DNA from: Polytrichum commune
Taxonomy: Eukaryota > Streptophyta > Polytrichopsida > Polytrichales > Polytrichaceae
Direction of reading: 5' to 3'
Assembly (NCBI GenBank): GCA_950295325.1
Contig: OX485809.1
Coordinates: forward strand, 29,326,001-29,390,000
DNA: 64,000 nt
Part shown: positions 1 through 64,000 of the stretch, one piece after another
Position numbering within the stretch: the first letter of the stretch is position 1
Layout: each line of letters starts with the position of its first letter
The notes under the pieces: generated by a model
Database searches by the model: none
What the model was told of the DNA's origin: nothing
What the model saw: the letters and a program-made list of their open reading frames with translations, nothing else
Program-made: the position numbers and the translations under genes

Positions 1-107
1 TTCCATTGTTGCAGAACGCAATCAACTCACACTGATCAAAAGTTGTGAAACAGTCACCATTTCAGCAATGCAGGTTATGAAAGCAAACGGAAGCATTCGG
101 CAGGGTA

Positions 108-285
108 CGAACCAGACGATTGTGGAAGCGGGGGCGGAGGAGGAGGAGGCGGGAGTGGCCCCTCCCGCCACATTGCGCGGGGCAGGGCAACAAGGCGGAG
201 GAGGATGTACAGGAACAGGAGCTGCAGGGGGCACGGCAATAACCGTCCACTGCAGTGCATCGTTGTGGAGGAGCGGCACCTCCAT
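108..285 (-). CDS. Possible first coding exon of an unidentified gene
   Basis: On the minus strand an ATG at 285-283 opens a GC-rich frame beginning MEVPLLHND, followed by Pro/Ala/Ser-rich sequence. A plausible GT donor follows at 107-106 (TGGTTC before GT). Upstream of this ATG, at higher coordinates, there is AAACCCTAA on the plus strand near 346, a motif often found near plant transcription starts, and then the telo-box-bearing tandem repeat. I do not recognise the protein, and the rest of the gene would lie outside the window. The GC bias could also produce a chance open frame. Confidence 0.25.
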
Positions 286-424
286 GCCGCCTGCCTTCTC
301 CCTCGCAATGCACGTATGTGCGAAGGCAAAGCAGGTGTAATTCCCAAACCCTAACAACGACGACGATGCCACATGCACCTATCTCAACACTCAATCTCAC
401 TCGCCCCTACTCACTCATTTCTCT

Positions 425-950
425 GTTCCTTTTTCCCCTTCTTCTTCTTCCTCCTCCCAGCTCTCCACTCTATATGTGCCTTACTCGATTTCAGCCATAC
501 GGTCAATGCGCAGCAGCCTGGAATTGTGAAACCCTAGCGCATACGGAAATGCAGCATGCCCCTCAACTCTGAATATGACCAACTATGCACTCATTTCTTT
601 AATCCTTATTTTGCCTTCTGCCTCCCTGTTCTCCACTCTGGATGTGCATTATCCGCTTTCCACCATACGGTCGATGCGTAGCAGGCCGGAATTGTGAAAC
701 CCTAGCGCATACGACAATGCATCATGCGCTTCAGAAACTCAATATGACCACTAATCGCGCATTTCTGTCATCCTTTTTTTTGCCTTCTTCCTCCCTGTTC
801 TCCACTCTATATGTGCCTCATTTTGGTTTTCACCATTATCGTAGTGTACCACTGCCTGTCGGTCGATATGCAGCGAGCTGCAATTTTGAAACCCTACCAG
901 TGCACCACCATGCACCTAAATACTCAATCACGCATCCAATCACTCGTTTC
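425..950. repeat. 168-bp tandem repeat with telo-box-like motif, three copies
   Basis: Three head-to-tail units are anchored by the shared string CTCCACTCT at about 463, 631 and 800, so the period is 168-169 bp. Each unit also carries a pyrimidine-rich run, TGTGCCTT-like sequence, ATACGGTC-like sequence and GTGAAACCCTA, which contains the plant telo-box core AAACCCTA. The third unit is the most diverged. The array lies on the upstream side of the possible minus-strand exon, so it may be duplicated promoter or 5'-UTR sequence. Confidence 0.75.
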
Positions 951-1099
951 TTCGTTTAATAAATTTCCATATGAACTCTGGTCTCACTCTCTGTGTGTGT
1001 TTTATGTGCACTTCATCATCGCACATCCGCGCCAGGTAGAAGCTAGCTTGATACACACAGAGGAGGGGGGGGAGGGTTTAGGGTTTTGGGTTTAATGGG

Positions 1100-3951
1100 A
1101 GGGGAGAGGGAGAAGGCCTGAGAGCACTGTGCTCAATGCTTGACTTGAGGCTAACTTCCACTACATGTGGGCAAGGGCCGGCCATTTTCATTTATGCTGA
1201 CGAGAAAGGTTATTTCCAATCCTTTTCATTGACCTGAGTATCATTAATTATAGGTCTTTGTTGGTGAATTATAGACTGAATAACCACCGAGACAAGTGTT
1301 TACGAAGATGACGAGTCGCCGGAGCAACAAGTCATTCACTTACCTGAGTTGGTTATTGGTCATAACCTATCAACTCATGGACGAAACTTGGGAATTATGG
1401 ATGATGTCATGTTTAAATGGATGATAAATAGTGATGAACTCCAATAACATTCTTGTTTTTGGATGAATGATCGACTATGATGGAAATGTCTTCGTTATGA
1501 AAATCGTGTTACTAGCATTTGCAAGTCAACTATTTTTGCACCTTCATGAAATAGGAGCCACTGTCAAGTAGACCGACAACATATACAAGCATTCTTGCGG
1601 TTGAGGCTCTTCTTGATAGCTCTCACCTTACAGTCCCCTCCCTAAACGAACATTCTTACAATTCACAAATCAAATGCGCTACAGCTTTCTCTCACCTAGA
1701 ATGCACTATTTCCACCTCATTATTGTAGTATCATGACAGTTTTGGTGTTAATCATATTATTTTGGGATTTCTTGAATGATTGATGATTGTTTTTGTCAAA
1801 ATTCTTCATTTTTTCTCTCAAAAGAAAACACAAAAATTTGTTAGACTATTATATGTGCCAAAATGGAACCTTGAAACAAATTGATAATTCAACAATGGTT
1901 CATACAAACCACCATGGAATTACAATGTTTAGTGTGAAGTTCTATACATTTCATGTGCAAAACCCCACTTAGGTTCCCCTTGGCATTCCCATTTCCACTC
2001 ATTTCCATCAAGCATGATTTTCCAAACCCCAATGAGCACTTTGAAAGGTGTGTGCAATTTGACAACCAATGTTACAAGTGAGGGGGGGGGGGGGGGAAGG
2101 AGCAAATTCCAAAAGAAAAAAGAAGGGAAGAACAAAAAGCTATGGTGGCACAGTAGGGTCATACTGCCAAATTGGTAATTTTGAGTCCTAACAAAACAAT
2201 AAGAATAAGAATAATAATGTTGTTGTTTAAAATGTATGGATTATGTCATCAAGTGTGAGCAATTGGTAAGTTCACTATGTAATAGCAATTTAAATGATTA
2301 TCCTTTGCATCAAATATATGGAACTCACCTATGCTAAGGTGAAAACACCAAAGTGAATGCAATAACATGTCTTAAGGCATGCACCAAGAAAGGAAGATTT
2401 TTAAGGAGGAGTTCCTTTTAGTTCCCTTGCACTCATCTTATCTTCCAAAATGGCCTTAGGTGCGCTACATGTTAAAGCCATTTTACACTATGCCTAAGAT
2501 CCATGACCGTGTAAAATTGTGAGGATCCTTGTAACTCATTTGAAGGTTGCCTCAAGAAAAATTGAAACTCAATTTTGGTCATAGGCTTTCAAGTGGAGCG
2601 TTAAGGCATACACACCCAACTCTCAACCAAATGTTATTTCATCACCATTCTATTCATGTGGGCATGTTACTTACACAAATAGGTAAGTAGAATTGACCAA
2701 GGGTCAATAGATTTGAAAGGTGTCACGTTTCTTGGTCTTGTATTAAGCCTAGATCTTTGAGGTTGATTTTGAGATTTGACCATAAAGTACCATAGGATGA
2801 TAGCAAGTTGGATATGTTTTCCCCAATAATTAATTCAATTCTAAAGAGGGCTTAAGCAATCCGTGAAAACATTTCCAAAAAATTAGACAAATATGTATAT
2901 TTATATTATTCATCTAGGTACATAGCATATCCTACATACAAATCCATGTACTATAACTTATTTTTCATTCATTCATGGCAGCTAAATACGCATTGCTAGC
3001 CTTGAGAGTTTAGGTAAGGCCATCCTAGTGTGCTAATTAGGATTGTGAACAACATCATTTTGTGCTCATGTTTGGTAAAGGTTGTTTGAGAAATTGCAAG
3101 CACGGCTGAGAGCCAAAGCAAATCAATCATATGTTTCATAACAAGGATGAGAGATTATTCAACTTTGCAAGTGATATTGAAATTTTGAATGCCCAAGTTG
3201 AGAGTCACCTTGGCAAGATCGGAGAATTTCCTACAATTTAGGCATTTTGATGATTATTTTTCCTTTCATGTAGGCCATGTAGCCCAATAATTTGCCAAAA
3301 AAAATTAGGCTTAATAATTTTGAATTATTTTCCGCCCAACCTGCGATCAGCCTTATGTACTTTCAAAACCATGAAGCCCAATCAAGCACAGAAATAGAAG
3401 CAAAGCACGTTCAACCATATATCATGTCCCTGAAGAACCAAATAAGGACAGGGCATAATAGACGACATAACCATCCAGTCATCACTAGGCTAAGCTTCTT
3501 CTGTTTGAAATAGTTCACAATCCAGCAATTGTCCACATAGATTACATATATCATTACAATCAGCTGCACCTGATTTAGTCACACTTACCCACATCGATGA
3601 CAAGTCTCTTCAGTAAGCTTCCAGTAAGCTTCCAAGAGATATATAAGCCTCAAGAGACAAAGATTGTTACACAGGATTCCAACTAATTTTTTTTTCTGAT
3701 GGCCTGGCCTGAGAGCTCCAGCCCAGGAGCATGCATCCAGTTCACTATTAAAGAACTGTTACATAGCACTGCTCCCATTCCACTGCAGGAGCTCATAACT
3801 CTACTTGGTGGCCTGAATCATGCGTTTTGGGAGCAAAGCTTCACCTCCCAAGTTTCATGGCTACAAAGCCACTTGACCAAAAACAGACCAATCCAGCTGT
3901 TGGAAGTGATAACATTGCTGCCTATTCCTATTGTTACCATTCAAACTCGTT
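1100..3951. other. Intergenic, no gene recognised
   Basis: AT-rich DNA with only short open frames that look random. A 15-G homopolymer lies at 2082-2096. The stretch around 2610-2700 has weak similarity to the interior of the Harbinger-type MITE at 34107-34591 (the shared run CTCAACCAAATG and what follows), which suggests an old, eroded copy. Nothing else could be supported. The last few hundred bases would be the 3' flank of the minus-strand gene that follows. Confidence 0.6.
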
Positions 3952-6698
3952 TTACTTGCTGTTTGACAAAGTTTTTGATTTGAGTTTATCCTCTATTTGC
4001 CTCTCTTCCCTGCCATTAACTACAACATCACCATTTTCATTGTCAATTCTATCTTCCTCTTCCTCGTCATCTTCCTCATCCTCTTCGTCTTCGTCTTCAT
4101 CTATGTCTTTACCTGCGGCTTCTTCATCTTCATCATTGTCAGCTTCAGATGTATTGTCTTCGTCTTCGTCTTCATCATCATCAGAATCTTCATCACCATC
4201 TACTGCTTTACTTAACCTCTTTGGGACACTGCCGCCTGCTGCCATCTGATATATGGTCATGGTAGCCCTCTGAATGTTAGAACCTCTGCACTACAATCAA
4301 TGGACACATTCCACCAACATTTCTGACATTCTTGTGATCTCTTTCTTGTAGAAAAAAATTGCAACACTGCAGGATGGAAATGTCAAGATTTGTCTGTTCA
4401 CAATGTAGACCAACAGAAAGTGCTCTCATGTAGATCAATGCAAACAGAATAAACATCAAAGGCCCTCTCAACATACCGTTCTTAACAAAGTCCTTCTATC
4501 TCGCTCCCGCATAGTTTTAAGGGCCTGCACAAGAGGGGAAATTTTAGAGTCTAGGAATTGGCATAGTAGTGAATTTCCCTTCAAGAAAAACAAATTGGAT
4601 GTACTAAGTATTTGAGTCCTCTACAGTACCTCCTCAAGTTGTTTGCGCTCCTCAGCCTCTTGATCAACATTCCTGTAGAAAAATTCAATTCACAATTACA
4701 CAAAATATACATAGCTTGGCTTGTAATATAGCAGGAGTTGAATAATACAAAGTAAACATCATTCTTCATAAAAAAAAAGTCGGGCACAGTATTGCTCACA
4801 CGCAATCTCCAGATTTGACGTGCACCAGTCAAAAATACACTTAACAAATGCTTTAACAAACGTGAACCAATTTCTCAAACACTAAGAGGGAATAATCGCT
4901 TTTTCAATTTACCCTCCAATGATTGTATCTGTTGTTTTACAGCATTTGGCACACACATTTCGCTTCTTTGAGCAATCTGCAAAATTCCGACATCAGTAAA
5001 CCAAGCAAAATAATGCAGATGCTTGCTGTAGGTGGTGGTTAAAAAAAGCAGTACACTTGCCAATTCAAGAGTGAATGTGGGCACACAAGATAGTGACATC
5101 CCCTATCATCAGCTCTATCAACACCAAAGAGTGGCTGCAAAATTGCACAAAAACCTCTACTTACATAGATTGTTTCTGGCATATATTTCAAATCAGCAGG
5201 GAAAGTCAGCCAGGTTGTTGCCTGGAATTTTTTTGAAGACAAACAATGACCACCCAGCACAGGGGCAACAGAAGAGGAGAAAACAACCGCACATCAATTA
5301 GGCATAAGTTCATTCATTTCTGTGATTAGTTGGAACCACTTAAAAGATGACGTGGAGATTGAATTGACATGCCCAGTTAGACCCAACCTATGGTAGAGAC
5401 ACCACTAGCAAAGGAGACAACTCAAACAGTATAACCACAAATACCTGTGCAAAGCGTATGGTGAGCTTGGCGCACTGCTCTCTTTCCACAATCATTACTG
5501 CATCCATCATTCCTATGCAGATCAGACACCTCCCAAGAGCTATGCCCCACCAAATCCTAAACACCCAAAAACTCCAAATCCAATGGGGACATACATGCAA
5601 ACCAACACAAAAAGAAGCGTCCACAAACATATGAAAAGTATCCATTATGCAAAAACAAAGTGGAAGTTGTGACGATGAGAGCATTTATGTGTGCTTGCAA
5701 TAACAGAGACTATTGTGTAGAGCAACACATAACAGCGGTCATGATTACGCACCATTTACCAGGCTCAGTAAGTTGCTTATATTTACCATATCTGTACAAT
5801 ATAAACCAGCACATATGTCAGCCAAATGCAAAAGTACAGGAACCCTTGCTAGAAAACAATAAATCCCAATGTCCTAGGTTATGGCATCCTTACTTGCGCC
5901 GCCATTCTATTTGTTGCTTGCAGCGAGGACACACACCGGTAATAGCAGCAAAAGGACGTAATTTGCTACCAACTTCCTGTGAAAATAATCCATTTGTCAA
6001 AACCAGAAATTTTTACTCAGCCAGCCATATTCATTTGCTCTTCAAGTTCATTACTACGTGTAGCACAAGTGTGGCTCAGATTTCCACCATATATAGGAAT
6101 GAAACTGTTTAGAAATGCAGTTGCATAGACTGGACCCTTTCACGTTGAATCTTTTGCCAATTTTGTGTTCAAACAGATAAGAACAAAACACACATTCTCA
6201 CAATTTTGAAATAGATACTTACATCTACTTAGAATGAAATGAACATGCTTCTACTAAGAACATGAACGAGGACTTTTCGCAGATTCTCAACCAATCTGAA
6301 CTACAGAGAATACATTAAGGGAAGATTTCATACTGTTTCATTTTTCTTCACGCCTGCGTTCGGTTTCCAAACAACCCTGTGCCCCACATCACAACCATGT
6401 CACTCCTAAAACTCCTTCGGCATCCCCGCTGATTTTTCTAAGGAAAGAGTATCCAAGCCCAATTTGACAAGTATCACATGGCACAGTCCAAAACCTCACT
6501 GTGATACACCCAGTAACACTTCTCATCAAATTTCATAGAGTTATTGGACTTGAACTTTTTTCCCAAATCGAACTTCTGGTACACATTCCACCATCGTGAC
6601 ACAACAGCAAAGAAAATAAAACTATAGAGATTTGGCAGTTCATACTTATTCTGATGTTTCGGCGCTCCTCTGACAGTTCCTCCTTTACGTGTTGACAT
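3952..6698 (-). CDS. DUF2039 (C9orf85-like) zinc-binding-type conserved protein
   Basis: Nine minus-strand exons join in phase into 247 codons: 6698-6646, 6376-6334, 5976-5894, 5791-5753, 5497-5445, 4976-4913, 4672-4630, 4524-4477 and 4269-3952. The start MSTRKGGTVRGAPKHQNK is the typical N-terminus of the family. It is followed by WKPNAGVKKNE, then GVCPRCKQQIEWRRKYGKYK, LTEPGKC, AVRQAHHTLCTDCSKK and NVCAKCC. Together these give the conserved paired-cysteine motifs of DUF2039, likely metal-binding. The last exon adds a highly acidic Asp/Glu tail of about 80 residues ending LKSKTLSNSK. The family is conserved from plants to animals (human C9orf85), but I know of no established biochemical role. 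Exon phases all agree and every junction is GT-AG. Telo-box sequence lies about 210 bp upstream of the ATG. Confidence 0.9.
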
Positions 6699-6907
6699 TG
6701 TGCGAATCCACCGCACAACTTAAGCTCCGGTACGTTGTTCAACAAAAGGAGCTACAGAATTGCGCAGCAGTAATATCCAGAAGCGCCATGGACAGAGTTG
6801 GATATGATTGACGTTGGCAACTAGCGAGCTGGTGTATGTGCATCCAAATCCACTGCAATTCAACCCACAAATAAAATTCGGGAAACAGAGGGAGGGCGAC
6901 GGACAGG

Positions 6908-6923
6908 GGTTTAGGGTTTAGGG
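6908..6923 (-). promoter_or_regulatory. Tandem telo-box upstream of the DUF2039 gene
   Basis: The plus strand reads GGTTTAGGGTTTAGGG, which on the coding (minus) strand gives two AAACCCTA telo-boxes about 210 bp upstream of the start codon. In plants this motif is common in promoters or 5' UTRs of growth and translation-linked genes. The role here is inferred from position. Confidence 0.5.
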
Positions 6924-6929
6924 ATTTAG

Positions 6930-9900
6930 GTCTAAGCCAAGTGCCTGCGGAGTCAGCACCTTTCTTAGAGCTACCCACCCTACACCTCTATTTGGCCCTG
7001 TATATAGTTTTGGACGAAATACACTCTCAACCTCCCTAATATCACGCCTGTGGCAACCAAAGTGCACGTGATAATCGAGAATTAGTGTAGCATATGACAT
7101 TGTGGAATAACACAAAGTCAACATTGCAACATTGGTGAAAACATGATGTGTGCAAACATGTGTTTGAATTCTTTGGTGGATTATTTTGATGTCAACACGT
7201 GTGATATATGAGAGGGAAATGTGATAACGAGGAAGGGAGATTTAAATTGTGCACATCTATTCCCTAAAGTTTCGGACATAAGAGAGGGAGTGGCTTCATA
7301 GAGGGTGACATTACAAAGGTTAGGGTGTACCCTACACATCTCACATAAAGTTAAAAACCCAATTCTTACCCCTATGAGATGAAGCCTTTTCACATCACAA
7401 CATGCATTCTTTACTACACTAGATAGTCCTATTATTAGTGTGGGCCACAATAATTCTCTGGAGCCCACATTAATTCTCGTTAATTGATGTGGACTTTGCT
7501 AAATTTCAACCCACACCAAATATCTCACTTGAAATTAGTGTGGGTCACATTAAATGTTTTTGGTAGGAAAACTAGTGGGTGAATATTTTATTCTATGTTG
7601 CATTAGATGTAAGGTGATTCTTTTATTTTTATGTAAGGTGTTGCCCATAAGTTTCAAGGGGGACCAAGGAGAAGACCCAAGGTCTTGGACCCTCATTATT
7701 TCCATCCCAACTAGACAAATAGAGTGGCCCACGTTAATTATTTACATGCTAATTTTCCACCTATAATAATGGAACTATTAGTGTGGGTGAAAGCTATTGA
7801 CATAGACTTTCAATTATCACCTCCCCACCCCATGTTGCCTCACCCTGCAAATAGAGTAAGACATGACAAATAATGATGCCTAGTTTATAATTCACATCCA
7901 TCAAAACTTATAATTTTGAATTTGGAGCAGTTACACAAAAAGAAAAGAAAAAGAAAAAGAATCATAAATGCTAGTCATACTAGATCACAAATAGTGGGTG
8001 CTAGCCTTTTTCTCCAATCTTTTGAGGAAACCAAAATAGCAACAATTTTTGGAGTGATGAAGCCACATGTGGATGATATTACATGTTTTCATCCTCAAAT
8101 AGACATTTACATCAAAAAGTGGGCAATTTCATTCACTTTTGTGATTTTCGGGATGTCTATGGAGATTATAACAATGGAAATTGATGGAATATATTCTATT
8201 CCTATTTTCCCAAGTCACAATTTGCCTTTTTGCCTTTTAAAAAAAAGGTTGATGGGTGCAATAGAGTAGACCATATAATAGATATTGTACCTTGAATCAA
8301 GATCTAGGGTAGACAACTAGCAAGCACGTGCATTATTTCCAATCCAAATGGTCATAAGAATCAAAACTCGACAACACAAACTAAATCAAGATGCATGGTT
8401 TTGTGGAAGATTTGTTAGGCCACAATTCCTCACACACATAAGTTAAACACAAATCCAATTCACAAGCAACCTTGTGTACACCCCACAATCAAATTGTATG
8501 TGGGACACACACATGCATACAACAATGTAGAATTGTTGTGTCCACAATAGCAAATTCATATGGGGATCACAAAATTTACTGAAAGCTATAAGATGTTTGA
8601 CTCTATGATAATCATGTTCTTTACATAACTTATTTCTTGAAATGAGTAGGTGTAATTTCATGAGAACAAAGAAGGGACATGTAATACACACGCATGTACT
8701 CTCTTTGCTTTTGGCTGAAGTACCTATTCCATAACCCAATAGGAAGGAAGAGAGGATATGATGACACAAATTCATACAATGCTTTAACCCCCCCCCCCCC
8801 ATCATGATTTTGAAAGACACCCACAAATATTGTAGTAGAAATGAAAAACTTGATTATGGAACCTATGTTAATTTTGGAAATGAACTACAAAATTTACATT
8901 GCTAGACACATGTATACGATATGATTTTCTCGTGGCATAAGAGAGACAAAGAACTCAAATTTGGGATGGTAACTTCATAAATACTTGAGAATGTTTGCAT
9001 TATATGATAAAGTATTTTGAGCATAATGTCCCCTCTCTATATTATCGTTTGGTTTGCACACTTGCCTCTAATAATGTCAAATGCATGTACAATGGTCAAA
9101 CATGGCATGCTTTAGTTGATTATAGAGCCAATCTTTGTGTGGGCTAACATGTTCATATAATTTAGACCCACATTATGGATTTTGGTCTTAGTGCTTAAAA
9201 TACCAACACACATTACAAGGATATGAATATGGATGTATATATTGAAAGTTGATTACTCAAAACATATGAACATTTAATGTGCTTCCAAGAAGTTTTAGTG
9301 CACTTCCAATAATATTGAATTAAAAAAAAAACATCCTTGAAAAATGAAGCCATGTAGCAAAGTGTCAATAATATTATGCCACCAAAAATGTTGCACGAAA
9401 TTTAGTATTGCAATACCAATTCAATAACTTAGGTTGCCTCATGAAGTGGTCAAATGAAACAACTAAAGGATATGAGTCAGAATATGCCACCAAGGGATAG
9501 TATGGGCATCCATCTTGTGACACGAATAGCAACTCTTGAACTTGGTAGTCATATTAATTTATCTATATAACCTTTTTGCAAAGAATTTTTTTGACAAATC
9601 GCTCTCATCTTTCAATGCACAAACTTTAACTCCACGTTTGCTGCTCTCTAATGTGGTGTTCAAAACAACCTAACATTTTGTTTTTCTTGCAAACTCAAGC
9701 AATGCCACGTAAAACTTCCTAAGATGAAACATGAATCTAATTTTGAATGTCGGATGCCTTGGTCTCAAGTATCACCTTTGGTGTCATATGTGTTTGTTGG
9801 GTCAATAATAAAGGTACGAATCCAACAAGAGTAAAAGACAATTTTTTCTAATAGGACAAAACTTTACAATACTACGTTACCCTTGAGAAATAGGCATAAG

Positions 9901-10513
9901 CTAAATATTGATTCCACGACATCAACATTGGGTTCTTAATTTCAATCATATTAATCTTCAGTGATTTATGACTATGTTATATACTTAAATTTCCAAAATT
10001 CAGCTCAGAATCACATGTTCAAAATGTGTTCATTTTAGGCAAGAATCTAGAGGGTTAAGGGTCACAATTAGGTGTAGTCACCAGACCTCAATCAAACCGG
10101 CGACAAGAGGATGTCTGTTACATATATGTACTTACAAGTTTTTGGATATGTCTTTCTGAGTGCGTGATTGTTGGATTGAAGCAGAAAGGAGCCGGAGGAG
10201 CTCGTTCGATCAACAGCTACAACAAGGTAAGACGTAACTGATTTCGCGGCCTTGGCAATTGTTATAAACAGGTTCTTTCATTCGTTACAGTGAGGTGCAA
10301 TTCTATGTGTGTTGCTTTATCTGTAAGGATAGGTATACTTTTATTCATGTACATATTTTCTTTCTACAAGAGACTGGAGGATTCATGCCAGTTTCTGCTC
10401 ATTCATGTGCAATCAATGCAGGCAGGCCTTTCTATTGAGTGATTCTGTGAGCAGCTGAGAGTTTGCAGAAACAAAAAGGAGTTCTTCTGTGGGGGTTAAG
10501 AGGTGTAGCAACC
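6930..10513. other. Intergenic, AT-rich
   Basis: No gene could be supported. Between about 7430 and 7800 several related short motifs (ATTAGTGTGGGYCAC and the inverse GTGGCCCACGTTAATT) occur in both orientations, which hints at an eroded MITE whose ends I could not fix. A 13-C homopolymer lies at 8788-8800. The stretch from about 10130 to 10513 is richer in GC and probably holds the promoter and 5' UTR of the downstream RRP41 gene. Confidence 0.55.
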
Positions 10514-13500
10514 ATGGAGTTCGTCAACCCCGAAGGCCTTCGCCTAGATGGTCGGCGTCCTCACGAGGCATGTGCCAAACAACAACTAAGCATTTCTTTT
10601 TCTCGATGTCGATGAACATCCCGCAGTCCTTATAGTTTTCATTTTAGGGTTTAGGGTGGACTCTAAGCGCAATCCACTTGACTTGTTTAGGGTTGAGGTT
10701 GTCGCTGGCGTGTTTGCAATTTTCTTATCAACCTCTTGTGACGGCAGTAAGTTAGATGATGCTAAAACCGTCACTTCAAGCGCTGAGCATAGTCACTTTA
10801 ATTAATTTCGAAAAAGTTTTTTATGAATCTTATTAGCAATTAACAGGAGAGTCCAACGCACCAAAGAGTGTCTTATTTGAAATCTGTATCCAAAAGTTAT
10901 AAGGGTTTCGTTCAAAATTTTTACTGGTAGTGACCCAAAAATTCACACCTGGACATTTTCATAATATATATGTGCAAGATTTCAGGGTGTTGCACCATCT
11001 ATTTTATGTATCACAGTTGGATTAGGGTGAATTTGGATTTGAATTAAACTGCCGCCAGTAACTAGGGTCCATGGAATGTAGATTGAAAGCATGAAGCTTT
11101 TCTTGGGTGTGGGGAATGACAGATGCGGCAAATGCATGCAGAGCTTGGTGTTGTTGAGAATGCGGATGGGTGAGTCTCCTGCCCTTATTTGGACCCTTGT
11201 AGGTACTAAGGCCTCCGGCTTTGTTACGGAGGTTTAGGGTTTAAGGTCGATGGGCCTTACTTCGTTACTTTTTGCTGTTTGCTACCTTACCACTCAGATT
11301 TGCGAGGTTGAAATGAAATTTCGGTGCATCTGCAAATGTCTTTGAAGAAGCCAGGATCAATCCCAGAAAGTTTTGGAGCTAATCTTAACTTGTTATGAAA
11401 TATCAAAGTCCATTGACAGTGAGCCATATGAAAGTCACATAGGTCTCCCTAATTATGTTGACTATTGAGCCTAGAATAGTTAACAAATGTTGAGCATGCA
11501 GTCTTAGTTTTTCTTAAACAGATGTCTTTCTGGTGTCTGTTCTTAAATCTGCACCTAACCACCCACCACTCATATATAGGTGTTCAATCAAGATAAGCGA
11601 CCAAATTAGGCCCGCTTACCTTGAATAGAGTATCACCAAATGTGTCAATTACCTCTCAAAGTTCCAGAAATGCCCTCTGGTGTTTTTAGTCAGCTCTTGT
11701 TATCTCCAGCATTCTTGGTTTCTGTCATGGGATGCCACATGCAATGAATACATCTCCAAGTCTAAGGTTTAAACATTGAATTATGTAAGTCTGACTTTTG
11801 TCCTCTGTTGAATATAAACAGGTCAGCTGTTTTTGAAATGGGCAACACCAAAGTAATGGCTGTTGTTTATGGTCCCCATGAGGTGAGTAGTGTATATGGT
11901 TTGCTACATTCAGGCAGTTGTAAATGCCATGTATGGTACAACCTGGATTGGTAGGTTATGTTTTCCCCTTTTTCCCCTTTCACTGTATCAATGCTTTTGT
12001 TACCTTCCAAGTCCTTAACTTATTGCCAGGTGATCTGGTACTATTGCTTTGTTATCTGCATAGTCATGTGAGGGAGGTACTAATCACAGTGGTGAGAATT
12101 ATAAGCAGTTTATTTTAGTGATTGATGTTATCTAGAGCATACAAGCTGACCTTGAAAACAAGTGGCATCATGTCCTGTGAGCAGGTACAAAATAGGAGCC
12201 AACAGCTTCATGACCGAGCCCTGGTACTTTTCAAATTAACTTGCAAGTCAAAGTTCATACTTTACTTCATATTTCAATATTTTCATGTTGAGCTTTGTGT
12301 GATAAATTCAAATTATCTTAAGGCTGCTGTTTTGTTACTACTGGCTCCCAAAGGCTTCACGCAACCTGGTCCTGAACATTTCGAAAGTCTTCCTCATTCA
12401 GGTTGTGATGTTTTGACAGGTACAATGTGAGTTCAGCATGGCTACTTTTAGTACAGGGGAACGAAGGCGGCGAGGGAAGACTGATAGGTAAGGTAAACAC
12501 ATGCATTGCACAGCTTCTCACTTGGCATTGCAATTGCACAATGGTGTGTTGACAACAGAGTTAGGCTTTGTGTTTGTCCTCTGGCTTCCCTTCAACATTT
12601 GAGTTGTTTGACTTGCAAATGTTACTTTTATTATGTATGGTATGGTAGTGGAGATCTTTTGCTGGTTATCAAACTGATAGCAAGCTGCATGGAATGATGT
12701 TCTTACTGGTTGTCATATTGTAGTTTCTCGACAATAGCACTGTTTCTCACAGGCTACTGTGCAGTTAACTTTTTTTGAAGAATTGAGTAAGTGTAGGTTT
12801 CAGTAGATGGTTCTGTAATGGCTATGTGGGAATTTTACAGATTGTCTACAGAGCTATCACTTATTATTCGCCAAACAATGGAAGCATCAATAATGACGCA
12901 CCTCTTACCCCGTTCGCAGGTCGGATGCTATTCTGTCATTACATAGGTGTTTGTTGGCTCTGACCAGGGTCATGGGAAATCTATAGTTATAGTTTAAATA
13001 CGGGAAACATGTCATCTGTTATGGAAACATTAGGAATGATTGAAAGAGGGGGATACTTGTGATGGGATAAGAGAACCCTACTTCTTTCACTTTGTGATTT
13101 TAAGTGTCACCCAAAATGATGCAACATGCGTTGGGCTAGTCTACTGCTGATGGAGCTGTATTTCTCCTGATGGTGACCTTAGCCACTTTATAGAGATGTT
13201 CTCTATTTATGCATTGGCACCACAATCTGAAGATTTAAATCTGAGTGCTGGAGGCTACAAAATTGAAGACTTTTATCTGTTCACTTGCAGATTGACATTT
13301 ATGTACAGGTCCTTCAAGCAGATGGAGGTAATGGCTCTATTTTATCATCTATGAAACATTCTTGTCATTACTTTTTCCCTTAGTCTTTTGTACCACCAGA
13401 AATTGTTGAGGTTGGAGGGACATGTACATTTGTTGGCCACCGCAACTGACTCTAGTAGGTTCCAGGCATGGCGAAATGTCCTTGACCAACAATGTCTTGT

Positions 13501-14870
13501 AGGGTGATGGAGAATTCTGAGGTGTATTCAATATCAGCAAGGATGCATAATCAGACAGCATGATATAGTAACTGAAGTGGTCACATCTTGAATTCACAAA
13601 TGGTATGGCGACCAAGGTCTTTAAAATATGGATATACTCTTGCAGGAACAAAGGCAGCATGTATCAATGCAGCTTCTATGGCATTGGCCCATGCAGGCAT
13701 TCCAATGCAAAATCTTGTTGTTTCCTGTGGAGCTGGCTATCTGAATACCACTCCTTTGTTAGGTATTCTGCCTCTACTTATTGGCACAGTGTGATGTTTG
13801 ACTTGTGTACTTCACATCTTATAAATGTTCTGAAATGCCTGCTAAACTTTTATTTAGTCACTGATTGATACACACTCCATTTATTTGTAATCCATAGTTT
13901 GACTTAGTCGGGAATTTCTGCAACTGTTGGGCTAGATCTGAACAACTTGGAGGACAGTGGGGGAGGACCAGCGTTTGTTGTAGGATACTTTCCCAAGCAT
14001 GACAAGTTGTCACTTTTGCAGGTTAAACTCTCATGTATTTCAGATTTAAGGCTTTTTCGAGATGCTGTTACCTTTTCCTTCTGTCTAGATGTGAAAATGA
14101 ACAAGCAAACAGTACAACAACCTATAACAACAGTAGCCTACATACATTTGGGCCATGTCTGCATGGCATGTTTTATCATTCCAAACCTTCAAAACTGCTG
14201 CTGACATCCCAGGTTTTGTTTTATATTCGTGTTCCTACATGGAGTGCTTTGCCTATGTGATAAGTACACATGCTCCAAACTTGGGATAGAGGCATTGTGG
14301 GAACACCACAATAAGCTGTACATGAGCTGGTATAGGGAGTGGAGAATGACATGTAACGTAAATGCAAAAGAGTAGAGTAGAGTAGGAGGTGAAATATAGA
14401 CCTGAGGAGAGAGGCATTGAATAGGAGAGAGCCTCTCTTGTAAAGCTGCTTGTTTATGCATTGTCAAGAAATGTATTGAAGTGTTAAATCATTGTAGAAA
14501 CATTTCCAAATTGTGCCAGTGCAAGAACCACTATTTGGTGATCCTTTAAGCCTTTGACTGGTTTTGTAGATGGATGCAAAGCTGCCAATAGAAAGAGTGG
14601 AGGAGATTTTGCAGCTGGCAACACAGGGTGCCAAGGCTGTTTCTGAATTTATGTTGAAAGTAAGATTCACTCTTTTCTATTATCTTGTGCATAGGTCCTG
14701 GTCGTCACAGTTCCTGTATTGCATTCTGAATCAGAAGTTGTTGCCGAAGAGAGTTGATGTTGTGCAAGGAAGGCTGCTCATGGTGCTTATAAAGTAGTTT
14801 TCTCGGCCTGCAGGAGCTTATGGAGAACACAGAGACAATGGCCTCTGCCATTGGCCACTTCAAAATGTAG
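10514..14870 (+). CDS. RRP41: Exosome complex core subunit RRP41 (RNase PH family)
   Basis: Eleven exons give 244 residues: 10514-10567, 11123-11169, 11822-11882, 12185-12223, 12420-12487, 12841-12919, 13291-13327, 13646-13762, 13936-14021, 14570-14659 and 14814-14870. The product starts MEFVNPEGLRLDGRR and continues MRQMHAELGVVE, AVFEMGNTKVMAVVYGPHE, CEFSMATFSTGERRRR, ELSLIIRQTMEA and QVLQADGGTKAACINAA. This is the full RNase PH fold of RRP41, and the length matches Arabidopsis RRP41 (about 241). The protein forms part of the six-membered ring of the RNA exosome in nucleus and cytoplasm; in plants this subunit is reported to keep phosphorolytic activity. All exon phases agree. Intron 1 uses a GC donor (GAG then gcatgt) and an AG acceptor; any GT nearby breaks the frame. 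Intron 2 contains a dispersed repeat shared with 57.7 kb. Confidence 0.96.
11437..11600. repeat. Dispersed repeat copy in RRP41 intron 2
   Basis: This segment aligns by eye with 57711-57850. Shared strings in the same order include TTGACTATTG, CTAGAATAGTT, TGTCTTTYTGGTGTC, ATTCTTA or GTTCTTA, and ACACCACTCA-like sequence near the end. It is therefore a fragment of an interspersed repeat. I did not find terminal repeats or target duplications, so its class is unknown. Confidence 0.6.
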
Positions 14871-17757
14871 ATGCAGACATGTGGTAAAGGAAAACATATC
14901 ATCTCCAAATTTGTGGAGACACATGTATACGTTGTATCTATAATACAAACCATATGAAAAATTTCAGAAACAAATCAGTTATTTCGACACTTGGGCTGTT
15001 TCATTCAGTCCATCATTTGTTTAATGTGGAGCCTTTTTGTGCTGTGTTGATATATCGCGCTTACAGTGTCCTCCACCCCCCCCCCCCCCCTGCCCTCGAT
15101 TTTATAGAATGGCTCTCGTGCCAATTATCAAGAACTGTCCAATTACATCAAATATGACTATTAGTATGACTGAAATACCCACACTAATTGTTAGATCTAG
15201 ATTAACAATATTAAAGGCGAGACTGCTTGTGAAGTAGCACATGTCAAATGATATGATTAAGATATTGTTAAAAAAAAAAAATTCTCACGACTTTCACATC
15301 CAATAGCAATCACTCATCTATTCGAGACGACTAATAAGTGGAAGATCAATCAGTTTACTATGTTGACAATAACTACATCCCCTTGCCTTCTTACCAGCAT
15401 CATTTGTAACTTCTTGACATCCATGGTGTTGGTTACATGTATTAAAGATCAATGATTTGTAAGAATTTACTTCATTGAAACTATTAGCATCTCACGCCAT
15501 TTACAAAATCAGGGTTAAACTTCATTTGACTAATGAGAGATGAGACTCCTATGCACATGATCACTTTTATTTTGACCAGGAGAATGTTCTTCACAATTCA
15601 AAGCTACACTCTTTCTCCTATCTATTGTGGGCTTCATCATTTCAAACTTTTGTCACTAATTTGTTTTTGATTTAATGTGATACACACCATATTTCAACAC
15701 CACATTATTCTACAAAAAGAAGAAAAATTAGTGTATTTTGTAAGATATAATATTCCATAAGTTATCATGGGTTTAATTTAGTGCAAAATCATTTAGAGCA
15801 ATGGTGGCATCAAGGCATGACACACTGTTTTGAAGTTCTCAGAGACGTTGTTCACTTTGAGAGTAAATGATGACCGTGTGCAAAAAGTGGTAGCAAAATA
15901 ATAATGGCGGAAGGCCATACAATGACGCATGTAGATGACAAATCAATTTATTGAGCCACATTATTTCACAAACTAACGTCTAGATCTAATATCTATACAT
16001 TAAACACTATACTTGAAATCACATTAGATTTCACCCCTTCCCTTTGCAATTTCTCACATCCATGGTACTTGTTGAAATGTACTATAGACCACTAATTATT
16101 GGTGTACATCATTAAAAAAAATTGTGAGAATTCATAATCCTTCACATGATATCAATTTCATATACAATAGGCCAGTGAGTAGCACGACCAAAATTAGTTG
16201 GAGTACATTTAAACAATCAATGTGGAACAAGTATCATGTAATAATGTTGGATTGTAGAAGGGAGACTTCATATTGTGGAGTGGAGTAGAATTTAGAGGTG
16301 GATTAAACCAAGATTGGGGTGTGGGAGTACTTGAATTCTTAATGTTGTGATTGGTCAAGAAATAGTGTGTGTGTATGAAATTGGGTTTACATTTGTGTTT
16401 TTATTATAAGGACAACTTGTGTTCATGATACACCAATACATCATGAAGAAATGTTGCTTGCATGAAACAATTTATTAGAGATAATGTAACATGATGAAAC
16501 TAGGCATATTTACTGCACTTAATGTGATGAACAAATTACTCTAGGGAATATAATTCATGAAGGTTTACAAATGGAATACATAAATATGAGTTTTTCGATA
16601 GGTATTGGAATAGAAGAGGGGATGAACTCCAATTGCAAGTTCAACAAGGTTGCAATGTGAAGGTGGAAGTGAATGATTGCATAGGTTATAATTATCTAAA
16701 CCTTGCATTAGAGCTTTACAAGTCACAACAATGTCAACATTACTTTGTATTGGTCACATACAACCTCTAAAGGATTTGGTAGTAAGAAGTTGCCCCCATA
16801 AGTTCGGGGTTGATTCATCATGATATATTTTGATAAGATTGATTTGAGAATTATGCCCCCAAAATAGAGGTTAATAAGGCCAAAAACAACGATTATGGGC
16901 TCTATTTAGGCTTAAGAGTTTTCACCTCTTGCTTAATGGGTGTCACAAAACTATTTTTTTGTGTCAAGGGTTATACGTATCCATTTTTCCATATTGTTGT
17001 CTTTACAAGTCCATACCATTAAACGCCACTTCTTGTTGGTTAAAGGCAATTCTCAAGCCTACTACAAAGAGCACACTCTAAACTCTGTAACATCAACCTC
17101 CTCCACTCCTTCTCTTAAATCCCAAAACTCTAGGAAACAGATGTTCTTAGTTTAAATCTTAATCCTTGTTGTCAATGTTCCTCCCATATATCATAGGTTT
17201 TGACATTAGAATAAACCACTGAATCATTCTAACCATATGCTCGCACACATTATGTTGTTTTCATTATAATTAATTCCATTGTTACGATGTTAGCTTCGTG
17301 TTATTCCATAGTATCACATGCTACCCTATTCTCTTTTATCATGCATTTATGTTAAAACTACATAACTCCTTAATATCACATGCACTTTGGTTGCCACAAA
17401 TCATGATATTATGAAGTTTAGAGTGTATTAGAGACAAGTCCTTCTTTAACACATTCCCAATTCCATATTTTATACAATAACCTTATAAGTATGTTTAACT
17501 ACAATTATATAAAACAATGGGTTAAAAGGAAAAATACTTGTAGATGAAGGGAAGCAGTAATCGGACGGTCAACAACGGTACAGGGGCTTTACTGGGACTT
17601 CACCAGGGCTGTCTGGTTCGGTACCGAAGCAAGGGTCAGTCTAGGTCTGGGAAGGCCTGGTTGGGCTGGGCGGGCTCTGGTGTAAGAGAAGGCAGCGGCC
17701 TCTGCCCGAGCTCTTTCCCCAGCTGCCTCCGTCGCACTAGCCTGCTTCGATTCCACC
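14871..17757. other. Intergenic between RRP41 and eL8
   Basis: AT-rich DNA without a supportable gene. A 15-C homopolymer lies at 15076-15090. The first 200 bp after 14870 would be the RRP41 3' UTR. From about 17540 the GC content rises, marking the promoter and 5' UTR of the eL8 gene. No transposon ends were recognised. Confidence 0.55.
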
Positions 17758-20443
<2,686 letters not shown>

Positions 20444-22377
20444 ATTTTCTAGTCTTTCGTGGACTTTTTACTGTCAGGAACTTATTATCAAGCAGTTTGA
20501 AGTTCTGTGAGAGTTCAATTTTTACAATGGAGGGCATATGTAATGGGTTTTTATATATCAAAATCTGCTGGATTTCAACATTTTCTTTTCAGAGTTGATG
20601 GACCATCTTTTGGGTACTGAGGATTGTCTACAAATGTTGGTGCTTAGAGCATAGGTTGTCGTCCAAGTTCTGAACTTGTGACATTTATTGGAGCTCTAGG
20701 TATTTTTGGTACACATTGATTATTTTGAGTGCTTGGTTCAAGGATAGAAATAGTGAGGTAGCTTCTGAAATTGTGACAATGCAAATCAGATAGTTAGAAA
20801 GTTTTTGACGTCCTCACGATTGATTGAATTGGGTTCACGTCACCTGTGAAAGCAACTTTGATTATGCATCTTAGTAAATTCATTCTAGTGGTCGTCTATA
20901 TCAGCAGTGTAAATTCTTCTGATTATGCTCCAGCATGGAATGATGTGCATGTGGCACAGGTGTAGAAATCTTTTCAGGTATGAAATTGATTTACGGTAGG
21001 TGGTGTTTCATCTTTGTATCTTTGAATACAAAACAATTGCATTAGGACGGCGTCATTGTTCATCATTGCACCTGTCTTTCATAGATCAAAAGGGTCTCGT
21101 ACACAGAGGCCAATGGACATATGTCATCGATTGACAGATGGAAGATATCGACTATGCATGAATTCTTCGCTTTGACTCGTTTCAAAAGACATCCTCGAAG
21201 TGTTTTGAAACATACTAGACAACTACCTATTCAGCGTTTATATTAAGCGTCAAAAGTGCAGAAGCTGTGGTTTAATTGCTGTTATTGAGTTATGTAGCCC
21301 TCTGGGTACGTAACTAAAGGAGTATGGATAGTCCTCCGCAACTCATGGTAGAAAGAACCTCGAATGCTGCTTATTATTAGAAATGGGACTCTTAAAACCT
21401 TATTATTACAGCGAGTACAATTGAAACGATATTAACCAGATTATGAAGACTCACATTAACGTTTACAATAGAGCCGCGGCTACATTCAAAAGCACCTTTG
21501 CGGTCAAAGTCCATGCTGCTTTTCAAGGAAAGAGGGTTTCGAAATTGCAAGATAAGCCATCATCGACGGCGAGGACGTTGCATGCCCCTACATCCCTGAA
21601 GCTGAGCTGGAGGGGAGCATTCAGGAAAAACAAGGAACATTCCCAGGAGCGGGAGTTCATCGAATGTGGCTATGGCGCGTACATGGCAATTAAATAGTGT
21701 CCGCTGTCGACGTGGCATACGCTGGCTTCTCTTGGCTTCCGGGTGGCAATGTTTCCAGCTTGTGATGTGAGCATAACTTTTACTCCCTCTGTTTCAAAAT
21801 AAAATTGTGGTTTCTATTTCAGTGCGGGATTAAGAACAGTGACCGGATTTGAACCACAATGCGCTTTTTAACCAAAATTGGGAGCTGCCGAAAAGTTGCC
21901 GACGTCTCTGTCATGCCCGGAGGAGGTCTGTAACGAAACCATGGTTTTATTCTGGCACGGAGTTTATGCAGAAACCATGGTTTTATTGTGAAACAGAGGG
22001 AGTATTGTACTTCCAGATATAACTTATGTATAGATTGCCTTCCCAGTGACTGTCCTGTGACAATTCCGACTTATTACGTCTATGGTCCTCCTTTCTTGTC
22101 CTCTACAGCAGGAGGACAAGAAATCTAGCTTACCAGCTACTGTCATGTTCACTATCTAAAATTTGGTATAGCTTCATCTGAGACTTCGTCAACGGAGAAT
22201 TGGGATTTGTGATGAGATCGGTTCATCTTATGTACTGGTTCATTACCGGCCGAGTGGCAATGCAAAAAATTAAATAGTGACCTTGGATGGCTTAAGGTTG
22301 TTATCGAAATTTCGGTGTTTGCAGGATACCAATTGCAAGCAGAAGTGGCATCTGGTATTAGCAAGAAGAAGAATCAG
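20444..22377. other. Intergenic and 5' region of PSS1
   Basis: The first few hundred bases are the eL8 3' flank. An open frame of 84 codons at 21443-21697 (MKTHINVYNRAAAT...) has no family I recognise and sits just before a Stowaway-like MITE; I would not call it a gene. A polypyrimidine tract and CAG at 22311-22324 may be the acceptor of a 5'-UTR intron of PSS1. Confidence 0.5.
21783..22002. mobile_element. Stowaway-like MITE (Tc1/mariner class)
   Basis: The element begins CTCCCTCTGTTTCAAAATAA and ends with the inverted counterpart TTATTGTGAAACAGAGGGAG. It is flanked on both sides by TA (21781-21782 and 22003-22004), the hallmark target site of Tc1/mariner elements. Length is 220 bp. A subterminal motif GAAACCATGGTTTTATT occurs twice in direct orientation near the right end (21935 and 21971). 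It carries no coding capacity and lies about 375 bp upstream of the PSS1 start codon. Confidence 0.88.
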
Positions 22378-25300
22378 ATGGCCGGAAGAGAAGTTAGCCT
22401 CTCGGAAGCCGAGAGGTCTGGCGAATTTGATCCAAATTATGAGAGAGACCTTCGGCCGAGTGTGGTGAACGAGCATGATATGACGAAGCAGCACCGGCGG
22501 AGGTATAAATCAGATCATAAGGGCGTCCTGAATGGGAAGACTAGGTTAGTCCGGGAAGATAGTGCAACCAAGGCATGGAGCATCATGAGAGAGGTGGATC
22601 CTTGGACGGCTTGGTTCTACAAACCGCACACTGTACTCTTCCTTCTCACTGGAGGGTGCCTTCTTGTGTAAGTACATCGATTCCCTTCCTCGATTATATC
22701 TGTTTAAATTGCTGCACAACTTGTAGCCTTTCATGAATTCGATGAGTCTTCTTATCGAAGATTGCATATCTTGAAATTTGGTTTTATTTCTCCATCCTTG
22801 GTGTCTTGCACTAGAACTATACTTTTTCTAGACCTACAATTTCATATGAGGTGGTTAAGTATAACTTCTTGTATGCCTTATAGTCATCAAGTTGAGCTTC
22901 TTTCAACGAAGTCTCCCAGTCGAGCCACAGTTGAGCCACATCTTCTGATGGAAGATTGCTATCCAGTCGTTTTTATTCCTCCATTCTGGGTATCTTGCAC
23001 TAAAACTCTTGATCTGAGCCTAACAAATTCCTGTTAGCTGCTTAAGTAGACTGACTTCTTGTAGGGTCTTAAATTTTTTAAGTTGAGCTCCCAGGATGAC
23101 CCCACAGAGTTTGAAGTCCAACGATTACACTTACACAGCAGATTGAGAAGGATTTTTATTTATTATCAAGATGTTGTATAGCCTACAAGGGTCGTATGGC
23201 ATCTTCCATTTAGTTTTGTGGAGACATACATGATGAGTAAAGAAAAAGGTGTGAATTTGTGTAATCTATCTTATGAAGGTTTTGTATGCTCTAAATTTCA
23301 CGAGTTGTTTATTTGGGGAGCCAAAACTTTATTTAATTGAGAAACGTTGGCTGTATGCTTCAAGAGGTGATGATTGTCGATCCAGTGACTCAATTCCTTT
23401 ATTATTATTGCAATATAGGTGGGCGAGCGGCGCCCTGCAGCCACAGGAATTTATTTTGGACACGAGCACAAATATAAAAAGGTGTGTAAATAGCGACTCG
23501 AGCTGTTTGTTGGGATGTGGAACTTTCAGGTGGGAGGAGAATATTTTTCGTCATTTTGCAAAGATTGCTTCCTTACGACGTTCTGTCATAGTGATTTTGA
23601 TGGATTTTTGTTGTGATGCAGAGGTATTTGGGCAATAATAGCAGTTTTCCTCGGCTACTGTTTACTTCAAGCACCATCTACGTGAGTAGTTAAACATTGG
23701 CCTATTCTTACCTACATTGATAAATGTAGTAGTTGTAATTTTCTCAAATCTAAATCATGTTGTCTCAAAACCGTCTGGTAGAAATTTCACTGCTCCTGTA
23801 ATCAGTATTTTAATCACTCTAAGCAGTGGTCAGTATGAGAAGTTCACTTACCGGTTGTGGGTTTGCCTGTCCTTCAGGATTTTAATAAGGCCTCACCCTG
23901 CTGTCTGGCGCTTCGTTCACGGGATGGCTGTACTATATTTGATCCTCCTTGTTTTCCTCCTCTTTCAGGTAATTTAAAAAGTCAGTAAAAATACTTACTC
24001 AGTCAGGGTGTTCGGCTTCAAATATCGAAATGTAGCGTGAAATCCATCCAAATAAGCTGTCACCTGAAGTAAACATCATGGTTTCTGTGAAGCAGGAAAT
24101 TTGTTTTCGTGGCTAACATGTGGTGTAGTTGACCAGAAACCTGGCACAATTGCAGACAGATCAAGGTTTGCACGAGTATTGGACAATCAATAGTGCTTTC
24201 CGTACTTTTTTGGAGAGTAGATATATGTTTCCTATATTTGGGCTCTTGTACTTCTTGACAAGTGGTAATTTTGTGCCTTCTCTGTCACTCTGCTTGTGAC
24301 AGAATCGGGATGATGCACGGCAGTTTATGAGGTATCTGCATCCGGATCTAGGCGTTGGTATTCCCTTAAACTCCAATTATTATAAGTCTCTGCAGATCTT
24401 TGTCTTTCTCTTTATACACCGTTCGCACACGTCGAACGTCGGACGCTTGGGAACATTCGACGTTTCAATAAGCAGCCTCGCGTGTGCGAGTGCAAAAAGT
24501 TGTGACATCACATTCTTACCTAACAGCTGTCGAGTATTCGTGCACTTTATCCCTGGAACTGTAGGAGGAAGATAATGGGCCCGGGCAATTTTGTTCGTTC
24601 CAGCATTTCCAGAATGTTTTGCACCTAACTTACATGAATGGGTTGTTTGGTATGTGGGTAGAGTTGGAGGAGAGGTCGTATGGAGCCGACTGCCGAGTCT
24701 ACACTCCAGAGAAAGCCAACAAATTTTCTAATGTTTATGTGAGTAATTTAAGACTTCATGAGGTTGAATTACATCTGATCGAGTGTTGTCCAAGTGTTAG
24801 CCAACTTGAATAGCTTTGACGGCAAATGGCCAATCTTTGAAGTCTGCAATCTGTTGCTATGAAGGAAATGTTGAATCTGAGGTATGGCATTCAAGAATAA
24901 CAAATAGAACTGGTTTTCGAGAATGATTATAAACAAGGATGTAAGGTGATTATAGCGAACTAATCTGTGTTTGTAACAAGGATCGCTCAACATTGCTACT
25001 CACGTTGTCACATATTCAGTATTCCTTTTGACAAGTTTTTCACTAGCAGAGAACTTTGTTTTGCAGGATACCTTTTTTGATGAGTTTGTGGTCGCACACA
25101 CTTTAGGATGGTGGTGTAAAGCGATTATGATTCGAAACCTACCACTTTTGTGGGTACTCTCCATTGGCTTCGAGTTCTGTGAGGTGAGGAGCAATTCTGA
25201 TACCCTTCCCTTTCGAAGTAGGGGAGAGTTTTCTTTTCAAAATTTCTGTTGTCTATGGTATTGAAAAAGCGTGGAGCTTAACAAGTCGTATTTCTTTCAC

Positions 25301-27351
25301 AGTTAATTGTGTTCTCTATCAAAGCATATTTCACTTCATGCTGGTTAGGTTTCTGCGTCACTACGTGTCTGTGGTAGTTAGAGAGATTTGCAATTCTGAT
25401 ACGGCATGTTCTTTATCTGAATCTTACGTTGGTTTTGCAGCAAACTTTTAAGCATATGCTTCCAAACTTTAATGAGTGTTGGTGGGACAGTATTATTCTG
25501 GATGTTCTCGTTTGCAACACAATTGGTACGTCTTGAAGGTCATCCTGCATAGGTAGAGAAATGTTTGTACGATTCTTTACAGGAGCTAATCCGTGTGGTT
25601 TTTCCAGTGGTTTTCTTTTTACATCATTGTGTTTAAAGTGAGATATCGTTGGGGGTAACCAGCAGTGTTTTTTAACGAGCCACGATGGCCAAATGGCTGA
25701 TGAGAATTCACTTTAAAGATACCTTATGTACTTTCCTACTGTGTAAAGACATCTGGGAAAGTGACAATTCCAATTTGGGTTAATAAAGTATGGTTTGTGA
25801 TAGTTTATAACCTCCCAGTTTATAATATGGGCAGTAAACAAGTCTGCTCAAGGAGTCAATTTGGGGTTAATTTGTCCTCTGTTGTGCAATTTCTCAGGAA
25901 TCATTCTTGGAATGAAGTCAGTGAAATATTTTGATGGTAAGACTTATGAATGGATTGGCCTGAGCCGACAAAGATCTTTCTCTGGTAAGGTATGCATTCT
26001 TACTTTCTTTCTTCGAGCTGACCAGCTCAAAATCATGTCCCTCAACACCACTTTTCCATAGATGTCCTTTGTTTAGAGTACTATGGTTTTTCTGTTACTG
26101 GGGTTCTGTTGGTTAATCTGACTCAAAATCACAAAAATATCTTTTCAAGAACCGGTGTTGGTGTTTGCCACGAAATGATTCTGTGGTAGATATTATTTCT
26201 GTTGGTGTTTCAATTTGATCTCAATTACGGTGACTATTCCAGCTATTAAGCATTGATATTGTTATGCATTTCAGGTTTGGAGATCTCTTGGGCAATTTAC
26301 TCCAGCCTACTGGGACAAAGATGAATGGAACCCACTCCAGGGTCCTGTTCGGTTTCTGCAAGTGCTGGGATTAGTCATCCTAATTTTAGCTGTTGAGGTG
26401 GAATGTTTTTTCCTCAAATATTGTTTGTGGGTACCACCTTTGAACCCACTTGTCACCTACCGCCTTATAATTTGGTGGCTAATTGCAAACCCTGCAATCC
26501 GAGAGTACAACACTTTTCTGCAGACGAGGTGAGTTTAAATTTGAAAATTTATTAATTTTTTCTTCTTCTTGTCTTTGTTTGTTTACCTTTCTATGGTCAG
26601 CACACCTGAAACCGACAGAATAAGCGTTGAGCATAATCTCTATTATTAGAATGATCAAATTCTTGTTCACGAAAATCAAAAGGATTCCAATGCACTTCAA
26701 AACACATCGTTTGGATATTGTATATAAAAGTTTGCAGGGATCAAATTGTTATATGTAGGCGACCTGAAACTAACACCTATATCAGATGTTCAGAGGGTGC
26801 ACATTATCATAATTAATATGTGTCTGTTGTGCAAGATTTGTAAGTGTTGGTTTTAGGTTGGGTGTTGGTTTTGGGTGTATGTGCCTTATATTATGTTTCT
26901 CCTTAAGTTTATTCATTTTTCTTTGCAGGAAGTCTATGAAGCTTGGAGCGTTTTGCTGGTTGGCTGTTGCTATTTCTACGGTAGAAACACTCATTTGTAT
27001 AAAATTTGGGCGAGGTATGAAACTTGCTATGTTTTTTTTGGCTTTTACTTCATTGATCTTTAGGGCTTTTGTTTCATAAGAAAATTATTTCAATCAAGTA
27101 GACTACCTGATGAGATTGTGATATGTTATGTCAATTTTTGATGTGCAAGATTTGCATGTAAATTGTGATTCATTGTCTTGGTTGGCTCTTCAGGTTTGTA
27201 CCCCCAGCCAATGCCAGGGTATGTGTTTTGGTCATTGATATCAGCCGTTGTTGCCCTCGTGTTGTTTCTTGGGTGGTGGACAATGAACATCTACTTGGTT
27301 GATCGAATGGCTAGAGATTTTGTTGAAGAGAATACTAAGAAAACAATATAA
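22378..27351 (+). CDS. PSS1: Base-exchange phosphatidylserine synthase
   Basis: Twelve exons give 475 residues: 22378-22667, 23419-23481, 23622-23681, 23878-23968, 24303-24357, 24662-24738, 25067-25183, 25441-25525, 25898-25989, 26275-26528, 26929-27014 and 27194-27351. The product is a multi-pass ER membrane enzyme of the PSS1/PSS2 (PTDSS) family, which exchanges the head group of an existing phospholipid for serine. Family blocks in order: [12 protein letters not shown], a first membrane segment, [124 protein letters not shown] and [13 protein letters not shown]. The N-terminus before DPWTAW, about 80 hydrophilic residues, is longer than in Arabidopsis. All phases agree. The start chosen is the first ATG in the open part of exon 1; a non-coding 5' exon may precede it. 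Confidence 0.96.
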
Positions 27352-29826
27352 AGTATAGTTGGAAATGATTTCCAGATGTTGGCCACATAGGGGTTACATT
27401 CTCCATTGGTAGTAACCTCTTTCCACCCATTAGAAAATGTGTCCTAACTTGGTTGTTGGCAGATGGGTTGTTATTATGCTGGTGTTTTCATTAGCATTTT
27501 CCTCTCTACGGACATGGGACTCTTGACTCTACCTCATGTCCTCAACATTTCTAGCCGGTTGTTGCTTAGACCATTAATGTGCATGTCATTATAGCTCTTG
27601 AAAGGAATGTTCATAGTGTATACTACATTTACATTCTCAGTTTTGGTGGATTATTATGACTCTACAAAAGGAGCAAATATTCAAATGTCTCTGATTTTGT
27701 TTAAACCCTAAATGACTGGGGGTTCCAACTCAATTCTATGATGTATATTAAAATATGAATCAAAGATCTCATTCTGGAGGTGACATACAAATGAAAGGTG
27801 TAGAGGGTGAGTTGTATGGTTGAAATGATCATTATTATCTTTAATCTCCACCAAATTGTTTTAGAACCATTCAAAGGCAATTCTTGACCTTTGATTTGAT
27901 TGATAACATTGTATCAAAGAAAAATTGAAGGGTTCCAACCACTTCTACTTCATTATAATTAGTTGTTTATGCATAGATTTGATCAATTTGGTCAAGATGG
28001 TTGTAGTTTATATGTAGTTCCAAGTGCAAGAAAACTAAGAGGATAGCAGTTCTGCCTTCAAAAAAATGTCTTTGATATACATTCCCTAACTTTTTGGCGG
28101 CTTAGATGTTTAGGGGCTAAGAAGTTGTAGATTTTCACCATTTGAGATGTGTTACCTAGTACTAATGCTAGTTTGGGAACACAATAACTATAGGTTAGAG
28201 ACACAACAAACACAGGAGGAATGAAATGTCATCTTTCAAATTCAAAATTGTGTGTGCACAAATGTAAGGTGATTCCTACAATGGTCGTAGGTACTAGAGA
28301 TGTCATAGGTCAAAGGTCAAAACACTACAACTGCCACTCAAACTCTACGCAGATATTGGATAACTCTGAATGTTGCAACTTCACATCCACTCAACCATCA
28401 GGCATAAGAAGTTGAACCCCCTATTACAGTATATGTAGCTTGAGATACTCCCAAGAAAAGAAGACTTCATTCTACAGTGAATTCAATATGATTATCAAGG
28501 GTTAGGTATCCTCCAGTGTATGTCTCTTTTCTCTTCAAAGTTCCAAACCTAGTAGTATGAAGATCCGTATTGCAACTAGCTTTGAAATATGCAACTTAAA
28601 TGAGCTCCATTTGTAAACAACTTCAGACTTTTGCTAATCAACCTAAAGTCATTCTATCACGCATGAAAATATCAATATCCTCAATTTGGTTATCTTCTCA
28701 GTATTTGTGTATATGCTTCCATGTGAATCACTAAACATGCCAAATCTTTCAAATCCTTTAAGCAAGTAGTGTTACCAGTTCAAGTTCAACGACTACAAAC
28801 ATCAGCGAAAAGCTTGAAGATCTGACTTCATGTAGATGCAAACTATCTCATGATTGGAAGGATGCATCACTAATAAACTCTGTGAAGTGCATGCTCAAGA
28901 ACATTTCCAACCTTGAAGACACAAGCCTAATTCACATAATCCCTTGTAACACTACTTTCATCCATTGTTCCACAGTAATAATAGTCTAAGTGCCCAGTTA
29001 TTCCTTTCCCATAGTAAAGGCTCAGCCAAATATAATTTACCCATTCCTCCTATTTGAACAAAAACAACAGAACCAAATCAATCAACTTCTAGCAATATGA
29101 AGATCATTGCTGACATATTTGTACAGGAGATTTCCACTAAGAGACTTTAAAAAAAAACAAAAACAACAGAAGCTATTCAATGGATAGAAATCTACATCCT
29201 AAACAACTGAATATCATTCTCCATGCATGGCCACCAGAAATGGAAGTACCAGGTCAAAGGTCTTTCAGTGACATCACATTGTTACCCTTCATTGAACAAA
29301 AAGTAGAGAAACAATAATAGCCATAAAGGCACAATGTTGTGGACTGTAGTTTATTTATTAACTTGGAAGATGGACAGAAGGTAATTAAAAGACAATCTGG
29401 GCACACTTGTGTGACAGTGCAATGAACCATGCAACTCCTTGATCTTATACATTGGATATTAATTTTCAGATAATACTAGAACACATTTACTACCACTTAT
29501 TGTCAGAGATCTGTAATGTAAACCTGCTTGTTCTGGAATGTCGTATACTCTTTTCCTTGCAGAATCCACATCTAATCATACACATTACCCAAAAACTCCC
29601 CTTCAAGTACATTTACCTACATTACCTGCATCAGAAATCAAATAATTGCTCAAGTCCTGTTTCATTTAGATACAAAGCACCAGCTAGGATACCTGTTTCT
29701 ACTCTATTGGTGATCATGGAAATCTGACTTGTTGATGTACAGGTTATATTACACATTGCATTGCTGATACTATCAACAAGGCAGTGCCCACCTTGGGGTG
29801 TGTAGAGTTCCTAGTGTCTTATAACA
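27352..29826. other. Intergenic between the converging PSS1 and MED9 genes
   Basis: The two genes converge, so this stretch holds both 3' flanks. No coding region, RNA gene or transposon end was recognised; open frames here are short and random-looking. Confidence 0.55.
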
Positions 29827-32618
29827 TTAATTTGGGCTTGTTGCAGAATAGATGCCCTCCAACATGGTTTTGTACTTTGCTAGCAAAGCTCTGCAGTGAA
29901 CAACATACAAATTAGTACCTTACAGTAGACTTTTATACAACAAAAAATATACTAATTGCAGGTCCTTTGCTTGACTTCATTAGCCTGCTAAGCTCATAAA
30001 CCTCAAGTGTCCGGAGGCCAAGAGGCCCTCTCCATGCACAAAAACATGTATTTGAGGTACATAATCCCATTTAAAGCTAATTGATTCGAAAGTGACCGTA
30101 TCTAAAGTTAACTTATTCAAGTGTGCTTTTTGATACAGTCGAAATTAAATTCATGAATATATGCAAATTTGAAAATTTAAGTTCAAATACACAGCCTGAG
30201 TGCCCTTGGATGCAAATCATAAATTTAATATTGGATGTCGTACATCGAGACCCAAAGTCCTTTTTAAGGGTTAAGAGACATAAAGTACAACTTAAGTTGC
30301 TAGATAACAAATGCCTCAACTATGAATGTCAAAAGATCTCAATCCACAAGATCTTTCCTGGTGGGATGTTTCTCTAATTTTGAGGAAGAAAACCAACAAG
30401 ACACTGTAACAAAGTTGGAGGAGTCAGAATGAAAACAAACCTGCGTTCCTCAAGCTTATTTCTATGCTCCTCCAAGCTTTTCTTTTGAGTTGCAATGTCC
30501 TGAATAAACAAGCATTGAATTGAAAACCTTGAGAACAGTCACTCACCCCTCAGCCATATTTTATGTACATATAGTAAAGATGTCCCGCTTAAATATTTAA
30601 TGTGTCAATATTCTGAAAACTTCTGCCTAACTTTGAATGATCAGCTGTTCTTTGAGGAATAAACCCAATTTGGTTGCCAGAGAATGCAATATGCCTTATC
30701 CCATGAACTTATTGATATCCAACAAGTTTCAAAAAGGTCTCAAACATATCCAGAATGGTCAGTAAAGAAAGACAATAAGTTTGTCCTAATTGGATGGATA
30801 GGAATTAGTGAATCCCCTACTGCAACACATAGATTAAGAAGTCTCCCCTATTTTTGCATTTATGACTGATAAAGAGGAGCAGGTAGCAGAATAAGGAGGA
30901 TAAAAATAATGGCTTTCTGAGATCCACAACAACCTTGTCACTTGAGGGGGTGCCAATGCCGTACAGAACCTGTTCACCCTTCTGGAAGCGAGATGCAAGT
31001 TCATTGACCTGACAAAATACCAAACATTAGCACACTGAGCCTCTGAACTTGTTTGCTTGATTTTAATGCCAGAGCAATATTCACACTATGAAAGTGAGAG
31101 AAGAGAAGGATTTTACCAAATCATCAACTTGCTGGTCGCGTGCTCCTCGCTCTACTGCATCTGCTAGTGCCTCAATAAGCTTTTGTGAATCAAGAAATCA
31201 ATGCTGTTTCACAACAATAAGTGTATGATAGAACCTTGTCATAGTAAGTTTGCTGTATTTCACATCATGAACTGTGGCCATTTCCTCAACCTCTTCATGA
31301 CCTTCACAATGACAACCACTTACAACTATCACAGTTCCTTTCCCAAGCTGAGGTATTGAAGACCAGGGAAATGTCAACTTTAAACCCTGGGGGTTAATAG
31401 AGACACTCAAGAGGTCTGATAGGTTAACTCCTGAACGCTTTTAGCAGTTTCATACTAACTGTGTATTTCCCCTTTATACTGGATGATAAGAAATCTTCAT
31501 CAAATTCTTATTAAGTCACTTTGAGTGAGTATCACGAAGTGTAACCTTCCAAGACAACAAGCTATCACTATCTACCAAAAAATCAGACCGCAATGTGTTA
31601 TCACGTTTGTACAATTTCCAACATACTGTACATATGAGATGGCCAGATTGGGCTCCAAAAGCGTTTAGAGGTTAAGGTCCACTGACAAAATTAACAATGT
31701 CAGTGGATGCAGCAGGCAGGATCGATGATATCCACAAAATAGAAATAGGTTACTGCCACCACACAACAGTAATTATAGTATTGTTAAGACACTCTCTCTA
31801 TTCCAGCTTCAAGAATACAATTTGAAGAACCAAGGTCCTTGAGTCACACATGCATGAATGCTGAGCACAGTGAAATGGCAAGCTCTCACTAGTCGAAACC
31901 TCATTGTTGCCTATATTCTTCAGACAAAAAGCCTTCTTTCCATCTACCAAGATTCCATTAAAGAGGTGCATCCCTACTAGAATGATTTCAAGGTTATCTG
32001 GACTACCTAAAAATAATTCCATTTGCAATGGAGCCAAAATAGGCTACTTAAGAATGGTATGGTGATTAAGATGATGAGAAAAGAATGCAAACAAGATCTA
32101 CCATATGTAGCTTAGTATATGCAACACAGTAAGGTTTTTGGACATCGTGAAGAACTGTTTGACATAGGAGGGAAAAAGGTCCATAAGTACATGTATGAAT
32201 GCCAAGCATAGTGATGGCAAGCTTTTATTAGTCGGCTCCTCATTGTTGCCTATATTCTTCGGACACAAAGCCTTCTTCCATCTACCAAGATGCAATTGAC
32301 AAAGGTGCGCCTCAGTAAAATCATTCTTAGGTTATCGGAATTAACTAAGAGTATTTCCATTTGCATTGGAGCCGAAATGCTTCTTAAGTATGGTATGGTG
32401 GCTAAATTGATTAGAAAATAACGCAAACAATATCTACTATATGTAACTTAGTATACACAACGCAGTAAGGTTTTCAAACATTGGAAGAACTGTGCTGATA
32501 CAACTTAGAAGAAGGGGGAAAAGGATACAGGGAGGACATGGAAATGGTAAGGCAGGGTCTGGGCCTGCTGATGTTGCCACCCGGAATCAGTTTGGCTGCG
32601 AGCTTGCGACCACGACAT
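29827..32618 (-). CDS. MED9: Mediator complex subunit 9
   Basis: Five minus-strand exons give 116 residues: 32618-32529, 31179-31117, 31008-30934, 30499-30441 and 29890-29827. The protein begins MSWSQARSQTDSGWQHQQAQ, then reads HFHVLPLIEALADAVERG, ARDQQVDDLVNELASRF, QVLYGIGTPSSDK and QKKSLEEHRNKLEERRALL. This follows the plant MED9 helix pair (FH-LLPLV-NLA-AIENGTRDQ, LVNEL, KCQQLLNSI, QKRKLEESEQLL-RRDLI). MED9 is a small middle-module subunit of Mediator, acting in the nucleus between activators and RNA polymerase II. Phases agree and all introns are GT-AG. It is much shorter than Arabidopsis MED9 because the long Gln/Pro-rich N-terminus is reduced to about 20 residues. Intron 1 (1.35 kb) contains a tandem duplication. 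Confidence 0.87.
31831..32494. repeat. Tandem duplication in MED9 intron 1, two copies
   Basis: Copy one at about 31831-32158 and copy two at about 32176-32494 align along their whole length, for example CATTGTTGCCTATATTCTTC at 31902 and 32241, giving a period near 340 bp. Divergence is roughly 15-20 percent by eye with small indels, so the duplication is not recent. No terminal repeats were seen. Confidence 0.8.
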
Positions 32619-32728
32619 CCTTGCTTCTGTAATTACTCCACGTTCGCCTAACGTAAGTAATTCCCTGCAGCACACAACAATAACTGCACTATCATAAGTT
32701 CCCACGCCGACAGAACGGGGCAACTAAA

Positions 32729-33540
32729 GATCTACAGAGATATGGAGCAATAGGATTTCAAGACCTAATAGGTGGTCGATTGAGTGGATGTAATAATTTT
32801 TGCAAACCACGCCTAAGACTCTGATGAGCAGCAGAGATGACTGAGACATCAGAAGAGTTTCCGATCAATTCACAGCCAACATCACAAGTTCCACCTGCGT
32901 CGACCTCATGTCTCTGTGGACTCAAGCAAAATTAGTTGTTTGTGCGAGAACTTTGTATAGCCTTATTCTTCTCTTCATCACTTTAGTAACCTGACATTTT
33001 GTGGCAAGATGTAATAGACATTGCAAGGATGGGCACATACACTTATTGGATAATAAGCGGCCGTGCCTAACCTAAGGTTATCTATTTCATTGTTCACGGC
33101 CAGTGTAGGAGGTTAAACCCTCGTAAATCATAAAGATCTATAGAGATATGGAGCAATAGGTCTCAAATACCTAATAGCGGGTAGAATAATTAGATGTATT
33201 GATTCCTGCAAACCACGCCTAAGACGACGATGAGGAACAGAGAGATAACTGAGACATCCCAAGAGTTTCGGATCTATTCACACTCAACAAAGTGCTGACA
33301 TCCGATAACTGCTTCGGTCTGATGTCTCTGAAAACTCAGGCAAAGTTTGTTGTTTGTATGAAAACCTCGTATAGCTTTCTCTTTCTGTACAAAACTTTTA
33401 GAAACCTAACATTTTGTGGCAAGATGTAATCGAAATTGCAAGGATGGGCACGGACAATTATTGGGTAATGAGTGCCCGTGCGTAACCTAATGTAAATTAT
33501 TCCATCATTCACGGCTAGTGTAGGACGTTTAAACTCCCGT
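32729..33540. repeat. 406-bp tandem duplication upstream of MED9
   Basis: Two units begin with GATCTAYAGAGATATGGAGC at 32729 and 33135 and run in parallel through TGCAAACCACGCCTAAGA, CATTTTGTGGCAAGATGTAAT and GCAAGGATGGGCAC to about 33540. They contain the likely promoter or 5' UTR of MED9, whose start codon lies at 32618 on the minus strand. Divergence is moderate. This is separate in sequence from the intron 1 duplication. Confidence 0.8.
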
Positions 33541-34106
33541 AATCAGCTTGTGGCAATACAGTTTAGATGACGAAAGCCCTAATGAGAAGCTAACCCACTT
33601 CTCTATGTCCACAGGTGAAATAGAATCAGGCAGAGTGAAAAAGGGTTTGCGATGATCCCTAAATTGAGCTCCTTCTTTTCTTCCCAGAGTTCAAATCGGC
33701 ATCGGGGGTAGAAGGATCTACCCCTTTGCATGATCGAACTCATATACACTCAGAGGAAATGCTTCACGTGCAATTCGCAGTATTTCAATTTACAAGTAAT
33801 GCGGTGCACTCATACCCTCGCGTTCAAAGCAGCTAGAGCTGATGATGCTGATTTCGCTCTCCTACTCAACAGCAATTCGACGTTGCCTTGAAGGATCTTC
33901 CCAGTGGCGTGTCCCCCGTTGGCTGAGTTTGAAGAAAGGAACCCAAAAATCTTCAACCTGCGGGAATTGAAGTGACGTTAAGTTAGAAATGTCCAAGGAA
34001 TCGAGTGAACAGTGTGCCCTCTGCGCACGTGACACGAAAACATGAACACCAAGTCACCTTTTCCAATTGTAACTGCGAAGGAAATTGCATAATATTATTC
34101 AGCTGA
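33541..34106. other. Upstream flank, no gene recognised
   Basis: Unique-looking sequence between the MED9 promoter duplication and the first Harbinger-type MITE. No open frame worth reporting was found on either strand. Confidence 0.45.
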
Positions 34107-34591
34107 GGGCCACTTCACACACGAGCCAAGAGCCGTGACCATGAAATTGTGAGAGCCCAAAGGAAAGTGTGAAAGGATGTCCCACGACACCTCCAAAATC
34201 ATGTAGTGGGGTCACAGACCCTCAAGTGTCGTGTGACCGGGCCCTCAACCAAATGCTATTTCAATGTATTTCTATTGATGTAGGTCTTCACACATGATTA
34301 AATAGAATAAATCAACGGTTGTGAGCGTTTGGAGTGCCATGGTCTCCCAACCTTCTATTAGGTTTACCTCCAAGAGGTGGTTTTTGAAAATAATCTAGGT
34401 GGCCATGAAACATGATCTATTTTATGCCATATAGGAATCCATGTAGACTTTACATCCATCTTGCATCCACATACTCAGTTGGTCCCTCAAGCGTAGTGTG
34501 AAGCGAACTTGGACTGGCTCCGACTTTTCCACGAATGAGAGTGAGTGAAGTGTAATGGTCACGGGTCTCGGTCTCATGTGTGAAGTGGCCC
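34107..34591. mobile_element. Non-autonomous PIF/Harbinger MITE
   Basis: The 485-bp element begins GGGCCACTTCACACACGAGC and ends with the inverted counterpart TCATGTGTGAAGTGGCCC; the imperfect terminal inverted repeat extends about 40 bp. It is flanked by TGA on both sides (34104-34106 and 34592-34594), a 3-bp duplication as expected for this superfamily, whose usual target is TWA. Its ends match those of the larger transposase-bearing Harbinger element starting 79 bp downstream, so that element could have mobilised it. Confidence 0.85.
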
Positions 34592-34817
34592 TGAGTGACC
34601 AAGTTGAGTGGGGCCAAGAATATGTCATGTCAGGTGTTAGAATTATAGTTTACGGATGCTTGTCAGTAAGGACCATTTCACACACGAGCCAAGGCCCATG
34701 ACCATGGAATGGTGAGAGCCCTCGACTATCATCCAAAGGTCGTACCATGGGTGTTGGGAAAGACATTTTGTGTAGTGAGGGGCCCTCAAACATAGTATGA
34801 AGTGAGATTGGACCATC

Positions 34818-36100
34818 TTGAGGGACCATTGCATATTTTATTGGTGGAAAAGAGGAGTAGCCCTGCCTCACAAGTTACATATCTTCATTCTCTTTCTTTT
34901 TGAGTTTTACATTGGTGAGGAAGGAAAGGAAAGCATGTTGGATCATCTTGGGAGAAGAGGGAGGATTCTTGTTGCATTGGCTTTATATTGGTGTGTGCAC
35001 ATAATTGTGCAACATGTGCTTGATATGCATTTAGTGGCACTCAAGGGAGAATGGAAAACAACCTTGATTATGAACATATGCTTTGAGAGTATGAAGATGA
35101 GCGATCATAATATGTAGGCATTTGAGACAAATATAGGGTTTACCGATAGGTTATAATTGGGATCCTTCATGAAAAATGTTCAAGTAATAAACTCGTGTAT
35201 ATCATAATATTTTTAAGTTTCTTTGTGAAAGATTAGGTCCATATTTATAGAGGAAGAATACACATATGAGAGAGGCAATTTCATTTGAAAGTAGAGTTGC
35301 AATGTCAATACAAAGGCTTGGGACTAGAAATAGCTTGTGTAATGTAGGAGAGGTATATGGGGTGGTTGAAAGTACAATTTTAGGAGAAAAAAATGAGAAA
35401 ATTTTGTAGATTGATGAGTGTTCATTTCCAACGGATTTTTGTGCAATTTTTAAGTTCAGTTTGGTTTAGGGTTTTAGCACAAAAACTTGAGGTCCTTCAT
35501 GGGATTTCTCATATTATAGGAGCAATAGATAAATCTCACATTCCAATTATTGCACTTGTAATTAGAGGAGAAGATTGTTATTATCAAAAGTCATTTCATT
35601 TGTATTTATTATAAGGTATAATTGATACAAAATTTATATTTTGAATTATTAATTTGTATAGACGGGAAGTATGTACGATTGGATATTGTTTCAACTAACA
35701 AAAGTTGGAATAAATTGCATTAAAAATAAATTCTCACTTCATAAGTTGATCAAAGATTGTGCATATCCAGTATGCCCATAAATTTACAACCCATTCAAAG
35801 GATGTGTAGAGGGTTTAGAAGGTTATAAAGTAAATTGAAATTTTCTTCAAAGTTCTATTCGCATGTGTGTGGAAATTGCTTTCATAATTGTTTAAAAAAA
35901 TGAAGCATTCTTATGAGAAAGGCCGATGTACAATTACGAGATATGGATGGTACATTTGCTACATGTATTTTGCTATACAATATGTGTATAATCAACAAGG
36001 ATAAAGTTGATACAATATATATTGAAGAAGTAAAGAGAGAATTGGAAAAATATAAATAAAGAATAAGTTATTGAGAGAAGGATAAGAAATGAGGTTTGAA
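34818..36100 (+). pseudogene. PIF/Harbinger transposase, decayed
   Basis: Fragments in shifting plus-strand frames follow the order of HARBI1-like (DDE_Tnp_4) transposases. There is a stretch FESRVAMSIQRLGTRNSLCN ending in VYGVVESTI near 35290-35385, then HGISHIIGAIDKSH at about 35495-35540 (the GAID-G-H block holding the first catalytic Asp). Further on come KDCAYPVCP-like and NPFKGCVEG-like text near 35755-35810 (the D-AYPL-PW and PFKG blocks), and a VE-AF region near 35870. Several stop codons and frameshifts interrupt it, so it cannot encode an active enzyme. Confidence 0.8.
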
Positions 36101-36499
36101 ATAACAACTATAAGTGAAGTAAAACATATAATTAGTACATAAAATAATGCACGAAGAATAGAGGAGGTTAACAAAGATATTATTATAATTTTTTCATAGA
36201 AGAAAATCAAAATAAAAATCTATTATTGGTATCTACAAACATTGATTCATGTCACATACAACCACTAAAATTTAGAATAGAGTACTATTGGGTTAAATAC
36301 AATATGTCCTGAATTCTATGAACTTGATGAAAAAAACTTGGTCCAAAGCACCTCTAAGGTATAGGACCATAACCAAAAGGTATAAAGTTCTATGCACCCA
36401 TTGCTAATTTTTCAATGGGCGGCAGGGGGGCAATGCCTCTTCAAAGGCCCAATTGACCCAATGTCAATATGATTTTGTTCATTTTTAACATCAAATTTT

Positions 36500-36720
36500 C
36501 AATCAAACTATGTCATATCTTGTTTTCTTGTTGATTTTGTATATTCTTCTTCCATCTTACTGTGAATGGCTATGAGGGTTTCAATCTCATGATCTCATCA
36601 TTTAATAAAGGCCTCGTCTTCACCTTCCAAATCTCCCAACTCAATTTCATCAATTTTCTCTTTTTTCGTTGGTGCTTTTTTCAATTTCAAAACTAATCCC
36701 ATATTATTATTATTATTATT
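36500..36720 (-). pseudogene. Possible remnant of the Harbinger second (Myb/SANT-type) gene
   Basis: On the minus strand a short broken frame reads APTKKEKIDEIELGDLEGED and then stops. Harbinger elements normally carry a second DNA-binding gene near the transposase, and a charged tail of this sort would fit its C-terminus. No Myb tryptophans are visible, so the assignment is weak. Confidence 0.3.
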
Positions 36721-37308
36721 ATTAGCATGACATCCTTTTTCTTGGTAGTCTCCGTTTCTTCTCCTCTAATGATCGCACCTCTACCACCTTCGACATTTTG
36801 CATGATTTATAATTAAAAATAGTTGAAATTTCTATCTCCTAATGAGGGTCCGTGCAACCCAAATTGTAGTTGACTCCATGACATCCAAGGAGAATTTTGG
36901 CTACATTGTTGGGTTTTGGAACCACTTCCATCTTGCGAAAAACCTCTCATTGACAAAATAATAATAATAAATCAATCAATCAATCGAAAAGATTTCAATC
37001 AAAAAGTTTATCTACGACAATTACACTTACTAGCAAGCTTCAAACACTTGGAGTTGTGGGATGTTGAGAGAGAGGACCTTCTGCCTCTTTCTAACTAATC
37101 TATCCTGGAAAAATTTAAAATAAGTTTAGCTGCCATTGCCAGTTGTTTCACTACCATGGTCTACCATAATTTGCATATGGCTTTCTTCTTGGAGGTGGGC
37201 TTGATGCAATTCCGACAAACCATGCACCTTTATTCACAACTTGCCATGTTGGATTCCATGTAGACTTTTCATCCACAGACCTTTATTGGGGGGCCTTTAG
37301 GCCTTCAC

Positions 37309-37717
37309 CACGGGGAGGTCACTTCATTGTCAAGTTGACACCACGTGCGGACAAAGTTTGCTACCCCTATATTACATGCCATATATAATTTTAAAATTTA
37401 TGATATTTTTTCTACATATACATATACATTGATAGTATATTTTTTATATATTTTTGAAATTTTTAGTCATTTTTATTTTTTTTGTAATTTTTTTAGTTCA
37501 ATTCTGTGTCATTCTAGTTAGAAACGGTATGTTTTATGAAAAAAACAAATCATCAAATTTAGTTACCACTTTTAACTATGTCATAGGTATTGTGTATATC
37601 TACTCATGAAAAAAATTTGATAAAAATTTGACCCATTTTGGTGCTGCAACTTACCAAAAGAAGATTTTTTTTGGTCGCACGTGGTGTTCAACTTGACAAT
37701 GGAGTGACCTCCCCGTG
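37309..37717. mobile_element. hAT-type MITE nested in the Harbinger element
   Basis: The 409-bp element begins CACGGGGAGGTCACTTCATT and ends with the inverted form AATGGAGTGACCTCCCCGTG. The inverted repeats extend to about 45 bp (through GTCAAGTTGA and CCACGTGCG) with few mismatches. An 8-bp direct duplication GCCTTCAC flanks it at 37301-37308 and 37718-37725, the length typical of hAT transposition. The interior is AT-rich and non-coding. Confidence 0.92.
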
Positions 37718-38534
37718 GCCTTCACCTCCTAGTATGAAGTGAATGTGGATGGAACGATGAATGAGAGCGAGTGAAACCCCTGTGCTCGGTGAGGACGCTC
37801 GATGCTGCCAAGACTCGGAAGAGTTTGGTGTAAACAGATGATCCGGTGACAAGAAGAGCACTACAGATCCACATTAAAAATGGATCTAGACATGGGTGTC
37901 TGGACTTAGCTCCTCCTACACAGCATTGCGGAGTCCGAAATTTTGAAAGCTGCTGGCGGCCCGCACTAGGAGAAGCACATTTTTCATTTGGATCTGTAAC
38001 GCTCGGACCACAGCCGCATCATCTGTCGCCCAAACTCCAAGATCTGAAGAGCATCAGAAGCACCTCCTCACCGAGCAAGTTCTCCCCAAAACCCTAAACG
38101 CACTGCCTGCACCAACGCCGAAGCTAATCACACCACCAACTCACATGCATACTTTCCAACTCCACACCCACAACAGCCGAAGCCGCTACCGAAGGAGAAC
38201 ACCGAAGATCACCCAAGCAGAGCTGCCGAAGAAGCCGTAGAAGGGAACTGCTGACGTAACCAACGAAGGGGAATTGCCGAAGTAGACACTGAAGAGGAGC
38301 TATCGGCGAAGCCACCGAAGGGGTGTTGTCGAAATATACACCGAAGGAGAGCCGCCGAAGTAGCCACCGTAAGGGAATTGCCGAAGTAGCTGCCCAAGGA
38401 AAGTTACTGGAGCAACTCCAAACGGAGACATCGAATCACAGAAGACTGCCTCACTGAGACCAAAAGAGCACATATCTAGGTAGAGATACTAAAAGTGTGG
38501 AATTCCGGAGAAAACAGACCTAGATACCGTGGAT

Positions 38535-38930
38535 TGAGAGAAACCTGCCGAAACCTGCCGAAAGCAAATAGAAAGTCAGGTATATTTACGAACAGTGAGA
38601 AGATCTGCTAGAAGCTAGCGACTTTTGAGAAACAAAGCAGATCTACGAATAGTACAGAGGAGAACGATCTGCCGAAACTAGGTACTTGTGTGAAAGTGTG
38701 ATTAGAAGAGCGAGAGGATATCTGCCGAAACAATGGACCTTTGAGGAATTTAGTTAAGAGTGACAAACGGACCTGCCGAAAGCAAGTGCTTTTGAGGAAA
38801 CTAACTAGGATTGTGAGTAGGTCTGATAAAGGCAAGGACCGCTGAGAAACAAGTTAGATCTATGGAGAGAACATTGGTAAGAGATTTGCCAGAAAGCAAA
38901 ATACTTCCGAGAACCAATCGGACCTGCGAA
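38535..38930 (+). repeat. Degenerate 50-65 bp repeats in the retrotransposon leader
   Basis: About seven loose units start with versions of GATCTGCCGAAA followed by AGCAAGTRCTTTTGAGGAA-like sequence and purine-rich text. Just upstream (38190-38400) a shorter GCCGAAG/CACCGAAGG motif recurs many times. Such repeat-rich, GC-rich leaders are seen in 5' UTRs of some non-LTR elements, where they can act as promoters; that role is inference. Confidence 0.6.
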
Positions 38931-38972
38931 GAATGAAGGAGACCAGCACAGATCTCCGAAGATCACCCCCAA

Positions 38973-39225
38973 CAGCTTTAGAACAACTGCTGCAGCTTCC
39001 TAACTTCGCCAGTCTGTGAAGAGGCACTGCGGCTAACTCATGAATCAAGAGCTGGTTTACTCTCGTGGCCTGCTGCTTCTTCCACTGGGGGGCCTGCACA
39101 AATACCCGCGTTGCAAGCAAATGCTGGCGAAGTACGAATGTATGTATCGTTTCAGCTGATTGGTGGTATGAGCTGCACTTCGTCCAGCAGCTTTAGAACA
39201 ACTGCTGGAGCTTCCTAACTTCGCC
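38973..39225 (+). repeat. 38-bp direct repeat pair in the retrotransposon leader
   Basis: The string CAGCTTTAGAACAACTGCTG and the following AGCTTCCTAACTTCGCC occur at 38973-39010 and again at 39188-39225 with a single mismatch. The 177 bp between them are not repeated. Confidence 0.85.
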
Positions 39226-39650
39226 TACTGCCCTCTTCGAGAACATCACAACCAGGAGCAGGGACGGAGTCAGCGCGCCCGGGAGGCAGGCGGAGGAGTG
39301 GCGAAGGGTGGCGAAGAGACTAAGGAAAAGTGTCCACTTGGCCCACTGCGAGGAGCTGCCAAAGCTGTGGAGTTGATAAATTTCGAGAAAGAAGTTGTTG
39401 TCACAACCCCCGAAGCCACAAAGAACACAGACCGAGGTGCTGCTGGAGGCTGCGAGAGAAATCCGATCCGCCAGAAGGTGCTGCAGCTTGATTACCGACC
39501 AGCAGCTAGAGAAGAAGAAAAGTTGCGACAGAAGAACCCTAGTTGCGCCGCTCAACACACCCAATTCTCAACATGGCTTCACCCTCCACATATCGAGGCG
39601 GCTCAAGCAACAAGGACAACATGGAGGTAGACACACCCACATAAAACCTC

Positions 39651-41330
39651 ATGCGGCTCTTAGCGGACAAAACAAAGGAGAATCAAGTTGCTAAAGAACC
39701 AGGCATCAAGAGGTCCCGGGAGAAGGCAACACCGAACAAGTCTCTACACCAAACCCCACAACGACACCCACAAGCCACACAGGTAAATTCTATTTTCCCG
39801 GAACGAAGGTTCCGTCAAAATTTTTGGTATGGTTTCACTAACATGGAAAAATTGGCTATGGAAGAGGGGTTGGAAGAGCTCTTCGATGGTGAATCCATCG
39901 AAGATAGGGTACTTAGGGGTGTACCAAGGAAGGAAGCGGAAGAAATGGAGGGGGTAGCAATATCCTTCCCAAGGATACCCCAAATCTATTACCCAGGTAA
40001 GAGAGAGGATGGTGTCTTTGGACAACACCTCAACCTAACACAAATCCCATATGATATCCCAATCGATCCCAATACATGTCTCTCTTTGGATTTCCATGTT
40101 GCTATTGAATTTCAATTACCCAACACCCCTCTCCTCCATAACCATGTGAAAGAACTAGTAAGGAAAAGACTTGAATTGATGCAAATACCACTTGGCACTA
40201 ACCTTATCGAGCCCATATCTATCATGTGCATGAGTGTTAAGAGAGGTGGGGAGAAAGGAGTTTGGGCGGGAATTGCCAAACTCCACCTTCTCCACCCCGA
40301 AATTGATGGGGTGGCCTTGTTGAAAGGACTTAGACCATTCATTCTACAATTGGACCCCAAATCAACCCAATGTACTCTTGGAAAGGTATGTAAGACTTAC
40401 CACTCCATAGCTAGGAACAACAACCTTTCAATCAAAATCACTAGCGAAACTTTGATTGATGTCTCTTCACACATGCTCTTCAAAGATGTTTTAGAGAATA
40501 GCTTTAGGAGAGGTTATGAATTTGAGATTGTAGAGGTGCAAAAGGGCACTTCCAACAACCATGCTTACATTGTTGCACCAACCCCCTCACAAGCCAAGAA
40601 AATTCAAGATCTCCAAGTTGCAACACATCATGAAATTTTGGAAGGACAAGTGAAGAAAGGGTCTTCTCTCACCTTAGAGCAAAAACAAAGGAAAGAAGCT
40701 CTAACTCTCACCTTTTACAACCTTCCCATCTTGATGAGCATTGATGACACATCTCTTGAAATTTGTAAGATAATTAGAACCAAGAATGTTGTCTCCATTT
40801 GGTTCCATAAGCAACATGGAATTAGACACAATGGTAGTGCAAATGTTGAATGCCTCAACCCCTTTGTATACAAAAAATTTGTAGGAAAAGAGGAAAAAAT
40901 TGGTGTCTATCATGTGGAAATCACTCCACACCGTAGAAGTCTTGATGGTATTAACAAACCCTCCAAAGATTTGTTGGTCAAGTTTGGATTTGAAGATACT
41001 AACACTTGCTTGGTGAACACCATTGAAGCAATCCAAAACCAAAACCAAGGGGAGAAGAATGCCACCAAAAGCGAAGTTTTTACCATCATGAAGGAGGCCA
41101 TTGAAGAAGACAACAAGATACTCAAGCTTGAACTACACGAAGAGATGAAGGTCTTGAAGGATGACATAGTCAAAGAGGCCCACAACTATGTAGATGACAT
41201 TAACGAAAAATTGAAGAAGCAAATGTTGGACATCCAAAGCACATTAACCATGGCACTTACCGGGATGCAACAAATTACTGGGTTGGTAAACCCAAATCTT
41301 ATGATTAAAGACCTGCCAAATGTGGATTGA
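39651..41330 (+). CDS. ORF1 protein of the non-LTR element (RRM-like plus coiled coil)
   Basis: An uninterrupted frame of 559 codons starts at ATG 39651. The N-terminal 60 residues are basic. Around residues 349-427 there is an RRM-like block: LTLTFYNLP (RNP2-like), then GSANVECLN (RNP1-like) and YHVEITPH. Residues about 470-540 are charged and heptad-like (EEDNKILKLELHEEMKVLKD), suggesting a coiled coil. RRM plus coiled coil is a common build of LINE ORF1 RNA-binding chaperones, which coat the element RNA. No CCHC knuckle was seen. It is intact while ORF2 is broken in many places, and its base composition is balanced, unlike the A/C-rich DNA that follows. It could therefore be younger than, or unrelated to, the downstream reading frames. 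I cannot name a closer family. Confidence 0.6.
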   Translation: MRLLADKTKENQVAKEPGIKRSREKATPNKSLHQTPQRHPQATQVNSIFPERRFRQNFWYGFTNMEKLAMEEGLEELFDGESIEDRVLRGVPRKEAEEMEGVAISFPRIPQIYYPGKREDGVFGQHLNLTQIPYDIPIDPNTCLSLDFHVAIEFQLPNTPLLHNHVKELVRKRLELMQIPLGTNLIEPISIMCMSVKRGGEKGVWAGIAKLHLLHPEIDGVALLKGLRPFILQLDPKSTQCTLGKVCKTYHSIARNNNLSIKITSETLIDVSSHMLFKDVLENSFRRGYEFEIVEVQKGTSNNHAYIVAPTPSQAKKIQDLQVATHHEILEGQVKKGSSLTLEQKQRKEALTLTFYNLPILMSIDDTSLEICKIIRTKNVVSIWFHKQHGIRHNGSANVECLNPFVYKKFVGKEEKIGVYHVEITPHRRSLDGINKPSKDLLVKFGFEDTNTCLVNTIEAIQNQNQGEKNATKSEVFTIMKEAIEEDNKILKLELHEEMKVLKDDIVKEAHNYVDDINEKLKKQMLDIQSTLTMALTGMQQITGLVNPNLMIKDLPNVD

Positions 41331-41505
41331 CCACAAATCGCCGGGTAAAACAAAAGTATTTACTTCAATACTATCTTAGATACATACACATATGTAGACA
41401 TAGTATTAAACATAGTATTACACATAGTATTATATATACTATTACACCTAGAATAAATACTTGAATAAATACTAGATACCATCGTACTACTCATAGTATC
41501 CCACA

Positions 41506-42606
41506 ATGTCCAAAATACCATATGAAATACAAGTTATCTACTTTATACGAACACAAATTACATACTCTAGCAAAATTCTATACTCAAGCAAAATACCATA
41601 CTCAAGAAAATACAATACTCAAACAAAATACCATACTCAAGCAAAATACCATACTCAAGCAAAATGCCATACTCAAGCAAAATGCCATACTCAAGAAAAA
41701 TACTATACTCAAGCAAAATACTATACTCAAGCAAAATACCATACCCAAGCAAAATATCACACCCAAGCAAAATACCATACTCAAGAAAAATACCATACTC
41801 AAACAAAATACCATACTCAAACAAAATGCCATACTCAAGCAACACACCATATTCAAACAAAATACCATACTCAAGCAACATGCCATGCTCAAGAAAAATA
41901 CTATACTCAAGCAAAATACCATACTCAAGCAAAATACCATACCCAAACAAAACACTATACTCAAACAAAATACAAATACCATACAATTAATCCAAAATAC
42001 ACATACTTCCTACTCAAACAAATAAAAAGCATAACACCCGCCAAAACTAACCCTTTCACTATAACCAAAAACATAATCATAAAAAACCAAAGAATAAATA
42101 AGACTAAAACCCGACCACACCCAAACATCATACACACACCCACAACAAATTCCGTACTCTATAATAAAAGATACCATCATACTAGCCATGATACCATACT
42201 ACGGCCAAAATACAATATGAAATATAAATACAATCACTTTACTTTACACATGCACAAAGACAGAACTCAAACGAAACAATATACACACCCAAAATACAAA
42301 CCCCACACAAAATACATATTACACCCAAAATATAATCCTCACCAAACATATAAACTCCACCAAAAATACAAACCCCACCCAACATACGAAACACATCCAA
42401 AATACACATACTTCTTACCCAAACAAGTAAGAAACATAACACCCGCCACAACCAACCCTTCCACCACAACCAAATATATATTCACAAAATATCAAAAAAC
42501 AGATATCACTAAACCAAACACACCTTACCCAAACCTCAAAACCCACCCAAAACTATACTACAACCCAAAACAAAATACCACGAAAAATACTCAACTTCCA
42601 TGTTAA
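41506..42606 (+). CDS. A/C-rich open frame with YHTQAK repeats
   Basis: A 366-codon frame from ATG 41506 is dominated by the hexapeptide YHTQAK, encoded by the 18-bp minisatellite at about 41560-41985. It continues with Lys/Thr/Pro/His/Asn-rich text in which modules such as KYKPHP and TPATTNPSTTTK recur. Stops contain T and the strand is poor in G and T, so long frames arise easily here in all three phases. Coding status is doubtful. If real, it would be a low-complexity leader of ORF2, since the module near 42437-42485 recurs just before the 2A motif at 44594-44650. It has no recognisable domain. Confidence 0.3.
   Translation: MSKIPYEIQVIYFIRTQITYSSKILYSSKIPYSRKYNTQTKYHTQAKYHTQAKCHTQAKCHTQEKYYTQAKYYTQAKYHTQAKYHTQAKYHTQEKYHTQTKYHTQTKCHTQATHHIQTKYHTQATCHAQEKYYTQAKYHTQAKYHTQTKHYTQTKYKYHTINPKYTYFLLKQIKSITPAKTNPFTITKNIIIKNQRINKTKTRPHPNIIHTPTTNSVLYNKRYHHTSHDTILRPKYNMKYKYNHFTLHMHKDRTQTKQYTHPKYKPHTKYILHPKYNPHQTYKLHQKYKPHPTYETHPKYTYFLPKQVRNITPATTNPSTTTKYIFTKYQKTDITKPNTPYPNLKTHPKLYYNPKQNTTKNTQLPC
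41560..41985 (+). repeat. 18-bp minisatellite (ACCATACTCAAGCAAAAT)
   Basis: About two dozen units of 18 bp run head to tail with small substitutions (AAGCAA, AAACAA or AAGAAA variants; some CCC for CTC). Because 18 is a multiple of three, the array remains open in all three forward frames and also in two reverse frames, which explains the several overlapping open frames at this place. Confidence 0.92.
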
Positions 42607-42639
42607 AAATTAACAAAAACCATAATAAACTAGAACGAG

Positions 42640-42656
42640 CTCGGCCTACCGGCCTC
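42640..42656 (+). repeat. 17-bp GC motif CTCGGCCTACCGGCCTC, copy 1
   Basis: Identical 17-bp copies occur at 42640-42656, 43461-43477 and 44464-44480 within DNA that otherwise nearly lacks G. The core GGCC-TACC-GGCC can form a short hairpin. The preserved identity contrasts with the diverged surroundings. Confidence 0.9.
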
Positions 42657-43460
42657 GCCAATAAAGAAAACAAAAAACAAAAAAAGATAAAAGAAAATAT
42701 CAACAAAACAAAAACATACCAAAAAACCAAAACCACAGCTAATATAACAAGGCATAAACCACCCAACACCCCTTACCAACAAAGACCCATCAACACAATT
42801 AATATATCCCCTATGAGATTAGAAATCCTTTTGTATTCCTATAATACAAACATCTACGCTGCCCTACAACCACAATACACCTCTTATGCAATAAATGATA
42901 TACTATCAAAAAACAAAGAAATCCAACCACACCCTAGTACCATATACACACCTACAACAAAGTCCACACTCTTTAAAACTAGATATTATCATACTAAGCA
43001 TGATATCCTACAATACCCAAAATACCATATAAAACACAAGTACAACTACCTTACTATATACACACACAAAGACAATACTCAAACAATATACTACACGCAT
43101 CCAAAATACAAACCCCACCCAAACTCAATGTTACACCCAAAATATAGACCTCAACAAAAATACAAACTTCATTATACATATAAAACCTTACCGAAATTAA
43201 ACATAAACCCTACGGACAAACACAAGAAACAAACAAACATAACCAAAGCACACATCCAAAATACAAAACACACATATACAAAACCAAAACCATATCAAAC
43301 ACAAAAGACAATAAGAAAACATACAAACACACACCATATCACTACAAATACAACAACCCACAATACCACCTCACCCCTTTCAAAAAAAAATCCCCTAAAA
43401 CACCAAAACACCAAAACATAAAAACACAAAACATAATCCACGACAACCACCTAAGAAGGG

Positions 43461-43477
43461 CTCGGCCTACCGGCCTC
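43461..43477 (+). repeat. 17-bp GC motif, copy 2
   Basis: The second exact copy of the hairpin-capable CTCGGCCTACCGGCCTC motif, 821 bp after the first. Confidence 0.9.
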
Positions 43478-44463
43478 ATACCCATACTCATCCCACCCCA
43501 AAAAACCAATAAAAACAAATATCAAACACTCAAATCACACCAAAACATTAACCCAAATCTTTACCTCAAAAAACAACTCCATCCCCACACTAAGCACAAA
43601 ATTGCACCCAAACACAAAAAGGTTTTAGCCCACCGACCACGCCATAAAAGTTATAAATACCAATCTACAAACGAAGAGAAACCAAAAGTAATAACAATCT
43701 ACAACACACACCTCTTACCCAAACAACTTGAAAAAATCACATCCATCCTACACTACAATGCCCATCCAACCCACAAACACCCCCAACCTCACTCAAAATA
43801 CATATCACATCCAAAACATAGACTCCATCCAAGACACAACTCTCATCCAAAGAATAAACTTCATCTGAAATATAGAATCCGCTCAAAACTTAGACTTTAC
43901 CCTAAAAACAAAGTGCATCCACAACAACGCCCAAAGCATAATACCCACTCAAAACAAGAAACCCAACCTAACCTAGAACCTCACCCACTATCTAAAAAAC
44001 ATCCCAACCTACGCTCAAAAAACACACCATACCCTAGTTCCAAATCCAACCTCCACTCGAAATACAAATCATATCACAATTACAAAATGACCTTGTCCTA
44101 CCATCTCCACCACAAACCAAACCCTATCACAACCAAATGGAAACCACGCACAACTACAAAACACGTACTCCAAGACAACTCACATACACACCTCTTAACC
44201 AAATATAACACCCACCAAAACCACAAATCATTCCCCAGAAACCACCCCTACTCAAAACTAAATTTGCACACTAAACAAAAATTCAAACCGAAAAACAAAG
44301 CAACCTCAACCTACCAACCTCACCTCTCAACAAACACCAAAGCATACCTACAAAACAAATGCTCCAAAAATAGACCCTACCCTAACTTCGAACACCATCA
44401 CAAAATCAAAAACCTAATAAGCCCTCATACAAAATACCAACCCCACCCAAAAAACACAATGGC

Positions 44464-44480
44464 CTCGGCCTACCGGCCTC
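44464..44480 (+). repeat. 17-bp GC motif, copy 3
   Basis: The third exact copy of CTCGGCCTACCGGCCTC, 1003 bp after the second and about 240 bp before the 2A motif. Confidence 0.9.
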
Positions 44481-44701
44481 GCCACACAAATAATAACAAA
44501 TACCACTTCATAAATAATTGGAAACCTAACTCAATAACAAGCCAAAAATCTATAAATAATACAAAACCACACTTCTCACCCATACAAATAGAAAACACCA
44601 TACCCGCTATACCTAACCTCTCTACCACAACCAAATTCACAATCACAATATATCCAAAAATAATCCACTTCCACGGATACTACTTCATTACCAAACTAGA
44701 A

Positions 44702-44740
44702 TTACTAAAGTGCGGGGACATAGAATCCAACCCCGGACCA
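44702..44740 (+). other. 2A ribosome-skipping motif
   Basis: The codons read LLKCGDIESNPGP. The invariant part of 2A peptides is D-x-E-x-N-P-G-P, with skipping between Gly (44735-44737) and the final Pro (44738-44740). The preceding residues GYYFITKLELLKCG are hydrophobic with Leu and Lys, as in functional 2A sequences. A 2A at the head of ORF2 would release the A/C-rich leader peptide from the enzymatic polyprotein. 2A-like motifs are documented in several animal and trypanosome non-LTR elements. Confidence 0.85.
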
Positions 44741-45956
44741 ATGCCTAACATACTACATACACATCCTGCTACACACAAAAAGAGAGCCAACATATACTTC
44801 ATCCCAAACACTATAAAACTACAACCTGAATACCAACACATAGCAAATACATTTGCTCCCATACTAAAAAATACACACCCACTACACCATCAAGCAATAA
44901 ATATCCACCCACATCTACATCAATACATCCAAATACAAAGGCAATCACCACTAACCCATATGCTATATGCTATAGTCATCACCATCCACCCCTCAATAGA
45001 CACATGCAATAGTATACTAGCCCAACCCCAAAATTACCACTTTAACGACATATGGACCAACACATTAATTATTAGACTAGCTAACCTCACCAACCCCCCC
45101 AAAAGGCACATATTGACACCTCACCCCTACACAACATTTCTAGGAAACAATCAAGATATAATACTCCCAAAAAATTCAATACACACAGAAATATATGAAT
45201 TCATTCACAACCAAGATACTACACCCACACCCATCACCCTCCAAAACAAATTTACCTTCCTCCCAAATCAATTAATCACTGAAGCACTTCGATGCCTAGA
45301 AAGCATAAACGAATACTCGCACCCACCCCCACCCCCAACTACTCCCGCACCAACCATAAGAATCAACACAGACATTGTACACGAAACAAACATAATAACA
45401 TGGAATGCATCATCACTCAACACTTCACTGCCAAACCTACAAAGCCTAATAAACAATTCGCTAAACAACACAGCAATCATACATATCCAAGAAACCAAAC
45501 TAACTGCAAACAAATCTACAAAATACATACAAAATCTATTTCCGGAATTTAAACTCATATTAAACAACACACATGCACTCATAAGATGCAGACAACAAAG
45601 AATGCCCTATACACCCGGAAGAGGAGGCCTACTCACACTTATCCACAAAAAATATGCATTCCCTGAGAATATTACCAAAATTCCCACACCAGCAAATATC
45701 TCTCCATACCTACAAATCATTAAAATCAACAATCACCCACTAATACCTTGGCTAATCATACATATGTATATGCCTACACACTTAGAAGACATACACCTCA
45801 TCCCACACCTTAAGAACGAAATCACTAATCAAATCACTATAAACCCCAATCACATATACACATTATGTGGCGACTTTAACCGAGATATTGCACTTAGGGG
45901 CAGGCAAAATAACAACATTAACACCTCCCACAAGAAAAAGACTACCAATGGAAAAT

Positions 45957-48900
45957 TTTTACTGCATCACTCAACCTAGAATATATCCCAACTAACACTC
46001 GCATCTCCAGACAAGGAGGCTATAACTACACATCAACAAGTCTAATAGATGGATTCTACATCCACTCACCAGACAACAGCAAATTCATCTCCACCACAAA
46101 TACAAATATGAATCTAAACTCAGACCATTATCAAGTTGCACTACATATTCCCCACAACACCCTTATAGCCAGATCCCCACCCCCCACAAACACATCACCA
46201 AGTAGAATACTAAACCCAATACCACCAGAAAATATCGAAAAATTCAACATAACATTCTTCGAAGAAAACTCTGCACAAATAAAAATCCTTACCACATTAC
46301 TAGAAAACCATCAACACTTAAGCCCGGATCAATGGTGTGAACCCTTTGAGTGGTCCACCACTCTGCGGGATCACTTTTAGTTAGAATGTTAGCATTAAAA
46401 GTTAGAATTGATAGGGAATTTAGGGAAAATTAGTTCATTTAGCATTTAGACTAGAAGAATAAAGGTCAAAATGAAACTAAGTAGTGCTAGAAGATAGCAA
46501 AGTAGAAAAAATATGTTAGCTAGTAAAAACAACTAACTAAGCAAATATTAGTAGATGCTAGCTATTAAGCAAATGTTAGTAGATGCTAGCTAAGCAAGTG
46601 TTAGTTTATTAGTTAGTGTGAGGCACACAAGACTATTGGAGGTGTTTTGCGTAAGAAGACAAAACCGGCTTGAAGATTTTTGAAGAAAATTAGAAAGAGA
46701 GCAAAGGGGCTACTTGCCCACTTGTCCCCTTGCCAACTCGATGGCGGAAAAATTAGAAAGATTTCTAAGGTATCCGTCGGAGCCACCTTGGCGAGAGGGT
46801 GGCAACCTCAACTGGGAAAACCCCCAAGCCAAAATTTCGGGAAAGGGTTTGAAAAATGGATCCGGTGGAGGAGGGGTCCAACCCTTTTGTGAGAGGGTTT
46901 AAAAACCCCTCCTTCCACCTTGTAGCTCTCTCTTTTTCTCTAGTTTTTGGACGAAACCCTGCTTCAATGTAGTTAGGAAAAAATCCTTTAGCATGTATTC
47001 TCAATGGCTTAAGACAAGGGCTTGAGAAACTCCTCTACTCTCTCTCCTAGTTAGAATGTGTGTTTATTAACACACCAACAAAATTATTCCTTCTTTTGTA
47101 GAGGTAGGTTGGATGGTAGAGTTTTGAGTGGAGACATTGTAGACCTCATCTGCCAATGCCTTGAAAGCTTAGTTCAGAAGCTAGAACAAGATACTTATCA
47201 TTTTTCTCTTAGAGAGATTTCATATAGCTATCCATAGCCGTTTCCCATTTGTGATTTGGTTAAGATGACAATTAGTTATGGATTTCCAAAGATGGAGTAG
47301 AAAAAACTGGGTGGTCTTCTGGGTAGCGGCTGCTGGATCAGACCTGCAAGCCCAATAGGAATTTTAATTCCAAGAAGTTATATTTTTCCCAAGTAGAACT
47401 TTTGTGTAGCTTTCCAAAAAGGCTTAGAACATTTTATTTGAGCATGATTTGAATTAGATATGAATTGTGTAAGATGGGATACATACTTTGAGAACTTTTG
47501 GTTGACTGCTGCATTACAGAGGACCTGCTGGGTTCACTTCGGCTTACCTTTCTAATCACATATTTTTATCAAATACATATTTTTAATATCTCTTCAGGGT
47601 CATATAGAACGTTTGATTTGAATAAGATTTGAATTAGATATGAATTGTTGAAGGCGAGATACATATTTTAAGCCTTCTTGATTGACTGCTGTGTTACAAG
47701 GAGTCTGCTGAATTTCTATTAGCTTAACCTGCTGATGTCATAATTTTCCTAGTTAGAACATATTCATAGTTTTCCAATGGTATAAGGAAAGCCTAGACCC
47801 AAGTAGTAAGGAATGTGCTATGAATTTTTGAAGTTAGAAGTTAGATAGGTGGGTTAGAAGGGTCGGTTGAATCGACCTCACACTTCCAACCCTCATAACT
47901 TTTGCATTTCTTATCCGATTCAAGTGAATTTTAGATCATTGGAAAGATAATTAGGTGCACTAAGTATAAATATTATTCTTAGGATTAAATTACAGTGTAG
48001 AATAAATACTTTATATTTTAATTGTTAACTAAGGTACGGTTACTACCAAACTAGTTACAAAGAAGGAGGCAAGGTCGACGCTAGGGAAGTGGAGTAAGGA
48101 AGGAGGTAGCGGCTTGGCCTACATCGAGCCCAAATCAACCGAAGAGAATTGAGGTAAATTAACTAACTTTAAGCCTTCCATTTAGGATTGGAGGGAGCGC
48201 GGCTAAGGTACGCATCTCTAAACCCACTCACCTATCTCGTAAGGTCAAGTGGCTTGACCACTTGACCGCCAAGGGAATACCCAACTCCATTGTTTTCGGG
48301 GCCCTTGGTATGTTTTGTGGTAGTAGCTTCATTTATTAGCAAGTTTCGTGTGTGGTAAGTCGGATTAATCACCGACACGACCACTCTGAATGTTGTTGGT
48401 GGAAATGTGGGGTTAATGACCTGCGAATCCACTGTTATGTTGTTGGCCCCATAGATTGGGAGTAATGGCCCCAATTTATGAAGATTGTGCAACAGGTTGA
48501 ACCTACAGGTTGCCCGTCACCCTAGTCCCATTAAGTTATAATTTCGTAGTCTATCCAGTGTAAACACACCTGACAATTAAAACATACGAAATAAATCGTA
48601 AACCCTTGTTGGCAAGAGACCCGAGGTAAGGGGTGATGCCTAATATGTGAATGTAATGAGGTAGGTGCCTTGGTTTCAAGGCTGGTGCGTTTGCGCGTAG
48701 AATAGGTTGTAGGTTAAGATTATAACTAGATAGGAAATTAGTTAGTGGAGTTTAGAGCCACACTAGTAAAAAACTAAGGTCCAACCTCCGGAGGTACTAC
48801 GACGTATATTTAATTTCTCTTAAAAATCTAACTACTCACGTTATACAGCTATCATTCGGGTTCGGCTTGGGCGCCTGCAAATGCAGGCCACCTTCACCGA

Positions 48901-49730
48901 AGGGCTTGTGTGATACTTTTAGGCTCCCTCGAAAGGGGGTGGCCCAAAAGTACCACAAATGGGTAGAAGCCTGTACAACATTTTACCATATTGTAAACAA
49001 AATTTCAGAAACAATTGAAAAAACATGTAAAGCAGACCCGTTACCAAACCTTACGAGCAGAACATCACAACAAGGTGGTTTTCTGCCACGAAAACTGGCC
49101 AGAGAATGAAAAAGACACCTCAACACATACCACCTTATGAGAAAAACCATATACATTGCACAACACGATCCACTCTGGCAAGCACACCCCATCCTAAAGA
49201 ATATACGAAACCACCAACACACAAACATCCCACATCCACCTATCACAACGGCACCTCCTACTGAGTGGATTAATATCATAGCAACCATAGCAAAAAAAGC
49301 AAATAAAGAAGCCAGAAAAATCACCATAAAATACACCAAAGACTGCATTCTAAAAGCCGTATCAAAATACAGACAAATGTACGAAAGAAGCCCCCAAAAA
49401 ATAAATCGGAAAGTCTTCAAGAACACTGAAACCTCACCCCTGGACTCCAATAACAACCCTAGACAAAACAATATACTAACCAACCCAGAAGATATCGCAT
49501 CAGAAATTTACATACAACAATCCATCAGTAACCGTCCTACAGTTCCCATATGCAAATACCAAAATACACATCCACTACACTGCACATGTGGAGTCCGACA
49601 ATATCCATGGCATGACCTAGACGGATACATAATTGACAAGCGAGGAGAACCCCACACCCCTCTACACATGTATTTTGACCAAGAAACATACGACTTTTGT
49701 CTTAAAAACCTAAGTAATAACAAAGCCCCA
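45957..49730 (+). pseudogene. ORF2 part 2: end of APE domain and linker, split by solo LTR
   Basis: After the frameshift the APE domain continues through SLIDGFYIHSP and NSDHYQV (NSDH at 46117-46128, the catalytic SDH motif). The frame runs into the LTR at 46336 and resumes in phase after 48962, once one AATGG copy is discounted, with KWVEACTTFYHIVNKI. It is a linker rich in Lys, Asn and Thr up to LSNNKAP at 49709-49729, the conserved NKAPGPD block that opens reverse transcriptase and is cut here by the second LTR. A frame slip also lies around 49105-49137. Confidence 0.7.
46336..48957. mobile_element. Solo LTR, 2.6 kb, TSD AATGG
   Basis: The element starts TGTGAACCCTTTGAGTGG and ends AGTACCACA, the TG...CA termini of LTRs. 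The 5-bp target duplication AATGG is at 46331-46335 and 48958-48962. No second LTR, primer binding site, gag or pol reading frame was recognised inside, so it is best read as a solo LTR left by recombination. At 2622 bp it is long for an LTR, and a non-autonomous element cannot be fully excluded. A TTTAAAAACC stretch near 46899 may be the TATA region. Confidence 0.85.
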
Positions 49731-51403
49731 TGTGAGCCCAAATTGATGCCCACATTGGTTGTTAACACTTGTAAAACATTACAAGTGGTATTTTGGTGAT
49801 TTATAATTATTCATAAAAATATAAAAAGACTGAAGCTTGAAGAAAACTTAGTTTGAAGTATTAGGCTTTGTGGAGTGGATTTAAGTAGGAGAAGGACAAA
49901 CCTTGGTAAACTGTGGTAGGTAGAAAACCAATGTTAGTTAAATGTTTGAATTAGGATCCTTGTTGAACATTTGAAGGAGGAAGGCTTAGGAGATAGGATT
50001 AAAGCCTACAAAGTAGGAGGAGATCTCGAGGGCTTATCGTGAGCCTTAAGGGTGCTCACCCCCTTAAACTCACTATATAATCCCTCATTCTTCCCTCACT
50101 CATCCTCTCTTTCCTTCGTGCTCCAAGGCACCCCACGTGTTATAAGTGTGGGTGTGTTGGAAGCAAGATTGGAGCACATGTGTGTGCTTAGTTTTTAGTT
50201 GGAGAGCCAAGGCTAGTCGGCCTTGAAGAGGGTTTGACCTCTTGTTAGAATTAGTTTTGGTATGAATAATTTTAAGATATTTTATGGCTTCAAGTTGTAT
50301 TATTTAAGTTCATATTTTTTGGGTATTTCTTAAGTAGTCTAGGTTGTAAGGGGCATAACTTCCGAGCAGAAGAAGATACTTCGTTGAAATTTAGAGGGTT
50401 AGTAAACAACTTGTTTATATGAACATGGTCAAAATTTGAGGATGTTTGGAGTACTGGAGCAGCAGTTATGACATTCTGAACTTCGCCTATATTTTTGAGC
50501 TGAAATGGGCATAACTCCTGGACAGAGGTTTGGAAACGTATGAAACTTTGAGGGATGCTTTGTTCTTAGGTTTCCTAGTTGTGGTACAAATTTCAAGTCA
50601 TTCCAAGTAGATGAGAAGGATATATATTATTCTGAAGTGTTTTCAAGAGTTGCTGACTAAAAATGCCATAACGTTTTGGCAGAAAATGAAAATAGTTTGA
50701 AATTTCAGGGGGTCATAAACAATTAGTTTTTGTGATTGCTCCCAAAATTTGAAGTTCTTTGGAGCCTGTGAGAGGAAGTTATGACATTCTGAAATCTGGG
50801 TAGACTGACACACTAAAATGGTCATAACTGTCGGACAGAAAATGAGATAGGCTCACAAATTGGTGAGATGTTTTTTGCTTTGTCTCCCTAGTTACAGATA
50901 AAATTTCAGGACATTTCGAGAAGTAATGGGAAAGTTACATTATTAGCTAGTAAAGTCGAGGGGAACAAAGGAAGTTTGCTTGGTTCCATTAGGGATAACC
51001 ATTAGTTCATTAAACCAATATAGTGGTTGAAGCGTGAGGTGAAAACTACAATAAGTGACAAGTATTTATAAATACTTAAACTTGTGTAATTCATGGAATC
51101 AATAAGCGAGAACTCATGTAGTAGTGTGGAGTCGACAACAATGACTCGCTTCACAAGAGGGATATCTTTGAAGGCATTCGTGGTCAAAGCGGCCGGGTGG
51201 ACTTTAGAGAAGTACAAGGATGTACCATTACTCGAGGTTAAGGAGTGTAAGAAGACATAGTATAGACTTGACTAAGTTGTGTATATTCCAACGATAGATT
51301 GGAATCATACATTGTGTTACAAAGAGAGAAATCTCTACATGTCATTATAAACTTCTCCATTCGGGCTAGGACGAAATTGAAGGGTGGAGGCTTTTTGGTG
51401 ACA
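49731..51403. mobile_element. Solo LTR, 1.67 kb, TSD CCCCA
   Basis: The element starts TGTGAGCCCAAATTGATG and ends TTTTTGGTGACA, flanked by CCCCA at 49726-49730 and 51404-51408. The string ACTCACTATATAATCCCTC near 50070 looks like a promoter TATA box with a start site just downstream. No internal region or second LTR is present. It interrupts the NKAP-GPD block of the reverse transcriptase exactly. Its first bases resemble those of the other solo LTR (TGTGARCCC), but the interiors differ. Confidence 0.9.
50354..50880 (+). repeat. 156-bp tandem modules inside the solo LTR
   Basis: CATAAC-anchored units recur at 50354, 50510, 50667 and 50823, a spacing of 156-157 bp. Each has ATAACTYC-GGACAGA-like text followed by GAAACTTTGAGGG or AAATTTCAGGGG-like text. 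The units are quite diverged. Confidence 0.7.
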
Positions 51404-51408
51404 CCCCA

Positions 51409-53387
51409 GGACCAGACAAAATACCTAATTCAATTCTAAAAAATATGCCTCCACGCTTCCACAAATTACTCTTCCTATTCTTTAAACACTGTTATAAACA
51501 AAAACAAATTCCCGCATCATAGAAAACCAGTCTAACAATATTACTATATTAAAAAGGAAACCCATCACAACTAACAAACCACAGACCTATTGCGCTAGCT
51601 AACACCATATATAAATTCTACACGAAAACACTAACCTCTATTCTATCAACATATGGCGAAAAATACCAAATATTACATGACAGTCAAGAAGGCTTCAGAG
51701 CAGAGAGAAACACTTCTAGATAAATCCAACTACTCATCGGAGCGCTTGAAGACGCAAGACTCACGAACCAAGATATATATATATATATATCCTCTACATT
51801 GACTTCAAAAACGCCTTTGGCTCCATTGATCACGCCTGACTTTTAGCCATAATGAAATATCTGGGATATCCCACTGATTCCATAAACCTCATAGGAAACA
51901 TATACTCACAATCCTCAACAATATTCACTGGCGAACACTTCGGAAAAACCTCACCAATCCCTATTCAAAGATGTACAATACAAGGTGATACCCTTAGCCC
52001 ATATCTATTTATCATATTCCTAGAACCCCTCCTTATATGGCTACAACAAGAAAATAACGGATACACTTTTGGCACATCTAGAGTAAAAATCTCATCAGCA
52101 GCATATGCAGATGATATTGCAGCAATCGCCAATAAACTAGAGACACTGCAAACACAACTCAACAAACTAGACAAATTCTGCGAATGGGCAAGAATAGACC
52201 TTGGAATACCCAAATGTGTAATAACTGGCTGCCCAAACAAATCCAAACTTCACCCCACAACTTTTAAAGCCTTAATCCAATCCACCAATATAAACTACAG
52301 GAATCAACCTATACCAGTCCTAAACCAACATGAACCATACGCGTATCTAGGAATAAACCTTGCACCATCATCCAAATGGAAAATACAAATAAATACTACT
52401 ACAGCTAAAGTCATCAAACAATGTCAAGCCCTTGCAACATGCCCAGCTACTATGAAACAAAAAATAAACATGGCAGATACAGTCATACGCGTTGGAATAG
52501 CATACAATTTCTACGCAGTACCTTACTCCATACCAGCTATAAAAAAACTAGATAAAAAAATCATAGCACTTCACAAAACGATTTGCGGGATACCCAAATG
52601 CACATCTAACATCGCTACACAGCTCCCACACAACCTATTTGGAATCGAAGCTTTCTCACTACAAAATGCCTATCTAAGATGCATTGGAGAACAACTACAA
52701 AATGTCCTCAATGACAAAGGGAGAATTGAGAAAATATATACTGGTCTATTACAATTCATACTCGCCAAATATGGGGGCTCTCAAGAAATCACTCGCATTA
52801 AATACCACCACTGTGTTAGATCACCCATCACTAGAACATTGTTCTTGCTCAAACATAAAGCCGGAGTCCATCTAAAAACCACAATAAATAACTTTCTACT
52901 AACCCCATCCTCACTTGAAACTGCATGGATGCAAGAAACACAAATGCTACATGGCCTAAACCCCAACACCTCACTTAAACTACTACACAAACTACTTATA
53001 CATAATATAACCACACTAGACCAAATTACCATGCCTAATGGTACCATTCTAATGAACAAGGATGAATTCAAAATCTACCACTCCACTCCTTCTAAACTTA
53101 TCCAAAGCGCACTTAATATAGCTAATCAACTATTCTGCCATCCCCCCTGTAATCAATGCTCCCTACCTTGCCAACAACATCACCCAACAAGATTCCTAAA
53201 AAACAAATATATAATAAGAAATCACAACATCCTACCTCACGCACCGACCGCCCCCGTACACCCCCTAACCTCTCCATCCTCCATCTATCTCCTCCCCCCA
53301 ACAACATGCTTAAAGACCCCCGACAATTCCCCATACACAAAATACTCGATCACAAACAAAAACAATCTAATGACCACAATGGAATAA
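51409..53387 (+). pseudogene. ORF2 part 3: reverse transcriptase
   Basis: After the second LTR the frame resumes with GPDKIPNSILKNMPPRF and NHRPIALANTIYKF. Motif A is YIDFKNAFGSIDH (about 51795-51833), motif B is QGDTLSPYLFIIFLEPLL and motif C is AYADDIAAIA (about 52105). The domain carries its catalytic Asp residues but is broken by in-frame stops at 51520 (TAG), 51550 (TAA), 51721 (TAA) and 51837 (TGA), and by an (AT)9 run at 51773-51790 that shifts the frame. From 51852 it is open for 511 codons, ending with a cysteine cluster (CHPPCNQCSLPC). Three of the four stops are one transition away from Trp or Gln codons. Confidence 0.9.
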
Positions 53388-55183
53388 AAAGAACAGTCAC
53401 GTCATACCTATGTCAATGGACCACAACAAATAACAACACATATAATAAATGGCGAACCCAACGGGACCTATACCCCTATTGTGAAGCCAACATATGCAAT
53501 CACAACACAAACCTGCTTATCCAATATTACACAGAAAGACAACACAAGCATTTTTCAAACATCATTAACGCCTACTTCACCACAGAACAACACCGAGACA
53601 CAAGATACGTCACACCAACCACAATAATTCCGCTAGCACATATCTCTATTAGTGAATGCAACCCAGAAAACGACATTGAAACAAACTCTGATACTATCCA
53701 AACACAATTCGATGTCGCTCACATATACGAAGACAATGGAAGGCATCTCATCACCATCCCGAAAGCTAGACTAACATGGCTATGGAAACAATACCAATTG
53801 GCAAAAAATATCACACACGGTCTAGAACCATCTACCCAATCATTCGAAACTGAAATTGTTTGGCTATACCAAAGATACAAATACCGTATCCCAAAAAACG
53901 ACCCACTCAAAAGAGCCCAATATGCAATACCAACTCAAATATTGAATCTACTAATTACAACATTCAATATTAACCACTCATATTTTTCATCCCCAGTTAC
54001 ATGTCCTACACAATTCACCCAATTCTACTCACCATTCTCACGAAACATAATATTTGGATCCTTAGGTAAAGTGTTTGACTATAAATGGCAAGGAATCGGA
54101 TACGCACATCCGCACAACTCAACAAACCTACAACAAGCCATACACTGGGCACGCATGGCGGCCCAAAATGACCCTTACACAATCACTATAATTATATCCT
54201 CAGACACTGATTGGTACCAAAACTCGAACCCACACACATGCCCATTCCCAGACACACATGTCATTGCCCATTTTGCCGCTGACATAATCACATATGAAGA
54301 ACCCACAATACCCCCCGAGCTCAATATCACAAGGAAAGAACCAGCTACCATGCAAATACTCTGTATCCATCACCAAAATAATAACATAGGTACCTACGAA
54401 CAAATGAAGTTAATAAATGACACAGCAAATAACCTCCAAATACTACAAAGCCACACTCAAATTGCACCACCCACCCCTCCGAACATCACCGTTAACCCTA
54501 GTAAAAAATGGGTTAAATCAAACTACCCAAACACACCCCTACACAATAATATCCCCACCCCACAACTTCCAAACTACCAAACTAACTTACCGCTAAAATT
54601 CCACCCCCAATTTAGCTACTACACGGACGGATCCTTTATAAAACCCAAAGAAATTGCCCTTGGGGTATGGAGAAGAGAAAGAGCTGGATATGGTATCTAT
54701 AGCCCCAAAGGCTTAAATATCACCAAAAGACTCCATGGGCATCAAAACATACTACGTGCAGAAATGATGGCTATACACAAAACACTAAGAATCATCAATA
54801 CACAATTCCCTAATGAACCCGCATTTATATTCACAGACAATCTAAACGTATTATACCTACTCAACACACAAATTAAACACCCCACTCTCCATAATAGTCA
54901 CCCAGACCAAACCACACTCAAGTCCATGGTAAAAATCCTTCAAAACCGTACACAGCCAATCACACTATACAAAGTCAGAGCACACGTCAACATTGACGGT
55001 AATGAAAAAGCGGATAAACTAGCAAAAGACGGGTTAGAATTAGAACACAGAATTGCCATCCACCCATACGAACATGCCCACGCCACCCCGTACTATTATC
55101 AAAAGGACGTCTGGGCCTCGATGGCAGACGTCCCAGACAAAGGCCCATTAAGATTCTTAGAAAAACAAATTAAAAAAATATGA
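53340..55183 (+). pseudogene. ORF2 part 4: unnamed domain and RNase H
   Basis: The frame shifts near 53340-53390 and stays open to 55183. From about 53960 to 54310 a distinct region reads FYSPFSRNIIFGSLGKVF, WARMAAQNDPYTITIIISSD, DTDWYQNSNP and PFPDTHVIAHFAADIITYEE. I cannot name it; parts recall a Rossmann-type methyltransferase fold, but that is only an impression. RNase H follows with all catalytic acids visible: FSYYTDGSF (about 54615), RAEMMAI, FIFTDNLNVL and VRAHVNIDGNEKADKLA (about 54975-55025). An A-run near 55172-55178 causes the final frameshift. Confidence 0.8.
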
Positions 55184-56078
55184 TAGGGAAACTAATATAG
55201 CAATCATGGCCACACAAACCCCCAACACGTGTAAATGGACAGAAAATATAGACATTGACAAAGAACTGTCCAACGAATTCTGGACAAATCCCTTAATCAC
55301 AGACAAACAAAAATCCTGCCTTATTAAATTCCGCACAGGAACATACATGGATAATGCTAGAAAACAAATGTTCTTTGGTCACCAAAGGTACCCCTCTATC
55401 ACGTGCCCTATATGCAATTCAAATGATCCAGACACTTGGCTACATGTACTACTGAAATGTAACCAACAACATATACACTCACTACGAATTAAAAGACATA
55501 ACAAAGCAGTCGGAGAAATTAGGAAGCTCCTAATCTCGTCCGAAAAATCCCGATGTTTTACTCTCATGAATGCCGGTACCTTCAATAATAATCCCCAAGA
55601 AAATACTGTCCCCAATTGGCTACTCCCCTGCACATGTAACACACAAAGATGTCATTGCAACGCAAGATTTCAACCCGATATACTCTGCGTTAAAGGATTA
55701 CCATATCAAAATGACCCTCCCATTGACATTGACCCTAACCTCACCATACAATTTATTGAATTCACATATTGTAACGATAGATTCTCCCCAGAAACAATAG
55801 AAGCAAAAAACAACAAATACAAACCATTGATTGATAGTATCGCTTCCAGAGGATGGAAAATCGAACCACTTATTGTCATCACAGCTGGGGCCTGAGCTAC
55901 GGCCCACATCCCATCTATGAAAATACTAGAAGAAAATCTCAAAATACCCATGGTTACCATCAAAAATACCTTTAAAAATATTAATACCATTGCAATACAA
56001 TATGCCATGTCCATCCTCCTCCATAAGAGGAGAATTGAAAACCACCAACCGCTCCCCCAAAACTTAGACCCTCCATAA
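55184..56078 (+). pseudogene. ORF2 part 5: CCHC finger and REL-like endonuclease
   Basis: The last frame contains CPICNSNDPDTWLHVLLKC, a C-x2-C-x9-H-x4-C finger as found at the C-terminus of many LINEs. A second Cys cluster (PCTCNTQRCHCNAR) follows. Then comes RFQPDILCVKG and, about 25 residues later, IEFTYCNDRF and a KYKPLI segment. The PD ... E-x-T ... K order fits the PD-(D/E)XK restriction-enzyme-like endonuclease of R2-type and Dualen elements. A TGA at 55893-55895 breaks the frame once, one change from Trp or Arg; it otherwise runs to TAA 56076-56078. Confidence 0.75.
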
Positions 56079-56180
56079 AACCCAAAAACTTATATAATAG
56101 TTAATATCTATTTACAGCTCAGAATGAGGGATTGATGCCGGTTGGTTGGTACAAATTTCCTGCCTTTTACTCACTTGCAG

Positions 56181-56293
56181 CACCAAGTCACGTCTTACAT
56201 TTTAAACAATCATACGGACTCGACTGGAATCGAACCCGGAACGTCTTAACTCAAACATCCTCCCACAACCAACCGAGGAATCATGACTTGGTG
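56181..56293 (-). mobile_element. tRNA-like sequence, probable SINE head
   Basis: On the minus strand there is a perfect pol III B box GGTTCGATTCC (plus 56226-56236) and, 26 bp upstream of it, an A-box-like GGTTGGTTGTGG (plus 56263-56274) inside a CCTC/GAGG D-stem. Together they look like a tRNA-derived SINE head with a poor acceptor stem. A 12-bp inverted repeat (CACCAAGTCACG and CATGACTTGGTG) brackets it exactly at the interval ends. It lies in the 3' region of the non-LTR element in antisense orientation. Confidence 0.55.
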
Positions 56294-56612
56294 TTCACTC
56301 TCATTACAAAAACACTAATTATACTTAAAAGGCATGCACCCCCGTGGGCCATGATCGGCCCATGTTATTTGTTTCTCGGTTACTATAGTGTCCATCCTCG
56401 AAAGAGGAGAGTAGTCTTGTCCCAGCTTCCCCATGTCCTGTGGGCATCGGGTTGTTGGCATTACGAACGGACACTCTATTCACGCCGGCCCCTTGAAAGG
56501 GACCGGAGTTTCTATCTATCTGAATGTGGATGGTCTCTGCCTTTTCAACCAATGAGAGATCTTATATTGCAGTGGTCATGGGCTTTTAATCTTGTGTGTG
56601 AAGTGGCCCTAA

Positions 56613-57131
56613 GTACATTCAAACTAAAAAATGAGTCACATTTGGGTGAATAATGTCATCAAATATTCTTAGAATGGAACGGTTGATAGTAGGTGAATAA
56701 TGTTATGTGGATGGTTGCCATGCCATTAATGGCCAAAACACAATGCATGAGTATCTTTAACTTACTTAAGGCCCACTTTATACTTGGGGGCCAACTCAAA
56801 CTCCAAATATGAGTTCAATTTGCCAAAAATATGTGTAAGCATGGGCAATTGGTGAACTACTCACGTATTGTAGTTGCGTATTCCCATGCCCCCCAAAGGG
56901 ATTTCCTAGGTATTATTTCCCACATAGTTTCTACCATCTCAAAGTTGCAATCACCTTGGCATCTATTGTGCTCATTATAGGAGAGTGTAAACATGATAAA
57001 ACATTTTCTCAACCATTTCTTCGTTGTGTGTGTCCTTTCCTCTGCATCTTTAGGATAAAACAAATAGGTTTAAACAGCTGCTCCACCACTCTTTTTGCAT
57101 ATTAGTGCAAGATCATCAAAAAATTCAAATT
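56613..57131. other. Intergenic after the transposon nest
   Basis: Sequence outside the Harbinger TSD. No gene was recognised. Confidence 0.45.
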
Positions 57132-57613
57132 CATAACATTAAGTAGCAAGCCCGAATTGACCTTCTTGAAAGAGCATTAAACCGGCGCGTGCTGGTTTGA
57201 TGCTCTTTCAAGAGCAAAAGTAACATTAAGTTTGAGTTTTACTAAGGCTATTTTAGAAATTTAGATTTATTTGGGTAGTTACTTTCAATGCTTAGTATTA
57301 ATTATGCCGGTTTCTAGGACAAAATTAATGCCAAGTGGTGATAAAGGTTCTAATCTAGGCTAAATTACGATCTAAACAAATTTAAATAGCTATAAAGCAA
57401 CGGGGAAGTTGGTGAGGTCAAAAAGGTAGTTGCACTTTTTGGAAAAGTCTCCCGACACCCGCATTGGAAACCTCTTTGATACCTTTTTGAAGCTTCTATA
57501 TTTGATTAATTATCCATTCATTCACCCTTGCTTTGCAAGCTTTTCCCTTCTTGTTGAGGTAAATTTGCGGGTACTCAAAGGGTACCCTCTTAGCATTGCT
57601 ACTTAATGTTATG
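57132..57613. mobile_element. Small inverted-repeat element with internal hairpin
   Basis: An 18-bp perfect terminal inverted repeat, CATAACATTAAGTAGCAA at 57132-57149 and its complement at 57596-57613, brackets 482 bp of non-coding DNA. Inside lies a near-perfect hairpin: a 19-bp stem (57165-57183 with 57194-57212, one mismatch) around a 10-bp GC-rich loop. A 10-bp direct repeat TAACATTAAG at 57134-57143 and 57221-57230 flanks the hairpin segment. The simplest reading is a MITE-like element. I could not define target duplications for the outer ends. Confidence 0.55.
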
Positions 57614-57710
57614 TTGTGCCCGTAGCCACTTTCTTTATAAGATTTTGGAGTTTGTATGAATAATTTTTTAATTGTCATAGTGAAGATTCCTTGGGTTATT
57701 ACATGCTGAT

Positions 57711-57850
57711 ATAGGTCCCCCCATTTTTGTTGACTATTGCATCTAGAATAGTTGACATGTTTTGAAGACATTGACAATCTCTTTTCAACACGTGTCTTTT
57801 TGGTGTCCATTCTTAGATTCACACCCAATCATACACCACTCAAATATAAG
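57711..57850. repeat. Second copy of the dispersed repeat in RRP41 intron 2
   Basis: It aligns with 11437-11600 through GTTGACTATTG, CTAGAATAGTTGACA, TGTCTTTTTGGTGTCCATTC and CACCACTCAAATATA. The element type is unknown. Confidence 0.6.
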
Positions 57851-58929
57851 GCATACATGTGTTAACATGATATCTTTCTTGATCAAACACCTATGTCTAA
57901 TTGGTGGGTGGTTCAGTGAGGATCAATGAACAAATACCAAAAGACATACATGTCAAAGAGATTGAACTATGTCTTTACATCAATAAACTACTTCACACTC
58001 AATAGTGAATGCAATTTGTAGTCAATTAAGGACTCAACAAACATGCATTTTTAATACACATAACTAAATCAAGGGAGGTCTTATATTCATCGACGTTACA
58101 AAGTTGATTTACCAATGCAACAAAAGTTTTGTTGTGTCAATCTAATCAATAGAAGTTGGAGAACGTGAAACACTAACCAAATAACACCCACATACCTACG
58201 TTGTCTATTTATAGGCAAGCAATGATTATATTTTCTATTTGTAGACATGAGAATGCTAGATGTAAGGGAGAACAAAAAATCTGTATTAATTTTTTAGAAT
58301 TTAAAAATAGAATTTCCAAAAACATTGGGGTTTCTTTAAAATAGATCGATATTTGCCGAAGTGGTAACAGTATTGAATATGGATATCCGCATTAGAAAAT
58401 TCATAAAATCTTCAAGGATACATGGACGGATATGGAGTCCCAATCGAGCTTTCAAAATCAATTGGGATGCAAAAAAATAAATTATGAATGTATGCTTGAG
58501 ATGTAAACTGCTTTTAAAATATAGGTTTTGAGATTTTTGTCGCAAACATAACATTATTAAGCAAATGTGGACCCTAGGAATATAACCATGAGACGTTGGG
58601 ATCTTAGTCTGAATTTGAATCTCCTTGTGAGAGGTTGTGCATCTCATGGTTATGTTCACAGGATACAGAGAACAAGAAAACGGTAGAACCGTGAGGCTCT
58701 GTCCTTTACTATGAAAGACTATAATTATAGTTGTCCACTTTGCTCATGCCAATCCATGGCTATTTACTATACCAAACCTTTCTTGGATTTTGTGCACCTT
58801 CTTCTCAAATGCAAGTCAAAGATTTTGATATCACCCGAAATTTTTAGAATAAATAATCAAGAACTGCTGAAATAACTATAGTTAACTATATTTCTTTCAA
58901 TGCATTTTAAGGAGCAATTATAGTTCTAT

Positions 58930-58964
<35 letters not shown>

Positions 58965-60163
58965 TACACATATACACATATACACATATACATATATAAT
59001 TATAGTTAACATCCACATTAAATAAAGTGGACCAAAAATAACAAGAACAAGTAACGTCCAAGTGTGAATGCAAAGTAGTTAGAAAATTTGCTCTTGAAAC
59101 GAAGAAGTTGATGCATAGCCTCTGTCCTACAGACAGAGCTAACAAACGCACATTGCTTAGTAACGTTATAAAGAGCATTTGTGTCAGTTGAACTTTTAGG
59201 ACACAGGACGCAACAAAAACCGTGTGTTAAATCAACCTAGGCCCCAGGTTTAAAAAGGGTAGTCCGAAGGTTTGTGGACCAATCACCATCCTCCACGTTA
59301 CATCACTCATCTCCTCTCTTCTCTTCGCTTTTCGTCACACAAAACCTGACCACTCTATCTCACCTGAATGTGATTGAAGCTTCAGCTGGAGCACCGTCTC
59401 GACCGGACTCAATCCCTAGTAAGTAACGAAGCCCCTGCGCCTAGCATCTGCATCTCTTCTATTTGGTATGTGTCTTATGTAATCTTCCAATTCTCCCAGA
59501 TGGCCTTCAGTCAGTCAGTCAGTCACTCTCTATTTCATCTTGCAAATTCGCATGGGTGTGTCTACGCAACTTCAGTAGGTACACAATTCAAGCCACATTG
59601 GTGACTTGCTACTAAGTTAATTGCAATGCCACTTCTTCTGATTCTATGAACCCTGGGAATTGCACCATATCAGGATGCATTCGGAGTCAATGTAGTATTT
59701 GAATTGAACAATGCTTCTCTGCCTGCAACTCGTCTCTGAATGTGAGTAGTGATGTTATCATATCATTTACCATCCTTCCTAGTCATTAATCTTCTCCGCA
59801 TGTTGGGAAGCATTTTCGGTTCGGAATGGGATTAGTATTGGGCTCCCTTTTTTTGATTACAGCTACTACGGCTTTTAATACAACCGTGGGGAAAAACCAT
59901 AGCTGCAACGTTTGAAGTGAGAAGTGTGCACCCTTACCCAAGTCTACCCGGTCGGAGGCAGTGTAGTTGACAATTGCTGATTTTAGGGAGGAAGTAGCAG
60001 GGAAAAGATATGTGGGCTCAGAGTGTGTTATTTACTGAAGAGCAGTTTCTGTTTCTGTGTGTGGGGTGAAGGTTCTGCACAAAAAATATTTGCGGGGCAT
60101 GCAACTGGACTTGTAACCTAAATATTGACAAGAAGAGGAACCTTGTCAGTGGCGATTCTCGGG
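57851..60163. other. Intergenic and 5' region of the fibrillin-like gene
   Basis: AT-rich to about 59200, then more GC-rich promoter-like DNA. A pyrimidine-rich CTCATCTCCTCTCTTCTCTTC stretch near 59308 is typical of plant 5' leaders. No supportable coding exon was found before 60164, although an intron in the 5' UTR is possible. Confidence 0.5.
58926..59000. repeat. TA/CA-rich microsatellite
   Basis: The run is built of TATACA and TATACACA units (about 75 bp). Nearly the same sequence TATAATTATAGTTAAC or ATTATAGTT lies on either side, which suggests local slippage and duplication. Confidence 0.8.
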
Positions 60164-61144
60164 ATGACAGCAATTTTGCCTGGTGCTGAAGTTATGATGA
60201 ATCCATACACCATCACCAGCTCACAAAAGCCATACAAATTACCAGCCCTGGTCACTTCTGGACATCCAGCACCTTCTTCTTCTTCTTCTTCTACCCTCTT
60301 TTCCTCCTCATCTCATGCCCATGCAACCTCTTGGACAAATAGGGTTATGCCGCTGAGGTCAGGGTGGCAGAAGAAAAGATGTTGGCAGAAACAGCAGAAT
60401 GGTCGAGTTTTCGCTATACAAAATTCTGCAAATGTGGGAGACACATCAGCTGCAGCAGAGGAAAGGGTTAGGCTGAAGAAGGAATTGCTTCAATCTCTGG
60501 AGGCCACAGATGGCAGTCTGTCTCATGAATCCCTTCACATCATCGAGTCACTCGGGAAGTTGAATCCCAACCCTGAAGCGAGCAAAGTGCCCGAGCTCGC
60601 CTTGGGCTACTTTGAAGCTGTGAAGGCAACTCTGGAGGGAAAGCCCCAGCCAAACGCAGGCGTTTTCGTGTCTACGTTTACGCTTGGCCGTGCAGCATTC
60701 AATGCATTCCAGCCAAAGGAGCAGGAAGTGATTCACGAGCACACCTACAATTACATCGCGACACAGGGCATGGACGAAGAATATTTGTTGGCATCTGCCA
60801 TGTCGATCAAAAACCCAGATCCGTCATTACAGCCATTGAAGGGTTACTTGGTGAACCGGGGGAAGTTTAGTTTCTCGGGTGTGAACGAAATGGAAGTCGC
60901 GTTCCTTGAGTCAGTATTGCGGCCAGCGCATCCCGAGAATGAGGATGAGCTGCACACATGGAAGCAATTGTTTGCGGAGAAAAACCCGAGCATGGATGAG
61001 CGCGGGTTCATGACTGTGAACCTTCCTGGCGCGAAAGGAAAGATTACTCACATTTATCTCGATGACGAGCTTCGAATAGTGAAGGGCACCGGGGGTAACA
61101 CGTTTGTCACCAGGCGGCTGCCGGGGCCAGTCATCACTCTTTAG
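60164..61144 (+). CDS. Plastid PAP/fibrillin-like protein, intronless
   Basis: An open frame of 326 codons from ATG 60164 to TAG 61142-61144; ATGs at 60194 and 60197 are equally possible starts. The first 80 or so residues are rich in Ser, Thr and basic residues and poor in acidic ones, with a long Ser run, like a chloroplast transit peptide. The mature part has RLKKELLQSLEATDGSL, then LNPNPEASKVPELALGYFEA, and ends KITHIYLDDELRIVKGTGGN followed by FVTRR. This resembles the N-terminal LL-aI-gtdrG and C-terminal YLD-LRI-RG-GG-lFV blocks of plastid-lipid-associated proteins (PAP/fibrillin), which bind lipids at plastoglobules and thylakoids. The canonical GkW-LLYTT block is not obvious, so it is a divergent member or a related plastid protein. 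The 3' end of the gene is repeated downstream. Confidence 0.6.
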   Translation: MTAILPGAEVMMNPYTITSSQKPYKLPALVTSGHPAPSSSSSSTLFSSSSHAHATSWTNRVMPLRSGWQKKRCWQKQQNGRVFAIQNSANVGDTSAAAEERVRLKKELLQSLEATDGSLSHESLHIIESLGKLNPNPEASKVPELALGYFEAVKATLEGKPQPNAGVFVSTFTLGRAAFNAFQPKEQEVIHEHTYNYIATQGMDEEYLLASAMSIKNPDPSLQPLKGYLVNRGKFSFSGVNEMEVAFLESVLRPAHPENEDELHTWKQLFAEKNPSMDERGFMTVNLPGAKGKITHIYLDDELRIVKGTGGNTFVTRRLPGPVITL

Positions 61145-61392
61145 CAACAGGTTAGGTTGCTGACTACCCACCTTGGTAGAAATGAATGTTGAGGTTTCTT
61201 CATTGTGAGTGAGCCTGACTATTGGCCTTTATTGTTCTGATTCTTAATTGGAGCCAGAAAATCCCAGCTAAGCAGAAAGTCTCACATGCCCAGTCGCTAT
61301 TCCAATGTTGTAACATGTCATATATAAATAAAATTATGAACAGTAAGATCAATTTGGTTACTGCTTCCGGTAAATGCACCCTGCTCGTTCCA

Positions 61393-62620
61393 AAAGTTTG
61401 TTCGACCTGGTGTGGAAGGGAGGATTAGACACATCTATCTTCATGACAAGCTTCGAATACTGAAGGGGATTGGAGGTAAAACACATTTGTTACTACATGG
61501 CTGCCGCGGCCCAGTCGTCACTCTTTAGCAGACGGGTTAGGTTGCTCACTGGCCACCTTGGTAGAAATCTACAGAATAAAGGTTGAGGTTTCTTCAATGT
61601 GAGCATGGCTGCTGGTCTTAATTGCTATGAGACTTAGTCCATCAGGCAGACAGTCCTAGCTTAGTTAAGCAGACAATTCCACATGCCCAGCTTCTACTCC
61701 AATTTATAACATATGATGCCCCTGCCTGTTTTTGCTGAACATAGATATTATTTTGGCAACTGCTCCCAGTAAGTATATACCAGTCTTTCCAAAATTTGTG
61801 ACCCCGCGAGGGAAAGAAAGGATCAGTCACATTTATCTTGATCATGAGCTTTGATTAATGAAAAGCAGCATGGGTACCCTCACATTAAAAGCCCCTGAGG
61901 ATGTAAATGCTCTTGTGCTTCCCAACGTGTGGGCAAGGCATGTTGGCTCATAGGCAGAGGTCAGAGAAAGTCCTCCTACATGAGCGTACCAGTGATGGTC
62001 TGGTATCGTTTTTTTTTTTTTTTTTTTTTAATACCATTTGAGTATCTATATTGAGGATTTCACATTTTAGATACCAGTAGGTTGTTATTTGATGGTATTA
62101 GTTGTTTTTGATTCCATTCGGGTCTATATACCATGCAAGAACCTACATACCTATGCAAAATTGCCCTAGTATCAATATGTTTAACCCAAATAATATATTG
62201 GGTATATAAAGATTCTCTCAATTGGTATTTCAAGTTTGATACCAAGGAGTGGGTTCTTTATATCATTATCAATATTGGTTATTGATTAATGCATTCACCT
62301 ACATACCATACCAACTTTGGACTGTACCTCTCATTCATTCGACACTATTCATCTAAACCCAGAATTGGCTTCACAAACCCCACATTAGTCTAGTCCAAGT
62401 TGCCTTGCCATGCATTGGGAAGCGGGAGAGCTTTAACATCTTCAGGGGTTCTAATGAGAGGGATCCCAGGTTGGTAAAGCAGAGAGTTTGACATGCCCAG
62501 CTGCTATTCCAATTTGTACCATGTGATATATATATAAAAGTGTGATGCCCTCGGTTGTTTTTACTGAACAGATGTTGGCAACCCGGTTTGGTACATACCA
62601 GTGTTTTCAAGTTTTGGACC
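61393..62620 (+). pseudogene. Diverged tandem copies of the fibrillin-like gene 3' end
   Basis: The last coding bases and 3' flank (about 61003-61330) recur. Copy two at 61393-61715 keeps ACATCTATCTTCATGACAAG, CTTCGAATACTGAAGGGGAT and the terminal GTCGTCACTCTTTAG, 384 bp after the original. Copy three near 61770-61865 keeps ATCAGTCACATTTATCTTGA. A more eroded copy near 62455-62620 keeps GTTTGACATGCCCAGCTGCT and the following TATATATA run. All are frame-broken and without the upstream coding sequence. They look like unequal-crossover duplicates of the gene end. Confidence 0.75.
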
Positions 62621-64000
62621 TTGCTGTTCTATCATTTGCAGTGTCCGAGGAGATTTTGGGGCATGGTCAGTTGAAATCCTAATGTTTCCAAGTCCAACCG
62701 GTTACATGTTGACATCTTTTGGTTTTCCTTCATTAAATTGGGGTATATTCCATAGATACCTCTAAAATGATGTGTAATTTTCCTGACGTCTTGAACTTCA
62801 ACCAGTGATTTCTCAAACTCAACCTGTTCATCTGTAAGTAGCAGCTGGTTCTCCCCTTTCATAGATCATTTGTGATACATGAAGATGTGACGAGTTCTTC
62901 TCAACCCTGATTTTCCCATTTAGTGTGTGTGGTATTAATTCATGAAACATTCAAAAATTTGCCAAATCTCAAAATTAGTGAAGGCTGAATTTTTTATTGA
63001 GTGATACTAAATTCATGAATACAATCTCATTTGCCATACATTTAAAGAAAATTAATGCGTGTTCTAAGGTGTTTGTAGAGTGCATAACTTGTTTTCACGA
63101 GCTTGAAGAGGTTTCTTTTCTTCCTGTTAGTCAACGTCACTCACTCCTAAGGTATCTCCTAACACTAAGAAATTGAAGAGAGCTTGCATCGAGAGTTTTC
63201 TGGCACTTTGACACTTTGGGCTCCCAAAACCCTTGATCTTCTCGTCGCATTAGTATCATAGTCTCAAAGAAATTTAGTATCACCTTCACTAATTTCCCAC
63301 ACGCACTATTAGCCCACCCTCACTAATGGGATAATCAGTGTTGGATGTATTTCTGAACAGAGAGATCATTGGCACCGGCTTGAAGCTATACTATCTAGTA
63401 GATCATCATGTTTTGCAGGAACCTTTGTTGTGGTCAATGAACCAGGAGAACCACTTTGCAGGTTCCACAACACTTACTGATTTCCTGTGTTGACTGCCTA
63501 AATCTCTGTATGGTAACTAGGAATTGGACTTCACAATTGGGAAACAGGGATAGTATTTACAAGCTTGTTGTTTGACGCCACAGGAATGCTTATGCAAATT
63601 TTGGGCTTATGTGAGTCCTGTGATTTTTATGATTCTACCAAAGGATTCAAATTCAGGCGATGGAGTCAAAGCTTAACCTATTTTCAATGTACAAATGTTT
63701 TTACCACATATACCTGAATTATGGACATTATTAGAAACTGTGGGTCTATCTTCACTCATCTCCACTAGTTTCTTGTGCTTTTGCTTGCCCCTTATCTTCA
63801 ATGGTAATCCAGGGAAAATTTGGAGAATTCACATGCCCTGGGTGTATGTCTCAGCCCTCCCATTGTCTGGAGGTCCAAGTTGCAGCTCCATTCTGTGACG
63901 TCTTTTCAAGGATAATATCAATGCAAGATAACCTCCGGTTGCAGATTTGCGTACATTTGTATGTGCTTAATTCTAGCAGATTTGCCTCTGTTTCAACTTC
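61980..64000. other. Intergenic, no gene recognised
   Basis: Contains a run of about 21 T near 62010-62030 and several GGTATC/GATACC motifs in both orientations between 61990 and 62260, possibly an eroded inverted-repeat element. Apart from the last degenerate copy of the fibrillin-like 3' end, no coding region could be supported up to the window end. Confidence 0.5.

Follow-up and report, generated by a model that had tools for sequence, protein, structure and literature searches.

Organisation of the locus

The window, the whole 64,000-nucleotide stretch of DNA analysed here, contains a decayed non-LTR retrotransposon, very probably of the Dualen/RandI type, the ends of which were confirmed independently by a direct repeat abutting both sides (Table 1). 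Alignment to intact copies revealed two solo-LTR-like inserts, corresponding to the two LTRs of the initial annotation, and their subtraction (18768 - 2622 - 1673) leaves an element of 14473 bp, matching its estimate of about 14.5 kb. Most LINEs are far shorter than this, and the element was accordingly called far longer than usual; that description does not hold within its own group, where proteins reach 4249 aa.

Table 1. Features of the retrotransposon copy in the window.
Feature	Position	Strand	Basis or remark
13-bp target-site duplication (TSD), left copy, TGAATGTGGATGG	37740..37752	.	Direct repeat abutting both element ends
TSD, right copy	56521..56533	.	Direct repeat at the element's right end
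Whole Dualen-type (very probably) non-LTR retrotransposon, decayed	37753..56520	+	TSD on both sides; 3' end common with copies elsewhere in the genome
ORF1, 561 aa	39645..41330	+	No Pfam domain over cut-off
18-bp tandem repeat array, inside A/C-rich, G-poor 5' module	41517..42056	+	
ORF2, first piece: low-complexity leader, 2A motif LLKCGDIESNPGP, linker, most of APE (WNASSL, QETKL, GDFN)	43184..45979	+	Motifs read; 2A in intact copies
ORF2, second piece: APE end (SLIDGFY, NSDHY)	45922..46335	+	Open frame continues into insert 1, to 46380
Insert 1, solo-LTR-like	46336..48957	.	TG...CA, 5-bp TSD AATGG; alignment to intact copies
ORF2, third piece: APE-RT linker and RT start, between both inserts	48958..49730	+	
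Insert 2, solo-LTR-like	49731..51403	.	TG...CA, 5-bp TSD CCCCA; alignment to intact copies
RT palm and thumb (DFKNAF, QGDTLSP, YADD)	51404..53387	+	
Chromodomain-like stretch, weak, approximate limits	53400..53650	+	Pfam Chromo E 0.05 in intact copy, below cut-off; beta-rich in model
PCIF1/CAPAM-type methyltransferase-fold domain (predicted)	53684..54436	+	Model residues 178-428; motif IV = AHPHN
RNase H domain	54602..55051	+	Model residues about 484-633
CCHC zinc finger and restriction-like endonuclease (PD...E...K-Y)	55161..55895	+	Ends early at stop
Rest of ORF2 end, 3' UTR with terminal hairpin, tetranucleotide tail	55896..56520	+	RNA fold z -2.8

All APE, RT, RNase H and C-terminal motifs quoted in the initial annotation are present when read directly from the translated ORFs. 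The APE motifs are divided between two overlapping frames, DFKNAF lies near 51.8 kb, QGDTLSP and YADD fall in an ORF at 51840-53387, and the last ORF of Table 1 has the order C-x2-C...H-x4-C...RHN...PD...E-x-T...K-Y. Pfam recognised RVT_1 (E=4e-13) and RNase_H (E=3e-12) in this copy. It is nevertheless a pseudo-copy. Its lesions include frameshifts near 45.95, 53.38 and 55.17 kb; in addition, one stop falls immediately before 51840 and another, premature, lies at about 55895. At its 3' end it carries a run of CTAT-type tetranucleotides, and Rfam gave no match at gathering scores across 36-58 kb of the window. Further to the right, an ORF at 60122-61141 encodes a PAP_fibrillin domain, which points only to a photosynthetic eukaryote and not specifically to the land plant that the initial annotation supposed.

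The exchangeable 5' module and the 2A site had been missed by the initial annotation; the 2A motif was found in intact copies as well. ORF1 is 37% and 29% identical to the ORF1s of two other 5' types, and its RRM-like look was not confirmed. ORF1 from two intact copies and ORF2 from one gave no Pfam match to a protease. The chromodomain is a weak call, since all matches (E 0.005-0.15) are below the Pfam cut-off. A PHD finger is clear in the relative P0166 and was not seen by Pfam in the window family. Josephin, OTU or Ulp1-type domains occur in 10 of the 120 listed relatives.

The element belongs to a dispersed family of insertions

Other copies were sought in the same genome, and 83 further places outside the window scored 82-92% identity to the RT piece, intact copies being among the family; the coding pattern is therefore not due to chance. 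Each of the seven large contigs (42-78 Mb) carries family copies. The small contigs L036, L037 and L039 look bacterial by G+C (0.62-0.69), which might suggest that the family is a contaminant foreign to the host, but copies on every large contig, and the position of the window copy 29 Mb into one of them, contradict this and make it wholly implausible. Scans of viral-contig and genome-contig collections with query A1 detected no relative.

TSDs were sought in 9 of 10 retrieved copies, with a minimum length of 10 or 11 bp; they measured 11-14 bp and had sequences unrelated from site to site, and CTAT/TATC 3' repeats were seen in 9/9 copies inspected, in addition to the window copy. Since these TSDs are accompanied by common 3' ends and 5' truncation, we interpret the copies as products of TPRT-type insertion.

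The RT groups with algal-type relatives

The RT tree contains neither an L1 row nor the original Chlamydomonas Dualen row; P0038 was excluded as too short, and 18 near-duplicate rows were dropped in the careful tree. In this tree the family groups (98/98) with relatives that include the green algae Pleodorina and Cymbomonas, rows that were checked only partly for both nucleases, and is separated from the three R2 rows, from one I-type row (on a long branch) and from P0223. The RT thus groups neither with the I-type row, a placement that would have spoken against the initial annotation, nor with R2; L1 enters the comparison through E-values alone. The further suggestion of a new sister clade was not supported, since its relatives branch on all sides of the family. 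Against solved structures the RT matched two R2 chains with E-values of 2e-31 and 3e-31, and L1, compared by E-value only, with 1e-16.

It might be argued that the element is a conventional plant LINE, of the L1 or I group, that ends in a zinc knuckle and resembles a REL in motif by chance: the APE-RT-RNase H order is common to the I group, and a C-terminal CCHC is frequent in LINEs. This reading is largely contradicted already and we regard it as very improbable. For the I group one would expect an RT that groups with I and no REL, but a REL fold is supported here and the RT is separate from the single I-type row. Membership of the R2 group, defined by the lack of an APE and a fixed rDNA site, does not fit either, given that an APE is present and the TSDs are unrelated.

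Two endonucleases and an RNase H in one polyprotein

The APE lies N-terminal to the RT. Family member P0012 matched PF14529 over the cut-off (6e-8), whereas the intact copy c2 scored just under the curated cut-offs for both PF14529 (6.5e-6) and PF03372 (3.3e-5); the catalytic motifs were read directly in the window copy, and querying the PDB by sequence with the APE region gave nothing beyond weak matches to exonuclease III (E 0.19-0.23). C-terminal to the RT we found the RNase H domain and a restriction-like endonuclease, for which the postulated PD-(D/E)XK fold was supported. Regular expressions for RNase H and REL proved too strict, scoring 38/99 proteins as lacking RNase H and 20 proteins with long C-termini as lacking the REL pattern, and profile HMMs were used instead. 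As the seeds of the four profiles came from the protein set that was then scored, controls were run, and 0/235 reversed proteins matched any of them.

In two pairs drawn from five intact ORF2s, dN/dS was low for both nuclease domains (0.07 and 0.10). These values, together with REL residues P, D and E that are nearly always kept, argue against a scheme in which APE alone nicks DNA and REL is retained merely as a DNA- or RNA-binding part. Such a scheme would suit the length of the TSDs (11-14 bp) and the unrelated sites at which they lie, which resemble APE-type LINE insertions, as well as the lack of R2-like target specificity and the non-standard position of the REL lysine; on balance we consider it rather unlikely. 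The Dualen-type assignment, with APE, REL and RNase H in one ORF, draws support from Pfam and dN/dS as well as from predicted folds and, within its rows, from the RT tree.

A PCIF1-type domain with an altered catalytic motif

The element and its algal-type relatives carry a fold, overlooked in the initial annotation, that corresponds in predicted models to PCIF1/CAPAM (cap-specific adenosine N6-methyltransferase): the modelled methyltransferase core superposes on PCIF1 417-668, and the FxSPL...FG[SA]xG signature is common to both. The PCIF1 profile matched 91 long proteins, 66 of them non-seed (weakest 1e-6). Pfam PF12237 is marked in 53/120 listed relatives; a Pfam scan of three unmarked ones gave one match below cut-off (2.7e-4) and two without a match at E 0.1. 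In the same genome, 697 first-look candidates were obtained and 150/150 scored matches were over the PF12237 cut-off, while 0/14 control genomes matched; PF12237 matches in such genomes may therefore represent retroelement copies and not host PCIF1.

The catalytic NPPF is replaced by AHPHN in the window copy, and NPP[FY] occurs in 0/113 retroelement rows with an aligned motif IV (7 further rows without one stand outside this count). Since the domain is kept group-wide and under purifying selection (dN/dS 0.12) but has an altered catalytic motif, it most likely serves to bind element RNA that is capped or 5'-proximal, and not as a standard m6Am writer. Part or all of the group might still have an active enzyme methylating the first transcribed adenosine, or another adenine, of the element RNA, so that a LINE would carry its own epitranscriptomic writer. 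The superposed core and the low dN/dS would suit this, as would NPEY, which is more frequent than any other motif in rows beyond the window family (23/101) and retains N and an aromatic residue, and [HS]PPF in 4 rows. The absence of NPP[FY] from the aligned rows speaks against activity, as do the great diversity of motif IV, its HP, YP or MP form in 12/12 window-family rows, and the divergence of two of the three Pfam-unmarked relatives beyond Pfam's reach at E 0.1; we therefore judge an active methyltransferase somewhat improbable.

More tentatively, the Dualen group might have been built around a PCIF1 fold captured in its common ancestor and since kept between RT and RNase H. Its substrate would be the capped 5' end of the element's own RNA, which NPEY lineages would use it to modify and the HPHN family studied here would use it to read; which template is chosen, or whether reverse transcription runs to completion, would then depend on the cap-proximal adenosine. 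If this possibility is correct, the retroelement has an epitranscriptomic module of its own.

A model for retrotransposition

Taken whole, the data are very probably best explained by a recently active Dualen/RandI-type family working through ORF1p and an ORF2 polyprotein. The element RNA encodes ORF1p and the large ORF2 polyprotein, from which the 2A site, judged by its motif, may detach a variable N-terminal leader. The resulting enzyme module (APE, RT, chromodomain-like stretch, PCIF1-type domain, RNase H and CCHC-REL) presumably recognises the structured 3' UTR, including the tetranucleotide tail, nicks DNA at non-specific sites and primes reverse transcription there (TPRT). RNase H would remove the template, the second-strand cut would most likely be made by the second nuclease, be it APE or REL, and the PCIF1-type domain would most likely bind element RNA at or near its capped 5' end.

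Because the family is young and multicopy, has intact copies and keeps both nucleases under selection, it offers a tractable system for asking why a LINE would retain two of them. The PCIF1-type module, a trait common to the group that has apparently escaped notice so far, ties LINE biology to mRNA-cap methylation; the portions of the literature searched contain no report of it in such retrotransposons.

Comparison with known systems

Dualen is said to have been described originally with a cysteine protease, whereas no Pfam protease match was obtained in the intact ORFs of this family that were scanned. The R2 group is not known to carry an APE, an RNase H or a PCIF1 domain, in contrast to the element described here. 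R2 insertion is rDNA-specific, while TSDs here differ at every site, and the R2 REL was not matched by our REL profile; R2Bm and R2Tg nonetheless share CCHC, RHN and the PD-(D/E)XK fold, and their RT is the nearest among solved structures. The I-group protein P0014 has the same order of APE, RT and RNase H, and its RNase H matches our profile (4e-18), but it is separate in the RT tree and has no REL or PCIF1 profile match.

Passages on Dualen/RandI define it by APE and RLE endonucleases together with RT and RNase H, a cysteine protease forming no part of the definition there (PMC4640811, PMC3636483), and Table 3 of PMC3747384 lists non-A 3' repeats for 8/8 RandI families. All these traits, including a repeat tail other than poly(A), are found in this element. 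Hosts named in the passages concerned are green algae and cryptophytes, and the descriptions there make no mention of a PCIF1-type module, 2A site or chromodomain-like stretch. Dualen has also been read, in one passage of PMC4640811, as evidence on APE-type LINEs arising from REL-type ones. PCIF1/CAPAM shares the predicted fold and signature given above; here, by contrast, the domain is embedded in a retrotransposon polyprotein and NPPF is not kept. Capture of a methyltransferase-fold gene by a retroelement has a parallel in the dinoflagellate and charophyte retrotransposons that, as part of PMC5890265 relates, captured cytosine DNA methyltransferases; those enzymes are of another methyltransferase family, and the domain described here is common to the whole retrieved group.

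Limits and state of the window copy

The initial annotation had described a real element at this position, of about 14.5 kb without its LTRs, and our analysis confirmed both the element and its coordinates through the flanking direct repeat (see table) and a tetranucleotide tail that forms the 3' end and is common to copies elsewhere in the genome. Removing both inserts leaves 14473 bp, in agreement with that length. Judged by sequence, the inserts look like solo LTRs, and the window copy is dead, carrying frameshifts and stops.

Coordinates of the element and its inserts in the window
Feature	Position	Strand	Boundaries and evidence
Whole element	37753-56520	+	13-bp direct repeat TGAATGTGGATGG exactly abutting both ends
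Insert 1	46336-48957		TG start, CA end, 5-bp duplication AATGG; alignment to intact copies
Insert 2	49731-51403		TG start, CA end, 5-bp duplication CCCCA; alignment to intact copies

Strand asymmetry is strong at 42000-46000 and 52000-56000, where the coding strand is rich in A and C but poor in G (GC skew -0.34 to -0.72, AT skew +0.28 to +0.49). A 340-aa ORF at 60122-61141 (+) matches PAP_fibrillin (PF04755, 6e-5, over cut-off); it is a host gene of the plastid lipid-associated type and suggests a photosynthetic eukaryote.

Family copies in the same genome

We searched the moss's own genome (408 Mb, seven contigs of 42-78 Mb) with a 515-aa RT piece and scored 84 matches, window included, out of 2254 first-look candidates. 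The other 83 are 82-92% identical to the window RT piece; the matched stretch is stop-free in 28 of the 84, and eight sit within an open frame of 2000 aa or more. We retrieved ten copies, three of which, including c2, encode an ORF1 of 747 aa and an ORF2 of 2625 aa; c2 shares 99.3% identity with the second over 10.3 kb and 99.6% with the third over 11.9 kb. ORF2 measures 2924 aa and 2663 aa in two further copies. A duplication abuts the 3' end in seven of nine copies tested (11-14 bp, all different) and is absent there in the other two, while in two 5'-truncated copies it also meets the similarity start, within 3 bp. Together, these duplications are the hallmark of target-primed reverse transcription at sites that are not fixed. 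Among copies ending in this way, the five longest measure about 12.0 to 14.6 kb.

One pair of copies, identical in score, lies about 24 kb apart in opposite orientation (G000 C1:70160962-70162509 (-) and C1:70186292-70187839 (+)); this is either an inverted duplication or a fold-back of the assembly. Contigs L036, L037 and L039 (C10, C11, C13) have a G+C content of 0.62-0.69, compared with 0.31-0.46 in other readable small contigs, and look like bacterial contigs.

Domain composition and Dualen-type identity

In the ORF2 of an intact copy, Pfam detected RVT_1 (2e-29), RNase_H (5e-13) and PCIF1_WW (5e-8, over cut-off), together with Exo_endo_phos under cut-off (9e-4). Searched alone, the APE stretch matched PF14529 (6.5e-6) and PF03372 (3.3e-5), both just below curated cut-offs; the family member P0012 exceeds the cut-off for PF14529 (6e-8), and the distant relative P0121 matches PF03372 at 2e-13.

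Some relatives carry a PHD finger between RT and PCIF1 (PF00628, 2e-8 in P0166; Pfam-marked in others, P0174 and P0210 among them), which in these three and other relatives adjoins a chromodomain-like stretch, suggesting histone-reader modules. Cysteine proteases of three types (Ulp1, Josephin, OTU) are Pfam-marked in 10 of 120 listed relatives, including P0132, P0140, P0147, P0210 and P0226, the last with Josephin upstream of APE.

The RT tree (48 rows, IQ-TREE, LG+C20 PMSF) contained R2 (three rows), one I-type row (P0014) and P0223 as outside rows, the last two on very long branches. A 98/98 branch separates these from 43 group rows, comprising the window family and its relatives, among them the Chlorophyta Pleodorina starrii and Cymbomonas tetramitiformis. 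The window family (100/100) is nested inside the group, adjoining P0112 and P0206 (99/98), and a 66-row quick RT tree was concordant. The Dualen-type identity proposed initially is supported; the tree sets the family apart from R2, the I-type row and P0223, and groups it with green-algal relatives other than the original Chlamydomonas Dualen.

In published descriptions, Dualen possesses both APE and RLE (PMC4640811, PMC3636483) and occurs in Chlamydomonas relatives (PMC8226300) and cryptophytes (PMC12747079), and tables in PMC3747384 and PMC4438587 place RandI solely under green algae. Among open-licence papers on Dualen, genomes and repeats, no title points to a land-plant genome, which is weak evidence of absence.

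A probably exchangeable 5' module

A 2A-type site, LLKCGDIE(S/P)NPGP, lies upstream of APE (GDIKPNPGP in one subfamily), and nine further relatives among 235 proteins scanned have a 2A-like site before the enzyme module. P0223 (Cordylochernes scorpioides), an otherwise different arachnid LINE protein, has an N-terminal 2A-like site, IELNPGP (residues 1-25).

Nucleotide similarity of c2 to the window, c4, c1_51 and c6_16.69 copies has a common start at c2 position 6817, about 130 codons upstream of the 2A site; further upstream, blastn at the thresholds used gave no collinear match to these four. Among six copies compared, the window 5' part was found only in c6_16.69, and the ORF1s that go with two other 5' types share 37% and 29% identity with that of the window copy. 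The 5' modules (5' UTR, ORF1, leader) attached to the one enzyme module are of three or more dissimilar kinds, those of c2, c4 and window/c6_16.69. Since the DNA of the enzyme module is 82-93% identical across copies despite these dissimilar 5' parts, the 5' module seems to have been swapped among lineages at a joint close to the 2A site.

The PCIF1-type domain

A PCIF1-type module shared across the group is the notable result; open-licence literature, again weak evidence, yielded no report of this module in retroelements. Between two intact ORF2 types, dN/dS is 0.12 in this domain, near the values for RT (0.06), APE (0.07), RNase H (0.05) and zf-REL (0.10) and below that of the leader before 2A (0.51), and the domain is therefore under constraint. 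Outside the window family, NPEY is the commonest motif form (23 of 101 rows) and [HS]PPF occurs in four; the 12 window-family rows read HP (nine), YP (two) or MP (one). We infer an RNA-binding role for the domain in the window family, and catalysis may persist in the NPEY lineages. In PCIF1 itself NPPF is the catalytic motif, which the domain of the retroelement group does not retain.
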